Assembly (NCBI GenBank): GCA_021792755.1
Contig: JAJYUA010000009.1
Span: 62,001-126,000, forward strand
DNA from: Pseudomonadota bacterium
Lineage (GTDB): Bacteria > Pseudomonadota > Gammaproteobacteria > Steroidobacterales > Steroidobacteraceae
Direction: 5' to 3'
Length of the DNA stretch: 64,000 nt
Positions 1 through 64,000 of the stretch are shown here, piece by piece. The notes under the pieces were generated by a model. It saw nothing but the letters and a program-made list of their open reading frames with translations. It searched no databases and had not been told where the DNA came from. The translations under genes and the position numbers were made by a program. Numbering within the stretch: the stretch's first letter is position 1; every line of letters starts with the position of its first letter.

Positions 1-1
1 C

Positions 2-3000
2 CTCGCCGAGCCGGCGGCCCGGCTGCGCGAGATTCCCTACAACTACACCTCGTTCTCCGACCGGGAGATCGTGATTCGGCTGCTGGGACCGCGCCGCTGG
101 ACGATCATCCAGGAGCTGCGGCGCGAGCGGCGCACCGGCCGCTCCGCGCGCATGCTTTACGAAGTGCTGGGCGACATCTGGGTGGTGCGCCGCAACCCCT
201 ACCTGCACGATGACCTGATCGAGAACACGCGCCGGCGGCGACTGCTCATCCAGGCCCTGCACCATCGACTGAGCGAGATCGACCGGCGGCGCGACGCCGC
301 CGCGGACGGGGAGCGCTACGATCAGGTGGGCGAGCTGCTGAGCGCCGCACGGGCGGCCGTACACGGCTTTGAATCGGACTTCGACGGCTGGACCGCGTTG
401 CGGCGCCGCGCGCTGCGCACTCTCAGGCGGTATACGCGGCCGGACAATATCCGCTTCGACGCCTACGCCCGCGTCTGTCATGTCACGGACGCGACCGACT
501 GGCGCGTGGAGTACCCGTTCGTGGTGCTGATGCCCGATACCGAAGCGGAGATCCCCGGCCTGGTGCGGGCGTGCATCGAGCTCGGCCTGACCATCATTCC
601 GCGCGGCGGCGGCACCGGCTACACCGGCGGCGCCGTGCCGCTCACCCCCCTTTCCGCCGTCATCAACACCGAGAAGCTCGAGCGCCTCGGCGCGATCGAG
701 CACCTGACGCTGCCGGGGCTCGAGCAGCCGGTCCCAACCCTGTTCACCGAGGCTGGCGTCGTGACCCGCCGCGTCGCCAACGCCGCGGACAAGAGCGGCT
801 TGGTGTTCGCCGTCGATCCGACGTCCGCCGACGCCTCCTGCATCGGGGGCAATATCGCCATGAATGCCGGCGGCAAGAAAGCGGTTCTCTGGGGCACGGC
901 GGTCGATAACCTCGCCTGGTGGCGAATGGTCGACTGCGAGGGCAACTGGCTGGAGGTCAGCCGCATCGCGCACAACCGCGGCAAGATCCACGACGTGCAG
1001 ACCGCCGAGTTCGAGCTCCTCTGGAAGGACGGCCGCTCGCTGCCCGATCAGGCGCCCGTGCTGCGTGCGCAGCGGCTCAGCATCCCCGGGTGCAAGTTCC
1101 GCAAGGCGGGCCTCGGCAAGGACGTGACCGACAAGTTCCTCGGAGGTCTTCCCGGCGTGCAGAAGGAGGGGTGCGACGGGGTCATCACCTCCGCCCGCTG
1201 GGTTCTGCACCGCGCCCCGAGCCACACGCGCACCGTGTGCCTGGAGTTCTTCGGCCAGGCCCGCGCGGCCGTTCCGACCATCGTGCAGATCAAGGACTAC
1301 CTCGACGGTCTCGCCCCCAGGGGGGTGCGGCTGGCGGGCCTCGAGCACATGGACGAGCGCTATCTGCGCGCGGTCGGCTACACCACGAAATCCAGGCGCG
1401 GGGCGCTGCCGAAGATGGCGCTGTTCGGCGACATCGTCGGCGAGCAGGAGGCCGCCGTCGCCGCCGCCGCCTCCGAGGTCATCAGGATCGCCAACACCCG
1501 CAGCGGCGAGGGCTTCATCGCGGTCAGCGCCGAGGCGCGGCGCAAGTTCTGGCTGGACCGCTCGCGCACCGCCGCCATCGCGCGCCACACCAACGCATTC
1601 AAGATCAACGAGGATGTGGTGCTGCCGCTCGCACGCATGGGCGAGTACACCGACGAGATCGAGCGCATCAACATCGAGCTGTCCATCGCCAACAAGTTGA
1701 AGCTGCTCGATGAGCTCGACGCCGTGTTCGCCGCGCCGCCGCCGCTCGCCCGCGCCGAGGATCTGGAGTTCGGCAATCTGCCCGATACCGAGGTGATCGG
1801 CGAGCGGGCCTCGCAGGCGCGCCAGCTCATCGCCGGCGTGCGCAGGCGTTGGAGCTGGCTGGCATCGCACCTCGATGCGGCCCTGGACGATGCGCTGGCG
1901 GAGCTCATCGGGCTGGGCTACGCCCCCCTGGAACAGGAGCTGCGCGCGCGGCTGCAAGGGGCGTCCCGGACGAGGGTGCTCGAGGTCCTGCAGGACCGCA
2001 CGATCCGCGTGTCATGGAAGCGCGAGCTTCGCGAGCCGCTGCAGAGCATCTTCGGCGGACGGATCTTCGCGCCGATCCTCGCCGCATGCGAGGATGCGCA
2101 TCGGCGCGTGCTGCGCGGTCGGGTTTTCGTCGCCCTGCACATGCACGCCGGCGACGGCAACGTACATACCAACATCCCGGTCAACTCGGATGATTACGAG
2201 ATGCTGCGCACGGCGACGGCGGCGGTGGCTCGGATCATGCGGATCGCGCGCCGGCTGGACGGGGTCATCTCTGGCGAGCACGGCATCGGCATCACCAAGC
2301 TGGAGTACCTCGAGGAGGCCGAGACGCAGGAGTTCCGGGCCTACAAGGAGCGCATCGATCCGCAGGGCCGCTTCAACAAGGGCAAGCTCTTTCCCGGCGG
2401 GGACCTGTCGAATGCCTACACGCCGAGCTTCAACCTGCTCGGTCACGAATCGCTCATCATGCAGCAGTCGGCGATCGGCGAGATCTCCGACGCCATCAAG
2501 GACTGCCTGCGCTGCGGCAAGTGCAAGCCGGTCTGCGCCACGCACGTGCCGCGCGCCAACCTGCTCTACAGCCCGCGCGACAAGATCCTCGCGACATCGC
2601 TCCTGATCGAGGCGTTCCTCTACGAGGAGCAGACCCGCCGCGGCGTGAGCGTCCGCCACTGGGACGAGTTTTCCGACGTGGGCGATCACTGCACGGTCTG
2701 CCACAAGTGCGTCACGCCCTGTCCCGTGGACATCGACTTCGGGGACGTGTCGATGGCCATGCGCGACCTGCTGCGGCGCATGGGCCAGAAGCGCTTCAAC
2801 CCCGGCACGGCCGCGTCCATGTTCTTTCTGAACGCGACCAACCCCGAGACCATCCGTCTCACCCGCAAGCTCATGATCGAGTGGGGCTACAAGGCGCAGC
2901 GGACCGGCCACCGGCTGCTCAAGGGCCTCGCGCGCGCGCAGACCCGCCATCCGCCCGCCACCACCGGCAGGCCGAAGGTCACCGAGCAGGTGGTACATTT

Positions 3001-3913
3001 CCTCAACAAGAAGATGCCGGGCGGGCTGCCGAAGAAAACCGCCCGCGCGCTGCTCGACATCGAGAATCCCGCCTACGTGCCGATCATCCGCGATCCGGCG
3101 GCGACGAGCGCGGAGACCGAGGCGGTGTTCTATTTCCCCGGCTGCGGCTCGGAGCGGCTGTTCTCGCAGGTCGGGCTCGCCACCCAGGCGATGCTCTGGC
3201 ACGTGGGGGTGCAGACGGTGCTGCCGCCCGGGTACCTGTGCTGCGGCTATCCGCAGCGGGGCGTCGGAGAGTTCGATCGCGCTGAGAAGATCACCACCGA
3301 TAACCGGGTGCTGTTCCACCGCGTGGCCAACACCCTCAACTACCTAGACATCCGCACGGTGGTGGTGAGCTGCGGCACCTGCTACGACCAGCTGCTGGGC
3401 TACAAGTTCGAGGAGATCTTCCCCGGCTCGCGCATCATCGACATCCACGAGTACCTGATGGAAAAGGGCGTGCGGCTGGAGGGCGTCACCGGGACGCGTT
3501 ATATGTACCACGACCCCTGCCACTCGCCCATGAAGCGCTACGATGCGCTGAAGGTCGTCAACTCGCTGCTGAACGAGTCGCACAACGGCCGCGTCGAAAA
3601 GAACGACCGCTGCTGCGGGGAGTCGGGCACGCTGGCGCTGACGCGGCCGGATGTATCCACACAGGTGCGCTTCCGCAAGGAGGAGGAGATGCGCGCCGGA
3701 GCCGAGAAGCTGCGCCTCGCCGGGGCGAGCCGGGTCAAGGTGCTGACCTCCTGCCCCTCGTGCCTTCAGGGCTTGAAGCGCTACAACGACGACGCCGATC
3801 TCGATGCGGACTACATCGTGGTCGAGATCGCGCGGCACATCCTCGGCGGGAACTGGATGGCCGACTACGTCGCCCGCGCCAACGACGGCGGCATCGAGCG
3901 GGTGCTGGTCTGA
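2..3913 (+). CDS. FAD-linked oxidase / Fe-S oxidoreductase fusion (DUF3683 family), 5' end missing
   Basis: This is a very large flavin and iron-sulfur oxidoreductase related to D-lactate dehydrogenase and glycolate oxidase, with GlcD-like and GlcF-like parts in one chain. The frame is open from base 2, and the residues before the GTG at 71 ([20 protein letters not shown]) look like real protein, so the start lies outside the window. The order is an N-terminal DUF3683-like region, a PCMH-type FAD-binding domain ([15 protein letters not shown], then [16 protein letters not shown]), an FAD-oxidase C-terminal domain ([24 protein letters not shown]), two 4Fe-4S motifs ([11 protein letters not shown] and [12 protein letters not shown]), then two cysteine-rich CCG domains ([10 protein letters not shown] with LCCGYP, and HDPCHSP with RCCGESG). 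The family suggests oxidation of a 2-hydroxy acid with electrons passed to the respiratory chain. The substrate cannot be read from sequence. Confidence 0.9.
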
Positions 3914-3926
3914 GACCGGCGCCGCC

Positions 3927-4505
3927 TCAGGATGCGGGAGGATTGATCGCGATTGGCTTGTTGAACCGGCTGAAATCGGCGACGACGTTGACGCGCTTGC
4001 CCTTGATCATCACCCCATTCATGATCGCGCGCACCGGCAGCCGATCGGCGCCGATGTACAGGGTCTCGCTGATACCGCGCACGACACAGCTGTAAACGTG
4101 CACGCTCCTGCCGTGGAGCGTGCGCGTGCCGAGGTCGCGGGCCGTCTTTTCGAGCTCCGCCTTCGAGGCGCCCGCGAGCGGATCGCTCTTGCTCTTGCTC
4201 GCCATCCGCTGCGAGATCAGCGTGCCGTAGCGCGGCGGCAGCTTCACCGCATGGCCGTCCGTCACCATATAGACATCCTTGCCGATGATCACTTCCTGTA
4301 GGTTGCGGGAGGGCACGAAGCGCCAGCGGTCGGGCGCGGAGTATTCGACGACCAAGGTTCTGCCGCCGGCAAGATGCTCCTTGATCTGCCAGGAGGTCGC
4401 CTTGAAGAAGGCTGCCCGCATCCGGGCAAGGTCGGCATAGGGGCTGGCGAAGGCCGTGGTGGACAAAGCCAGGCCCGCGACGAGGCCAAGGCAGACTCTC
4501 TTCAT
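3927..4505 (-). CDS. LolA-like periplasmic protein (hypothetical)
   Basis: This 192-residue protein has a clear signal peptide (MKRVCLGLVAGLALSTTAFA, likely cleaved after AFA). The mature part has alternating beta-like segments (TLVVEYSAPDRWRFV, IIGKDVYMVTDGHAV, DRLPVRAIMNG) typical of the LolA/LppX fold, which binds lipids or lipoproteins in the periplasm. I chose the ATG at 4505 because it starts the signal peptide and follows a GGGGGAG ribosome-binding site; an upstream in-frame ATG at 4541 would add 12 residues unlike a leader. It converges on the oxidoreductase with a 13-base gap. The fold assignment is by pattern only. Confidence 0.6.
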   Translation of the reverse strand: MKRVCLGLVAGLALSTTAFASPYADLARMRAAFFKATSWQIKEHLAGGRTLVVEYSAPDRWRFVPSRNLQEVIIGKDVYMVTDGHAVKLPPRYGTLISQRMASKSKSDPLAGASKAELEKTARDLGTRTLHGRSVHVYSCVVRGISETLYIGADRLPVRAIMNGVMIKGKRVNVVADFSRFNKPIAINPPAS

Positions 4506-4756
4506 GTTTTGAGCTCTCCCCCTTGCCCATGGCGCGGGCAAGCTGGCTTCCTTTTAACCCTTTCCCCGCGAGACGGCAAGCCGCCCGTGTGAGAAAGGCA
4601 CGGCCGCTGCGGCGCGTGCGCCTGCCGATGAATCCGCGCCGCCCGGCCGCGTTGTCACGTGGCGGGCCGCCGGCACCGAGGACCGCTCTTGCGCCCCGTC
4701 CCGGCGGCAGGACGAGCAGGCGTTTCCCCGCGCGATGCCGCCGGCGCGCTGTTGCC

Positions 4757-5743
4757 TTACGTCTTCGCCTTGGGAAAAAGCCGGCCGCCGAGCCACAGCA
4801 GCATCAATGTCCAGTACCCGAGCCCCACGGCGAGGCGCACCGGAATCGACACCGTCGCGCGCGGCGAGAGAAACCCCTCGATCAGGCCGGAGCCCAGCAG
4901 CAGCAGCGCGCACGCGAGCAGCAGCGGCCCGAGCTGCGCGGCCCGGCGGCGGAGGGACTCCGTGCGGGTTGAATGCGCGGGTCTGATGACGGCCTCACCG
5001 AGCGCCGTGCCGGCGGCCGCGGCCAGGCACATGACCGACAGCTCAACCGGGCCGTGTGCCAGAGTGAACTTGACCAGCCCCAACTCCAGGCCGTGCTGGT
5101 GGGTGAAGGCGAGCAGCCCGCCGAGCATCAGGCCGTTGTAGGCGATCATGTAGAACGCGCCCAGTCCGAACAGGATGCCCGAGCAGAACGCGCCCAGAAT
5201 CACCATCACGTTGTTGGAGAAGATCCGCGCCGACAGCAACGCCGGGGGCGCGAGCTCGAGCACCTGGTAGGTCCACAGGTGTCCGCGCTCGACGCCGTCG
5301 ATCATCCGCGGGCTCGCGATCAGGCTGACCAGCTGCGGGTAGGTGTTGATCAACCACCAGCCCGCGAAGGCGCTCGCCACGAGCAGCGCCGCAAGCCACA
5401 GCGCCAGGGTCCTCACGGAAGCGGCGGCCGCCGGAATCTCCTCGCGAAACAATCTCAGCCATCTTGCGCCCGTCAGCCGCGGCTCGCGGTTGATCGCCGC
5501 ATGCAGCGTCGCGCAGGCATTCTGCAGTGCGGCGGTGAGCAAGCTCGCAGGCAGGAGCTCGCGCGCGCTCGCCAGATGTTGGGTCAGGACGCGATAGGAC
5601 CGCAGGGTGCGCAGCGCCTCATCCACCGTGGCATGGGAACGTTGCGGCGCCGCCGCCGCCTGCGCCGCGAGCGCCTCCCACCGGGGCGCCTGCGTCCGGA
5701 TCCAGATGCCAGCCGGCGCGTCAGTGTCCGGGCTCGCCGCCAA
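4757..5743 (-). CDS. SpoIIM-family integral membrane protein
   Basis: This 328-residue protein has a soluble N-terminal third and then about five or six hydrophobic helices, starting near residue 110 (TLALWLAALLVASAFAGWWL). The FSNNVMVILGAFCSGILFGL and MIAYNGLMLGGLLAF stretches are typical of stage II sporulation protein M homologues, which in non-sporulating proteobacteria lie next to RDD and MoxR/DUF58 genes. Its start overlaps the end of the RDD gene by 23 bases on the same strand, so the two are probably translated together. The function outside sporulation is unknown; context suggests a cell-envelope role linked to the MoxR cluster. Confidence 0.8.
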   Translation of the reverse strand: MAASPDTDAPAGIWIRTQAPRWEALAAQAAAAPQRSHATVDEALRTLRSYRVLTQHLASARELLPASLLTAALQNACATLHAAINREPRLTGARWLRLFREEIPAAAASVRTLALWLAALLVASAFAGWWLINTYPQLVSLIASPRMIDGVERGHLWTYQVLELAPPALLSARIFSNNVMVILGAFCSGILFGLGAFYMIAYNGLMLGGLLAFTHQHGLELGLVKFTLAHGPVELSVMCLAAAAGTALGEAVIRPAHSTRTESLRRRAAQLGPLLLACALLLLGSGLIEGFLSPRATVSIPVRLAVGLGYWTLMLLWLGGRLFPKAKT

Positions 5744-6461
5744 GCAGCGCCTCCAGGCGGCCTTGCAGGGCGCGGCTGCTCAACGCCGCGCCGCGCCGCG
5801 GATCGAATCCCGGGTCGAACTTGCAGAGCAGCTCGCGCGCCAGCCGGGTGCGCCGGGCCTCCTCCAACGAGCGCCAGCGATCGAGCAGATCGTGGATCAG
5901 CTGCAGCGCCTCGGCCGGCAGCGCCGTGCGCTGCAACTGCGCGCTCAGCCGGCCGAGGCGCTGCACGGAATCAGCCTCATCGAGCACCAGCACGGTGCCC
6001 GCCACCATGTCCCCGAGCCGCACTCGCTGCTTCGTGAGCATGCAGCACGTCAGCCCGACCACGTAAAACACCGGCAGGGCATCGATCAGGCGGAAGAGAT
6101 TGCGGATGATCAGCGCGCCGGTTCCGGGCGTCGCCCCCTCGACGGTGGCGATCCGGGCGCCCGCCTTGCGCAGACCCGGAGTGCGGCCCCGCATGGCCAC
6201 CTCGAGCAGCGGCTGATAGAGGAAGTAGGTCGCCAGCGCGAGAATGACGGCGGCGACCATCACCGTGTGCGCAAGCGACGCATCGGCTGCGACCCGCGGC
6301 AGCAGGCGCAGCAGCGCGCCGGCCAGCAGCCACGCCAGGGCGAGCAACAGTCGGATCAGCCAGTCGGTCAGAAAGGCGTAGCTGCGCGTGCCGGGGCCGG
6401 CGATCCGGACCCGCATGTCAACGCCCGTCAGGCTGCTGACGGTGAGCTCTTCCTCGGCCAT
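5721..6461 (-). CDS. RDD family membrane protein
   Basis: This 246-residue protein starts MAEEELTVSSLTGVDMRVRI. The first RDD helix region follows (GTRSYAFLTDWLIRLLLAL), with two more membrane segments (MVAAVILALATYFLYQPLLE and LFRLIDALPVFYVVGLTCCM). The motif GRTPGLRKAGARI is typical of RDD proteins. I chose the ATG at 6461 because it matches the conserved N-terminus; a start at 6524 would add residues unlike the family. It opens the leftward arm of the MoxR cluster, back to back with the gene at 6567 across about 105 bases that must hold both promoters. RDD proteins are linked to transport or ion homeostasis in some bacteria; here no substrate is indicated. Confidence 0.8.
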   Translation of the reverse strand: MAEEELTVSSLTGVDMRVRIAGPGTRSYAFLTDWLIRLLLALAWLLAGALLRLLPRVAADASLAHTVMVAAVILALATYFLYQPLLEVAMRGRTPGLRKAGARIATVEGATPGTGALIIRNLFRLIDALPVFYVVGLTCCMLTKQRVRLGDMVAGTVLVLDEADSVQRLGRLSAQLQRTALPAEALQLIHDLLDRWRSLEEARRTRLARELLCKFDPGFDPRRGAALSSRALQGRLEALLGGEPGH

Positions 6462-6566
6462 CCGGTTAAGACGAAAGGGTTGCTGGCCAAGACCGAGCTT
6501 AGCTATTCTGCCCGGGCTCGACAAGGCGGGCGAACGCCCGCACCCTCACAACTGCGTGGAGCCATC

Positions 6567-7487
6567 ATGAAGTACGTGGCACCATCGGAGCCTCGGCCGA
6601 TCGGGGGTGTCCTCGATGACTGGCTGCGCCTGTTCCGCTGCTCTTTCCGCCGCTGTTGGCCATTGGCCTTGATCGCAGCCGTTGCGGGCATGGCGCTGCA
6701 GCTGATCGTCATGCCGCCGCCCCCCCGCCCGGGTTTGTCCGTGCTGCAGTACCTGCAGCAGACGGGCTCCATGATGCATATGCCCCAGGTCATCGTCGGC
6801 GACGCCATTTTCTGGCTGATCGTTCTGGCGGTGTACGGGGCGTTGCTCGCGCAACAGGTGGCCGTGGCTCGCGGCGATGACTCCCGGTCCGTCGGCGACT
6901 CGCTGGCCGAGGGCCTGCGCCGCCTGCCGCGCATGCTGCTCGGCGGATTGCTGCTGGCACTGATTCTCGCGGCGGTCATCCTGCCGGCGGGAATCAGCGC
7001 AGGGCTGCTCATCGGCTTGCATCAGGCGGGCCGCGAGCCCGTACCGCTGCTCCTCGGAGCCGGCTGCGGCATCCTGGCGCTGGCGCTCCTGCTGCTGTAC
7101 GTGTCGGTCCGCCTGGAATTCTGGCTGCCGGCCATTTTCGTGGAAGACTGCCGCGGTGCGGCCTCGCTCGGGCGCAGCTGGCGCCTGGTCAGGGGCCAAT
7201 GGTGGCGGGTCACGGCGATCACCTTCGTGGCGGGCATCATCATGTGGATCCTGAATCTCGCCATCGGCGGCACATTCGGCTTAATCGGCGGAATCGTCGC
7301 CGCGCACGGTTTCGGTCTCGGCGACATCCTGTACCGGATACGCTTCGGCGCAGCCCTCGCCCTGATCGCCCGGGTGGTCACGATGCCGCTGCTCACGGCG
7401 GTGTGGCTCGCGATCTACCACGACCTCAGGCTGCGCCTGGAAGGCTCGGACCTCGCCGCGCGCGCGGAGGCGCTGGGCGGCCGCTGA
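6567..7487 (+). CDS. Multi-spanning membrane protein of the MoxR cluster (uncharacterised)
   Basis: This 306-residue protein begins MKYVAPSEPRPIGGVLDDW and has about six hydrophobic segments, including CWPLALIAAVAGMALQLIVM, LGGLLLALILAAVILPAG and TAITFVAGIIMWILNLAIGG. The central motif LEFWLPAIFVEDCRGAASLG followed by SWRLVRGQWW resembles the region found in glycerophosphoryl-diester-phosphodiesterase-type and other DUF membrane domains next to MoxR genes. An open frame reaches far upstream, but the ATG at 6567 is the only sensible start because upstream sequence is antisense to the RDD gene. It leads the rightward arm, three bases before the DUF4129 gene. No enzymatic motif is visible. Confidence 0.75.
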   Translation: MKYVAPSEPRPIGGVLDDWLRLFRCSFRRCWPLALIAAVAGMALQLIVMPPPPRPGLSVLQYLQQTGSMMHMPQVIVGDAIFWLIVLAVYGALLAQQVAVARGDDSRSVGDSLAEGLRRLPRMLLGGLLLALILAAVILPAGISAGLLIGLHQAGREPVPLLLGAGCGILALALLLLYVSVRLEFWLPAIFVEDCRGAASLGRSWRLVRGQWWRVTAITFVAGIIMWILNLAIGGTFGLIGGIVAAHGFGLGDILYRIRFGAALALIARVVTMPLLTAVWLAIYHDLRLRLEGSDLAARAEALGGR

Positions 7488-7490
7488 CTC

Positions 7491-8426
7491 ATGCCGGCCC
7501 GATGGATGTTGGGACTGACGGTACTGGCGCTCTCGCTCGGCGCGCCGCTCAGGGCCCGGCCGGCCCCCGGCGCCCCGGCCCGGGTTGCCCACTGCGCCTG
7601 GCACGCGAAGCCGACGCTCGTGGGCCTGGAGGCGCTGCGCGCCGCCTGCCCGGGCATCGGCAAGGCGATCGAGGGTCTCGGGCTGAGCGCGTGGCTGCCC
7701 GAACACTGGCGCAAGAGCATCACGCCCCGCGCGCTCGCCGGTCTCGGCGCACTGGCGAGCCGCTACGGCGGCCGGCCGCTCTCGGCCGCTCCCGAGCCTT
7801 CCGCCCTGCGCGCCATCGCCCGGACGCTCAAACCGCCGTTGCCGCCGCCCGGCTGGTGGGATCGGGTCAAGGCTTGGCTGTGGCGGCGCATGGCGCCCCT
7901 TCTGCACGCGCTCCAACAGTGGCTGGACTCCGTGGCGCGCAGCCCGGCGCACCGCGCGCTGGCGTACGCGTTGCTCTACGCTCTAGGCGGGCTCCTCCTG
8001 CTGACCCTCGCCGTCTTCGCCTACATCGAGCTGCGCTCCGCGGGGTACATCGGCTCGAAGCGCCGCATGGCGCGCCCGCGGGCCGGTGCCGCCCCCGTCC
8101 CGATCCCCGCCGCCGCGGGCGGCGAGCCGGACTGGAGCCTGGCGGACACCCGGCCGGCGTGCCTGTTGCGAGTGCTCATCGAGGCTCTCGCGAGCACACG
8201 GCGCATCGAGCGCGACTGGCACCTCACCTGCCGTGAGATCTGCGCGCGCGCGCGCTTCGACTGCGCGCGCCAGCGGCGAGACTTCGAGCAGCTCGTGCAG
8301 CTCGCCGAGCGCGAGCTGTACGGGCCGGGTGCGCCCGCGCCCGTCCCCGAGGAAACATTGCGTGCGGCAAAAGCCCTGCTTGCCGAGCTGCTGGCTGCAG
8401 CGACCGCGGCGGTCGGGGCGCCATGA
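7491..8426 (+). CDS. DUF4129 domain-containing membrane protein
   Basis: This 311-residue protein has a signal-like N-terminus (RWMLGLTVLALSLGAPLRA), a variable middle, one strong membrane helix near residues 160-180 (ALLYALGGLLLLTLAVFAYI), and a cytoplasmic C-terminal DUF4129 region (HLTCREICARARF, RDFEQLVQLAERELYG). DUF4129 proteins are regularly encoded with MoxR, DUF58 and DUF4350 proteins. The stop overlaps the next ATG by four bases (ATGA), so coupled translation is likely. No enzymatic function is known for the family. Confidence 0.8.
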   Translation: MPARWMLGLTVLALSLGAPLRARPAPGAPARVAHCAWHAKPTLVGLEALRAACPGIGKAIEGLGLSAWLPEHWRKSITPRALAGLGALASRYGGRPLSAAPEPSALRAIARTLKPPLPPPGWWDRVKAWLWRRMAPLLHALQQWLDSVARSPAHRALAYALLYALGGLLLLTLAVFAYIELRSAGYIGSKRRMARPRAGAAPVPIPAAAGGEPDWSLADTRPACLLRVLIEALASTRRIERDWHLTCREICARARFDCARQRRDFEQLVQLAERELYGPGAPAPVPEETLRAAKALLAELLAAATAAVGAP

Positions 8427-9664
8427 GAGAGCGGCTGCTCACACTGCTGTTCGCATCGGGCGCGCTGGCGCTGTTCTACGTGTTGTTCTTCCCCAAGCCG
8501 CCGCATCGGCCCGGCACCCAGGGCTTGCCCGTGTCCACCGATGCCCGCCCGGAAGGGTATCTGGCGATCTGGCGTTGGCTCGGCAAGGAGCACATTCCCC
8601 GGCTGAGCCTGCGCCGGCGCTACGGGAAGCTTCTCTCTCTGTCGCCGCCGAAGGGCAACCTGCTCATCGTCACGCTACCGCAGCGGCTGCCGGCCCACCA
8701 GATCGAGCGCGCCAGGCTGCTGAGGTGGGTGGCCCGGGGCAACACGCTGTTGATCGCCGCCGCGCTCGATGATGAGCCGCTCTGGGCGCCCGGCACGGAC
8801 GATGCGGCGATGATGCGCTTCCTCGCAAGCACCGCCGGCCTGAAATTCACGCCCGCGCCCGCCTCCACCCTGCTGCACTCGATCAGCGCGAGCCGCCTCG
8901 ACATCCGCCCGCGGGGCGCGCAGCCGCTGCTGGCCGGGGTCGGGCGGATCACCGCTTTGCTGCCGCTGCCCTCCCGCTCCTGGCAGGCCCACCTCAGGCA
9001 CGGCGGACGTCCCGCCGCGGATGTCGGGCTGCCTCTGCAGCTCGCCGCGTGCGCCGACAATGGCCCGCCGGCGCTGTGGCTGGAGCGACTGGGCGCCGGT
9101 CAGATCATCCTCAGCGCCGTTGCGAGCCCGTTCTCCAACGCGGGATTGACGCTTCCCGGCAATGCGCAACTCCTGTCCAACGTCATCGCATGGTCACGGG
9201 GTCCGGGCGGGGCGGTCGTGTTCGACGATGCGCACGAGGGACTGGCGGCCTTCTACGACGCCCGGGCATTCTTCGCCGATCCGCGCCTGCACGCCACGCT
9301 GGCCTGGATCGTGGGCCTGTGGCTGATATTCGTCGTCGGCTCGCGGCCCCTGCGGGCAGCCCCCGCGCCCTGGCAGCCGCTCGATGAAGCCGCCTATGTC
9401 GAGGGCGGCGCTCGCTATCTCGCCGCCGTGGTCGATCCCGGCGAGGCCGCGCAGCGCATGATCGAGGACTTTCTCGGCGACCTGCCCGGACATTCCCCGC
9501 AACGCGCGACGGACGCCTGGCAATGGCTCGAAGCGCAGCGCAGCATTGCGAGCGCCGAGCGGGAGGCGCTGCGCGCCTGCTACGAGCGCGCCCGCGCCGG
9601 CAGGCGAGTGAATCTGGTCCGGCTGCAGAATCTTCTGGCACACCTACGCAAGGCAACGGCATGA
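8423..9664 (+). CDS. DUF4350 domain-containing protein
   Basis: This 413-residue protein has an N-terminal membrane anchor (LLTLLFASGALALFYVLFF), then a DUF4350-type domain (ARPEGYLAIWRWLGKEHI, GNLLIVTLPQRL, RWVARGNTLLIAAAL) that resembles glutamine-amidotransferase-like or ThuA-like folds without an obvious catalytic cysteine. A second membrane helix is near residue 295 (LAWIVGLWLIFVVGSRPL), followed by a cytoplasmic tail of about 100 residues. It overlaps the DUF4129 gene upstream and the MoxR gene downstream by four bases each. The tight packing implies a single transcript and probably a shared complex. Confidence 0.8.
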   Translation: MRERLLTLLFASGALALFYVLFFPKPPHRPGTQGLPVSTDARPEGYLAIWRWLGKEHIPRLSLRRRYGKLLSLSPPKGNLLIVTLPQRLPAHQIERARLLRWVARGNTLLIAAALDDEPLWAPGTDDAAMMRFLASTAGLKFTPAPASTLLHSISASRLDIRPRGAQPLLAGVGRITALLPLPSRSWQAHLRHGGRPAADVGLPLQLAACADNGPPALWLERLGAGQIILSAVASPFSNAGLTLPGNAQLLSNVIAWSRGPGGAVVFDDAHEGLAAFYDARAFFADPRLHATLAWIVGLWLIFVVGSRPLRAAPAPWQPLDEAAYVEGGARYLAAVVDPGEAAQRMIEDFLGDLPGHSPQRATDAWQWLEAQRSIASAEREALRACYERARAGRRVNLVRLQNLLAHLRKATA

Positions 9665-10614
9665 ACGCACTCGAGGATCTCGAACGGCGGATCCAGGAGC
9701 GCCTGGAGGGCACGGTGATCGGCCTGCGGGAACTGATCAGGACTCTGGTGATCGCCGTGGTCTCGCGCGGACACGTGCTGATCGAGGGTGCCCCGGGGCT
9801 CGGCAAGACTCTGCTCGGCAAGACCCTGGCCGCGGCGCTCAGCGGCCGCTTCACGCGCATCCAGGGCACGGCGGACCTGATGCCCTCGGACATGACCGGC
9901 GTGCATGTCCTCGATGAGTCCAGCCGCAAGTTCGTGCTCCACCCCGGGCCGGTGTTCACCGATGTGCTGCTGGTCGATGAGATCAACCGCGCCAGCCCGA
10001 AGACGCAGTCCGCGCTGCTGCAGGCGATGGAAGAGCGTCAGGTGTCCATCGACCGGCAGACCTATCGCCTTCCGGCCGACTTTCTGGTCATCGCCACCCA
10101 GAATCCACACGAGTTTGAAGGCACATTCCCCCTGCCGGAATCCCAACTCGACCGCTTCATGATGCGCGTCGACGTCGGCTACCCGGCGCCCGAGGACGAG
10201 ACGCGGGTCCTCGACCGCTACGGCACGATCGCCGCCGCGGGCGCCGCCGCGCCCGAGAGCCCGGCCGCGGCGGGCATCACTGCCGAGCACATCGCGGCGG
10301 CGCGCGAATGCGCCGACCACGTGCACGTATCGCCCGAGTTGACAGGCTACGTGCTCGCGATCGCGCGAGCCTCGCGCGAGCACGGCCAGATCGCACTCGG
10401 ACTGTCCACGCGCGGCGTACTCGCCCTGGTGCGCGCCGCACGGGTCGCAGCCGGCCTGCGCGGCTCGGAGTTCGTGACGCCGGACGATGTGAAGCGCGTA
10501 ACCCCCTGGGTCGTCCCGCACCGCCTCAGCCTCACCTCCGAAGCGGCGTTGGAGGGCCGCAGCGATCGCGAGCTCGCGGGCACGTTGCTCGAGCGAGTGC
10601 CGGTGCCGCGTTGA
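9661..10614 (+). CDS. MoxR-family AAA+ ATPase
   Basis: This 317-residue ATPase has Walker A GAPGLGKT near residue 45, Walker B LLVDEINRA near residue 110, sensor 1 around VIATQNPHEFEGTFPLPESQ, and the usual MoxR C-terminal lid. MoxR ATPases act as chaperones that assemble or activate partners with von Willebrand A-like domains. The adjacent DUF58 protein is the expected partner. The ATG at 9661 overlaps the upstream stop by four bases, which fixes the start. It lies in the rightward arm of the cluster, 15 bases before the DUF58 gene. Confidence 0.92.
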   Translation: MNALEDLERRIQERLEGTVIGLRELIRTLVIAVVSRGHVLIEGAPGLGKTLLGKTLAAALSGRFTRIQGTADLMPSDMTGVHVLDESSRKFVLHPGPVFTDVLLVDEINRASPKTQSALLQAMEERQVSIDRQTYRLPADFLVIATQNPHEFEGTFPLPESQLDRFMMRVDVGYPAPEDETRVLDRYGTIAAAGAAAPESPAAAGITAEHIAAARECADHVHVSPELTGYVLAIARASREHGQIALGLSTRGVLALVRAARVAAGLRGSEFVTPDDVKRVTPWVVPHRLSLTSEAALEGRSDRELAGTLLERVPVPR

Positions 10615-10629
10615 CAGCCGGACCCTGCG

Positions 10630-11925
10630 ATGAGCCTGCGACGCAACGCCCTGCTGCTCGCTCTGTTGACCGGGGTGCTCGCCATACTCGGGCAGTGGGA
10701 CCCGATGCTCGCCCGATGGTGGTGCCTGCCCGCCGCAGCGTTGCTCGCCGGCCTCGCCTGGGAGGCTGCCGTCAGCGGCCGCTGCCGCGTGCGGCTGCGA
10801 CTCGCCGGGCCGGAGCGCTGGCTGCTCGGCCGCCGGCACACAATGCGGCTGACCTTCACACAGAGCGCGCGCGGCAATGCGTGGATCCAGACCGCTCTGG
10901 CGGCACCGGCGCAATTCGCCGCGGAGCCGCGTGTCGAAACCCTGCGCCTCGTCCGCAATCTCGAGACGACGGTCACGTTGGAGGCGAGCGCCCGCCGCCT
11001 GGGCCGGCATGAATGGCCGGTGCCGCAGATACGGCTGTCGGGACCTTTGCAATTGGCCTGGTGGCCGAAGCGCCTCGCCGCCGACTGCGCGGTCAGGGTG
11101 GTTCCGGATGTCCTCAGCCGCTGCGCCGCTGCCGCCGCCGCCGACGGCAAGGGCGGAGCGCAGCGCAGCCAGGTCGCCACCGGCGGCGCAGCGCAGATCC
11201 TGCAGCTGCGCGAGTATCGGCACGGCGATCCACTGCGCCTGCTCGACTGGAAGGCGAGCGCGCGCCGCGGCAGGCTGATCAGCCGCGAGCTGTGCGAGGA
11301 GCGGCGCCTGGAGGTCATGATCGCGATCGACGCCGGAGGATCGAGCGGGCTTGGCGCCGGCGGGATCGATCGTCTGGGCCTTTACGTCAATGTCGCCGCG
11401 CGTCTGGCGCAAAGGGCCTTGGAAATGGACGACGCAGTGGGTGTGTTGGTGTTCGCCTCACGGCCTCTCGCGCTGGTGCCGCCCGCCAGGGGCGAGGCGG
11501 CCGTCGTGCGCCTGCGCCGGGCGCTCACGGCCTGCCGCGTCCAGCCGGGCATGTCCAACCCCGCCCTCGCCGCCGCGCGCATCCGCGCAACGAGCCACCG
11601 GCGAACTCTGGTCGTGCTGCTGACGGATCTGGCGGACGCCTCCCAAGAGCAGCTCCTGCAGGCGGTGCGGCTGCTCAGCCCCAAGCATTTCACGTTCATC
11701 GCCGGGCTCGAGAACCCCGCGATCATGGCGTTGCCCCTGGCGCGGGCCGAGGAGCCGCTGGCCGCCTATCGCACGCTCGCGGCGACCGAGTATCGGCATG
11801 CGCTCGCGAGCAATGTGCGCGCCCTGCGCGTGCTCGGCGCCGCGGCCATCACCGCCCGGCCCGAGCACCTGGATCAGGCCGTGCTTGCAGCCTACCGTGA
11901 AGCGCGCCAGCGGCGCAGGGTCTGA
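10630..11925 (+). CDS. DUF58 domain-containing protein (MoxR partner)
   Basis: This 431-residue protein has two N-terminal hydrophobic segments (ALLLALLTGVLAILGQW and PAAALLAGLAWEAAVSG), a beta-rich middle, and the DUF58 signature near residue 195-225 (LREYRHGDPLRLLDWKASAR, then GRLISREL). A von Willebrand A-like fold follows (LEVMIAIDAGGSSGLG with a MIDAS-like start, and TLVVLLTDLADASQEQ). DUF58 proteins are the standard neighbours of MoxR ATPases and are thought to be remodelled by them. It is the last gene of the rightward arm. Confidence 0.88.
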   Translation: MSLRRNALLLALLTGVLAILGQWDPMLARWWCLPAAALLAGLAWEAAVSGRCRVRLRLAGPERWLLGRRHTMRLTFTQSARGNAWIQTALAAPAQFAAEPRVETLRLVRNLETTVTLEASARRLGRHEWPVPQIRLSGPLQLAWWPKRLAADCAVRVVPDVLSRCAAAAAADGKGGAQRSQVATGGAAQILQLREYRHGDPLRLLDWKASARRGRLISRELCEERRLEVMIAIDAGGSSGLGAGGIDRLGLYVNVAARLAQRALEMDDAVGVLVFASRPLALVPPARGEAAVVRLRRALTACRVQPGMSNPALAAARIRATSHRRTLVVLLTDLADASQEQLLQAVRLLSPKHFTFIAGLENPAIMALPLARAEEPLAAYRTLAATEYRHALASNVRALRVLGAAAITARPEHLDQAVLAAYREARQRRRV

Positions 11926-11985
11926 AACCGGTCCGGGCACGATGCCCGGATCGAGCGCTTGCGACCGACAGGCCGAGGCGCGGGC

Positions 11986-12831
11986 TCAAGTGGATTCGGG
12001 CTCCCTGCGATAGCCGCCGCGGGTCGCGGCCATCCTGTGCGCCGCGGCGCGCAGCAGCCAGGGAGCGAAGCGCTCCAGCGCGACGAACAGCTTGCCGTGG
12101 CCGGTGATGATGACTTCCCTGCGCCCCTGGGCGATGGCGCGCAGCATCCGGCTCACCGCCCGGCGCCTGTCCGCGACCAGCCAGCCCGGCATGGGCTCGG
12201 CGGCATCGGCATGCAGTCGGCCCTGGTTGTCGACGCGGCGGATGTTGCTCTCGACGAAGCCGGGGCTGAGCAGTGTGACCCGCACCCCCATGAGCGCCAA
12301 CTCCGGAGTGATGGAGTTGGCGAGCGCCCGCACGGCGAACTTGCTCATCGCGTACGGCGAGGCACCGGGCGAGGCGGTCCAGCCCGCCACGCTGCCGACG
12401 ATCACCAGCTGGCCGCGGGTCTTGGCCACCTCCGGCAGCGCCGCGTGCAGCGTGCGCAACACTCCGAATACATTCGTCTCGAACTGACGGCGGTAGTCCT
12501 CAACGGTCAGCTTGGCGAAATTTCCGACCACTCCGAAGCCGGCGTTGGCAATGACGATGTCGAGTCTTCCCCTGCGCAGAACGGTCTGCGCCACGGCGCG
12601 CGACGGGTCTTCGTCCCGCGTGACGTCGCACTCCATGATCAACGGCTCCGCGCCGCCGGCCTCGCGGATCGCGCGGCCGACCTCCTCCAGCAGCCCGGTG
12701 CGGCGCGCGGCCAGGCTGAGCACCGCTCCGGCCCGGGCGAGTTGGCGGGCCAGCTCTTCTCCGATGCCGGAGGAGGCCCCGGTGATGAGGACGATCTTGT
12801 CGCGAAAGCTCTCTTCTGTGCCCGCACGCAT
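11986..12831 (-). CDS. Short-chain dehydrogenase/reductase (SDR)
   Basis: This 281-residue classical SDR has the cofactor motif TGASSGIGEELARQLARAG, the NAG motif in IVIANAGFGVVGN, and the catalytic serine, tyrosine and lysine in VGSVAGWTASPGASPYAMSK (S-x11-Y-x3-K). The C-terminal part includes LLSPGFVESNIRR. NAD(P)-dependent oxidation or reduction of an alcohol or ketone is expected; the substrate is unknown. I chose the ATG at 12831 (MRAGTEESFRDKIVLITGA) because upstream codons read as low-complexity arginine and proline runs. It converges on the DUF58 gene. Confidence 0.85.
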   Translation of the reverse strand: MRAGTEESFRDKIVLITGASSGIGEELARQLARAGAVLSLAARRTGLLEEVGRAIREAGGAEPLIMECDVTRDEDPSRAVAQTVLRRGRLDIVIANAGFGVVGNFAKLTVEDYRRQFETNVFGVLRTLHAALPEVAKTRGQLVIVGSVAGWTASPGASPYAMSKFAVRALANSITPELALMGVRVTLLSPGFVESNIRRVDNQGRLHADAAEPMPGWLVADRRRAVSRMLRAIAQGRREVIITGHGKLFVALERFAPWLLRAAAHRMAATRGGYRREPEST

Positions 12832-13087
12832 GGTGGCCCCCGTGGTTTCGCAGTTTCGATCGACTCCCCGCACCTGCCCGCGGGGGCAGGCACGGGCCTT
12901 CTCAAAGGTGTGGCCGGTCCCTGCCGGTATTCTACCGATGCCCGGGGCGGGTACCGGCGGCCGTGCCCTGCCGCCCCTCGCGCGGCGCAAGTCACGCCCC
13001 CGCCCCGGCTGCAGGCCCCGAGCCCATTGCGGCCGTGCCCAGGCCGCCAACCATCATGCTCCCGCCGGCGCGGGCGCCGCCAGGCGT
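12832..13087. other. Intergenic region between divergent SDR and receiver-EAL genes
   Basis: About 350 bases separate the SDR start from the receiver-EAL start. Apart from the promoter at 13088-13116 I see no gene here; codons in all frames are low-complexity and no ribosome-binding site precedes a likely start. It probably also carries the SDR promoter. Confidence 0.5.
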
Positions 13088-13116
13088 TTGACGTCGCGGT
13101 GGGCTGGGCATATAAA
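13088..13116 (+). promoter_or_regulatory. Sigma-70-type promoter of the receiver-EAL gene
   Basis: TTGACG at 13088-13093 and TATAAA at 13111-13116 are separated by exactly 17 bases, close to the housekeeping consensus. The predicted transcript would start near 13123, giving a leader of about 57 bases before the ATG at 13180. This is among the clearest promoters in the window. Confidence 0.6.
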
Positions 13117-13179
13117 GGTTGCGACGAACAGGGGGTGGTAGGAGAGACGACGATTCCCGGATGCAGGGGAGCGAGCACG

Positions 13180-14292
13180 ATGCGCGTTCTGGTTGTCGAA
13201 GACGATGCGAAGCTGCGCCCGGCTTTGCGGGCGGCGCTGGAGCGGGGGGGCTACGGCGTGCAGGAGGCCGAGAACGGCAGCGAAGCGCTGCGCAGGATGG
13301 CCGAGGGCGATTACGACGCCGCGGTGGTCGATTTTCAATTGCCGCCTCCCGACGGCCTCGAGGTGCTCAAGCAGCTGCGGCGCATGCAGCCGCGGTGCGT
13401 GCGTGTGTTGATGTCAGGAGCTCTCGACCTGCCGGCGGTCATGAGCGCGGTCAACCGGGGCGAGGTCTCGCGCATCATCGCCAAGCCCTTTCGCCTGGAA
13501 GCGATCTTGACCACGCTCGAGGAAGCAATCTGCGCGCGCACCCGCCTGGAGGAGTTCTGCGTGGGCGCCCGCCGCGACGGATTCGACCTGCAGCGCCGCC
13601 ATCTGGAGGAATGTCTCAGCGGCGATCTTCTGCGGCTCGCGATGCAGCCCATCGTCGATGCCGGCACGGGCGCGGTATGCGGCTACGAAGCTCTGCTGCG
13701 CAGCCGCCATGCGGTGCTCGATTCGCCGATGCGGATCATCGCCGCCGCGGAGTCCCACGACATGCTCGGCCGGCTGGGCGACTGGGTGACGTCGGCCGCC
13801 GCACGTTGGCTCGATTTGCTGCCTGCCGGCGCCACCCTGTTCATCAACGTCCATCCAAACGAGCTGTCCGATCTCGAGGCGGTCAGGCGCCGGTTCGAGA
13901 CGCTGCGGCCGTGGACCGAGCGGATCGTCCTGGAAATCACCGAGCGCGGCAGCATGCTGCAGCTCGCCGGCTGGCAGCAGACGCTCGGATGGCTCTCTTC
14001 GGCCGGGTTTCGCATCGCGGTCGACGATCTGGGCTCGGGATACAACTCTCTGGCGGTGCTCGCGGAATTGCAGCCGGCGTTCATGAAGGTCGACATGAGC
14101 ATCGTGCATCACCTCGACCGCGAGGAGCGCAAGCAGCGCCTGGTCGACCTGCTGGCGCGGTTCGCCCGGGCCACGGCGAGCCGGCTGATACTCGAGGGCA
14201 TCGAAACCGACGCCGAGGCCGGCACCGCACGGCGCCTCGGCGTCGACCTGCTTCAGGGCTATCTCTTCGGCAGGCCATCCTTCACCGTCTGA
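13180..14292 (+). CDS. Receiver-EAL response regulator (cyclic-di-GMP phosphodiesterase)
   Basis: This 370-residue protein joins a CheY-like receiver to an EAL domain. Receiver residues are present: acidic pair D8-D9, phosphoacceptor D51 (VVDFQLPPPDG), S79 and K102 (IIAKPF). The EAL domain starts near residue 150; its motif is E170-A-L (GYEALLR), and the metal and substrate residues look intact: N223 (FINVHPNEL), E252 (LEITERG), D282-D283 (VDDLGSGYNSL), K303 (FMKVD), E339 (LEGIET) and Q359 (LLQGYLFG). It should hydrolyse c-di-GMP to pGpG when activated. No histidine kinase is adjacent, so it is an orphan here. A decayed receiver fragment lies just downstream on the other strand. Confidence 0.88.
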   Translation: MRVLVVEDDAKLRPALRAALERGGYGVQEAENGSEALRRMAEGDYDAAVVDFQLPPPDGLEVLKQLRRMQPRCVRVLMSGALDLPAVMSAVNRGEVSRIIAKPFRLEAILTTLEEAICARTRLEEFCVGARRDGFDLQRRHLEECLSGDLLRLAMQPIVDAGTGAVCGYEALLRSRHAVLDSPMRIIAAAESHDMLGRLGDWVTSAAARWLDLLPAGATLFINVHPNELSDLEAVRRRFETLRPWTERIVLEITERGSMLQLAGWQQTLGWLSSAGFRIAVDDLGSGYNSLAVLAELQPAFMKVDMSIVHHLDREERKQRLVDLLARFARATASRLILEGIETDAEAGTARRLGVDLLQGYLFGRPSFTV

Positions 14293-14346
14293 CGCCCGCC
14301 CTGCCGCAGCGGCCCTCGGCGAGCCGGATGAGCCGCACCGACCGGG

Positions 14347-14550
14347 TCGCAGCGCCAGCGCCTCGCGCAAGTCACGCAGCTGCGGCGGCTTGGTGAGGAC
14401 CCAATCGCCTTGGGGCGGCACATCCCCTGCGTCGACCGGCCTGCGGCCCCAGCCCGTCAGCAAGAGCGCCAGGGTATCGGGGCGCGCCTCGCGCACGGCC
14501 GCCGCGACCCGGCCTGCGGATGGGAAGGCGTGGACTTCCGGCGGCGCGGT
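14347..14550 (-). pseudogene. Remnant of a receiver domain (C-terminal half)
   Basis: Read on the minus strand this stretch gives GRVAAAVREARPDTLALLLT, then GWG, and slightly later GDWVLTKPPQLRDLREALA. This is the usual second half of a receiver domain: helix 3, the strand ending in the conserved Thr, then the strand with the conserved Lys (LTKP). The phosphoacceptor half is absent because the kinase gene begins at once upstream, and no stop codon follows at the expected place, so it is not an intact gene. It fills the 305-base gap between two plus-strand genes. Seen by eye only; a profile search is needed to confirm. Confidence 0.45.
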
Positions 14551-14597
14551 TGCGGACCGGCTTGCGCCGCGGTATGGCAGCGGCTACCTTGCCCGGC

Positions 14598-15605
14598 ATG
14601 TCCCGCGTCGTCTGTTTCGGGGAGCTATTGATCCGCCTGTCCTCGCCGGAACACGCCCTCCTGAGTCAGGCGCCGGCGCTGCAGGTGCACGTAGGCGGCG
14701 CGGAAGCCAACGTCGCCGTCGCGCTCGCCTGTCTGGGCCACCCCGTGCGCATGGTGAGCGCCGTTGCCGACAATCCTCTCGGCCGGCGCGCCGTCACATT
14801 CCTCAAGAGCCACGGGGTCGACTGCGACGCGGTCCACCTCCACCCGGGCCGCATGGGGTTGTACTTCCATTCCCCGGGCGCGGGCCTGCGGCCGGCGCAG
14901 ATCCTCTACGACCGCGCCGGATCGGCCTTTGCAGCCGCTTCGCCCGACTCGTTCGAATGGGACCGCGCGCTCGAGGGCGCCCGGAGGCTGCATGTCTCGG
15001 GGGTGACGGCGGCCGTCGCAGCGGGCCCGGCGCAGGCCGCTCTTCACGGGGCGCGCGCTGCGCAGGCCCGCGGCATTGCGCTCTCCTTCGACTGCAACTA
15101 TCGCGCGAGCCTCTGGGCTTGCCGCGACGCGCAGCCACGCCGGGTACTCACACCCCTCATCGAGGGTGCGGATGTGTTGTTCGGCAACCATCGCGATGCC
15201 TCCCTGCTGCTCGGTCGCGCGTTTCCCGGTGAGAACGCGCAGCAGCGCCGCGAGGCGGCGCTCGCGCTGTTCGCCGCCTTTCCGAGCCTGCGGCTCATCG
15301 CCTCGACGGTGCGCCGGGTCGACAGCGCCGACTGTCACCGGCTCGCCGCCCGCATCGACACGCCGGACGGTGAGTTCGAGACGGCGGAGGTCGCCTTGAC
15401 CGGCGTCGTGGAGCGGATCGGCGCAGGAGACGCGTTTGCCGCGGGCGTGCTGCATGCGCTCGGCGCGGGCGCCGGCCCCCGACACATCGCCGAGACCGGA
15501 CTCGCGCTGGGGTGCCTGAAGCATTTCCTGCCCGGAGATGCGAGCACCTTGACCGAAGCGGAGCTGCGCTCGGCCTGCGCGGGCGGACTCGACGTGCGCC
15601 GCTGA
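14598..15605 (+). CDS. kdgK: PfkB-family sugar kinase, probably 2-keto-3-deoxygluconate kinase
   Basis: This 335-residue ribokinase-fold enzyme begins MSRVVCFGELLIRLSSPEHA. It carries the glycine-rich PfkB signature 1 (VHVGGAEANVAVALACLG) and signature 2 with the catalytic aspartate (ERIGAGDAFAAGVLHALG). The GELLIRL start and FDCNYRASLW are characteristic of 2-dehydro-3-deoxygluconokinases, which phosphorylate KDG to KDPG for the Entner-Doudoroff pathway. The KDG specificity is likely but not certain; other PfkB kinases are similar. An in-frame start at 14520 is less likely since its residues lack the family pattern. Confidence 0.8.
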   Translation: MSRVVCFGELLIRLSSPEHALLSQAPALQVHVGGAEANVAVALACLGHPVRMVSAVADNPLGRRAVTFLKSHGVDCDAVHLHPGRMGLYFHSPGAGLRPAQILYDRAGSAFAAASPDSFEWDRALEGARRLHVSGVTAAVAAGPAQAALHGARAAQARGIALSFDCNYRASLWACRDAQPRRVLTPLIEGADVLFGNHRDASLLLGRAFPGENAQQRREAALALFAAFPSLRLIASTVRRVDSADCHRLAARIDTPDGEFETAEVALTGVVERIGAGDAFAAGVLHALGAGAGPRHIAETGLALGCLKHFLPGDASTLTEAELRSACAGGLDVRR

Positions 15606-15635
15606 CCGCCCCCACCCCGCCCGCAACGGGATGAG

Positions 15636-18014
15636 TCAGCGCTTGAGCGCCCGCGCCAGCGCCTCGGCCATCACTCCGTTGCTCTGCGGCTCGGGCTGCC
15701 GGCGCCTCGGCGCTCTCGGTGGATGGCCGACCGGCGGACGGCTCGCCTCGCGGTGAAGTCCCGAATCGGAGCGCGCGCCCGGCGCCGCCTCCAGCTTCAT
15801 GGTGAGCGCGATGCGCCGGCGCTGCAGATCGGTCTCGATCACTTTCACCTTCACGACATCCCCCGCCTTGACCAGCTCTCGCGGATCCTTGACGAAGCGG
15901 TGCGCCATCATGGAGATGTGCACCAGACCGTCCTGGTGCACACCGATGTCGACGAACGCGCCGAAGTTGGTGACGTTCGTGACGACCCCCTCGAGCAGCA
16001 TGCCCGGGGTCAGGTCCTTGAGGTCCTCGACGCCTTCGTGGAAGACGGCGGTCTTGAACTGCGGCCGCGGATCGCGGCCGGGCTTCTCGAGCTCGCGCAG
16101 GATGTCACGTATGGTCGGCAGGCCAAAGCGCTCGTCCGTATACCGGCTCGGGTCGATCCGAGCCAGCGCGCCCGTGTTGCCCATCACCTGCGCGAGCGGC
16201 TTGCCGAGGTCCGCGAGCATGCGCTCCACCACCGGATAAGCCTCCGGATGCACAGCGGAGCGGTCGAGCGGATTATCTCCGCTCACGCGCAGAAACCCCG
16301 CCGCCTGCTCGAAGGTCTTGGCGCCGAGCCGCGGCACGTTGCGCAGCCCTTCCCGGCCCGGGAAGGCGCCGTGCTCGTCGCGGTAACGCACGATGGCCTC
16401 GGCGAGGGCGGCCGACAGTCCCGAGATGCGCGCAAGCAGCGCCGGGGAGGCGGTGTTGACATCCACCCCCACGGCGTTGACGCAATCCTCCACCACCGCA
16501 TCGAGCGAGCGCGCGAGCCTCGTCTGGCTGACATCGTGCTGATACTGCCCGACACCGATCGACTTCGGATCGATCTTGACGAGCTCGGCGAGCGGATCCT
16601 GCAGGCGGCGGGCGATGGACACCGCCCCCCGCAGGCTCACGTCCAGCCCGGGCAGCTCGCGCGAGGCGAGCTCTGAAGCGGAATACACCGAAGCGCCCGC
16701 CTCGGACACCACGATCTTGGTAAGCTGCAGCTGCGGATGGCGCTTGATCAGGTCCGCGGCCAGCTTGTCGGTCTCCCGCGAGGCGGTGCCGTTGCCGATG
16801 CTGATGAGATCCACCGAGTGCCTCTTCGCCATCACCGCCAGCGCGTGCAGCGCTCCGTCCCAGTCGTTGCGCGGCGCATGCGGGTAGATGGTCGCGGTAT
16901 CCAACACCTTGCCGGTGCGGTCGACTACGGCCACCTTGACGCCCGTGCGCAGGCCGGGATCGAGTCCCATGGTAGCCCGAGGGCCGGCGGGAGCGGCGAG
17001 CAGCAGGTCATGCAGATTGCGCGCGAAGACCCCGATCGCCTCCTCTTCCGCGCGGGAGCGCAGCTCTGCGAACAGCTCGCCCTCGAGCTGCCAGGCGAGC
17101 TTCACCTGCCAGGCCCAGCGCACGGTCTGCGACAGCCAGGCATCGGCGGGACGACCCTGGCCCGACACCTCAAAGCGCGCGGCGATCTTGCGCTCGCAGG
17201 CATTCGCGGCGTCGGCGGAGCCGGCGGGTCTTGGCTGCGCGTCGGGCGCGCCGGGCGCCTCGAGCTCCTCGGGCAGCTTCAGGGCGAGCTGCAGCACCTG
17301 CTCCTTGCGCCCGCGGAACAACGCCAGGGCGCGGTGCGAGGGAATCGCCTTGATCGGCTCGCGGTAGTCGAAGTAATCACGGAATTTCGCGCCAGGCTCC
17401 TCCTTGCCCGCCTCCACCCTGCAGACGACCCAGGCGTTTTCCCGCAGATGCTCCCTCAGCGCCCCGACCAGCGCCGCATCCTCGGCGAACCGCTCCATGA
17501 GCACCTGCCGGGCGCCATCGAGCGCCGCCTTCGCATCCGGTACGCCCGGGTTCTCGCCCTGCTCCGTGGCGAACGGCGCCTTCAGGTACTTCGCCGCCTC
17601 GGCCTGCGGATCGAGATCCGGCTCGGCGAGCAGCGCCGTCGCCAGCGCATCGAGGCCCGCCTCGCGGGCGATCTGCGCCTTGGTGCGCCGCTTGGGCTTG
17701 TAGGGCAGGTACAGGTCCTCGAGCCGCTGCTTGGTGTCGGCGGTCTCGAGGCCCTGCCTGAGCTCCGGTGTCAGTTTTCCCTGCTCCTCGATGCTCTTCA
17801 CGATTGCGGCGCGGCGCTCCTGCAGCTCGCGCAGGTACCCGAGGCGCTCCTGCAGCGTGCGCAGCTGCGCGTCATCGAGTCCGCCGGTGGCTTCCTTGCG
17901 GTAGCGCGCGATGAACGGCACGGTGGCCCCGCCATCGAGAAGGGCGACGGCGGCGATGACCTGCGGCGGCGTGGCGGCGAGCTCGGTCGCGATACGGGAT
18001 TCGATTGAGAGCAT
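15636..18014 (-). CDS. tex: Tex-family S1 RNA-binding transcription accessory protein
   Basis: This 792-residue protein has the full Tex layout: an N-terminal helical region ([20 protein letters not shown]), a YqgF-like RNase H fold ([18 protein letters not shown]), a helix-hairpin-helix region ([38 protein letters not shown]), and a C-terminal S1 domain ([20 protein letters not shown]). Tex binds nucleic acids and affects transcription; in several pathogens it alters toxin expression. The ATG at 18014 (MLSIESRIA) matches family starts; the extra 20 residues from 18074 do not. It is divergent from the MFS gene. Confidence 0.93.
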
Positions 18015-18156
18015 CGGGAACCAGAAGATGGCGCAAGGGAGCGGCACTATGCGCAAACCGCCGGTGGACGACAAGACTTGCGAAACCGGCGCCAGATGCC
18101 CTATGGCGCTCGAACGGATGGCGAGCGCGTCCGAGTTCTAGTAGGCTGCACGCACG

Positions 18157-19590
18157 ATGGAGACGCGCCGGACGAAAGCCACTCCATTCGACAGGTCCGA
18201 CCGGGGCGATCCCCTGGCGATGGCGCTGCGCGCCCTAACCGCGCCGCGCCGCTATATCCGCCCCTGGTATCTCGCCTATCTGCTGCTCGGGATGGTCACC
18301 TCGGGGCTGCTGCCGGTGCTGCTGCCTCTGGCGGTCGAATCCTCTTCCGGCAGCCTCGCCACCGTGGCCTACGTCATGGGAGCCTACAATTTCGGCCTGT
18401 TGACCTCTCCGCTGTGGGGCTTGCTGGCCGAGCGCATCAAGGCGTACCGCAAGCTGTTCCTCGGCAGCTTTCTGCTCACGGCCGGCGGTACGCTCGGGCT
18501 GCTTCTGTCGAGAGCTCTTCCGTCCTGGCTGCTTGCAGCTTTCGCACTGGGTGCGGGCTCGGGAGGCGCGGCGACGCTGGCGACGCTGTTCGTCGTCGAT
18601 TTCGCGCCCCGGACCGAATGGGAGCCGCGCATCGGCTGGCTGCAGACTTTCAATGCCACCGGCCAGGTTGCCGGGCTGATGCTGGCCGCGGCGTTCGCGG
18701 GCGGGGATTTCGCGCCCGCACTGTGGGTCTGCGTCACGTTGCTGCTGTTGGCCATGGCAGTGGGCGGTATCGGCCTGCCGGGAACGCCCCGCGCTGCGGC
18801 CGGCGCCACCGAACACGCGCACCGGCATATCGACGTGCGGGCGCTCGCCCTGTTTCCGAAGCTGATCCTGCCCTCCGGCGTAGACTTGCATTTCTACCAT
18901 CTGAATCTGCGCGGGCTGCGCAGGCTCCCGCAGACGCTCGGCACCCCGTTCGGGCGGTTCCTGCTCTCCTGGTTCGTGTTCGCATTCGCCGTCGCCGCGT
19001 TCTTCTCCTATTTCCCGCTGATGCTTGCGAAGGGCTATGGCATCGCCGCCCACACCAGTGCGATGGTCTATGCGGTGACCGCGGCCTTGGGCATCGGGCT
19101 TTACGTTCTCACCAGTCGCCTGACGGACCGGTACGGCCCGGGCCGCGTCTACCGCGCCGGCCTGGTGGTGCGTATCGTCGGCTTCGGCCTGCTGCTCGCC
19201 CCGTTTCTGATCGCAGTGGGCGGGCGGGCGCTGCTCGGGGTGGCGGGCTTTGCGCTGATCGTGGTCGCCTGGCCCCTGTTGAGTGTCTCCGGAACCGACC
19301 TCGGGGCGAGCCTGACGCCGTTCAGCGAGGGCGCGGCGGTTGGGCTGCTGAACGCCGCCCTCGCGCTCGCCACGGCCCTCGGCATCGTCGTCAGCGGCCC
19401 GCTGGTGGCCCGCTGGGGTTACGCGACCATTCCCGCGACGGCGATCGCGGGACTCGCCATTTCGCTCTGGCTCGGCACGGACAGGCGCGGCCGCGGCGCG
19501 CCCGAGACGAGCCGCCCCGGCCCCGCCGGCGCGGACGGGGAAAGGCCAGAGGAGCAGGCTGCGACCGCTCCTCGGGTAACTCGCACATGA
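18157..19590 (+). CDS. MFS transporter
   Basis: This 477-residue protein has about 12 hydrophobic helices, such as LAYLLLGMVTSGLLPVLLPL, ALPSWLLAAFALGAGSGGAA and VVRIVGFGLLLAPFLIAVGG. It has the loop motif PLWGLLAERIKAYRKLF between helices 2 and 3, a form of the MFS D-R-x-G-R-R signature, and SRLTDRYGPGRVYRAG in the second half. It should exchange or export a small molecule; the substrate is not clear. An alternative ATG at 18220 would remove 21 residues before the first helix. The stop overlaps the next gene by four bases, so the two are co-translated. Confidence 0.8.
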   Translation: METRRTKATPFDRSDRGDPLAMALRALTAPRRYIRPWYLAYLLLGMVTSGLLPVLLPLAVESSSGSLATVAYVMGAYNFGLLTSPLWGLLAERIKAYRKLFLGSFLLTAGGTLGLLLSRALPSWLLAAFALGAGSGGAATLATLFVVDFAPRTEWEPRIGWLQTFNATGQVAGLMLAAAFAGGDFAPALWVCVTLLLLAMAVGGIGLPGTPRAAAGATEHAHRHIDVRALALFPKLILPSGVDLHFYHLNLRGLRRLPQTLGTPFGRFLLSWFVFAFAVAAFFSYFPLMLAKGYGIAAHTSAMVYAVTAALGIGLYVLTSRLTDRYGPGRVYRAGLVVRIVGFGLLLAPFLIAVGGRALLGVAGFALIVVAWPLLSVSGTDLGASLTPFSEGAAVGLLNAALALATALGIVVSGPLVARWGYATIPATAIAGLAISLWLGTDRRGRGAPETSRPGPAGADGERPEEQAATAPRVTRT

Positions 19591-20567
19591 CGCGAGCCGA
19601 ATTCGCCGTTCTCGGGTCCGGAGCCCTCGGCTCGATCCTCGCGGCCCATCTCGCGGCGGCCGGGCACTGCGTGGTCGTGCTGGCGCGCGGCGGGCGCGCA
19701 AGGAGCATCGCGGAGCAGGGCCTTCGCATCAGGGGCCTGGCGCAGATCTCAACCCCCGTACGGGTGATCACCGAGCCATCCGAACTGCGGGCGGCGCAGG
19801 TCTTGATCGTGGCGACGAAGACACCCGGCACGCAAGCCGCGCTCGAGCGCCTGCGGCATGTCGAGGTGGACGTGGCGTTCTCAGTCCAGAACGGAGTGTT
19901 GAAAGACGAGCTGCTGGCACGGACCTTCGGCGCCGATCACGTGCTCGGCGCACTCGCGGACACGAGTGGGGAGCTGCTTGCCTCCGGAGAGGTGCTGTTC
20001 ACGCGCAACGTGAGCTTGCCGCTCGGGGAGCTCACGGGCGGTGTCGGCCGCGCGGCACGGATCGCGGCAATCATCGATGCCGCGGGCGTCAGGTCCTGCG
20101 CAGTCGCCGACATCGTGGCGAGGGAGTGGAGCAAGTTCACCGCCTGGGTGTCGCTCATGAGCCTGGCGGTCTTGACGAGGTCCGCCACCTGGCGCTACCT
20201 GAGCGACCCGGACTGCGCGCTCGTGCTCGTGCGGATCACCCGCGAGGTCGCCCGGCTCGCCGAGGCGCAGGGCGTGACGCTGACGGAGGAAGGGATTCTG
20301 TTCCCCCTGCGCACCGTCCTGCAGGCCCCGGAAGCGCAGGCCGTGCAAGCGGTCCGGGCGACCGGGGAAAGACTGCGCTCGGACGCACCCGACCATCGCA
20401 TGTCCTCCCTGCAGGATCTCGAGGCGGGCCGCCCGCTCGAGGTCGATGAGACCCTGGGGCATGCGGCCCGCACGGCCGCGAAGCTGCGCCTTTCGCTGCC
20501 GTTGCTCGAGGCCACGCATCGCCTGGTCGCGGGAATCGACCGGCTGTGCGCAGCAGGGCATCCCTGA
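19587..20567 (+). CDS. Ketopantoate reductase family protein (ApbA/PanE-like)
   Basis: This 326-residue protein has the N-terminal Rossmann motif VLGSGALGSILAAHLAAAGH, then IVATKTPGTQ, FSVQNGV, EWSKF, and the C-terminal family motif SSLQDLEAGRPLEVDE. These match the ketopantoate reductase fold, which reduces 2-dehydropantoate with NADPH in pantothenate synthesis. Many genomes carry several paralogues with other roles, and the link with an MFS gene favours a secondary role over core PanE. The start at 19587 is fixed by the ATGA overlap with the transporter stop. Confidence 0.8.
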   Translation: MTRAEFAVLGSGALGSILAAHLAAAGHCVVVLARGGRARSIAEQGLRIRGLAQISTPVRVITEPSELRAAQVLIVATKTPGTQAALERLRHVEVDVAFSVQNGVLKDELLARTFGADHVLGALADTSGELLASGEVLFTRNVSLPLGELTGGVGRAARIAAIIDAAGVRSCAVADIVAREWSKFTAWVSLMSLAVLTRSATWRYLSDPDCALVLVRITREVARLAEAQGVTLTEEGILFPLRTVLQAPEAQAVQAVRATGERLRSDAPDHRMSSLQDLEAGRPLEVDETLGHAARTAAKLRLSLPLLEATHRLVAGIDRLCAAGHP

Positions 20568-20590
20568 TCCGCCGTCTCGGACGGCGGATC
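20566..20590 (+). terminator. Perfect hairpin at the end of the MFS-reductase unit
   Basis: An 11-base perfect stem (GATCCGCCGTC / GACGGCGGATC) with a three-base loop overlaps the stop codon at 20565-20567. No T tract follows, so it may end transcription weakly or protect the 3' end of the message. It could also serve leftward transcription. Confidence 0.45.
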
Positions 20591-20921
20591 AGCCGCTCGC
20601 GGCTCGAGCAGCCCGCGCAGCGGGAAGACAAAACCACAATGCGGCCCAGGAAGCCGCGACTGTGATGAGCACGGATGCGGCGCGCAGCCGTGTCGGGCGC
20701 GCAATATCGCCGGCGGTGCCGGGCCGCGGCGGCGGCCTCGCGCCCGCGGGCGCCGCGACACGCAAATGACGGACAGGTAAGATAGGCACAGGCGATCCCG
20801 ACGCCTACCGGGGGGGCAGCAGAGGCTGCGCAGCAAACGAACATGCTCCCCCGGCACGAGCGCGGCCGTGGCCGCGCGGGGCCCCACGACCGCACCTCAT
20901 CGTGAGCATTTCCGGGTACGT
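20591..20921. other. Intergenic region before the APC permease
   Basis: About 330 bases with no supported gene. A minus-strand open frame (20789-20589) would encode 66 residues with one hydrophobic stretch (SVLITVAASWAALWFCLP), but it lacks a convincing ribosome-binding site, so I do not call it. The region should hold the permease promoter. Confidence 0.35.
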
Positions 20922-22298
20922 ATGAGCGACAAGCTGAAGGCCAACTCACTCTCGTTCTTCGAGTCGATCATCATGGGCGTAGCCGGCAGCGCGCCCGGCT
21001 TCTCGATCGCGGTCGCGATCTCCGGCCTGTTGGCGACTGCCGGCTTCTTCTCGCCGAACGCCGTGCTGGTGTTCGCGCTGCCGATGCTCGGTGTCGCCCT
21101 CGCCTACAAGGGCCTCAACCGGAAGTTCCCGAACGCCGGCGCCGCCTACGAGTGGACCAAGATCGGCTTCGGCAAGCTTCCCGGGTACTTCTCCGGCTGG
21201 GCGCTCCTGGTGGCCTCGATGGTGTTCATGGTCACCGGCAGCGTGCCTCTCGGGACCGCGACGATCGACCTGGTCGATCCTTCTTTCGCGAGCCACGTGC
21301 TGCTCACGACCGGTATCGGAGCCATCTGGTTCGTCGGTATCGGGCTCGTCCTGATTGCCGGGATCGAAATCACCAGCAGAGTGCAGGTCCTCATGAGCTC
21401 GGTCGAGCTGCTGATCCTGTTCGCGATCTCGCTCGCCGCCTTCGTGCGCACCGCGACCGGGCACGCGCTCAATCCATTCTCCTGGAGCTGGTTCGGATTC
21501 CGATACTCGCGCGCGAGTTTCGCATCCTCCGCGCTGATCGTCGTGTTCCTTTATTGGGGCTGGGACGTGACCGCGAATCTTTCCGAGGAAACCCGCAACG
21601 ACCGCCCGAACACCGCCGGCAACGGCGGCTTCCTGAGCGTGTTCGTGACGATCGCCGCGTTCGCCGCGTTCACGGCGGCGACGCTGATGTTGTTTTCGCT
21701 TCGCGACGCTTCGGGATTCTCCGACAACCTGATCTATGACGTCGCGATCGCGGCCGGCCTGGGCCGGGCCGGCGGCTATGCCGCCGCGCTTGCACTGATC
21801 CTCTCCAGCATCGCCACGCTGGAGACGACGATGCTGCAGTTCTCGCGAACGCTGTTCGCCATGGGGCGCGATCGGGCGCTGCCCGGCTATTTCGGCAAGG
21901 TGCATGCGCGCACCGTCACGCCCGTGCGCACGATGTATCTGCTGCTCGCGGTCGGCCTCGCCGTGATTTTCGCCTCGAGCTTCCTGCCGTCGATCGACTC
22001 GATCCTCGCCGACTCGGTCAATGCGATCGCCGTGCAGGTTTCCTACTATTACGGGCTCGCCGGGCTGGTCTGCGCCTGGCTGTACAGGGGCAGCTATCGG
22101 GAGTCGCGCGCGACCTTCCTGCAGTACGCGATCGTGCCCGCGCTGAGCGCGATCGTGCTCATCACACTGGGGGTCTACGCGATCTCGACGTTCAACGCGA
22201 CCACCCGGATCGTCGGCATTGGCGGACTGATCGCGGGAATCCTCTTCTTCCGGCCCGGCGGATATCGCCGCCTGACGGCGGCGGTGCCCGTCTCCTGA
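20922..22298 (+). CDS. APC-family amino acid permease
   Basis: This 458-residue protein has about 12 hydrophobic helices and the APC N-terminal pattern (SFFESIIMGVAGSAPGFSIA, where the glycine-rich break in helix 1 binds the amino-acid backbone), then NRKFPNAGAAYEWTKIGFGK in helix 2-3. FLYWGWDVTANLSEETRN is the typical helix 6 break region. It is a proton- or sodium-coupled amino acid or amine importer; the substrate is unknown. The ATG at 20922 (MSDKLKANS) matches family starts. It stands alone between two intergenic regions. Confidence 0.85.
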   Translation: MSDKLKANSLSFFESIIMGVAGSAPGFSIAVAISGLLATAGFFSPNAVLVFALPMLGVALAYKGLNRKFPNAGAAYEWTKIGFGKLPGYFSGWALLVASMVFMVTGSVPLGTATIDLVDPSFASHVLLTTGIGAIWFVGIGLVLIAGIEITSRVQVLMSSVELLILFAISLAAFVRTATGHALNPFSWSWFGFRYSRASFASSALIVVFLYWGWDVTANLSEETRNDRPNTAGNGGFLSVFVTIAAFAAFTAATLMLFSLRDASGFSDNLIYDVAIAAGLGRAGGYAAALALILSSIATLETTMLQFSRTLFAMGRDRALPGYFGKVHARTVTPVRTMYLLLAVGLAVIFASSFLPSIDSILADSVNAIAVQVSYYYGLAGLVCAWLYRGSYRESRATFLQYAIVPALSAIVLITLGVYAISTFNATTRIVGIGGLIAGILFFRPGGYRRLTAAVPVS

Positions 22299-22417
22299 CA
22301 CGGGCCGCACATCACCACGGCCGCCAGGAAGCGCAGGCCCGGAGCGCGCGCCGGCCCGGTCAGCGTCGGACCGGCACCGGCTCCACCACGGACAAGGAGA
22401 CGCGGAAGGTAGTCACG

Positions 22418-22927
22418 CTATTCCGCGTGGCGTGTTGCTTCGAAGAGGAACCACGTCCGGCGCTCCGCCTCGTCGATCCACACTTCGAGCAGGCTCGCCG
22501 TGGCGACGTCCCGGTGCTCATCGCAAACCCCGTGGAGTTGTCGCATGGAAGCGGCGAGTTGCTGGTTGTCGTCCCGCAGCTCCGACAGCATGTCGCGCGG
22601 GGTGACGAACGCCGCGTCATTGTCACGCAACCGCTGCAGCTTTGCGATGTGTCCGATCGAGCGCAGGGTCGTGCCGCCGACCTTGCGCGCCCGCTCGGCT
22701 ATGGAATCGGTGATCGCGTAAATCTGCGTCGCCTGCTCGTCGAGCAGCAGGTGGTAGTCGCGAAAATGCGGACCTGAGATGTGCCAGTGGAAATTCTTCG
22801 TCTTGATGTAAAGCGCGAACACATCCGCCAGCAACGCGGTGAGCGCCGGCGGTATGTCCCGGATCGCCTGCGGCGAAAGGCCGGATGGCGTATCGAGAGT
22901 GGCGGTCTTTCGGGCTTCTTTGTCCAT
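22418..22927 (-). CDS. dps: Dps-family ferritin-like DNA-protection protein
   Basis: This 169-residue protein shows the Dps ferroxidase signature KTKNFHWHISGPHFRDYHLL followed by LDEQ: the first histidine of FHWH, then the H/D and E residues that bind iron between subunits. LEVWIDEAERRTWFL near the end is also typical. Dps forms 12-subunit shells that oxidise and store iron and bind DNA in stress. The start (MDKEARKTA) follows a GAGGATCC-type ribosome-binding site. It is probably controlled by oxidative stress or stationary phase, though no OxyR box was identified. Confidence 0.9.
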   Translation of the reverse strand: MDKEARKTATLDTPSGLSPQAIRDIPPALTALLADVFALYIKTKNFHWHISGPHFRDYHLLLDEQATQIYAITDSIAERARKVGGTTLRSIGHIAKLQRLRDNDAAFVTPRDMLSELRDDNQQLAASMRQLHGVCDEHRDVATASLLEVWIDEAERRTWFLFEATRHAE

Positions 22928-23007
22928 CGCGAGGATCCTCTCGGTTGAATGGCGCGGCGCCTATGCGCCGCGGATGTAGGCCGGACATCTTAGCGCGGCA
23001 GGCAATC

Positions 23008-23145
23008 TCAGACGAGCTTGGCGTCGAGCATGATCGGTGCCTTGAGGAGCTTCGAGGCCGGGCAGTTCTTGTGCGCATCGGCGGCCATCCAAGCGCGCGT
23101 TTCACCATCCAGGCCGGGGACTGCAGCGCACAGCGTCAGCGGCCG
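23008..23145 (-). pseudogene. C-terminal remnant of an OsmC-family protein
   Basis: The last 45 or so codons before the stop at 23008 read as the tail of an OsmC/Ohr peroxide-resistance protein: RPLTLCAAVPGLDGETRAWM, then DAHKNCPASKLLKAPIMLDA. The Cys-Pro-x-Ser-Lys pattern and the closing strand are typical. Upstream no OsmC sequence is present in any frame, including the first catalytic cysteine, so most of the gene is gone. It lies next to dps, another oxidative-stress gene, within the gap between dps and the FlhC-like gene. Confidence 0.5.
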
Positions 23146-23280
23146 AGCGACGGGTCCTGAGCCCCCGGCCCTGCGGCTGCAGCGCGACCGCGGCTTCGGC
23201 GGCACGCTCCGCGGCCGAACAGCACGCGCGCTCGAGAATCCCTTCAGGCGCGCGGTCCGCCCGCGCTTGCGGGCGAACCG

Positions 23281-23838
23281 TCAAGTCGAGCCACGCGCCG
23301 TTCTCGCCGGCTGGCACTGGCCGCATGTCGGCTGACGCGAATCCAGCCGATCGATGAGCACCGTGGCGCCGCACGATGCGCACTGCCCGAGTCCGATGAC
23401 CTCGTTCTTGGCGATCCCGAGAACGAAGTTGAGCATGTCCTCGAATTGAATCTTGCCTTCGGGGAAGCACGCGCAAAAGGTCTCGTACGCGTGGCACAGG
23501 CGCTCGGCGAGCTCCAGGGGCAAGGGTCCCCGCCGTGAGATGTCTGCGAGAGCTTGCGGCAGAAGCACGCCGTAAGCGCGGCAGATCGCCGCGAGCGACG
23601 CTCCCTCGCTTCGCGCCCGCATCGAGCGGGTGAACCGGGACAAGGAGACCGGGGACGATCCACGAGGGCGCATCCGCCCGGTAATGCCCCAGCGCCGGCG
23701 CAGCGTCCTTTGCTGATTGCGCGAAAGACCCGTCATTGCCGAGATCGTCCGCGTGCGCACCTTGTGCGCCATCAGCTTGTATGCGAGTTGGTGGCGCCTC
23801 GAGTCGCGCAGCGTACCGTCATCGCCCGTGGTGTCCAT
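23281..23838 (-). CDS. FlhC-like zinc-binding transcriptional regulator
   Basis: This 185-residue protein resembles FlhC along its length. Its N-terminal helices (RRHQLAYKLMAHKVRTRTIS, MTGLSRNQQRTLRRRWG) match the FlhC region QLAMELI...LSRGRLIKLYKELRG, and the C-terminus carries the two zinc-binding CxxC pairs (QCASCGATVLIDR and PTCGQCQP). FlhC joins FlhD to activate flagellar genes in enterobacteria and relatives. The ATG at 23838 has a strong GAGGAAGG site upstream; an earlier start would add residues outside the family. No flagellar gene is in view, and the possible partner is encoded divergently 87 bases away. Confidence 0.65.
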   Translation of the reverse strand: MDTTGDDGTLRDSRRHQLAYKLMAHKVRTRTISAMTGLSRNQQRTLRRRWGITGRMRPRGSSPVSLSRFTRSMRARSEGASLAAICRAYGVLLPQALADISRRGPLPLELAERLCHAYETFCACFPEGKIQFEDMLNFVLGIAKNEVIGLGQCASCGATVLIDRLDSRQPTCGQCQPARTARGST

Positions 23839-23925
23839 TGTTTTCCTTCCTCTTTGCCCACGATGTGTGTCAAGCCCGAGTTTTGATCTAAAATCGTCAA
23901 ATCGGCGCGTGGCGATTGCCGTGCC

Positions 23926-24657
23926 GTGACGGCAGTCGGCTCCCCTCATTGCGGACGGCGGAACGTGTCCAGACAATCCCGGAGACGCTCGGGCTTTTCA
24001 GCGCCCCCCTCAATTGCGCCTCCTCCCTGGACCGGTGCAACCTGCCTCGAGCTCGTTCACGAGTTCAACGGACGGTTCATCGAGGAGGTGGTCGAGAGCG
24101 CGCGTGAAAGCGATTGGCGCAAGGCCCCCGCGATGGTGCGGATGCAGCCGGGCCTGTGGGTGAACCTGGATGCCGCGGCACGCCGGCGCGCGAGCCGCTG
24201 TCCGTTGCTGCTCGCGGACATCCGCTTCCGGAATGCGCCGTGGTGGCAGCGGCTGTGCAACGACGCTTCGTGGCGGGACGCCCCGCCCGGTCCGACCCGC
24301 CTGTTCCTGCGCAGTCAGGCCGTCGAGCTGACGCGGGACGCACTCATCGTTGCCTGGAGAACCGCTCAGCAGGACACCCGGCTTGCCGTGACTCTGCTGG
24401 GCATGTCCGGGGAAGTCGCCGGGATCGTGGCGACGCTCGGCCTGGGCCATCTGCGGCGCATCGCCGATCTGCATCATCGGCACTTGCGGCCGCGATGGGA
24501 CGGATCGAGCACGTTCTGGGGCCGGCTTCTGCGCGCGGCGAGCCGCGATGATCGCCAGGCGCTGTGCGATCTGCATCTGCACGCATGGCAGCTTGCGGAC
24601 GCCGACAGCGGGTCCGCAGCTTCCGCGGCCAAGGCCACCACGGGGCTCCGTGATTGA
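23926..24657 (+). CDS. Protein with a FlhD-like C-terminal domain
   Basis: This protein is up to 243 residues long. The C-terminal 90 residues align by eye with FlhD: IVAWRTAQQDTRLAVTLLGM then SGEVAGIVATLGLGHLRRIA, matching FlhD [20 protein letters not shown] and NEEMATTLAALTLPQMVKLA, followed by a DLHHRHLRPRWD match to ETNQLVCHFRFD. The N-terminal 130 residues (LVHEFNGRFIEEVVESARES, NLDAAARRRASRCPLLLADI) are not in classical FlhD and I do not recognise them. Its start is uncertain: GTG at 23926 is the most upstream, with no clear ribosome-binding site. It is divergent from the FlhC-like gene. Confidence 0.5.
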   Translation: MTAVGSPHCGRRNVSRQSRRRSGFSAPPSIAPPPWTGATCLELVHEFNGRFIEEVVESARESDWRKAPAMVRMQPGLWVNLDAAARRRASRCPLLLADIRFRNAPWWQRLCNDASWRDAPPGPTRLFLRSQAVELTRDALIVAWRTAQQDTRLAVTLLGMSGEVAGIVATLGLGHLRRIADLHHRHLRPRWDGSSTFWGRLLRAASRDDRQALCDLHLHAWQLADADSGSAASAAKATTGLRD

Positions 24658-25003
24658 TGAATGCCGACTCATGTCCTTCGTCGCCATCTGCCGAGACCCG
24701 GCCCGATGCCGCGGCAAATCGACCGGCAGTCCCTGCCAAGGCGAGACCCTCCGGCGCCGACGACATCAAACCCTCTTCACCGCCCGCTTGCGCAGCGCGG
24801 CGGCGCTCACTTCCCAAGTTGGGGAGGGGTACGAGGCGCCGAGTCTCACGCGTCGCAAACACCGAGTGAGCGGTATCTTAGTCTGTTTGTCGCTGTAGCA
24901 CGACATTCGATGCGATGATTTTGAATGATTTGGATTCGGTGGCGAAGACTGTTCCGTATCCGCACAGTCTGTCCGCGCACCCCGAGCCCGGCGCCGCTGC
25001 GGC
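24658..25003. other. Gene-poor stretch after the FlhD-like gene
   Basis: I see no supported gene in these 350 bases. Open frames on both strands are short, rich in arginine, proline and serine, and lack ribosome-binding sites. The next 150 bases hold a decayed LysR tail. Confidence 0.35.
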
Positions 25004-25150
25004 GTCGATCACTGCGCGCAGCTTCGGTGCAGGCGCCGCTCGCTTCGGCAAGTAGGGTAAAGAGCCCCTCTTCCTGTGACGCGATCTGTGCAGGCTGCCC
25101 AGCAGACGTCCCCCCGCGCGGATGGCTCGCGCACGAGCGGCTCGAAGAGG
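25004..25150 (-). pseudogene. Possible C-terminal remnant of a LysR-type regulator
   Basis: On the minus strand two neighbouring frames give FEPLVREPSARGD and IRAGGRLLGSLHRSRHRKRG followed by YLPKRAAPAPKLRAVIDAAA. This resembles the end of many LysR effector domains (a YPxRR-x-xxPKLRAxID motif). A frameshift is needed to join the parts and no stop follows in place, so it is a decayed fragment at best. The evidence is a short motif, so the call is weak. Confidence 0.3.
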
Positions 25151-25238
25151 TGGGGCGCCCCCTATGTCCGCCAGGGCAAGGTCGCACGCCGGCGTGGCGG
25201 CGGTGATCGCGGCCGTGCCGCTCGCCTTCACGGACACC

Positions 25239-26228
25239 TCAGCGAGCTCGCGCGCGCTCCATCAGCGGCGAGAGCGACACCATCACGGCGGCCAGGAGAA
25301 TCAGACCGCCCCCGAGCCAGGAAAGGCCGCTCACCCGCTCGTGCAGTATCACCTCTCCGAGCAGCGCGCCGACAAGAGGCTCGAGATTGTTGAGAATCCC
25401 GGCCCGGTACGCCGGCATGTGCCGCAAGCCCCAGTTTGCAAGGCAGAACGCCACGAACGTACACAGCACGCCCAAGCCGACGAGCCCGAGCCACGTCGAG
25501 GCGTCCGCGTGCACGATGACCGTCACGGACTGGCTGCTCAAGGCATCAAAGGGCAGCAGCATCAGCGTCCCGAGCAGCATGGTATAGGCGGTGGTGGCAA
25601 CGGCCGAGTATCGAGCCATCAGCTGCTTGCACGTCAGCACCCATCCCGCCGCGGCAACCATCGAGAGCAGTATCAGCGCGGGCCCTCTCCATCCGCTTGC
25701 GGTGGGCGTCAGACCGACAATCATCGCCGCGCCGACGCTTGAGGTCAGTACGGCGCCCCAGCCGGCAGCGCCCAGACGCTCATGGCGAATCGTGACCGCG
25801 GCCACGGCGACCACTGCCGGAAAGGTGCCGATGAGCAAAGCCGCCGTCGCCGCCGCGGTCATGCTCAATCCGACGTACTGCAGCAGCATCAGAGCAGGAA
25901 CGCCCAAAAAGGCCGCCAGTAGAAATTGCGGCAGATCGGCGAGCCGCACACTCTCTCGCCGCCACAGCACCACCGCGGAAAACGGCAGCGCGGCGAGAAT
26001 GAACCGCCAGATGACCGTTTGGATCGGGTCGAGCTGCCTCAGCACGATTTTCCCGAACGTGAACGACGCACCCCACAAGGTGGCGGCGAGCGCGACAGCC
26101 GCCGGGGCCGCGAGGTGTACCCACCGGGGTTGGGCCGTATCCACGACCGCCCGCCCGGCACGGTCCGCGCACCCGGCGTCCGCGCCCACCGGTGCCGACG
26201 GCTCGACCGTGATTTGGGACTGGCTCAC
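25239..26228 (-). CDS. EamA-family (DMT) transporter
   Basis: This 329-residue protein has two repeats of five hydrophobic helices, the EamA layout of drug/metabolite transporters: AVALAATLWGASFTFGKIVL opens the first repeat and LILLSMVAAAGWVLTCKQLM the second, and NLEPLVGALLGEVILHE is a typical late helix. Such proteins usually export metabolites or amino acids. It starts with GTG at 26228, with no clear ribosome-binding site. It is divergent from a CGNR-type regulator, which is the likely controller of its expression through the repeats between them. Confidence 0.82.
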   Translation of the reverse strand: MSQSQITVEPSAPVGADAGCADRAGRAVVDTAQPRWVHLAAPAAVALAATLWGASFTFGKIVLRQLDPIQTVIWRFILAALPFSAVVLWRRESVRLADLPQFLLAAFLGVPALMLLQYVGLSMTAAATAALLIGTFPAVVAVAAVTIRHERLGAAGWGAVLTSSVGAAMIVGLTPTASGWRGPALILLSMVAAAGWVLTCKQLMARYSAVATTAYTMLLGTLMLLPFDALSSQSVTVIVHADASTWLGLVGLGVLCTFVAFCLANWGLRHMPAYRAGILNNLEPLVGALLGEVILHERVSGLSWLGGGLILLAAVMVSLSPLMERARAR

Positions 26229-26230
26229 GC

Positions 26231-26302
26231 GTAACCTATTTTCTAAATTCTAAGGGTTACAATACGGGTCTCTGCTTAACTGGTCAATACCACTTAACTG
26301 GT
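26231..26302. promoter_or_regulatory. Repeat-rich control region between EamA and CGNR genes
   Basis: A direct repeat CTTAACTGGT occurs at 26275-26284 and 26293-26302 (18-base period), ending four bases before the CGNR start codon. A separate inverted pair GTAACC (26231-26236) and GGTTAC (26255-26260) lies next to the EamA start. The region is AT-rich compared with its neighbours. The placement suggests operators for the adjacent regulator, which would control itself and the transporter; this is inference. Confidence 0.45.
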
Positions 26303-26305
26303 TAT

Positions 26306-26956
26306 ATGAGTGAATTTGCGCGGTATCGGGGCACACTCCGGCTTCGCGAGCGCTGGCTGTGCCTCGAGCTTTGTAACACTACAGTCGACTGGCATGCGAG
26401 CGAGCATCCCGTCGAGCATCTCCAGGGCTATTCCGACCTGGTGGCGTGGGGTGAAGAGGTCGGGCTGCTCGGGACGCACGCCTCGAGAAAGCTCGACGCA
26501 CTCGCCGCCCAGGCGCCCAAAAGGGCCGCCGAGGCGCTGAGTCGGCTGCTGAATCTGCGCGAGATCTGCTACCGGACCTTCGCTGAAGTCGCCCATCGTC
26601 GAACCCCGCTTGCGGGCGACGTCGCCGCACTGAACAGGTTTCTGGCGCGCTCCCTGTCGGCCGCTGCGGTGACGGCGGCCGGCGACGGCTTCATCTGGTC
26701 GTGGCAGGTCATGGACCTCGATTGGGCATTGTGGCCGGTCGCCCGCTCCGCCGCCGACTTGTTGACTTCCGACGAGCTTGCCCGAGTGGGCCAATGCGCC
26801 GACGACCGCGGCTGCGGCTGGCTGTTCATTGATACCACGCGCAGCCGCCGCCGTCGCTGGTGCTCGATGGAATCGTGTGGAAATCGCGCAAAGCAGCGCA
26901 GACACCTGCAGCGTGAGAGACTCGGACGAGCACGGCGTGGCCTGGGAATACCCTGA
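26306..26956 (+). CDS. CGNR zinc-finger regulator (ABATE/CGNR family)
   Basis: This 216-residue protein has an N-terminal ABATE-type region (ERWLCLELCNTTVDW) and a C-terminal CGNR zinc finger at residues 164-200: C164 (CADDRGCGWLFID), C170, C186 and C191 (RRWCSMESCGNRAKQRRH). The C-x5-C spacing of the first pair is typical of the family, and the CGNR motif is followed by basic residues for DNA binding. Such proteins are thought to be stress-related transcription regulators. No Shine-Dalgarno sequence is visible; the direct repeat occupies that space. It faces the EamA transporter. Confidence 0.85.
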   Translation: MSEFARYRGTLRLRERWLCLELCNTTVDWHASEHPVEHLQGYSDLVAWGEEVGLLGTHASRKLDALAAQAPKRAAEALSRLLNLREICYRTFAEVAHRRTPLAGDVAALNRFLARSLSAAAVTAAGDGFIWSWQVMDLDWALWPVARSAADLLTSDELARVGQCADDRGCGWLFIDTTRSRRRRWCSMESCGNRAKQRRHLQRERLGRARRGLGIP

Positions 26957-27265
26957 CGTTCGCGTGCAGCGGAGCTGCGGCTACGGCAATGTGAAGCCGC
27001 CGCTTGCTTCGATGTATTGATTGGCCGCTGCCAAGGCCGCCGTCGTGTGAGGCGAGCGAGTCCGCGGCCCGGGCTTGCATCGAGTCCGGTTCCGACGCGC
27101 GCCGCATCGCATGGCATGCCCGCCTTGCCGCGGCGCGGGCGAGCCTGAGGCGTCACGCGGTCTGCTGCCTGAGCGAAGTTGATCAGGTTCTGCGCCCCGG
27201 CCGCCCCCGGCAAGCGCTCTGCGATTGCTCGGCGAAGATGCGGCTGAAGTCCGCTCCGCCACGCC
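26957..27265. other. Intergenic region between CGNR and LysR genes
   Basis: About 310 bases between two convergent genes. No supported gene, hairpin or repeat was found; reading frames give arginine-rich, low-complexity peptides without starts that have ribosome-binding sites. Confidence 0.35.
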
Positions 27266-30602
<3,337 letters not shown>

Positions 30603-30615
30603 GACGCGGCCAACC

Positions 30616-31026
30616 CTAGGGGTGCAGGGAAGCTCCCTTGGTGGCTTTGTCGACATCCTTCTTCGGGCCACGGAGGGCAACACCCACGAGGTCCGGAGCA
30701 TCGGCGGGCTCTGCCTTGAAGGCCGCGCGGTTTGCCGCGTCATGCCCCGTCGAGAACATGGCCCGCACGTAGACCGCCCGGGTGAGATTGCGCTCGATGG
30801 CCTGTTGGTATGCGCGTCGCAGCGACCCGGTCCCGGCGGCAAGGATCATCATCGGCTGACCGAGCAGCCGGGCATGCTCGCGACCCAATGCGTCCTCATA
30901 GGGCTCCCCCATCGCCTCCGGCGCCGCGGCAGCGATTCCCGTGGCGAGAAAGGCCGTGACATTCAGCTTCTGCCAGATTGCCAGATCATCCAATACCAGG
31001 ATGGCCACTTTCGTATCGAAGATCAT
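30616..31026 (-). CDS. DUF2000 family protein
   Basis: This 136-residue protein begins MIFDTKVAILVLDDLAIWQK and runs LNVTAFLATGIAAA, the usual DUF2000 opening, with LLGQPMMILAAGTGSLRRAY later. DUF2000 proteins have a PTH2-like fold and no proven function. They are often encoded beside AraC-type regulators, as here: the AraC gene ends 34 bases upstream on the same strand. The ATG at 31026 is chosen from homologue-like starts; the frame stays open upstream but runs antisense to nothing recognisable. Confidence 0.75.
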   Translation of the reverse strand: MIFDTKVAILVLDDLAIWQKLNVTAFLATGIAAAAPEAMGEPYEDALGREHARLLGQPMMILAAGTGSLRRAYQQAIERNLTRAVYVRAMFSTGHDAANRAAFKAEPADAPDLVGVALRGPKKDVDKATKGASLHP

Positions 31027-31060
31027 CTCAGTCTCCGCTGCCGGCTGCGCAACGGCTATC

Positions 31061-31906
31061 TCAGCCGATCCCGCCCTCTGCGTCTGGAACGTCCGTGCGC
31101 AGAGCGCGATACGCCGCGGGCGTAAGGCCATAGGCGCGGCGGAACCGGCGGCCGAGGTGGCTCTGGTCGGCGAAACCGCAGTCCGCCGCCACTTTGGCGG
31201 GGCGCACTCCGGCCCCCAGCAGCCGGCGGGCTCGCAGCAGCCGAAGCTGCACGAGATAGGCATGCGGCGAAGTGCCGTAGCATGCGCGAAATGCCCGGGC
31301 GAGCTGGAAGCGATCCGCCGCGCCCGCCGCCTTCGCCAAGGCATCGGCCCCGATATCCGACCCGAAGTCATCGTGCAGCCGTTCGCGCGCCAGCCGCGCC
31401 ACGCGCTCGTCACGCCCTCCGGACCTGAGGCGGCTCGGCCGGCCAAGATGCCGCCGCAGGTGATCCAGGACAGCATCCAGTGCCGCTTCCCGCACCAGAC
31501 GCTCGCCGCGACTAAACAGCGCACTGCAAGCTGCGCGGATGGCATGGGCGAGAAACGGATCGTCGCATAAACAACTGCTGAAACCCGGCTCACCTGCGGC
31601 TGCCTCGGGCAGCGCCGCCCGCAACCACGGCCGTGGCAGGTACAGCATGCAATAGGCAAAGCCCCCGGCCGCGCCCGCTTCTCCGTCGTGCGCTTCCTCC
31701 GGCTCGATCAGAATCACCCGGCCCGGCGTGCTGCGCCGGCGCGCGCCGCGGCACATGAAGTCCTGCACGCCGCTCTCGGTAACCCCGGCCAGCCAATCAT
31801 CGTGGCGGTGAAGGTCGTAGGCATGCGCGCCGAACCGAGCCCGGATGGCTTCGACGCCCGTGGCGGAATCATGCACCAGACAGATGCGGTCAAGGAGCGG
31901 TGTCAT
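31061..31906 (-). CDS. AraC-family transcriptional regulator
   Basis: This 281-residue regulator has an N-terminal cupin-type AraC ligand-binding region (FGAHAYDLHRHDDWLAGVTE, GRVILIEPEEAHDGEAG) and a C-terminal pair of helix-turn-helix motifs (ADALAKAAGAADRFQLARAF and AADCGFADQSHLGRRFRRAY). The final GLTPAAYRALR is the classic AraC ending. It lies directly upstream of the DUF2000 gene on the same strand and probably controls it. It starts at ATG 31906; the longer frame upstream is low complexity. Confidence 0.88.
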   Translation of the reverse strand: MTPLLDRICLVHDSATGVEAIRARFGAHAYDLHRHDDWLAGVTESGVQDFMCRGARRRSTPGRVILIEPEEAHDGEAGAAGGFAYCMLYLPRPWLRAALPEAAAGEPGFSSCLCDDPFLAHAIRAACSALFSRGERLVREAALDAVLDHLRRHLGRPSRLRSGGRDERVARLARERLHDDFGSDIGADALAKAAGAADRFQLARAFRACYGTSPHAYLVQLRLLRARRLLGAGVRPAKVAADCGFADQSHLGRRFRRAYGLTPAAYRALRTDVPDAEGGIG

Positions 31907-32482
31907 TTCGGAGCCGGCTCGGCGATCATTCCGGGCCCTTTTCGGCTCCCATCCGAGCCGCTTTCGAGTCTGCCCGCCCGAGGCCCGTCTGTCGAGCCCT
32001 ACGGCCACGGCGGGTCGGCTAAAAAGCTCGCGCCTCGCCCGAGGCGACGGGGTCGAACGGTCGTTACGGGCCCAGGCCCAACGTGGCCTTGCGCACGCTC
32101 GCTCTGTGCGAGCGGCGCCCGGGACAACACTGCAGCGAACCGTCCGGCCATCCGCCGCCGTTGCCGAAGACATTCGCCGGCCCGCCGCGACATCTCTGTC
32201 AGGCGGCCAGCCGGCCGTATGTCAAGCACACCCGCGGGTATTGGCGCCGCCGGGGCGGCCAGGCCGCCACCGCCCGGTCACAGACGAAACTCCTCCCGCG
32301 CGGCCTTGCCCCGCCGGCGCGCGCACCGGTGTCGCCAATCGCTTCGCACGCAACGAAATCGACACATTCCGTTCATGAAACCGACACCTTCGAGCGCCAG
32401 CATGTGACCCCCAGCAGGCCCGGCCGCGAGTCCCTCGCGCCCCGGAAACCGAAATCGAACAACACCGCACTGGGAGAAGTCG
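31907..32482. other. Intergenic region between AraC and TonB receptor genes
   Basis: These 576 bases lie between divergent genes and should hold both promoters. I found no supported gene; reading frames are arginine- and proline-rich with no good ribosome-binding sites. No strong promoter or long repeat stood out. Confidence 0.35.
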
Positions 32483-34797
32483 ATGCACGCGCGCCAGGGG
32501 GCTCACGGTTCACGCGCCCACACACGAATCACATCCGGCTGCCTCGCAGTACGTGCCGCGCTCGCCGTGGCCGTGGTCAACGGCGCCCTCGCACACGCGG
32601 CCGCACCGGCGCCGGGCTCCGCCGCGAGTGCCGGGCCGACTTCCATCGCAACTCTGAACGCGGTGCTGGTGAGCGCGCGCATCAAGCGCCACAAGAAGGA
32701 CTTCAGCAGCAGCGAGACCGTCAAAACGCTCGATCGCGATCAGATCCGGGCGAGCAGCACCGTCGGCGGCGCCGCCCAGGCCATGATGCTGGTTCCCGGC
32801 GTCAGTGTCTCCTCCTATGGCGCGACCGGCTCGCAGAAATCCACCATCAGCATCAACGGCCTCAAGATCGGCTGGGCCGGGTTCTCCGGGGGCAATCCGG
32901 ATAACGGCAGCATCGCACCGACTTTCGACGGCGTACCGATGAACAACCCCGGCAACGATCTGTGGCAGGCCACGCTCATTCCGCAAACCTCGATCCTGCA
33001 GACCCTCAACGTGACCTACGGCCCCGGACAGCCCAGGAACCGCTGGTGGACCAATATCGGCGGCAGCATCAATTTCGTGCCGCTGCAGCCGGGGAGCAGG
33101 TTCGGCGGCGACCTCGCCCTGACCTACGGCAGCTTCCGGACCAGGAACGTGTCCTTTCACCTGCAGACCGGGGACTTGCGCGGCTGGCGGACCGTGATCG
33201 CCGGCGGCTGGAACCACGCCAACGACTTCCTGCGCGGCTACGACGGCTACAAGAACCCAAGTTACAACTACGCCTACTACGCGAAGACGCGCCACACCTT
33301 CGCCGGCGGCGACTTCAGCATCGGCGCATACGTCTCGCGCGCAAGCGCGCAACGTCCGTTTCCCATTCCGGTGACACCCATTCCCGCAGTCTTCATCACC
33401 GGTCCCGCCAACCCCGGCCCGCTGATCAGCCAGCAGACCACCGGCTACTACACGACACTGCCCTACTCCGTCAACTGGAAGGTTGACGTCAACTCCATCG
33501 AGATGCTCTGGAGCAAGCTCAATGTGACGCTCTCGCCGATCACCTCGATCCACAACCTGGTCTACTTCGATCACGAGCACCGGCTGCACTTCACGCCCCT
33601 GCACGACTACCTCCCTCCGCGGCAGTCGAACTGGGAAATCAACCGCCCATCCACCCACGTGCTCGGCGACAAGCTCACCTTCGAGCTCAAGCTGCCGTAC
33701 GACCGCGTGTTCGCCGGCGGCTACCTGCAGGTGAGCCAGTACTATTCCCAGGAACAACTCTACGACCCGTACGAGAACTTCGCGCAAGCAGGCGTCTCCG
33801 GTCCGCCCGCCCCCGCCACCCTCCTCGGCTCGCCCACCACCCCGCAGGGACCCTACGACAGCGACATCTTCAATCAGCTGAATGCCGCCCTTTACGTGCA
33901 GGACGGCATCGCGCTGCTGCCGACGCTGCGCCTCACCCCGGGTTTTCGCGAAGTCAATTACACGACGGACTTCTATCCCAATGAGACCACCGTGTTTCCG
34001 CTCGCCGTACAATACAACCCGTGCGGGGATCTCAGCCAGATCAGCCCCGATCCCGACTGCCTGAGCGTCCATCCCTCACCGAGCGCCCACACATCGTTCT
34101 TTCGCGGCGAGCCGTATATCGGCATCAACTGGCGCGCGCTGCCGTGGCTCGCGTTCTACGCCAATTACGGCTGGTCGTACCGATACCCGGAAAACGGCGG
34201 CGGCACGGGACCCTACGTCAACATAGCCGCATCGAGCGTGCATCTGGAGAAGGGAACGGACACCATCGCCGGCTTCAAGATCCACAAGCGACGCTGGGGT
34301 CCGGTGACCGACATGGAGCTCGACATGAGCTACTCGCACCTCGCCTTCACGCATGAGACCATCCCCTCGGCGCTCGCCGCAGGCGGCGCACTGCTCGCCT
34401 TTGGCTCCTCGAAGTACGACAGCATCACCATCTTCGGCGACGCATCACCACTGCATGACTTCTACGTTTTCGCGAACATCGGCGTCGTGAGCGCCGAGTT
34501 CACCAGCTACATCAACGGCAATACGAACCCCGACGGGAGCCTGACGATCTACCACGACGTCCCGGTACCCTACACGCCGACCGCAAACATGAGCTTTGGC
34601 ATGTACTACCTGATGCATGTCGGCAACGTTGCGCTCGAGCCGCGATTGACCTATTTGCGCACCGGACCGCAGTATGCATTCGACAACAACACCAATATTA
34701 CCGCGAGCGGCGTGATTCCAGACTCGTACGTCGGAGTCGACGGCGCCACCATCAACACCGGAAGCACGAACATACCCGGTTACGGCCTGCTCAACTT
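32483..34797 (+). pseudogene. TonB-dependent receptor, 5' part (interrupted by IS)
   Basis: This is the first 771 codons of an outer-membrane TonB-dependent receptor. It has a signal peptide (LAVRAALAVAVVNGALAHAA), a plug domain (DFSSSETVKTLDRDQIRASS, AAQAMMLVPGVSVSSYGA, STISINGLKIG) and many barrel strands rich in Tyr, Phe and Asn. The start ATG at 32483 follows GGGAGAAG. The coding sequence is intact up to GYGLLNF, where the insertion sequence begins at 34798. The final 69 codons resume at 37405. The joined protein would be about 840 residues, a normal receptor length. As it stands it should not make a working receptor, because TonB barrels need their last strand. Confidence 0.88.
34793..34797. 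repeat. Left target-site duplication of the IS (AACTT)
   Basis: AACTT at 34793-34797 is repeated at 37400-37404, just outside the two inverted repeats of the element. A 5-bp duplication is typical of transposase insertion. Removing the element plus one copy restores the receptor frame (codons for LLNFSTSADF). Confidence 0.8.
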
Positions 34798-34821
34798 CAG
34801 ACCTCCGGACATAGCGCCTTT
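34798..34821 (+). repeat. Left terminal inverted repeat of the IS
   Basis: This 24-base terminal repeat matches the right end with three mismatches (positions 10, 19 and 20). The first nine bases, CAGACCTCC, are identical at both ends. Confidence 0.8.
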
Positions 34822-34845
34822 GGAAAATGTCCGGTTTCGGGGTGG

Positions 34846-37227
34846 TCATGAGGCCGGGGCCGCGTTCGTGGCGCTGCGGTGGGCCGGTGTGCCTGGAAAG
34901 GCGAGACCGATGAGCGGCGCTGAACGTACGGCGAAGCGAAGTCGCAGCCGAGTGCCCGGGAAGGCGGTGGCGGTCTCGTTGAGAAGCTCGCAGAGGGCCT
35001 GCGCGGCGCGCGTTCGATGCGGGGAGCTCAAGGGCGCCAGGGTGATTTGCAGCTCCTCCTGAGTGAGGTGGATGTCGCCGGCGGCGGCGAACAGCTCGTG
35101 GAGGAGCGTCCGGCCCTCCTGCTCGGCCCGCGGGTAATGTGGCCGCAGGAGATTGAACAGATCGCTCTCGGCCTGGTAGGCGAGCATCTTGATGATGTCG
35201 GTCAGATGCTTGCGCTCGGTGGCGAGCTTGACGACGGTACGCTCGCTCAAGTCCCGGATCTGAACGCGCGCCGGAATACGGCGCCGCTTGTGCATGAGCT
35301 TGCGCAGATGCTTCCGGGCGACTCGTAGTTGTTGGCCGAGCGTGCCGTGGGCGATCTTGAAGCCGCGCATCGTCGGGCGGCGCTGCTCGGTGTTGTCGGC
35401 GGCGGCGGCCCCGTACTCACGCTCGATTTTAGCGAGTTCCGCCCGTGCGGCGCGGCACTGCTTCTCGAGCGCGCGTCGCTCGGGATTGGGAATGGTGCGG
35501 GTGGGGTCCTCCGGTTCGATCCGGTAGTCCACGAGCGCATCGAGAAGGAACTCCTCTCGCATGTACTTGAAGAAGTTCTCCTGCCGCCAACGATCGAACA
35601 TGCGATAAGCCACTTCGATGTCGCGCAGCTCCCAGCGACTGGTGATGATCTGGGTCTGATGGCCGCCCTCGCACAGGCGCGTGATCTGCCGCAGGCGCAG
35701 CTTCCCTTTCAGGAAGCGCACCGGCTGGTCATGCAGATCGTATGTCACCCAACGCCCATCGAGCTTGGCGCGGCGGCGTACGAAGCGCCGCTCGTTGACG
35801 AGCCGACCCTTGCCTTTGCGGTAGGTGAGGATATCGAAGCCCTGTTTGATCATGCTGCGGAACAGCTTCGGACTCCAGCCGCCGCGGTCAAAGACGATGG
35901 TCACCGGGCGTTCCCCGAGCGTCGCGCGCACCCGGCGCAGCAATTCGGGGAAGGCCTTGGCCAAGGAGGCATCCAGCTCTGCGGTGATCAGCAGCAGCGG
36001 ATCGCCGCCGCGATCGTTGATCCAGTAGTCGGTGGTGGCGGGCATCGCCAGATGGCGTCGCGCTACGTAAGCCTTGGAAATCGTGCGCTCCCCGTGATAG
36101 GCACGCACGTGGCCATCCACGTACAAGAACCCCATCAGCTCGCCGCGTTCGGCCACGCGCACCCGAGCCAGCTGCGCGCCCATTTGCTCGGCGCAATGAT
36201 GGGCGGCAAGACGGCCGAGCGCCCGCCTGAGGGTCTTGACCTCGGGCGCCCGGTCAAGCCCGAGGAGTCTGCCGAAGGTGGCCGGATCGCGCTCCTTGAG
36301 CTGCTCGGGGCGCTGCACGCGCAGCAACGCCATCAGGAACAGCGTCAGCAACGTCGTGCGTAGTCCGTAGAAGGCGGGCCCGATTCCCCCGTAGAGCTTA
36401 CGCGCGATGCGCAACACTCCGCTGTGCACCAGGAACGGTACGGCCAGCAGTGCGCCGAGGCCAGGGACCCGCTCACCGTCACGGAACATCGGTGCCGCAT
36501 CCTCGAGCAATCCCAGATACGCCATCTGCCGATCGCAGGTTCGATCGCTCGCGTCCTGGTCCAGACTCAGCGGCACCGGCTCCGCTTCCTCAGTGGTTTC
36601 CCCGACCATCCTCGCATCCACCGGCGCCACTATCGTCGCCGGCATAGCCAACGCAGGTTCGGCACCGTCTTCGCTCTCCGAGGTGCTTGACACGCTGCAC
36701 GCCAACGTCGGCGCCGCCGGCTCCCTGGCTACCGGCACGCTCACCGGGACCCAGGCCAGTTGCTCGAGCGGCTCGTCCCGTGAAGGCCCGACCAGCTTCC
36801 TGATCGCTTTCTCGTTCACACCCAGCCGCTGCGCAATCGCTCGGTTGCTCAGCCCTTGGGCTTTGAGCCTCTCGATCAGCCGCAACCGCTTACCAGAGAT
36901 CCGGCGCCGGCCGCGCCGCCATCCCTCGGGTCGGCCCAGTCCCACCATTCCCCCTGCGGCGTAACGCTCCTGGTGGCGGCGAATGGTGCGCTCGGTTCTG
37001 CCAAAGGCCCGCGCCAGCTCCGTCTGCTGAGCGAACCCACTGTCAACCAACATCACCATCGCATACGACTCAGCCACCGCATCGCCGGTGCAATAGTGAT
37101 ACACCGGCAGGCCCCCGACCACGATCACCCGCTGATCTCCCTCCGTGCGCACGGTGCAGCGCGCGTTGATGACCACGGTATCGGACGGGGCCACCGCGGG
37201 CAGGCCCAAGGCAAGCTGGCTGTTCAT
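34846..37227 (-). CDS. DDE transposase of the insertion sequence
   Basis: This transposase of about 793 residues has an N-terminal helix-turn-helix region (TELARAFGRTERTIRRHQER, LSNRAIAQRLGVNEKAIRKL) and a catalytic core with likely acidic residues in FLYVDGHVRAYHG and VTIVFDRGGWSPKLF. The later RWRQENFFKYMREEF resembles the R-E-K part of the IS4-type YREK signature. The C-terminal half is long and charged. I chose ATG 37227 (MNSQLALGLPAV); a further ATG at 37287 would extend the protein through one subterminal repeat. The gene appears intact, so the element may be active. Confidence 0.8.
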   Translation of the reverse strand: MNSQLALGLPAVAPSDTVVINARCTVRTEGDQRVIVVGGLPVYHYCTGDAVAESYAMVMLVDSGFAQQTELARAFGRTERTIRRHQERYAAGGMVGLGRPEGWRRGRRRISGKRLRLIERLKAQGLSNRAIAQRLGVNEKAIRKLVGPSRDEPLEQLAWVPVSVPVAREPAAPTLACSVSSTSESEDGAEPALAMPATIVAPVDARMVGETTEEAEPVPLSLDQDASDRTCDRQMAYLGLLEDAAPMFRDGERVPGLGALLAVPFLVHSGVLRIARKLYGGIGPAFYGLRTTLLTLFLMALLRVQRPEQLKERDPATFGRLLGLDRAPEVKTLRRALGRLAAHHCAEQMGAQLARVRVAERGELMGFLYVDGHVRAYHGERTISKAYVARRHLAMPATTDYWINDRGGDPLLLITAELDASLAKAFPELLRRVRATLGERPVTIVFDRGGWSPKLFRSMIKQGFDILTYRKGKGRLVNERRFVRRRAKLDGRWVTYDLHDQPVRFLKGKLRLRQITRLCEGGHQTQIITSRWELRDIEVAYRMFDRWRQENFFKYMREEFLLDALVDYRIEPEDPTRTIPNPERRALEKQCRAARAELAKIEREYGAAAADNTEQRRPTMRGFKIAHGTLGQQLRVARKHLRKLMHKRRRIPARVQIRDLSERTVVKLATERKHLTDIIKMLAYQAESDLFNLLRPHYPRAEQEGRTLLHELFAAAGDIHLTQEELQITLAPLSSPHRTRAAQALCELLNETATAFPGTRLRLRFAVRSAPLIGLAFPGTPAHRSATNAAPAS

Positions 37228-37239
37228 GCCCGCCAGCAG

Positions 37240-37342
37240 AACCGGACAGGTTTCGGTCCGCAACCTCCCGCCAAAAAGGCCCGCCATATCGGGGGCTTAC
37301 GTACCCTCAGGTCAAAAAACCGGACAGGTATTGGTCCGCACC
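37240..37342. repeat. Subterminal transposase-binding-like repeats
   Basis: Two direct copies of a motif beginning AACCGGACAGG and continuing to GGTCCGCA lie at 37240-37264 and 37318-37342, 78 bases apart. The inverse core TGTCCGGTT lies at 34829-34837 near the other end. Such subterminal copies usually bind the transposase. Confidence 0.55.
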
Positions 37343-37375
37343 CCCAGCGGCAAAACCCCCGACTTTCAGCCGCGG

Positions 37376-37399
37376 AAAGCGGCTATGTCAGGAGGTCTG
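37376..37399 (-). repeat. Right terminal inverted repeat of the IS
   Basis: Inverse partner of the left repeat (21 of 24 bases identical). It is followed immediately by the second AACTT target copy at 37400-37404. Confidence 0.8.
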
Positions 37400-37404
37400 A
37401 ACTT

Positions 37405-37612
37405 TTCGACGAGCGCCGACTTTCCCACCTCCTGGCGCGACGGCATCCGCGACCTGAAGGTCACCGCCGAGGTCGACAACCTGGCGAACAAGCGATACGA
37501 CTCGTTCGAGTACATCACCTCCGGTGGTCTGTACAACTCCACGGGCGGACCGGTAATCGCCTTTCCGGGCGCGCCGAGGACCTGGTACGTCACTTTGACC
37601 GCGAGCTTCTAG
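37405..37612 (+). pseudogene. TonB-dependent receptor, 3' part
   Basis: These 69 codons (68 residues) complete the receptor cut at 34797. The sequence runs STSADFPTSWRDGIRDLKVT, includes EVDNLANKRYDSFEYITS (the usual NLxxKxY motif of the last strands) and ends WYVTLTASF, the aromatic C-terminus needed for barrel insertion. The frame joins exactly with the 5' part once the element and one AACTT copy are removed. No start codon or ribosome-binding site precedes it, so it is unlikely to be translated alone. Confidence 0.85.
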
Positions 37613-38439
37613 GCAACGGCTGCTCGGGCTGTGCCAGGACGGGTGCGCATCAGGCAGCGCTGTCCCTTGGCGAGCACGGCGCGCGCAGGCGCACCGCGTC
37701 AGCCGCGCCTGCGCGGCCTTTCACGACGCCTGCCGCAGCTCAACCGCGACCACGGGATCATCGGAAACCGCCGCCACCGCCTCATCGGCTGGAACGGCCA
37801 CGAGGGTCGCAGCCGCTGCCGCATCGGCCTGGCGATCGGTGCTGCGAGAACGGAGGTGCCGCCGGAGAAAATTTGCCGCCGGCGGACACCGCCGTCCATG
37901 CCGTTCCTCGCAGGGGTTGTTCGAACCGCCCGGCGTCGGATCGCCTTGAGGCTCACTCGAGAATCACGGCGCAGTACAGGCATGACTGTCTCATTTTCGT
38001 CGATGTACCTCTGATGCTGCCCTGGTGGCACCCTCAAGCGCGTACGGCAATCACAGGGAAATTTCGGCTTCGAGTCTACCCCACGGTCCTCGGATGAAAT
38101 GAGTGGCGGGGATCCGCTCTCAATGATGCCATTTGCCATTGCGGTTCTCGCTCAAGACGAACCGCGTTTTGCCCTCAGGACGCCGGCTGCATCCGCAGTT
38201 GCGTGCCTGCGTCTGTCCTTGGGCAACGGCCTGCCGGTGTCGGTGGAGATCTCTCCGGGCGCACCAGCGGCGGTGGCGCGGGCGCTGGCGAGGCTCCGAT
38301 GCCGAAGCTCCCGTGCCGCACCCGCATCTTTTGAGTCGTGCGCACCGCTTCCGTTGGCAAACAAATAGTCGCGTTCCGCACTTTCACGCCCCGGTGTGTT
38401 TGATAGGATATCGCCGTCGATCGGACCTCCACCCGTCGG
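37613..38439. other. Gene-poor region downstream of the receptor
   Basis: About 830 bases without a supported gene. Several open frames of 80-150 codons exist on both strands but have no recognised domain, no convincing ribosome-binding site and overlap each other antisense. The stretch leads into a decayed transposase. Confidence 0.35.
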
Positions 38440-38700
38440 ACCGACATTGCGACGCTGCACCTCATGCTGCGTGGGCAGCAGCGGCCGATCGAGTCCTTGA
38501 AGGCGAACGTGCGCCGGCTCTTGAGGTGGCGGTTTGGGCCGAAGAGCATAGAGTGTCGCCGTCAATCAGTTCGGCCGGTTTGCCGACGGCAGCCTCGTGA
38601 TCGAGCAGACCGACGTGCCGCAAGAGCATAAGGCCTGCCGCGGCGGCCTGGAGCCGATTACCCGGGAGGCCCGCTCCGATGTCAACGGCTCTGACAGGGA
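38440..38700 (+). pseudogene. Decayed IS66-type transposase fragment
   Basis: The plus strand reads TDIATLHLMLRGQQRPIESL then KANVRRLLRWRFGPKSIE, which resembles the N-terminus of IS66 TnpC (IExLKxxLxxLRRxxFGxxSE). After a frame change, LVIEQTDVPQEHKACRGGLE follows, similar to the TnpC zinc-finger region (VIEP...C..CGG.L). The two parts are closer than in intact TnpC, and no start or stop fits. The remnant lies just downstream of the Wadjet operon. Confidence 0.35.
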
Positions 38701-38977
38701 GACGTCCCCGCTCACAGATCCGCCGGGTGTCGGGAACCGTGACCGCCCGACTGCGCGAGCGCAGCAGTGCCACCATGCGCGTAACGATTGCGGAGGCGGC
38801 TACGGTACGCGAGCCCCCGGAGGCAGCGGTGGTCAGCAACCCCGGGGCGCCGGCCGCCTGCGGCAGGGTACCACCGCTCGGCAGGAAGCGTCCCGCACAT
38901 CCGCCCGCAGGACACCTTGCACCATGGCTCACGCGCCCGCGTCGGCTGCAAGCGTCGCGGATACCCCGCAGGGCCGC
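38701..38977. other. Spacer between IS66-like remnant and jetD
   Basis: About 280 bases with no supported gene. It is probably the 3' flank of the Wadjet operon; no clear terminator hairpin was noticed. Confidence 0.3.
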
Positions 38978-40189
38978 TCATCCGTCCACCGGCGCGAGGC
39001 TCGCGAGCAGCATCTGCGCCACGGACTCCTCGTGCACCGCCAAAGCCCTTTCCGCCATGGTTGCGGCGAGCCTGGGATCCCACACCGCCTCGACACGACC
39101 GCTCGCGGGCAGCGGTGACCCGCCTGCCTCGCAGGCGGCAAGGTAATCGTCTGCGCCGAAGCGCCACGCCTGCGCCCCCAGTGCCCGGAGCAGGAAATTC
39201 CCGATCGTGAGTCCCGGCCAGTCGAAATCCCCGTGATAGCGTAGCCGCGCGCCGGCTGCGGCTAGGCCCTCGAGCAAGGTGCGCTGTGCGGCCGACGGCA
39301 TGCCGTCGGTACAGACCAGTGGTGCGCACCTGCCGCCCAGCCTGTCGGCCGCGATCGCGACGATGCTCGGGTTCTCGCACACGAAGACATCACGGCCCGC
39401 GACGGCCCACGCCGGAGGATCACGTAACAGCCTGCGCAACGAGAGATGGATGGGCTCGCCCGCCGTCAGCACGCCATCGGCAGGTTGCCGCACCGGCAGA
39501 TTGAGGCACAATGCCGGAGCGGCGAGCTCGTTCACGCTGACGCCGAGCTTTGCCCACTGCTCGCGCGGCCGATCGAGGCGATCCTCGCGCCGTGCGGCGG
39601 CACAAGCGTGCAACACCAGCGTGGCGACCGCGGATCCCGCATCGAGCGCATGCGAATCACCCAACGCCTGCGCGGCCAACTGGGCGAGCGGGATGCCATC
39701 CGCCGGCAATCTTGCTAGAACCCGTTGCGCCCGGGCAAGGATCGATTGCGCGCCGCCCGGATCGCGGCCGGCGAGCCGCTTGAGCAGCGCCGCGCCGCCC
39801 GGCTCGCCGACGACCGCTTTCAGCCTCGGCTCATGCGCTTCCTCCAGTGCCCGTTGCCACGCTTGCTCGCGCGCCTGCCGCTGCGCCTTCAAGTCCTCGA
39901 CGGGACCGTCGAGCATCTCGAGCGCACGGCGCAGGCTTGGCGCGAGCCCGGCGCGCGCGAGCGCTGCATCGAGTTCGGTCATGCGCAGGCGCATCGAGCC
40001 GGCCGACCTCACTGGCCGCCCCGTCAGTCCCTCCAGCGCGCGCCGCTCGGCGACATCCAGCCGCCCGAGTGTGAACTCCCCGCCTGGCGAGCCGCGCTCG
40101 TACCGGGAGCGCAATCGGCGGCGCAGCTCCGCAAGCTCCGGGCCGCCAAGCAGCCGCCGCAAGCGCTCGAGTCCGGCTCCTTGGTCCAT
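38978..40189 (-). CDS. jetD: Wadjet nuclease subunit JetD (TIGR02679 / DUF2399-DUF3323)
   Basis: This 403-residue protein matches the TIGR02679 family: an N-terminal DUF3323-like helical part (ERLRRLLGGPELAELRRRLR) and a C-terminal DUF2399 Toprim-like part. The likely acidic metal site is E272 (FVCENPSIVAIAAD) with D321 and D323 (YHGDFDWPGLTIGN), the E ... DxD pattern of Toprim nucleases and topoisomerases. In characterised Wadjet systems JetD is the nuclease that cuts plasmid DNA once the SMC complex has enclosed it. It is last in the operon, four bases after jetC. Confidence 0.88.
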   Translation of the reverse strand: MDQGAGLERLRRLLGGPELAELRRRLRSRYERGSPGGEFTLGRLDVAERRALEGLTGRPVRSAGSMRLRMTELDAALARAGLAPSLRRALEMLDGPVEDLKAQRQAREQAWQRALEEAHEPRLKAVVGEPGGAALLKRLAGRDPGGAQSILARAQRVLARLPADGIPLAQLAAQALGDSHALDAGSAVATLVLHACAAARREDRLDRPREQWAKLGVSVNELAAPALCLNLPVRQPADGVLTAGEPIHLSLRRLLRDPPAWAVAGRDVFVCENPSIVAIAADRLGGRCAPLVCTDGMPSAAQRTLLEGLAAAGARLRYHGDFDWPGLTIGNFLLRALGAQAWRFGADDYLAACEAGGSPLPASGRVEAVWDPRLAATMAERALAVHEESVAQMLLASLAPVDG

Positions 40190-40193
40190 GGCT

Positions 40194-43100
40194 TCACGCC
40201 GTCAGCTCGAGTTGTGTGTCGCCACGGGCTTTGGAAGCCGCTTCCGCGGCGCAGGCTTCCAGGGGTGGAAAGCGTCGCGCATGATCCTCCTCCCTGCGCC
40301 GCTCGCGGCCGTCCCACGTCCAGCGCGTCACCAGCACCGCGTCCATGCCTTCCCGGCGGATGAGCTGGCAGATCGCAAGTCCCGGCAGCTCCGGATAGCA
40401 ACCCCATTCCCGCTCGCTGGTCATCACGAAATCGAGATCGAACTCCCTGATCAGCGCCATGCAACCGGCGCGGGCCTCATCATCGATGCCGGCGAACGCC
40501 TCATCGAGCAGCACGAGTCTCGGGGCGTGCTCGTGCGCGCTCCAGTAGTGGCTGCTGGCACCGGCAAAAAGCGGCACCGTCAGGCCCAGTGCGCGCTCGC
40601 CGCTCGAGGCGGGTCCGGAAAGCGGCCGCCACTGCCTGTCTTGCTGGCGCTCGACGCGAAACCGGTGCCAGCGGCGATAGTCGAGCGCGCGCGCGAGGCC
40701 CTCGACGAGCGTGGATTGTTCCTCGCGCGCGCGCTCGGCGCTGATGCGGGCCTGGAGGAATTCGCCCACCTCGCGGCGGTCCTCCGGCGACCAGGCGTCG
40801 GGGTTGGTCTTCAGCAGCCGCTTGCGCGCCTCGATGAGGCCGGCGACCGACCCTTCCGTCTGCTCGGGCAGCGGCTGCCAGTCGAGCCGGAAGCGCACGC
40901 CTGTCGAGGTCGGACGCTTCTCGAGCTCGGCGTTGATGAGGCGCACCCGCTCCTCGGTCTCGATGATGCGGCGCTGGAGGTTGGCGGCGATCTCTTTCTC
41001 GAGGTGGCTCTCGAGGATCTCCCGCTCCTTCGCCGTCAGCGTGAGACGCCTCGCCTCGATGTCGCCGTCCAACAACTGGCGCAGCGTGTCGGGTCTTTGA
41101 GGACGCTCGTGGTAGAAGATGCTTACAGCCAATCCGTGGTCGCTGACATCGGCGCTGAGCTTGTGCCCCTGCGCGGACATGGCGGTCTGAAGCTCGGCGA
41201 GATCGCGGCTGATCGCGTTCTGAACCCGGTTCCAGGCCGGCTCGTCGGCCGTGACGTCGGCGAGCGCCTGCTCGGCCCGCCGCGCCGCAGCGAGCGCCGT
41301 CTCGATGCCCCAGGGAGCCGCCGGATCCGGCAGCGGCACGTCCGGCACCGCGACGCTGAAGAGGCCCGTCAGAGTTGCAAAAGCCTGCAGCTCATCGACC
41401 GCCTGCCGGCGCGCAGCGGCGCGCTCGGTGAGCTGCTCGCGCAGATCGTCGCGGTGCGTCTGCGCAGCGCCGTGCTCGCCGGTGGACTCGATCCACTGCC
41501 GCTGAGCACGCGTGTAAGCCGCCTTGTGCTCGTCCCGAGTTGAGTGGGCTAGCTTGAGATCGCGCAGCAGCTCCTCGACAGCCTTGCCTACCGATTCCTG
41601 CAGGACCGCGAGCGTCTCTTGCGCCTCGAGCAATATGCGTCGCTTGGCCGATCGGTCCTCGACAGTCGCCTCGGCGTCCAGTCGCGCCCGCGCTTCGCGC
41701 TCGAGCTGCAGCGCGAGCTCCTCCAGCGTGCCCTGATGTTCTCGGGCCGCGCTCACCAATTCGCCGGCCTCGAGACGGAATGCGTCCAGGCTCTCCGCCA
41801 GACGCTCGATTCCAGCCGCATCCCGAGGCAGGCGCAGACTCTGCGCATCGAGCTCGAGCGCATCCCGGGCGCGAGCGAGCGCATTCTCCGCCGACGCCAG
41901 CCTCGAATCCGCCTCGCCGAGGCTCTCCTGCGCCTGGCGGCGAACCTGCTCGGCCGCCGCCCGATCCGCGTGTGCCCGCAGAAGCGGATCATCGGACGGG
42001 CAGCTGTCCTGCTCGCGAGCGGCGCGCGCGCGCCGCTGATCGATCCGCGCGCCGACCCCGTCACACTCCTCGAGCGCGGCGGCGATTTCGCCGAGGCGTG
42101 TGAGAATTTCGCCGAGCCGGAATCGGCGCGCGGCTTCTCGCGCGGCGTGCCCGATATATCGGGCTTCCGGCTTGGTCCATGCGCCTCGAGCCGGCCCCAA
42201 TCGAAATTCGCCCCGGGGAGAGATCCATGCCTCGGCGATGTGCGGGTCCTCAACGCCGCAGACGATCGAGGCGAGGATCTCTTCGACGGTGCTTGGACTT
42301 ACCGCCGCCGCCGCACCCTCCGGCGGCGCCGTCGGGACCAGCCAGTCAGAAAGTGCCGGCTCGCAAACGGTGCGCGCCGTCAGCACCACATCATGCAAAG
42401 TAGACTCCCAGACCGTTCCGTCCGGCGTCACCCAGGCATCCAGCAGCCCCGACGCCTCGAGCGCCGCCTCGAGGCCCGCGCGGTCCGCCTCGGGCACCAC
42501 CGGCGAGAAGTCCACGAGTTGCCAGAGCGGTGCGCCCGCCCTTCCCGAGCGGCCCGCCGCGTCCCGGGCATGCGGCGCCGGCGGTGTGGGGGTCTCACCC
42601 GTTTCCAGCCGCAGCCGCTCCCTTTCGAGCTCGTCGCGCTCCAAACTCAACTGCTCGCGCCGCGCATCGAGTGCGGCTCTGCGCGCGGCGAGTTGCCGCT
42701 CATGCTCCTGCCAGGCCCGATTGACGGCCTGGCGCAGCGGGTTCGGGCCGCTCAGCGCCTCGACCCACAGCGTCAGCTCGCCGAGCAGATCTTCCGAGTC
42801 CGGTATCGAAAGTGCCTCCAGTGCGCTCACGTGAAGTCTCCACCCTCGGGCGAGCTGGGTGCCCGCCTCCTGCAGCGCGGCGAGGGCCTGGGCGGATCCC
42901 GCCGTCGCCGCCTCGAACCCCTCGGCGCGGCGCATCCGCTCGCTTCGTGCCGCCGAGCAGGCCTGATCGGCGGCGGCCGCCTCGCCAAGCCGCTTGCGAA
43001 CGACGGTCATCTGCTCGCGGCGCCGTGCTTCCGCACCTCGAACCTTGGCGCGCAAGTCATCGAGAAAGCGCCCGCCCGCCTCCTTCAGCCCGTCGGGAAA

Positions 43101-44375
43101 CCCGACCTGCGCAAGCGCGCGGGAATGCACCGCTTCGATGCCGCTCGACTGCGCAAGTTCGCAGACCCGCCGATCGAGCTCCACCAGGCGGGAGCGCGTG
43201 GCATCGGCCCTCTGCCGGCGCCGTGCCGCTGCCTCCTCCTCCAGAGACAGGCGGGAGTGCGCCGTGGCCACCCGCTTCTCCGCTTCTTCAAAGCTTGCGA
43301 GACACTCCGCCGCCCGTTGCTGTGCGTCGGCGATCCGCCGCGCATCCCGCATGGTTGGATGGGTCTCGAGCACGCTGATCCGCTGAGCGTCGGCGGCGAG
43401 CTGCGCATCGAGTCTCTCGGTTTCCGCACGCCATTGCGTTACCGCGGCTGTAGCGCGCTCGAGCGCCGCCTCGGCCGCGCTCAACTGCCGGCTGGACTCG
43501 TCGAAAGCCGTCTGCGACTGACGGAGCACCCGGGCTCGGCGCCTCGTGGCCACTTGCGCATAGCGCTGATAGCGCTCGCCGAACGCCGAGACCGCCTTGC
43601 GCATGGCCTCGAGTTCCTCGAGCTCCCGGCGCAGCTCCTCGAGCTGTGCCATCGCGTCCGCGACCACCTCGAGCGCGTCACGGTCAAGAGGCGTCAGCGC
43701 CTCGGTGAGCGCGTCTGACAGTCGATCCTCGTCCGGTTGCTTCGATAGCTGGGGCTGACGAAGCTGGATCAGGGTGTTGACGAGCGCCGCGTAGCGCTCG
43801 TTGCCGAGCCGGAACAGCCGTTCGTCCACGGCTCGTTTGTAATCCTGCGCGGTCTGGAAGACGTGTCCGCGCTCACCAATGGCCTCGACGAGCCGTTCCC
43901 GGGTAAGCGCCGTCTTTTGCGCAGTCGTGAGCCACAAGTCCGCGCCGATCCGCTGCTCGGTCAGAAAATACCAGGCGTCGACCCCGCTGCGCCCCGCCAC
44001 GGCGCGCAGTCCGCAACCCAGTGTCAGGATCACTGCATTGCCTGCCTCATCGATCCGCCCGAGCTCGAGCCAAGTGTAGCCGATGCGCCTCTCGAACCGC
44101 CCGCCCATCAGCAGGTTCCACTCCATGCGCTTGTTGCGATCACCATCCGGCTCGATGCGCGCCGGCGTGAGATTGGCGTCGAGCAGAAACGGCAGGGTGA
44201 GCGAAAGCACCTTCGACTTGCCGGTCCCGTTGTTGCCACGCAGCAGAAGATGGCCGTCGCGAAACCAGAACTCCTCGACGTCGTAATGGTACAGCTCCAC
44301 CAGCCCGAGGCGCAGCGGCTGCCACCTGTGCCGTGCCGGCTGTGGCAGATCGATCGATGGCGCCCCGGATGTCAT
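40194..44375 (-). CDS. jetC: Wadjet SMC-like ATPase JetC (TIGR02680)
   Basis: This 1,393-residue SMC/MukB-like ATPase has Walker A GNNGTGKS at residues 47-54, long coiled-coil stretches rich in Glu, Arg, Ala and Leu through the middle (for example QLSLERDELERERLRLETGE), and a C-terminal head with signature SGERALGLTVPLFAGASSHY and Walker B LVLLDEAFAGIDDEARAGCM. It matches the TIGR02680 family. In Wadjet it extrudes DNA loops and senses closed circles. The ATG at 44375 overlaps the jetB stop by four bases (ATGA). A longer frame upstream runs through jetB and is not real. Confidence 0.92.
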   Translation of the reverse strand: MTSGAPSIDLPQPARHRWQPLRLGLVELYHYDVEEFWFRDGHLLLRGNNGTGKSKVLSLTLPFLLDANLTPARIEPDGDRNKRMEWNLLMGGRFERRIGYTWLELGRIDEAGNAVILTLGCGLRAVAGRSGVDAWYFLTEQRIGADLWLTTAQKTALTRERLVEAIGERGHVFQTAQDYKRAVDERLFRLGNERYAALVNTLIQLRQPQLSKQPDEDRLSDALTEALTPLDRDALEVVADAMAQLEELRRELEELEAMRKAVSAFGERYQRYAQVATRRRARVLRQSQTAFDESSRQLSAAEAALERATAAVTQWRAETERLDAQLAADAQRISVLETHPTMRDARRIADAQQRAAECLASFEEAEKRVATAHSRLSLEEEAAARRRQRADATRSRLVELDRRVCELAQSSGIEAVHSRALAQVGFPDGLKEAGGRFLDDLRAKVRGAEARRREQMTVVRKRLGEAAAADQACSAARSERMRRAEGFEAATAGSAQALAALQEAGTQLARGWRLHVSALEALSIPDSEDLLGELTLWVEALSGPNPLRQAVNRAWQEHERQLAARRAALDARREQLSLERDELERERLRLETGETPTPPAPHARDAAGRSGRAGAPLWQLVDFSPVVPEADRAGLEAALEASGLLDAWVTPDGTVWESTLHDVVLTARTVCEPALSDWLVPTAPPEGAAAAVSPSTVEEILASIVCGVEDPHIAEAWISPRGEFRLGPARGAWTKPEARYIGHAAREAARRFRLGEILTRLGEIAAALEECDGVGARIDQRRARAAREQDSCPSDDPLLRAHADRAAAEQVRRQAQESLGEADSRLASAENALARARDALELDAQSLRLPRDAAGIERLAESLDAFRLEAGELVSAAREHQGTLEELALQLEREARARLDAEATVEDRSAKRRILLEAQETLAVLQESVGKAVEELLRDLKLAHSTRDEHKAAYTRAQRQWIESTGEHGAAQTHRDDLREQLTERAAARRQAVDELQAFATLTGLFSVAVPDVPLPDPAAPWGIETALAAARRAEQALADVTADEPAWNRVQNAISRDLAELQTAMSAQGHKLSADVSDHGLAVSIFYHERPQRPDTLRQLLDGDIEARRLTLTAKEREILESHLEKEIAANLQRRIIETEERVRLINAELEKRPTSTGVRFRLDWQPLPEQTEGSVAGLIEARKRLLKTNPDAWSPEDRREVGEFLQARISAERAREEQSTLVEGLARALDYRRWHRFRVERQQDRQWRPLSGPASSGERALGLTVPLFAGASSHYWSAHEHAPRLVLLDEAFAGIDDEARAGCMALIREFDLDFVMTSEREWGCYPELPGLAICQLIRREGMDAVLVTRWTWDGRERRREEDHARRFPPLEACAAEAASKARGDTQLELTA

Positions 44376-45583
44376 ACGGCCGCTTGCTCCCGCCGGCGTG
44401 CCTCGCGCACGGCATAGCGCATGAGCGCCGGACGCGCCCAGACACTGCCTTGCACCTTGCGCACCAAGTTCAGCGCTTCGAGACACTCGATCGCCTGGGC
44501 CGCCAGTTCGGCCTCTGCGCCGGGCGCGCGGGCCTCCTTTCGCCAGTAGCGGCCGTACCGGTCTGCCGCCGTGCGCAGGTAGGCGGCCAGCTCGTGCATC
44601 GAATGCAGCCGCTGAGGCTCGTCCCGCGAGGCCGCCGCCAGATGCTCGGCAAGCAGCAGCGTCGCATGTGCCAGGGTGCCGACCGCGGGCAGCTGCCGAT
44701 CCGACAGCTCGCCTTCCTCGTCGACCAGCGCCAGGCCTTCGAAGCGCAGCTCCGGCACCAGGCCAGCGGCGGTCGCCAGGCGCGCCGCCATAGGTCCGCG
44801 CTGACTCATCATGTATTGGCGCTCCTCCTCGGTAAGTTCGTCGTGATAGACCACCGGATCGTCGAGGAGCTGGCGGCTCAGACGGTGCCGCAGCGCCGTC
44901 CGCCGCCCCTCCGTCGTGTCGGGAACATACTCTTCGACCAATGCCGCCAATACGTGCTCCAGCCCGAGCCGCTCGCCGGCCGCGGCCGCAGCGATGAGAC
45001 TCGCGCCGCGCGGGCTTGCAGGCAACGTAGCGAGGATCCTGCGGTTCACGTCGTAGAGCACATCGCCGGTGCGATTGACATACGTCTCCTCGTCTCCGGC
45101 GACGCGCGACAGCGCGCCGTGCCCCAGAAGAAAGCGACACACCTGAACGAGCGCCCGGCGGTGATGATGCGACTCGAGGGTGAATTCGAATCCGCGCTGT
45201 CCGAGCTGCGGGTCCGCCGCGGCATCGAGGAGCTGCTCGCCAAGCCGCCGCAGGGTAATCTGGGACTCACCGCGCTCCAGCACCGAGCAAACGAGGCAGA
45301 GAAGCGCGTAACGCTCCCGGTCGAAGTCGGGCAGCCCGCGGGTACCATCGGCCGTGTTGGCAGGCGTCTTGTAAAGACGCGCGAAACCGCGCTCGACATG
45401 AAGGCGCCATCCGCTCTCGCGCGCAAGCCAGTCGCGCAAATGATCGGCGTGTCGGCGCACGAGCGCATACTCCTCGCTGCCTCCGGCAAGGAGGGGGCGC
45501 ATCAGGAGAGCACGCAGAGCGCGCTCGCGTTCGTCTTCCGCCTGGCGCGTCAGGACGTCGGTCAAGCCAAGCTCCTGACCCAT
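44372..45583 (-). CDS. jetB: Wadjet subunit JetB (TIGR02678 / DUF2398)
   Basis: This 403-residue protein matches the TIGR02678 family. Family-like stretches include ERERALRALLMRPLLAGGSE, LPDFDRERYALLCLVCSVLE, and GDVLYDVNRRILATLPASP. It is the kite-like or winged-helix subunit that bridges the SMC heads with JetA, comparable to MukE. It starts three bases after jetA ends and overlaps jetC by four bases, so the proteins are made together in set ratios. No truncation is visible. Confidence 0.87.
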   Translation of the reverse strand: MGQELGLTDVLTRQAEDERERALRALLMRPLLAGGSEEYALVRRHADHLRDWLARESGWRLHVERGFARLYKTPANTADGTRGLPDFDRERYALLCLVCSVLERGESQITLRRLGEQLLDAAADPQLGQRGFEFTLESHHHRRALVQVCRFLLGHGALSRVAGDEETYVNRTGDVLYDVNRRILATLPASPRGASLIAAAAAGERLGLEHVLAALVEEYVPDTTEGRRTALRHRLSRQLLDDPVVYHDELTEEERQYMMSQRGPMAARLATAAGLVPELRFEGLALVDEEGELSDRQLPAVGTLAHATLLLAEHLAAASRDEPQRLHSMHELAAYLRTAADRYGRYWRKEARAPGAEAELAAQAIECLEALNLVRKVQGSVWARPALMRYAVREARRREQAAV

Positions 45584-45586
45584 GGC

Positions 45587-47101
45587 CTAAGACTCCCGAA
45601 TCGTAATGAGGTGGTCCCGCCCCGCGAACCACCCGAGCTCCGTCTCGATCTTCGCCTGTTGAGCGTTCTCGAGCGGCTCGAGCCGGACGAGCAGCGTACC
45701 GTCACCCGTCAGGCGCTCGACCGGTCTGTCCGGATGGGTCTGCGAGGCCAGCGCCTCCCCGAGCAGTGTCAGAAAGAGCCGGAAAGCGTGCCGGTCGAGG
45801 ACCCCGAGCTCGGAAAGCCGGATTGGGCTGCCCGTGGCGAGGCGGCGCCGGGCCGCCTGCGTCTGGGCGGACTCCTCCGCGACGCGCGCGGCAAGTTGCG
45901 CTCGCTCGGCTGATCGATCCCTGATCCGTGGTGGGGCCCCGCGCGTCGGCAGGACACCTTGCTCGCGAAGCTGCGGGAAGACTTCAATCGGCGGGGCGTC
46001 CTTCCACGAGACGGAGGTGCCGACATCGCGTTCCCTCGGCGCGAGAGCCAGATGACGGGCCGGCGACAGTGCGAAGGCTGCACGCCACAGCCGGTGCGCC
46101 TCGTCATTGCCGCTCGCCTCGAGAAACCAGAGCGCCAGGCGCCGGAAGTCCGCCGCGCGATCGCTTCGGCCGGCTCTGCGCTCGTTCAGCGCGGCGACGG
46201 CCTGCAACAGCCGGGGAATGGCGGCGAGCGCGCTCTTGCGCAAAAGCTCCGCCTGCGAGTAGCCCCGGCCCTCGGAGAGAAACCAGCGCCTGAGCCCCGC
46301 CCAGCGCTCCCGCCAGGCGGTCAGCCGCGCCGCCGCGGACTGCTCCTGCGCCTCGGCGTCCCCCGGGGCGACATCGCGCGCCTCGCGCCCGACCGCCACC
46401 TCGAGCAGCGCAGACTCTTTCGGTACGAGCAGCGCGAGCAGCTCGACGATCTGGCTCGAGCGCGTCACCAGATCGCCGATGAAGCGCTCGAGGTAATCGA
46501 TCAGACGCGATTTGAAGCTCATCACCACGCCGGCCTCGGCCCGCGCCAGGTCGATCGAGCGGGAGAGGCCCGTCATGAAGGCCTCGGCGTTGGCGGCAAG
46601 ACCCTCGAAAACATGCACGAGATCGCGCAACGTCGCGTGGATCTTGGCCGCATCCATCGGCTCTTCGCGCGAGAGCTCGGAGAGCGCGAGCAGCCTCGCC
46701 CGGATATCCTCGAGCGCCACGGATTGCAGCTCGGCGCGCCGCGCGAGCGTGGCGACGAAGACCCTCAATCCCGCCTCGACCGCCTCGCCCCCGGATGTCA
46801 GCCGGTAAAGAAGACGCTTGCGATAGAAGTCCTCGATGGTGGCGACCCGCGCCGTATCGGGCTGCGCTTGCAGATTCCCCCACTCGACCAGCTGCGCCAG
46901 CGCCTGCTGCGCCTCCTCGAGAGAGGGTCTCTCGTGCGGCCAGCACGCCTCGAGAAGCACCTCATCGGGCCGCAGATGATGGCGGAACTGGCGCCTGGCC
47001 GCCGCGAAGAGGTCCATGATTGCTCGATAGACCGCCGCCTTCTCAGCCGTCACGTGGCTGAAAAGGCTCGAAGCGCAGGCGGGTAGCTCGGTAGTCGGCA
47101 T
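45587..47101 (-). CDS. jetA: Wadjet subunit JetA (TIGR02677 / DUF2397)
   Basis: This 504-residue protein matches the TIGR02677 family, with VTAEKAAVYRAIMDLFAAAR near the start, a winged-helix-like region (EEAQQALAQLVEWGNLQAQP, then RVATIEDFYRKRLLYRLTSG), and LERFIGDLVTRSSQIVELLA in the helical middle. JetA is the kleisin-like subunit (comparable to MukF) that links JetB and JetC. It is the first gene of the operon. ATG 47101 (MPTTELPACASSLFSHV) is chosen because upstream codons read as remnant transposon sequence. No ribosome-binding site stands out. Confidence 0.87.
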   Translation of the reverse strand: MPTTELPACASSLFSHVTAEKAAVYRAIMDLFAAARRQFRHHLRPDEVLLEACWPHERPSLEEAQQALAQLVEWGNLQAQPDTARVATIEDFYRKRLLYRLTSGGEAVEAGLRVFVATLARRAELQSVALEDIRARLLALSELSREEPMDAAKIHATLRDLVHVFEGLAANAEAFMTGLSRSIDLARAEAGVVMSFKSRLIDYLERFIGDLVTRSSQIVELLALLVPKESALLEVAVGREARDVAPGDAEAQEQSAAARLTAWRERWAGLRRWFLSEGRGYSQAELLRKSALAAIPRLLQAVAALNERRAGRSDRAADFRRLALWFLEASGNDEAHRLWRAAFALSPARHLALAPRERDVGTSVSWKDAPPIEVFPQLREQGVLPTRGAPPRIRDRSAERAQLAARVAEESAQTQAARRRLATGSPIRLSELGVLDRHAFRLFLTLLGEALASQTHPDRPVERLTGDGTLLVRLEPLENAQQAKIETELGWFAGRDHLITIRES

Positions 47102-47487
47102 GTGGCCTATTTTGGCATGATTCCCGGGATTCGATGTGCCGAGGCGAGCCGGACAAGCGGCGCGCTTGGCTGCCCGAAGCCTTCCCGACCTCGAGTTCCG
47201 TGATGTCGGCCGGCTGCATCTCGAACCGCAGCCGCAATGCCGTACACGAGATGGGCTCGAGAGCGCGCCGAAGGTCACCTGAACCGTCTGCAACACTGCA
47301 GCCCTCCCCACACGAGTCGCGGGCACCGATCGAGGAACTGCTCGCTCGCACGCGAGCCCTGTTCGGACGAGACCTGGCGTTTGTCGGCGAATTCCGGCTC
47401 GACGAACGGGTCGACCAATGGCGCCGCGCGCCGCTGTCCGATCGCGCGCCGGCGAGAATGCGCCGGGCGAGCTCGCGGGCAGACCGG
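47102..47487. other. Upstream flank of the Wadjet operon
   Basis: About 390 bases between jetA and a decayed transposase. It must hold the operon promoter. Frames here read partly as arginine-rich sequence that may be the decayed end of the ISL3-like transposase; nothing is supported as a gene. Confidence 0.35.
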
Positions 47488-47920
47488 TCATGTGAGCGAG
47501 CAGACGCGCGAGCTCGGCGCGGCGTGCGCCGCGAGCTTGCCGCCTTCGCTCGGCAGTACCGAATGCAGCCCCTTGGGGCGCGGCTCAAGCCGCTGCCTAA
47601 GCCGGCGCATCGCGCCGGTTGCCTCGTCAACCGCTCCGGAGGCACGAGCGATCGGGTGGAATTCGTCGACGATGATCCGGACGTTGCACAACTGCGTCGC
47701 TGACGCTGTGGATGAAGCTCATCGATATGTCGACGCTGATCGACTCGATTTGACCGGGTTTGACACGGCGGGGCCGCAGATTCGCGGCGAAGGCCTCGGC
47801 GGGGGCGGCTTCCTTGCCCGCAGCGAGGTCGATCTGCCGCCGCCGCGCCCCATCCTGGTCCGCAGCGGCGAGGACCGTGACGCAGGCGTGACCTTTGGCG
47901 CGGGAGGACCCAATGGCGTG
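47488..47920 (-). pseudogene. Frameshifted ISL3-type transposase remnant
   Basis: The minus strand reads KGHACVTVLAAADQDG, then DLAAGKEAAPAEAFAANLRP and KPGQIESISVDISMSFIHSV, which fits the ISL3 (IS204/IS1001/IS1165) DDE core (GHxYVTVxADxD...IExVxxDMSxxFI). A frameshift near 47690 leads into NVRIIVDEFHPIARASGAVD followed by EATGAMRR and KGLHSVLPSEGGKLAAHA, the next conserved block (IVFDxFHVxxxAxEAVDEVRR...KGLxxxLL). Both acidic positions are still readable, but the frame is broken and the ends are gone. It flanks the Wadjet operon upstream. Confidence 0.6.
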
Positions 47921-48153
47921 CCGGCTGTCGGACTTCGCCGGGGCCGGCCTCGCCGTGCGCCTCGCCTTTATTCTTGGCGTTTGCACAGGGACCTGACCTG
48001 ACGGCCCGCAGCCCGGTCATGCACACCGCTCGGCGGCGCAACTGAGCGCGTTGATGGCCGATGCGGATCTGAAAGTACCCCCCCTGGGGGCAGAATCAGA
48101 GTAAACTATCGCTGGAATCTATCCTCCCAACGCGACGTGACCAAGGATTCTGA
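47921..48153. other. Spacer before the small-protein pair
   Basis: About 230 bases that may include the far end of the decayed transposase. A short GC palindrome (CCCCCTGGGGG) lies near 48090. It probably holds the promoter for the two genes that follow. Confidence 0.3.
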
Positions 48154-48330
48154 GTGGCAAAACCGAACTACCGCCTGGCAAAAAAGCAGAAGGAGCAAAA
48201 CAGGGTCGCGCGCAAGCTCGAGAAGCAGAAGCGTCGGTCGGCCCGCACGAGCGGCCCCGAAGCGAGCGTGGGGTCGTTGCAGGATCCGCCGGCCGGCCCT
48301 GGTGATCCAACGCCCATGGGCGGAGCATGA
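48154..48330 (+). CDS. Small basic protein (MAKPNY family)
   Basis: This 58-residue protein starts with GTG at 48154 and begins MAKPNYRLAKKQKEQNRVAR, followed by KLEKQKRRSARTSG. Short proteins that begin MAKPNYxxxKRQRExxKKKK are common conserved hypotheticals in proteobacteria. The start follows CCAAGGATTC, a usable ribosome-binding site. The first half is very basic and probably helical, which suggests binding to nucleic acid or ribosome; the tail is disordered. Its stop overlaps the next start by four bases (ATGA). Function unknown. Confidence 0.65.
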   Translation: MAKPNYRLAKKQKEQNRVARKLEKQKRRSARTSGPEASVGSLQDPPAGPGDPTPMGGA

Positions 48331-48731
48331 GGCTCAGCCACATCCGCGGAACCGCCACCCGTCAGGATCGCTCGTCCCAGCTTCGTCGAGACCAGGAGGC
48401 GGCGCCGAAGCTTCGCACGATGTTCCCGATGGTAGAACAGCTGCGCTTTGATCTGCACTTCGAGGGTGGCGGCGCGAGTACGCCGGTGTGCCAAACGCGT
48501 GTCCTACACCCACCGGCCCGCGCGTACTTCTTGTTTCCATGCCCGTACAGTGACTGCGATGGCTGGTTCGACCTGGCCACAGTGGTGCACGCGGCCGTGG
48601 GTGACCCGTCGCATCGGGTTGACGGCGTGCTTGAATGCGCCGGATTGCGTGGCGGCAACTTCACATCGAAGTTGCCGTGTTGCCTGCACCTTCGCTTCAC
48701 GCTCACGGCCGTCTGCTCGCCGGCCCACTGA
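48327..48731 (+). CDS. Conserved hypothetical cysteine-containing protein
   Basis: This 134-residue protein starts at the ATG that overlaps the upstream stop. The N-terminal 35 residues are variable; the core begins EQLRFDLHFEGGGASTPVCQ and continues PPARAYFLFPCPYSDCDGWF, with DLATVVHAAVGDPSHRVDGV, an ECAGLR motif and SKLPCCLHLRFTLTAVC. The Cys pairs (PCPYSDCDG, and ECAG with PCC) suggest a bound metal ion. I recognise no characterised domain. The coupling to the small basic protein suggests a shared role. Confidence 0.6.
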   Translation: MRLSHIRGTATRQDRSSQLRRDQEAAPKLRTMFPMVEQLRFDLHFEGGGASTPVCQTRVLHPPARAYFLFPCPYSDCDGWFDLATVVHAAVGDPSHRVDGVLECAGLRGGNFTSKLPCCLHLRFTLTAVCSPAH

Positions 48732-48737
48732 CCGCCC

Positions 48738-49154
48738 CTATTTGCGACGGCCTGGGGTGACCGCCGCGGCTGCCGCTTGCGGCCGTGTGAAGTCGATAAC
48801 AAAACGATCTCCATCAAACTGCGCCACCTTACCCACCAGATCCGGGCGGACGTAATAGCCCCCGGCCTTGCCTGACTTTTCCCGCTCCGGGAAGGTGACA
48901 ACCATCCGGACCGGCAGATCGCCGTCGCGCGCTTGCGTCAGATGCTCGCTCAGGGTTCTGACCACCCCGGCTCCGGCCTGCGCAGCGGACAGGCAGGTCT
49001 CGTAGCGCAAGACTCCACGGCCGGGGCGGGAAAAATGCGCCAGCCGGCAGTTGATCACCATGGCGCCGTCCGTCGCCATCGCCGAAAGGCTGCCCAGCCG
49101 GCTGGCCGGCTTGGCGCCGAACTTGCCAAACGCATCGAACAGGGAAAGATTCAT
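48738..49154 (-). CDS. Hypothetical protein
   Basis: This 138-residue protein begins MNLSLFDAFGKFGAKPASRL and shows mixed alpha/beta character (AMVINCRLAHFSRPGRGVLR, HLTQARDGDLPVRMVVTFPE, GKVAQFDGDRFVIDFTRPQA). It ends in a basic tail. No catalytic motif, signal peptide or membrane helix is visible, and I recognise no family. The ATG at 49154 starts the part with protein-like codon use; upstream the frame is low complexity. It converges on the previous gene with a 6-base gap. Confidence 0.6.
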   Translation of the reverse strand: MNLSLFDAFGKFGAKPASRLGSLSAMATDGAMVINCRLAHFSRPGRGVLRYETCLSAAQAGAGVVRTLSEHLTQARDGDLPVRMVVTFPEREKSGKAGGYYVRPDLVGKVAQFDGDRFVIDFTRPQAAAAAVTPGRRK

Positions 49155-49727
49155 CACGCGTTTCGGCTCCTGGGTCTGGCTTCTTGGGAAAGAGGCTGGC
49201 TGCGGCACTCGCGCAACCAGAACCACCGGCATGTACGATTCGATCCGCCCTGCCGCAGCGTGACGCCGGGCGCGACGCCAACCTCTGGCCATGCCTGCGC
49301 GGAGGTCAAAGTGATCGTCGCAAGCGATACCCGTCGGCACGCTCGTCCCGACGCCGCCAGGGCTCATCATGCGGCAGCACTCGCCGCAGGCACCCGCGAA
49401 TGACGAGCGCCGCCCAGGACATAGCTCACATGTTTGGCTCCACACTCTTCCGGAGCCAACTCTTGCTAGCATGCGCGCACTTCAACGCCGGCGCAAGCGA
49501 TGACCTATGGCGACCGCCCGCCCCGGAGCACAAAAGTTTGGCAGCCCGCTTCCGATGCTGTATTCTATCTGACGGATCGTATCTTTTCGGCTTGACTGCC
49601 TTGGCGTCACGCGTAGCCATCCGGCACGCCCCTCCTGCCAACCTCTGCCAGCCGCGCAAAGCTTAGCGAACCAAGTCGCAGGGCATGCCTGCCGCTCCAT
49701 AGTGTTTTCTTTCAAGAGTATTCCGCA
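49155..49727. other. Intergenic region upstream of the RRM gene
   Basis: These 573 bases lie between divergent genes. I see no supported gene. The last 150 bases are more AT-rich than the surroundings, which fits a long leader or regulatory region for the RRM gene. Confidence 0.35.
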
Positions 49728-50015
49728 TTGACGAAATTATACGTTGGAAATCTCCCCTTTACGGCGACCGACGAAGCCGTGAGCGCCCTATTCTCCAAGC
49801 ACGGAACGGTCGAAAAAGTCTCCATGATCACCGACCGCGAGACGGGTAGACCGCGCGGCTTCGGCTTCGTGGAGATGTCGAGCGCCGATGCATCGCGGGC
49901 GATGCAGGCGCTGAATGGCGCCGACTTTGACGGCCGTCCGCTCAGAGTGAACGAGGCGCAGGACCGCGAACGTTCCGGCGGCGGCAACCGCAACGGCGGT
50001 GCGCGCCGCTACTGA
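49728..50015 (+). CDS. RRM-type RNA-binding protein
   Basis: This 95-residue protein is one RNA recognition motif plus a short glycine- and arginine-rich tail. RNP2 is KLYVGNL (residues 3-9) and RNP1 is RGFGFVEM (near residues 43-50), both with the aromatic residues that stack on RNA bases. The tail (RSGGGNRNGGARRY) is typical of bacterial RRM proteins. It should bind single-stranded RNA, perhaps as a cold-adaptation chaperone. The start is TTG at 49728 (MTKLYVG); an AAGAG motif lies upstream. A strong terminator-like hairpin follows. Confidence 0.9.
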   Translation: MTKLYVGNLPFTATDEAVSALFSKHGTVEKVSMITDRETGRPRGFGFVEMSSADASRAMQALNGADFDGRPLRVNEAQDRERSGGGNRNGGARRY

Positions 50016-50035
50016 CACATTGCATCAATCAGCGC

Positions 50036-50064
50036 CCGCTCCCGGCCGCCACGGCCGGGAGCGG
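50036..50064 (+). terminator. Perfect 13-bp hairpin after the RRM gene
   Basis: The stem CCGCTCCCGGCCG / CGGCCGGGAGCGG is perfect with a three-base loop, starting 21 bases after the RRM stop. A moderately T-rich stretch follows. This is very likely a factor-independent terminator. Confidence 0.7.
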
Positions 50065-50097
50065 TACGCTGTGTGTCGTTGTCGCGAGGTCCGACCC

Positions 50098-50385
50098 ATG
50101 GCTTGGCGCAAGACTGGACTCTACCGCTCCGCCGAGGAAATTCGGGTCATGACTTGCGACGTCTGCGAGCGCGACGTCGGCTTCGAGGACGGGCGGCGAC
50201 CGCAGCAACATTTCCGGGTGAGCCTTCATCCCAACCCGGGAGCGATCGATGATCAGGAGGCGCCTGCGATCATTTGTTCCCGCGAATGTCTGCGCGCGTT
50301 TGCAGCCAATGTCACGGGGCCGGTCCGCGCATCTTCGCCGCAGAGGGGTGGCGGCGCCGTGAGCAAGCCGGATCGCGGCGGGTGA
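50098..50385 (+). CDS. Small zinc-binding hypothetical protein
   Basis: This 95-residue protein begins MAWRKTGLYRSAEEIRVMTC and has a likely zinc site from two cysteine pairs, CDVCERDVGFEDG (CxxC) and IICSRECLRAF (CxxxC). A beta-like QQHFRVSLHPNP lies between them. The tail is rich in Gly, Pro and Arg and looks disordered. I recognise no named family. It lies just after the RRM terminator and 80 bases before a DUF4279 gene on the same strand. Confidence 0.55.
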   Translation: MAWRKTGLYRSAEEIRVMTCDVCERDVGFEDGRRPQQHFRVSLHPNPGAIDDQEAPAIICSRECLRAFAANVTGPVRASSPQRGGGAVSKPDRGG

Positions 50386-50465
50386 GTGCAGCACCCTAGG
50401 AGTGCGCGCGACCTCGAGGCGGGCTCGCAGCCGCCGTCCGGCCAACTGCCCGAACGCACACTCCC

Positions 50466-50921
50466 ATGAGCGAGTACGAGTTCACCGTCTCCCTGCGAAT
50501 CCGTCATCCGACAATCGACCCGATGGCGGTCACTGAGGCGCTCGGCATTCAGCCGCAGCACTGCTGGCGCGCAGGCCAACCGCGCTGCGACAGCGCAGGC
50601 GCGAAGCTCGGGGGCGCGCATCACGACAGCTACTGGATGGGGCGGTTGATGGCCGAGCCACAGCTCTCGTGCAGCGGCGTTTCGGTGGAAAGGGTGATTC
50701 TCGCGGCACTCAGTCACATGCGGCGCGCACAGGCCTTCCTCGAGCGGCTGAGCGACGAGGGCGGCGTCGCGGAGTTGCTGGTGAGTCTTTATGCGCGCGA
50801 CGTCTTCAGGCTCGAGCTCCCGCCGGACGCCCTGACCCTGCTCGGCAGACTGCATTTCGCGGTGGCACTCGACGTTCATCCTCACTCACCGCTCAACTCT
50901 CAGCCATCGAGAACGAATTGA
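50466..50921 (+). CDS. DUF4279 domain-containing protein
   Basis: This 151-residue protein matches the DUF4279 pattern: an N-terminal strand then EYEFTVSLRIRHPTIDPMAV, TEALGIQPQHCWRAGQPRC, and DSYWMGRL. DUF4279 proteins occur in toxin-immunity and other settings, but their biochemical role is unknown. The ATG at 50466 starts in the same strand as the zinc-binding gene. No toxin gene is visible nearby. Confidence 0.75.
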   Translation: MSEYEFTVSLRIRHPTIDPMAVTEALGIQPQHCWRAGQPRCDSAGAKLGGAHHDSYWMGRLMAEPQLSCSGVSVERVILAALSHMRRAQAFLERLSDEGGVAELLVSLYARDVFRLELPPDALTLLGRLHFAVALDVHPHSPLNSQPSRTN

Positions 50922-51294
50922 CGCGCCTACCGCCAAAAGCGTCATGGCCGCCGTCAGAACGGGCGAAGGCAGAATTGCCTGCGCCCACGTCATTGCCGTC
51001 TACTTCACCGCCGCCGCCGGACAACGTTTGCGATATCGCAGAAGCCTTGCTCGAACTTCCCATGGCACACGTTGTGCGATACCCGCGGCCGCCATCGCGC
51101 CGGAAGGGCTGTGGGATCGTGAACGGCGGCACAGCGGCTGTGAGGGATGCTTGCATCGGCCTCGAACCCCATGAGGCGAGCGCCGCTCGACTCAGCTGCG
51201 GCCGGCACCGCCCGCCGCCCGGCTTCACACCGTCGGCGACGCTGTCGGACGGGAGCGCCCGCACGCAACAGCGTCCGAGAATCGAGCGCGCCGG
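50922..51294. other. Intergenic region after the DUF4279 gene
   Basis: About 370 bases with no supported gene. Frames here are short, low-complexity or antisense, and I saw no clear repeat or hairpin. Confidence 0.35.
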
Positions 51295-51660
51295 GTGATC
51301 ACGCTCACCTTCAGGGCGCTGAGCAACGACTCCATGATCTTCGTTCGCGGCACATATTTCAGGATTTGTGCCGACGCGACGCTTCGCGGACCCGACAACG
51401 CCGTAGCGGCCAACTATACCGACGGTCTCTGGCACGTGGCGCGAAAGCAACATAGAGTGCTCGAGTGCCGCGCGGCAGTATACCTTCGCGTGACGACCCC
51501 CGACGGGCGACGCAAGAGCATAGGACCCTATGAGCATCTAAAAGTGACGGGCGGAGAGATCTTCTCGAACGACACCTACCTCGGCGCGCACACCCGCAAA
51601 GAGTCACGCTTACCGCAAATCGACCTCTGGAGCGAGATTGCTCTCCTCTCCGACGGTTGA
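51295..51660 (+). CDS. Hypothetical protein
   Basis: This protein of up to 121 residues starts with GTG at 51295 (MITLTFRALSNDSMIFVRGT) and has a compact beta-like core (TYFRICADATLRGPDN, DGLWHVARKQHRVLECRAAV, YLRVTTPDGRRKSIGPYEHL). It ends in SEIALLSDG. I recognise no family, signal peptide or catalytic motif. Codon use and amino-acid balance look like a real gene, but no ribosome-binding site is clear and an internal ATG at 51334 is an alternative start. Confidence 0.5.
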   Translation: MITLTFRALSNDSMIFVRGTYFRICADATLRGPDNAVAANYTDGLWHVARKQHRVLECRAAVYLRVTTPDGRRKSIGPYEHLKVTGGEIFSNDTYLGAHTRKESRLPQIDLWSEIALLSDG

Positions 51661-51749
51661 GCGACGGCTTTGCCTCGGCACATCGGCCGCCAAGGATCCG
51701 GTCAATCGCCTGATTCCGGCCTACTCACCGCGCGATCTGCTCACCCGCG

Positions 51750-51917
51750 TCAGCGTTGAAAGTGGACGCCGCCGAAAAACCACAAAACGAGCAGAATGAT
51801 CAGTAGCAGCACGAAAGCCCCACCGAGTCCCGGTCCGCCGTAGCGCCTGTAGCCGTAATAGCCGCCACCGCCGCCCAGCAGCAAAACCAACACTATCACC
51901 ACCAAAATTAAGCCCAT
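51750..51917 (-). CDS. Small two-helix membrane protein (DUF3309-like)
   Basis: This 55-residue protein is almost all hydrophobic: helix 1 is LILVVIVLVLLLGGGGGYYG and helix 2 is AFVLLLIILLVLWFFGG, joined by a Gly/Tyr/Arg-rich loop. The size and layout resemble the DUF3309 family. The ATG at 51917 follows AGGAGAGCTGC, a strong ribosome-binding site. It probably sits in the inner membrane. Function unknown. Confidence 0.7.
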   Translation of the reverse strand: MGLILVVIVLVLLLGGGGGYYGYRRYGGPGLGGAFVLLLIILLVLWFFGGVHFQR

Positions 51918-51973
51918 GTTGCAGCTCTCCTGTTCACTCCGGACCGCACGACAGATCAACCCAAGACCCGATT

Positions 51974-52351
51974 TCAGGCGGACCGGTCGCGCACCGATCT
52001 CGCACTCCGTTCACGCGCACCGCGAATCGTCACGCAAATCTCGCCGGTTCTTGTCCGCCCCGGAAGCAGGCCCTCGCCGCCTTTCCACGGAACGGGCAAC
52101 TCGCTCGCCGCCACCGTGACCCGGATCTCCTTGGCCAAGTCCCCCGGCCTCCGTTGCACCGGCGCGACGGACGCGGCGGTCTCCTGCACGGTCGAATAGG
52201 ATTGCGGGGAAGATCGGGCGCCTCGAGCCTTACCGCGGCGTGCAGCGACCCGTCCAGCGCCGGCGCTCGAAAGCCGCGCGACCATCGGATGCCCGACGCC
52301 CACGAAGAAGGCAACGGCCGAGTACACTGAAATCATCGTGACGGAATTCAT
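51974..52351 (-). CDS. Uncertain hypothetical protein with one membrane segment
   Basis: This possible 125-residue protein starts MNSVTMISVYSAVAFFVGVG, a plausible membrane anchor, then becomes a basic region (SAGAGRVAARRGKARGARSS) and a tail with EIRVTVAASELPVPW. No ribosome-binding site is clear and I recognise no family. It may be a chance open frame in a gene-poor stretch. Confidence 0.22.
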   Translation of the reverse strand: MNSVTMISVYSAVAFFVGVGHPMVARLSSAGAGRVAARRGKARGARSSPQSYSTVQETAASVAPVQRRPGDLAKEIRVTVAASELPVPWKGGEGLLPGRTRTGEICVTIRGARERSARSVRDRSA

Positions 52352-53375
52352 GATCGCAGCCCAACGCGCAAGCGCGACCTTCGAAGACTGCCCGTGGATG
52401 CTCCGTCTGTCGGTGCGGTGGCGCACGCAGGGCTTGGCGCCATGCGTCGCGGCCCGCGCGGCAGCGTCCGGCGAGACGCTCGGAACGTAGCCTGCCGTTT
52501 TGCGCTCGGACTGCCCGGGCCGCTCAATGAGCGGCGGCTGCGTCGCCCGCGCTCACCCGGACAAGTGACCGTCGGATCGCCGATGACGCGAATCCCGGCT
52601 TCGGTGACCGCCCGGGGCAGCATATCGCGGAAGGCGGCACACAGCCGTTACCCCCGAGCAGCAAGACACCGCAGGTCCATTCCGTTGTCGCCAATGCCGC
52701 CCCGGTTGACTGCACGGCTTGACCACCAAACCGGGGGTTCTTCGTTGTGCGGGCGAGCTGCTGCGCTCCAACGATACTACTACCGCCAGCACCCGATACG
52801 GTCGACTCCGTACCCAAGCCCGATACGGCTCAAACCGAGGAGAAGATCGCCGAGATCGAGCTCGCGATCGGCGCCCGGTCGTCAAGGCGTTCAATGACAT
52901 CATTGCCGATGGCCTTCCGCGCAAAGGGCGCCCGCCGGACTCGAAGGACTGCACCCCCGCATTGCCTCACCAAAGATGTTACCGACCGCGGCCGTTGCCT
53001 CACGTGAAATGCTACAGACGGACGGCCACGCATCACGCTCTTCTGGACCAGAACCTATTGTTCTCTGCGCAATTAGACGCGGCTTGCGCTCCGCGGGCCG
53101 CAGGGCGACCAGAAAGCGATCGAGATGCGCACTTTAGTAACATAGTGGATGAGGCAATCGGTAACAGAATCTTCATGGTGGACGCTCCCGCTCCGTTCCG
53201 GTGGTTGCTCTACGCTCCCACTTTGGCACATCAGATGCCGTTAAGAGGTGGGAGCGTCCATCCCATTGCTTACGTCCTTACGACCTACATGACAGTAGGC
53301 CAGCAAAGGCAATGCCGGCATAAGTCGCCGAACACCCCATTGATCTTCAATGCTCTGGGACACAGGCGGTGTCCA
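52352..53375. other. Gene-poor region
   Basis: About 1 kb without a supported gene. Open frames up to 246 codons exist but are low-complexity and overlap antisense. One stretch reads EEKIAEIELAIGA in one plus frame and RPVVKAFNDIIADGLPRKGR in the next, which may be a frameshifted gene relic, but I cannot name it. An inverted repeat lies at 53177-53263. The region separates the small-protein cluster from the amino-acid operon. Confidence 0.35.
53177..53263. repeat. Imperfect inverted repeat, 15-bp arms
   Basis: GGTGGACGCTCCCGC at 53177-53191 pairs with GTGGGAGCGTCCATC at 53249-53263 (two mismatches), and a third related copy, TACGCTCCCAC, lies between them. The 87-base unit could be a small mobile-element relic or a structured RNA; the evidence is only the symmetry. 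Confidence 0.3.
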
Positions 53376-55010
53376 TCAAGGCGCTTCAAGCTCTTCCGGG
53401 CGCACCCGCAGGTCAGCGCCGCTCGAGCCCAAAGTCCTTACGAAGTCTGCGCAGCGTAGTGCGGCTTCACTACTTTGGCCCGCCCGCAGAGCAACCCACA
53501 GCACCACCAGGCTGAAGCCAGCAACGATCCACATGCCGGTGAAAAATCCGAATGCGCCTCTACCACCCATCACGCCTGTGGGACCTAGGTAGCTCACGAC
53601 CCACATGCCGGCCAGATAAGGTGGTATCCACCACGCCTCCGGCCATCCCACCTCCCCGAGCCGCCTTCGGCGCACCGCGCAGTTCCACAAGAGATACGTC
53701 GCGATATAGACGAATACCGCCCCGAACATCCACTTGGCCACAGCGTATCCGGTCCAATAGATGATCCAGTTGGACACAACGAATGCAATCGGCGACAGAA
53801 TGCCCGCCGCGCGCAGGCGGAAGGGCCGCACCGCCTGCGGCAGCGATGTACGCAGACGTAGCAGGATCACCGGCCCGATGCTGAATGAGAGAACCGCGGT
53901 CAAAGAAACGGCAGAGACCAGCTTCTGCCACGAGGGGAACGGAAAGAAAAACACCACCCCGACGAGATACGTGACGACCAGTCCGACCCAGGGTACGCCC
54001 TGCTGACTGAGCTTAGTCACGTGTTTTGGCGCATCGCCCATCTCGCCTGCGGCCATGATGATGCGCGGGCTCGCCGTGACGTAGATGAAGGCCGTCCCAA
54101 GCGGTGAGACCAGGGCGTCCACGTAAAGCAGCACCGCCCACCAGAACGCCCCGACTGCCACGGCAATCGCCGCCAACGGGCCGAACATGCCCGTGAAGTG
54201 AAGATGCTCCCACCCGCCGCTCAGGTCCTGAGGCTTCAGAGCCGTGATGAAGGAAATCTGCAGACCGACGTAAATCAGCATGCCGATCAGCACCGAGCTG
54301 ATGAGTGCGATCGGCACGTAGCGGTCGGGATTGCGCGTCTCCCCGGCCAGTGCGATGGCCTGCTGAAAGCCGAAGAAGCTGAATACGATGCCGGCGGTGG
54401 CCACCGCCGTGAAGACGCCGCTGACCGGCGTGCTGTGGATATGGGAGACCATGTTCTGCGGATGGAATGAATAGACCATCAGCACGACAATGGTCGCGAT
54501 CGGGATGATGAGCTTCCACCAAGTCGCAGCACTGTTGATGGCAATGACCCACCGGATCGCCAGGAAATTCAGGGCCACGACGGCCGCCAGCAGCGCCGCC
54601 GCCGACGCCGTTCCCACATCGGTCATCAAGCCAGTGTGGGGATCGATCAGTCCCGGCAGGTAGTTGTTGGCGTACGTAAGGACCGCGCTGACCTCCACCG
54701 GTGGCACGGACACCGAGGCGAGGAAGAGAATCCAAGCCCAGATTTTGCCTGCAAGATTTCCGTGACTCACGTGCGTCATGTGCACCAAGCCACCTGAATT
54801 TGGAAACATCGTTGCGAGCTCTGCGAACACGAAGGCCAGAAACAGGATGGCGACTGCGCCGATGCCCCACGAGTAGACACTCCGGGGCCCCGCCTGGACG
54901 GCGGCATGCAGAGCGCCGAACAGCCAGCCGGAGCCTATGGTGCTGCCGAGACAGACATTCAGAATGCCGATGACGCCCGCATCACGCCGCAGTTTGGCTG
55001 GATCAGCCAT
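53376..55010 (-). CDS. APC-family amino acid transporter
   Basis: This 544-residue protein has at least 12 hydrophobic helices. The N-terminus carries the helix-1 substrate motif GSTIGSGWLFGALHAA, then AELATMFPNSGGLVHMTHVS in helix 2-3, and FFGFQQAIALAGETRNPDRY in helix 6. The long size and C-terminal extra helices are typical of this proteobacterial APC subgroup. The start ATG at 55010 has a GAGGT ribosome-binding site. It is the third gene of a same-strand group with the dehydrogenase and the oxidoreductase, so it probably imports the amino acid they degrade. Confidence 0.88.
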   Translation of the reverse strand: MADPAKLRRDAGVIGILNVCLGSTIGSGWLFGALHAAVQAGPRSVYSWGIGAVAILFLAFVFAELATMFPNSGGLVHMTHVSHGNLAGKIWAWILFLASVSVPPVEVSAVLTYANNYLPGLIDPHTGLMTDVGTASAAALLAAVVALNFLAIRWVIAINSAATWWKLIIPIATIVVLMVYSFHPQNMVSHIHSTPVSGVFTAVATAGIVFSFFGFQQAIALAGETRNPDRYVPIALISSVLIGMLIYVGLQISFITALKPQDLSGGWEHLHFTGMFGPLAAIAVAVGAFWWAVLLYVDALVSPLGTAFIYVTASPRIIMAAGEMGDAPKHVTKLSQQGVPWVGLVVTYLVGVVFFFPFPSWQKLVSAVSLTAVLSFSIGPVILLRLRTSLPQAVRPFRLRAAGILSPIAFVVSNWIIYWTGYAVAKWMFGAVFVYIATYLLWNCAVRRRRLGEVGWPEAWWIPPYLAGMWVVSYLGPTGVMGGRGAFGFFTGMWIVAGFSLVVLWVALRAGQSSEAALRCADFVRTLGSSGADLRVRPEELEAP

Positions 55011-55099
55011 TTTTTACCTCTTCCCGATCCCCTACCGTTTGCTTAATCGTGCGGCCTGCCCGGCTCATCGTATTTCTCTGAATGCGAGTCTACCGCCGC

Positions 55100-58000
55100 T
55101 TAGGCTACGTCACACTCTTTGTTGCTGCCGCTCCCTTGCCGCAGCCCACCAGAAAACGCCTCGCGCAAGCAGGCCAATGCTGCTCGGGCGGCCGGCTCCT
55201 TGACGTACCCAAAACCCCGAACCCCCCGCGGCATCTCGGCAAGCGATATCGCCCAGGCAAGCTCGTCGGCCCGAAGCGTTGCGGCAACCTTGCGCATCGT
55301 TTGCAGGTAGACGTCACGCAGCTCTCGCTCCTGGCGACGGTCCGCCGATCTGGCAAAGACGTCAAACGGCCCTTCACGCAGGAATTTGAGCGCCGCCACG
55401 GTGCGCAGTACGGGAAAGATCCAGGATCCAAAAGCCAGTTTGCGCGGCCGACCGGTTGCCGGGTTGATTCGCGACATGAGCGGCGGCGCCAAATGAAGCT
55501 TAAGCCGAATGGGGCCTTGAAACTCCTGCGACAACAGGGCTCGAAACTGTCCGTCCGTGTAGAGTCGGGCGACCTCGTACTCGTCCTTGTACGCCATCAC
55601 CTTGTGCGCATAGCGTGCCACAGCCCACGCAAATCGCTCACCGCCTTGGACGCTATCAGCCGCCCGGCGCGCAATTTTTGCCAAATCAGCGTACTGCTCC
55701 GCGTAGCGAGTGTTCCAGTATGCCCGTAAATCGTCGGTGCGCGCTGCGACGAATTCGTCCAATGACTGAGGGAGCGGCGCGGAAGGTGCCTCGGCCTTGG
55801 CGATCGCGGCGCGGCGACCGGCGGCGAAGACTTTCAGGTTCGCGCGGGCGGCACGCCCATTGAGCTCGATCGCCTGCTCGATGGATGCGCGGCTTAAGGG
55901 GATGAGTCCAGTTTGCCAGGCGAATCCCAGAACAAGCAGATTCGCGCCGATCGTGTCGCCCAACACCTCTTTGGACATCCGCGATGCCGGCAGCAGGGCT
56001 GGTTCAGCTCCGGAGGCTTCCCGCAGCCGAGACTTGAGAAGCGATTCCGGCACGAGCAAATCGGGCTGCGTGTGAAATTCCGCGAGCGCCGCGACGTCAC
56101 TGTTGCCGATGACCACCGTCCTGCCGCGTGCAATGCAGTTGAGGGCTGGAGCTTGAGTCGCCGCGATGAGGTCGCAGGCAAGCACCACATCGGCTTCGCC
56201 GACACCGATTCGGGCCGCCACGATTTCGCGCGGGTCGGGGCGAAGCCTCACATGGCTGAAGACCTGCCCCCCCTTTTGGCTGAGGCCCGTCATGTCGCAG
56301 AGGCTTGCTCCGAGGCCCTCGATACGAGCGGCCATGCCGAGAATGGCGCTCACCGTCACCACCCCGGTGCCCCCCACACCGGTGATCAAAAGATCAAAAC
56401 CCTTGCCTATCGCCGGAACTGAGGGGTCCGGAATGTCGATGTCGGTCCACTGGTCGGCTGACGACTTGTTCTGGCGAGCATTCAACACAGATACGAATGC
56501 CGGACAGAATCCCTTTGCGCACGAGAAATCCTTGTTGCACGCGGACTGATCTATCCTGCGCTTGCGGCCGAGCTCCGTCTCAACGGGCTGAATCGCAAGA
56601 CAATTCGATTCGCGCGAGCAGTCTCCACAACCCTCACACACGGCGGTGTTTATGAGGACGCGCCGGGGAGGGTCCGGGTAGGCCCCGATTCGCCGCCGAC
56701 GTCTCTTCTCCGCCGCGCAGACCTGGTCATAGATGAGGACGCTTACTCCGGGATGATTGCGGAGTGCGTCCTGAACCTGCGCCAATTTGTCGCGGTGATG
56801 GAGGGCAGCCTCGCGCGGTAGCGGTTCACTTGCAAAGCGCGCGGGGTTTTCCGACACCACTTCGACACGCAAAACGCCCTCCGCGAGCACCTGACGCGCG
56901 ATACGACCGACGGTCAGGGCACCTTCGACTGGCTGTCCTCCGGTCATCGCCACCGCGTCGTTAAAAAGGATCTTGAAGGTGATGTTCGCATCGGACTGCA
57001 CCGCGGCTCGGATGGCAAGTGAACCGGAATGGCTGTACGTTCCATCGCCGAGATTCTGAAAGATATGGCGGGTATCGGTGAAAGGTGCCATTCCGATCCA
57101 TTGAGCGCCCTCTCCGCCCATATGTCCCATGGGCAGCGGATTGCGTTCCCGGTGAAACACCACGAGCCCGTGGCAACCTATACCAGTCGCGCCGTACGCA
57201 TTTTCGGGCACCGTCGTCGAAGTATTGTGCGGACAACCTGGACAGAACGCCGGGCGCCGAATGATGGTGGGCCTTCCGGCGGTTCCGCGATCGATCCGTG
57301 TCGCGACCCGAGCCTCCGCCGCCGCGAAATCGGGTAAGACGTCCAGAATGTTTGGCAAGCTGGCGCGTAATCGCCTGGCGAGCGCCAGGGCTACAACGTG
57401 CGCATCGAGAGCGGCGTCAGCCGGGAGGAGGACTTCTCCGGTTGGCGTCAATTTGCCGCTGATGCGAGGGCGTCTCAGTTGATTGTAGAGTATCTCCTTC
57501 GCCTGGATCTCAGCGTGGGGGCGCTTCTCCTCCACAAATAGGATCTCTTCGGCCTCCCGGATCGCATCCTTCAGACTGTCAGGACTGAGCGGAAAGAGAA
57601 GCCCGATCTTGAAGACCGCAATACCGAGGCTCCGAGCGGCCTGCGCGTCGACTCCAAGAAGCTTCAGCGCGGCGAGGACATCCGCAAAGGGTTTGCCCGA
57701 GGTCGCAATGAGAAACCGCGGGGTCTCAGACCCAAAGACAATACGGTCCAGCCGGTTCGAACGAGCAAACGCCATCGCACGGGGCAATTTGTAGCGTACC
57801 AGTCGCGCATCCTGCTCCTGCATGGCGAGGGGTTCAGGGCGGATATGGATGCCCCCATCAGGCTGCGGGGCTTGCGGGAAGATGAAATCTTCCGTGGGCG
57901 AGAATGCCACCACAGCAGTCGCGTCCGCGGTCTCGTTCACGAGCTTCAGTCCCACCAGCAGGCCGCAGTAGCGCGATAGCGCAAAGCCCGCGAGGCCGAA

Positions 58001-58546
58001 GTCCAGAATTTCGGCGACTGATGACGGATAAAGGATCGGCACCCCCCAGCTCGCCAGCGTAATGTCGCTTTGATGAGCGGTCGTGGAAGACATCGCAACG
58101 TGGTCGTCGCCGAACGCAAGCACAACGCCACCGTGCGCAGATACACCGCGCAGGTTCGCATGCTTTATGGCATCTCCCGATCGATCGACCCCCGGTCCCT
58201 TACCGTACCAGAGCCCGAAGACCCCATCGACTTTGGGGTTCGGCACAAAGGCTAGCTGCTGAGCGCCGGCCAACGCCGTAAGTGCCAGATCCTCGTTAAC
58301 GCCCGGCTGGAACTGGATGTTCCGCGCTTGAAGTTCCGCGTGGGCATGCCACAGCTCCATATCGAGCCCGCCCAGTGGAGAGCCTCGATAGCCGCTGATC
58401 AGGCCCGCGGTATTGAGCCCACGCAGCCGGTCGGTTTCACGCTGCGCGATGAGGAGCCGCACCAGGGCCTGCCGACCCGAAATCAAGGCGCTGCGGCAAT
58501 CGAGGCGGTACTTATCCTTAAGAGCGATGTCAGGACGAGCAGCCAA
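55100..58546 (-). CDS. Indolepyruvate:ferredoxin oxidoreductase family protein
   Basis: This 1,148-residue fused enzyme converts 2-keto acids such as indolepyruvate or phenylpyruvate to acyl-CoA with electron transfer to ferredoxin. The N-terminal part includes GLISGYRGSPLGGLDMELWH; the thiamine-pyrophosphate part has FCPGCPHNTSTTVPENAYGA and GIGCHGLVVFHRE. A ferredoxin-like cysteine cluster reads VCEGCGDCSRESNCLAI with SCAKGFCPAF, and the gamma-type domain reads LLITGVGGTGVVTVSAILGM. The C-terminal 250 residues match the DUF6537-type extension. Start is TTG 58546 with AGAGGCG upstream. It begins 17 bases after the dehydrogenase ends. Confidence 0.9.
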   Translation of the reverse strand: MAARPDIALKDKYRLDCRSALISGRQALVRLLIAQRETDRLRGLNTAGLISGYRGSPLGGLDMELWHAHAELQARNIQFQPGVNEDLALTALAGAQQLAFVPNPKVDGVFGLWYGKGPGVDRSGDAIKHANLRGVSAHGGVVLAFGDDHVAMSSTTAHQSDITLASWGVPILYPSSVAEILDFGLAGFALSRYCGLLVGLKLVNETADATAVVAFSPTEDFIFPQAPQPDGGIHIRPEPLAMQEQDARLVRYKLPRAMAFARSNRLDRIVFGSETPRFLIATSGKPFADVLAALKLLGVDAQAARSLGIAVFKIGLLFPLSPDSLKDAIREAEEILFVEEKRPHAEIQAKEILYNQLRRPRISGKLTPTGEVLLPADAALDAHVVALALARRLRASLPNILDVLPDFAAAEARVATRIDRGTAGRPTIIRRPAFCPGCPHNTSTTVPENAYGATGIGCHGLVVFHRERNPLPMGHMGGEGAQWIGMAPFTDTRHIFQNLGDGTYSHSGSLAIRAAVQSDANITFKILFNDAVAMTGGQPVEGALTVGRIARQVLAEGVLRVEVVSENPARFASEPLPREAALHHRDKLAQVQDALRNHPGVSVLIYDQVCAAEKRRRRRIGAYPDPPRRVLINTAVCEGCGDCSRESNCLAIQPVETELGRKRRIDQSACNKDFSCAKGFCPAFVSVLNARQNKSSADQWTDIDIPDPSVPAIGKGFDLLITGVGGTGVVTVSAILGMAARIEGLGASLCDMTGLSQKGGQVFSHVRLRPDPREIVAARIGVGEADVVLACDLIAATQAPALNCIARGRTVVIGNSDVAALAEFHTQPDLLVPESLLKSRLREASGAEPALLPASRMSKEVLGDTIGANLLVLGFAWQTGLIPLSRASIEQAIELNGRAARANLKVFAAGRRAAIAKAEAPSAPLPQSLDEFVAARTDDLRAYWNTRYAEQYADLAKIARRAADSVQGGERFAWAVARYAHKVMAYKDEYEVARLYTDGQFRALLSQEFQGPIRLKLHLAPPLMSRINPATGRPRKLAFGSWIFPVLRTVAALKFLREGPFDVFARSADRRQERELRDVYLQTMRKVAATLRADELAWAISLAEMPRGVRGFGYVKEPAARAALACLREAFSGGLRQGSGSNKECDVA

Positions 58547-58563
58547 GGACGCCTCTGCCTTGC

Positions 58564-59613
58564 CTATCGTCCGATGAGTTCGCGCGCGAGCTGCTCGGCC
58601 ATGACCTCTGGCCTCTGGTGCGCCTGCGCCGCTCGATCGAAGATCTCGAGCAGCCGGTCATGAATGCGCTCGAGCCGGACCGAGAGCGGGTCGTCCACCT
58701 TCCCTGAACGGCCCGGTATCTTCAGGTATTCCTCCATGCCGCTGATGATCCCGCCGGCGTTGATGACGTAATCTGGCGCATAGAGAATTCCGCGAGCCGC
58801 CAATGCCTGACCGGCTTGCGGCGACGCCAGCTGGTTATTGGCCGCGCCGGCAACTGCGCGGGCCCGTATCTGACTTGCCGATTCCTCGGTGATGACGCCT
58901 CCCAGCGCGCAGGGACAATAGATGTCGACGTCGCTTCGGTGCACATCTTCCGGGTCCACCGCGCGCGCACCGAATCGGGCGACGGCGCGCTCGACTTGCT
59001 CAGAGCGTATGTCCGAAACCGTCAGTTGCGTTCCGTGCGCGTGCAGCTGCTCCGCTACATGCCATCCAACCGCCCCTAGCCCTTGAATGGCGACCCGAAT
59101 TTCGCGGAATTTCGCCCCTGGAAACTGCCGCTCGAGCACGGCACGTAGCCCATGCATCAAGCCCATCGCGGTATGCACGGAAGGGTCACCCGCTCCAGCG
59201 GAAGACGTGCCACCCACATACGGAGTCACTGTGCGTAGAGTCTCGATATCTCCCACAGACATGCCAACGTCTTCTCCGGTGACGAATACGGATCCGATCC
59301 GATTGAGATAACGTCCATAGGCATGCAGCAGCTCCTCGCTTTTGATCTGCCCCGGATCACCGATGATTACCGCCTTACCTCCTCCGCAAGGCAGTCCCGC
59401 CAAGGCGCTCTTGTAGGACATCGCTCTGGAGAGTCTCATGGCGTCATCGAGCGCCCGCTGCTCGTTCATATACGCCATGAACCGGGTCCCGCCGGCCGCC
59501 GGACCCAGCGCTGTCGAATGGATCGCGACTATGGCTCGTAGCCCGCTGCCACGGTCGGAGAAACAGCACACCTGCTCGTGATCATCAAATTCCGGGGAGT
59601 TCCAAAATTGCAT
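58564..59613 (-). CDS. Leu/Phe/Val-type amino acid dehydrogenase
   Basis: This 349-residue enzyme of the Glu/Leu/Phe/Val dehydrogenase superfamily has the glycine-rich lysine motif GLPCGGGKAVI (catalytic Lys), SYKSALAG, FVTGEDVGMSVGDIETLR and the NAD-binding IQGLGAVGWHVAEQLHAHG. It should deaminate a hydrophobic or aromatic amino acid to the 2-keto acid, NAD-dependent. The keto acid would feed the adjacent oxidoreductase. It is first in the minus-strand group, with an AT-rich region upstream. Exact substrate (Phe, Leu or Val) cannot be told. Confidence 0.9.
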   Translation of the reverse strand: MQFWNSPEFDDHEQVCCFSDRGSGLRAIVAIHSTALGPAAGGTRFMAYMNEQRALDDAMRLSRAMSYKSALAGLPCGGGKAVIIGDPGQIKSEELLHAYGRYLNRIGSVFVTGEDVGMSVGDIETLRTVTPYVGGTSSAGAGDPSVHTAMGLMHGLRAVLERQFPGAKFREIRVAIQGLGAVGWHVAEQLHAHGTQLTVSDIRSEQVERAVARFGARAVDPEDVHRSDVDIYCPCALGGVITEESASQIRARAVAGAANNQLASPQAGQALAARGILYAPDYVINAGGIISGMEEYLKIPGRSGKVDDPLSVRLERIHDRLLEIFDRAAQAHQRPEVMAEQLARELIGR

Positions 59614-59847
59614 GGGTGTGAATAGCCTTAAGCGGGGACTTCGGGCGATATTATCTCTTGGGATATACAGTGTCTATAGTGAAACATTATTTCTCTAATA
59701 GCAACTTTGGGCGACGGGCGCATACTAAAGGGCCCGACCGTTTGAGACCGAAGGCCCAAGGCGGGCGCTGAAACGTTCGTGGCGGCGGGATGCAATTGTC
59801 GCCAACGGCCAGGATTCCGGTGGCCGGAGCGCGCTCTTGACCAGTAA
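59614..59847. promoter_or_regulatory. AT-rich promoter region of the dehydrogenase operon
   Basis: The 100 bases next to the dehydrogenase start are strikingly AT-rich (59640-59710) compared with all flanking DNA. Two similar strings, ATTATCTCT (59650) and ATTATTTCTCT (59687), form a spaced direct repeat that could be an operator. Exact -10 and -35 boxes are ambiguous. Confidence 0.4.
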
Positions 59848-60117
59848 TTACACGCGACACCAATGCACAGTTAGGACGGTGGGAAACTGATCGACCTTGG
59901 CGGCAATCACTGAAACTTGCTTCGCCGTTATGCCGCCGGCCTCAATCCGAATTTGCTGCATCTGCTCGGTTCTCACCTCAGCCGCGACACTACGAGGCAC
60001 CACGTTGAGGATTTGAAAGAAACTCAGCAGGCACACTAGCGTTCCCGGATCCGGTTCTGTGGACACCGATAGGCCAAAGACTTGCGGAGCCTCTTCGAAA
60101 TCGCCTTCGTCGATCAT
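59848..60117 (-). CDS. Small ACT-like domain protein
   Basis: This 89-residue protein reads QVFGLSVSTEPDPGTLVCLL then SFFQILNVVPRSVAAE, an ACT-domain opening (strand, PG turn, helix), and ends GGITAKQVSVIAAKVDQF, PTVLTVHW. ACT domains bind amino acids and regulate enzymes of amino-acid metabolism. Its place just upstream of an amino-acid dehydrogenase, on the same strand, fits such a role. The start (MIDEGDFEEAPQV) has GAGGAT upstream. The domain call is by eye. Confidence 0.55.
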   Translation of the reverse strand: MIDEGDFEEAPQVFGLSVSTEPDPGTLVCLLSFFQILNVVPRSVAAEVRTEQMQQIRIEAGGITAKQVSVIAAKVDQFPTVLTVHWCRV

Positions 60118-60628
60118 GGATCGCCATCCTCATCTCACCCTCGCTGCGAAAGACCACAAGGCATACCCGGCTTTCCGCGAAAGCCGGGCTGGCAATGCGC
60201 TCGAGATGACCGGCGAAGTGATCCATTGATCAATCTCTGTGTTTAGGCTAGAAAAGGCCGCCGGCCCGCCTGGAATTGCTCGCAGCTCCAAAGCCGACGC
60301 CTTGGGCCGCCTTCAGGGAACACCACCCGCCCTGAACGGGATTGAGCCTCGACACCCCGCTTCAGCGGCTGAGCACCACATTGTTCCTTCGCGGCTCACC
60401 ACCAGAACCTCGCCGCCGTAGGCGATGCCACACCGACATTTGCCATCAAGCTCCCACAAGGACGGCGGGTTGGGCGATTCGGTCGAACCGAGTGTGCATG
60501 GTGAGACTCCAAGCACCCTTCAGGATCCCGAACCATTTCGGACAAGAAACCAAATTCCGCCCGTGAGCAATTTCTTGCAAAAATTCCCGTATCGTTCATA
60601 AACTACTATTCTCTGAAGGAAACAATGC
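60118..60628. other. Intergenic region upstream of the XRE-cupin gene
   Basis: About 510 bases without a supported gene. One minus-strand frame (60516-60313) contains an odd cysteine-bearing stretch (CRCGIAYGGEVLVVSREGTM) but has only a GTG start and no ribosome-binding site. The last 60 bases are AT-rich, with TTGCAA and ATAAAC 17 bases apart, a weak promoter candidate for the regulator. Confidence 0.35.
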
Positions 60629-61336
60629 ATGAACGACAAACGCACCGCTGACGCGCTGCCGGCCATCAGACCCGGCGCCAAGCTCAAGGCCCTGCGCGTA
60701 AAGCGAGGTTGGAGCCTGGCGGAAATCAGTCGGCGTACGGGGCTGCCAATCTCCAGCCTCTCGAAGGTCGAAAATGACAAAATGGAACTCACACTTGATA
60801 AGCTGCTGCGCATCGGGACGGCCCTTGAAACCGATCTCGCTCACCTTGTCGCGCCGCTGAGCGCACCAGAAATTCAGAACGTGTCTGCGGGTCGTCGCAC
60901 CATTACCCGTGCCGGTGAAGGCAAGGTGCTCGAAGGCGCCGCTGGCCGTTATCGCTATCTTGCGAACGATTTGCTCAACAAGCTTTCGTTGCCAATGGTC
61001 ATCGAGGTTACAGCACACAGCCTAGAGGAGTTCGGTGAGCTCAATCATCATCTTGGAGAGGAATTCCTGTTCGTGTTAGACGGGGAGCTCGATTTCTATT
61101 CGAGCATCTACATGCCGGTGAACCTAAAAAATGGGGATTCGATGTACTTTGACGGCAACATGGGCCACGCCTACGTTGCCGTCGGCCAATCTCCGTGCCG
61201 CATCCTTTCAGTTTGCGTCGCGCCGGGAGCGCCCGACGCCTTTAAATTGCCGGAACATACACATGCCCTCGTCCGTGGTGAGCCGAAACCGGCGGAACAG
61301 ACCAAACGTGTACCTCATCACCAGAAGGGCGAGTGA
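60629..61336 (+). CDS. XRE-family regulator with cupin domain
   Basis: This 235-residue protein has an N-terminal helix-turn-helix (LKALRVKRGWSLAEISRRTG, LPISSLSKVENDKMELTLDK) and a C-terminal cupin domain (HHLGEEFLFVLDGELDFYSS, LKNGDSMYFDGNMGHAYV). The cupin probably binds a small ligand. ATG 60629 follows GAAGGA at a good distance. It is divergent from the amino-acid degradation genes and is their likely regulator, though the intervening ACT-like gene and gap leave room for doubt. Confidence 0.88.
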   Translation: MNDKRTADALPAIRPGAKLKALRVKRGWSLAEISRRTGLPISSLSKVENDKMELTLDKLLRIGTALETDLAHLVAPLSAPEIQNVSAGRRTITRAGEGKVLEGAAGRYRYLANDLLNKLSLPMVIEVTAHSLEEFGELNHHLGEEFLFVLDGELDFYSSIYMPVNLKNGDSMYFDGNMGHAYVAVGQSPCRILSVCVAPGAPDAFKLPEHTHALVRGEPKPAEQTKRVPHHQKGE

Positions 61337-61398
61337 CGGCTGTACGCGTTGATCAAGTCCACGAGATTTCGCCGACCAGGCTCTCGCCCTCTGGTGAT

Positions 61399-62559
61399 TC
61401 ATCGCGCAATGCTCAATCTCCTGTCAAGCGGTCTGACATAACGCACCAAGTCCACTAATACTATTCCCGGAGACTCGTTCACCACGTAATGGGCTGCGTT
61501 CTTGATCAAGAAAAATCTCTTCTCCGGTGCACGTATTCGCTTGTAGTAGGCCGCCACAAGTGATTCCGGCGTGGTCCGATCATGCGCGCCAGCGAAGAAG
61601 ATAACTGGGCATTTGAACACGAGGTTGTCGTCAAAGCTGACGCCCAAGAGCTGCGGCAGCAATATTTGCACAGAACTCATCTCTCCGAGCTCCGCCGATC
61701 TCACGTCGTACGCGGAATAATCCGGACTCAATGCCCAGAAGCGTGCTTCGTCGTCCTTTGTTCTGCCGTAGAGCATACCGCCGAGCGCCTCGTCCCACTT
61801 GCGCTCAATTATTACTTTAGAGATGAGCGTCGGGCCGGCCGCCCCCGGATACGGAGCGATCGACTTCAACCCCTCGATAGCGGCCTGGTTGTGTACGGCT
61901 TCGGCCTTCGCCAGCGTCTCCCGGTATCCGACAACTTCGTTCTGGTACGCATTGACGACCTGTCCCACGCCGACGTACGCGTACAGCCAGTTTGGGTGTT
62001 GAATCGCCACGCGCAAGCCAAGTATGCTGCCGAATGAAAACCCGACCAAAAAGATCTTCCTCTTGTGGTACCGATGCCTAAGCCAGGTGATGAGCTGGTT
62101 GGTGTCCGACTGAAGCTCCGCCATCGTCATCGACCTGTCCGCCACCCGATGCGCAGCGGAGAATGTCTTGCCGGCATCGCGCTGGTCCCATTGCACTACC
62201 GTGAAAAAGTCCTCCCACGGGCGCTGGAATGTCCAGCTCTCTGGCATCATCGGATCGCCGGGACCGCCGGAAATGAACAGCAGGATGGGATTGGACCGAT
62301 CGGCACCCCGAATGCTGATCCACTGCGGAATGCCGCCAATCCGAACCGGGATTAGCTCATTGATACCCCCCGGCGGTAGAGCTTCCGCGGCAGCAATGAC
62401 CTTCCTCGGATTCAAGGCCATGGGGCTCGGAGCACTGAGCGCCGATCCCGTGGCAAGCGCAAGTGGAGGCCGAGCGCCCAGCGCAACGGCGAATATCAAA
62501 CTTAGAAGCGCAAATACGTGTGCGCCGCGACTGCTGGGAAGGGTATGTGACAAACTCAT
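61399..62559 (-). CDS. Exported alpha/beta hydrolase (proline-iminopeptidase-like)
   Basis: This 386-residue protein has a likely signal peptide (HVFALLSLIFAVALGARPPL) and an alpha/beta-hydrolase core. The oxyanion motif is ISGGPGDPMM (residues 97-106), the nucleophile S175 is in LVGFSFGSILG, and the acid and base are D327 (GAHDRTTP) and H357 (KNAAHYVV). The SGGPG motif places it near proline iminopeptidases, though other ester or amide substrates are possible. Its ATG overlaps the stop of the TonB receptor gene (ATGA), so it is co-translated and probably acts on the imported or surface-bound ligand in the periplasm. Confidence 0.85.
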   Translation of the reverse strand: MSLSHTLPSSRGAHVFALLSLIFAVALGARPPLALATGSALSAPSPMALNPRKVIAAAEALPPGGINELIPVRIGGIPQWISIRGADRSNPILLFISGGPGDPMMPESWTFQRPWEDFFTVVQWDQRDAGKTFSAAHRVADRSMTMAELQSDTNQLITWLRHRYHKRKIFLVGFSFGSILGLRVAIQHPNWLYAYVGVGQVVNAYQNEVVGYRETLAKAEAVHNQAAIEGLKSIAPYPGAAGPTLISKVIIERKWDEALGGMLYGRTKDDEARFWALSPDYSAYDVRSAELGEMSSVQILLPQLLGVSFDDNLVFKCPVIFFAGAHDRTTPESLVAAYYKRIRAPEKRFFLIKNAAHYVVNESPGIVLVDLVRYVRPLDRRLSIAR

Positions 62560-64000
62560 AGACGATAATCCATCGTAATTCCGAAGGTAATGGGTCGCTG
62601 CCGAATGGCCACTGGCACAGTAAAACTGTCAAAGGCGGAAACCTTTCCACTGCCATTTGTCGCGTTATCAATGAATGCGGTAACTGAATATCGAGACCAT
62701 TTCAATCCGCTTCTAATATTGATTTGGGAATATTGTCCATAGACGAGCGACGAGGCGTTATCGAGATTGCTGTATTCCTTTCCGACATATCGTGCGTCGA
62801 TTCTAGCGAAATAGTTTACGTGCGATGACAGCGGGTGAGTGTATTGGGCATAAACATTTGCACTCAGTGGCGCAGATCCGGGCAAGCGATCGCCCGGTGT
62901 TGCGGCGACCCCGGGGCTCACCGACTCAAGGTGCGCATTTGTAACCGCAAGCGATCCACCTACGCTCCAACGCACGCCGGGATGTGCCGCGACATCAAGC
63001 TCGAGACCCTTGATGTCCGCATGGCCGGCATTCGTGATGTAGTTGATCCCTGAGGGAACGGTCAAGGCATTTAGCTGAATATTGCGCCAATCGATATAGT
63101 ACACGTCCGCGTCGACGAGCAGTCTGTGGTGCATCAGGTAACTCTTCTCTCCCAGTTCGTAATTCCAAAGGCTGTCCGGATTGGATGCAAGTGGTATCGG
63201 CTGGCCGGAGATTGGATCCGCTCTCACAGTATTGATTTGACCGATGCGAAATCCCTGGGCGGCCTGAGCGTAGACCATCGCATCTTTTGCAAGGTGGTAC
63301 GAAATATTGAATCGCGGCGTCGTGGAATTTTCCGTGGTGATGTTGTAAGTGTGGGAGGGAATCTGCAGTGTCCCGCCGATCGTTTGATTTTCGAGCAGCT
63401 TATCGTGAGACCGTCGAGCGCCTATCGTCAGAGTAAGATTCGCAATGATGTCGTAGGAAAGCTCGCCATAGACCGCTTCCTCCTTTGTTTCCCCAAAGGT
63501 ATCGGCGGACGAGACATCATCGGATGCGGCGCCAAACAGCTCACCCGTCCCGGGGATGATGACGTTCTCAAGCACGGTCCTGCGGTTATCTTGGTAAAAT
63601 GCACCGAAGAGCCAGCGAAATTTCTGATTTTGAGGCGATGCAAATCTGAGTTCCTGCGAAAATGTGCGCGATGGCCCGGCGTCAGTTATGGGCGATGGAG
63701 CGTTCAGTCCTAGCAAGTCATACGCGGTCTGGGTAAAGTCTCCCAACGCCAGTTCGCTTCGATCAGCGTATGTCGTGACGGATGTCGCCGTTATCCATTG
63801 CGGTTGATATACGCCTTTCAGGCTGTATATTTTCGTGTTACTGTAACTGTAGTTTGGCACCGCGCCGTTCCACGCATATTTGTGATTGCTGTAGAAGCTG
63901 TAGGCCGAATCGTGAGGCGAGTCGTCTTCGCCAAGTACAGTGCCAAGGAACCTGAGGTCTCGCGTTGGCGTCCACTTGAGCTCCACTCGTCCGCCGCGCG
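62556..64000 (-). CDS. TonB-dependent receptor, N-terminal part outside the window
   Basis: These 480 or so codons are the C-terminal barrel of an outer-membrane receptor: the frame is open to the window edge (RGGRVELKWTPTRDLRFLG). Barrel strands alternate aromatic residues (AYSFYSNHKYAWNGAVPNYS, TPRFNISYHLAKDAMVYAQA, then AQGFRIGQINTVRADP) and the tail reads FGITMDYRL. Strong features of this family include YELGEKSYLMHHRLLVDADV. Its plug domain is not visible. It is followed by the hydrolase gene with a four-base overlap. The DNA is less GC-rich than most of the window. Confidence 0.88.
   Translation of the reverse strand, partial: RGGRVELKWTPTRDLRFLGTVLGEDDSPHDSAYSFYSNHKYAWNGAVPNYSYSNTKIYSLKGVYQPQWITATSVTTYADRSELALGDFTQTAYDLLGLNAPSPITDAGPSRTFSQELRFASPQNQKFRWLFGAFYQDNRRTVLENVIIPGTGELFGAASDDVSSADTFGETKEEAVYGELSYDIIANLTLTIGARRSHDKLLENQTIGGTLQIPSHTYNITTENSTTPRFNISYHLAKDAMVYAQAAQGFRIGQINTVRADPISGQPIPLASNPDSLWNYELGEKSYLMHHRLLVDADVYYIDWRNIQLNALTVPSGINYITNAGHADIKGLELDVAAHPGVRWSVGGSLAVTNAHLESVSPGVAATPGDRLPGSAPLSANVYAQYTHPLSSHVNYFARIDARYVGKEYSNLDNASSLVYGQYSQINIRSGLKWSRYSVTAFIDNATNGSGKVSAFDSFTVPVAIRQRPITFGITMDYRL

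Follow-up and report, generated by a model that had tools for sequence, protein, structure and literature searches.

Does the four-gene operon at 38978-47101 of the window, by which we mean the whole 64,000-nucleotide stretch of Steroidobacteraceae DNA analysed here, encode a complete Wadjet system, of which type, and is restriction of plasmids its likely role? The genome from which the window comes comprises 3.76 Mb in 57 contigs. The initial annotation of this DNA had called the locus a complete Wadjet anti-plasmid operon and had left its subtype open between II and III. Both the observation and the interpretation are supported by our analysis, with plasmid restriction as a predicted activity, and the operon very probably encodes a complete Wadjet system of type II that is most likely functional. 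Direct support comes from the four genes and their families, the intact reading frames, the ATPase and nuclease residues, a hinge resembling that of the structure 9qe0, and purifying selection.

Gene content and subtype of the operon

The operon lies on the minus strand and reads jetA-jetB-jetC-jetD. Translation of the window gives a kleisin-like subunit of 504 aa from jetA (45587-47101), a KITE-like subunit of 403 aa from jetB (44372-45583), an SMC ATPase of 1393 aa from jetC (40194-44375) and a Toprim nuclease of 403 aa from jetD (38978-40189), all on the minus strand and all with zero internal stops. The genes are closely packed, with a gap of 3 bases between jetA and jetB (45584-45586), an overlap of 4 bases between jetB and jetC (44372-44375) and a gap of 4 bases between jetC and jetD (40190-40193), so that strand, order and spacing are all as the initial annotation had given them. 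A contig scan with six peptide patterns yielded 29 related loci, and by tblastn 27 of the 29 match every one of the four genes, arranged A-B-C-D, with jetA truncated at the end of the contig in L012. The other two are L023, where the contig stops within jetC, and L015, where jetA and jetB gave no match. The start of jetA at 47101 is supported by the equal length of 504 aa found in L002, L003, L005, L006 and L023. We found no sigma-70-like promoter in 38400-48200 (0, against a mean of 0.3 in shuffles), which says little because the DNA is 66.6% GC.

The four products had been assigned to TIGR02677, TIGR02678, TIGR02680 and TIGR02679, and an HMM search against NCBIfam bears this out. Over nearly the whole profile in each case, JetA scores 533.6 bits against TIGR02677 (cut-off 165.85), JetB 374.5 bits against TIGR02678 (cut-off 124.65), JetC 1323.9 bits against TIGR02680 (cut-off 462.85) and JetD 382.4 bits against TIGR02679 (cut-off 196), that is, 2.9 to 3.2 times the cut-off for the first three and 1.95 times for TIGR02679. 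These matches are far beyond chance. In Pfam, JetA matches PF09660 (DUF2397), JetB PF09661 (DUF2398), JetC SbcC_Walker_B, and JetD both PF11796 and PF09664 (DUF3323 and DUF2399), and thus the window contains the four-gene set of type II Wadjet, namely DUF2397, DUF2398, SMC and DUF2399. Our literature search returned nothing joining Wadjet with DUF2397, and for TIGR02680 nothing related.

PADLOC likewise calls all four proteins Wadjet, and the best model is of type II each time (JetA2 with 602.8 bits, JetB2 with 431.7, JetC2 with 1412.5 and JetD2 with 441.6). Since all four top models are of type II, the subtype is type II. Type I was rejected, as the best JetC1 score is 22.8 bits against 1412.5 for JetC2; the type I matches in PADLOC are weak JetC1 ones only (E 5.9e-6, 7.4e-6 and 6.4e-4), and the type I JetD domains, DUF3322 and DUF2220, were not found in the window JetD, which carries DUF3323 and DUF2399. 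Type III was also rejected, with none of the JetA3-JetD3 models matching at E 0.001. Lastly, the PDB contains a type II complex from Neobacillus vireti, nvJET (9qe0/9qe1, a Wadjet-II JetABC dimer), which JetA, JetB and JetC all match by sequence. With phmmer, JetC matches chain A (JetC) of 9qe0 at E 1.5e-83, JetA matches chain E (JetA) at E 1.4e-28 and JetB matches chain D (JetB) at E 2.3e-8. The nvJET complex is by these searches the nearest solved relative of the three proteins, although a distant one, and its structures are of JetABC, with no JetD chain matched.

ATPase and nuclease residues

The Walker A, signature and Walker B motifs that had been noted in the ATPase are present, and they are nearly invariant across 27 aligned JetC proteins. 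The Walker A sequence GNNGTGKS at 47-54 and the Walker B residues D1291 and E1292 are invariant, and the signature SSGER at 1257-1261 is so except for S1258; in all, 304 positions are invariant across the 27, the ATPase motifs among them. The alignment comprises the window JetC and 26 relatives, with L006, L023, L025, L033, L034 and L039 omitted beforehand and L031 and L032 absent because the start-codon rule gave short frames. A model of the JetC hinge (residues 560-880; pLDDT 86.6, pTM 0.55) was built from an alignment containing 16 of the 26 JetC relatives, L015 being dropped for an X. Chain A of 9qe0 is its first Foldseek match (E 1.6e-11), with the yeast Smc2-Smc4 hinge further down (E 7.6e-4), and identity to 9qe0 in the Foldseek alignment is 19-20%. 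As the nvJET hinge is reported to be channel-less (PMC12647877), it should be kept in mind that our comparison with it was made through a monomer model.

In JetD, the initial annotation had pointed to a Toprim-like acid set of the form E ... DxD. These acids are at the positions claimed for them, E272, D321 and D323, and are invariant in 22 of 22 aligned JetD, as are C271, N273, H319, E387 and E388. The 22 sequences comprise the window JetD, those of L031 and L032, and 19 of the 28 from the named loci, and in L008, L014, L021 and L027 the start of JetD was picked inside the frame. A JetD model built from the 22 sequences (pLDDT 88.4, pTM 0.73) suggests a nuclease fold like that of the type I JetD of Pseudomonas aeruginosa (7til, E 1.3e-5) and of MksG of Corynebacterium glutamicum (8b7f, E 1.9e-5), which provide the first three Foldseek matches, while the match to topoisomerase VI subunit A is weaker (E 0.016-0.018). 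The TM-scores to the three best matches are only 0.29-0.33 by query length, perhaps due to a differing domain orientation, and because of these low scores we base the assignment of the fold on the E-value and the probability. In contrast to the likeness in predicted fold, phmmer gave no match of JetD to 7til or 8b7f, nor to any other PDB entry, and the domains differ as well, being DUF3323 and DUF2399 in the window JetD and DUF3322 and DUF2220 in theirs, as given in PMC10123090.

The metal ligands described for MksG are E236 and D279, with Y258 as proposed nucleophile and E349/E351 proposed as alternatives (PMC10123090). By our own comparison, E236 and D279 probably correspond to E272 and D321 of the window JetD, and the counterparts of E349/E351 are perhaps the invariant E387/E388. 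In contrast to MksG with its Y258, the segment from E272 to D321 has no tyrosine shared by all 22 JetD; a nearby tyrosine, Y318, is H in L011, L015 and L021. One account of Wadjet describes the CAP domain of JetD as being without the topoisomerase tyrosine (PMC10586767).

Proposed mode of action

According to PMC10586767, two JetABC motors translocate in opposite directions and their collision on a small circle leads to cutting by JetD, while linear or very large DNA (plasmids above ~100 kb) escapes. Loop extrusion, recognition of circles and restriction of plasmids are activities that we infer for the window from type I systems and from the Neobacillus vireti type II complex. By this analogy, the kleisin JetA, the KITE protein JetB and the SMC ATPase JetC would assemble into a dimeric motor for ATP-driven extrusion of DNA loops. 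Where the DNA is a small closed circle, both motors would exhaust it and meet, and their meeting would free the Toprim nuclease JetD from an inhibited state, whereupon the circle would be cut. An effect at the cellular level has been reported for Clostridium cellulovorans, where deletion of jetABCD gave 2.42 x 10^-3 transconjugants per recipient against ~10^-8 to 10^-7 reported for the wild type (PMC12287153).

Type II and type III complexes may recognise different substrates (PMC10586767), and the main target here might accordingly be phage or another mobile element instead of plasmids. We consider this quite unlikely, however, because the type II complex nvJET is reported to cleave naked circular DNA, the obstacles tested not being bypassed (PMC12647877). 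Plasmid restriction is the activity that we favour, and we also looked for JetC on plasmids themselves. Relatives of JetC occur on 25 of 72,556 plasmid records (taken regardless of topology), in no record does a single place cover 80% of the query, and among the matches listed, which cover 15 of the 25 records, all plasmids are at least 148,985 bases long. Their large size fits with the reported escape of plasmids above ~100 kb (PMC10586767).

Distribution, neighbouring DNA and selection

Within the genus, the distribution of the operon is patchy. Of 60 genomes searched, 5 contain a TIGR02680 match above the cut-off, namely the source genome, 4 of 36 congeners and 0 of 23 from other genera of the order, and matches in four further genomes of the genus fall below it. 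For TIGR02677, and hence jetA, the cut-off is passed in 10 of 58 congeneric genomes, counting the source genome, with one more under it. This pattern bears on whether the complex mainly organises the chromosome in the manner of MksBEF or MukBEF, with defence as a secondary role. JetA, JetB and JetC are condensin-like, JetC also scores weakly against SMC_prok_B of NCBIfam (20.4 bits, where the cut-off is 567.35), and MksBEF, which has probably arisen by loss of JetD, is reported to aid chromosome organisation in Pseudomonas aeruginosa (PMC10586767). A housekeeping gene would, however, be expected to be near-universal; a Pfam search at E 0.001 matched none of the four Jet proteins to a Muk family, and jetD is intact with its acids conserved. 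On the grounds of the patchy distribution and the intact jetD, we judge a housekeeping condensin very unlikely.

The nearest relatives are all in genomes of the window's genus: L002 (MAG DBS2-1.bin82, G067), L005 (clean1778, G076) and L006 (YS5.bin55, G029); L023 corresponds to G068. Their jetABCD have the same order, and each protein has 75-91% amino acid identity to its window counterpart, jetC of L006 excluded. In L006, jetC is in two frames (5305-9481, the same locus as L071 in G029), while jetA, jetB and jetD are full length, and this split may be either a real break or an assembly error. By blastn, the block of ~8.2 kb shared with L002 spans 39002-47209 of the window, and the matches to L005 and L006 span 39002-47164 and 39006-47124. 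The flanks have no match in L006 and are not collinear in L002 and L005. A shared block between divergent flanks would fit with the operon being gained and lost as a unit. No empty insertion site was found among six fetched genomes of the genus with the TonB-receptor gene and the right flank from six genomes: both sides of the receptor gene are present, without the insertion sequence described below, in L059, L060, L062, L063 and L064 and on the upstream side only in L061, and the right flank (48.1-51.7 kb) is on other contigs in six fetched genomes.

In the neighbouring DNA, of which we annotated 20 ORFs from 32 to 64 kb with Pfam, an insertion sequence at 34798-37399 encodes an 813-aa transposase (Transposase_29) and interrupts a TonB-dependent receptor gene starting at 32483; by eye, its ends read as inverted repeats of 18 bases that differ at one position, and the 5-base repeat AACTT lies on either side. 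Downstream of jetD, a stretch of ~275 bases (38330-38605) has complete or partial counterparts, 76-84% identical, at six sites spread over five genomes of the genus, two of these sites being in G065. On the other side, 48093-51668 encodes an RNA-recognition-motif protein at 49728-50015, and its DNA matches many places in the genus, among them the Wadjet contigs of L002 and L005, where pieces of it lie in other arrangements that are not collinear with the window. A scan for a defence island with PADLOC on 10 neighbouring ORFs gave only weak matches of a regulator at 60629-61336 to HTH_VI, capH and RmrA (16.8-31.9 bits) and no match at E 0.001 for the other nine. The 64-kb window contains no tRNA and no match to Rfam at gathering score.

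All four genes are under purifying selection, with dN/dS of 0.12-0.30 against the three nearest relatives. Against L002, L005 and L006, the ratio is 0.127-0.144 for jetA, 0.123-0.135 for jetB and 0.285-0.296 for jetD, and for jetC, compared with L002 and L005 only, it is 0.162-0.174. The ratio for jetD is thus about twice that of jetA and jetB at this distance. Against the more distant L003 and L004, where dS exceeds 1.3, the ratios of jetD (0.231 and 0.258) are on a par with those of jetC (0.251 and 0.243). In pairwise counts, dN is 0.093-0.164 and 0.118-0.159 in the two parts of JetD, and the higher ratio of the N-terminal part arises from a lower dS, its dN being close to that of the C-terminal part. 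The JetC hinge, counted in the same manner with two relatives, has dN of 0.108 and 0.142 against 0.028 and 0.042 in the N-terminal head. Its dN is similar to that of jetD. These pairwise counts show that all parts are constrained, JetD and the hinge the least. That the operon is decaying or inactive is extremely unlikely, for although loss does occur among relatives (L006 has a split jetC, L025 a broken one with a 571-aa frame and two matches, and in L015 tblastn found neither jetA nor jetB next to jetC), the window has four open full-length frames, intact motifs and purifying selection.

We also observed type II Wadjet in the gene order C-A-B-D in the same genus, at L058 2888-11046 (G026) and L074 4981-13249 (G065). 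The G026 proteins have 29-33% identity to those of the window over the aligned parts, JetC over 255 residues only, and the G026 JetD retains the E and DxD acids. A further group, in G003, G011 and G071, is at 38-47% identity. It is conceivable, though unlikely, that at least three divergent type II lineages (the window's group, that of G003, G011 and G071, and the C-A-B-D one in G026 and G065) come and go in this one gammaproteobacterial genus and that JetD and the JetC hinge are their fastest-changing parts, as would be expected if both were targets of plasmid- or phage-borne inhibitors.

The window operon belongs to a described class, is ordinary within it and is annotated by standard models; by itself it alters nothing known. 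It contributes a clean example of type II Wadjet in a genus of which the members named here (L002, L005, L006 and L023) are metagenome-assembled genomes. As most Wadjet research was on type I as of 2023, according to PMC10586767, the intact type II sets, at 75-91% mutual identity, could serve comparative work.
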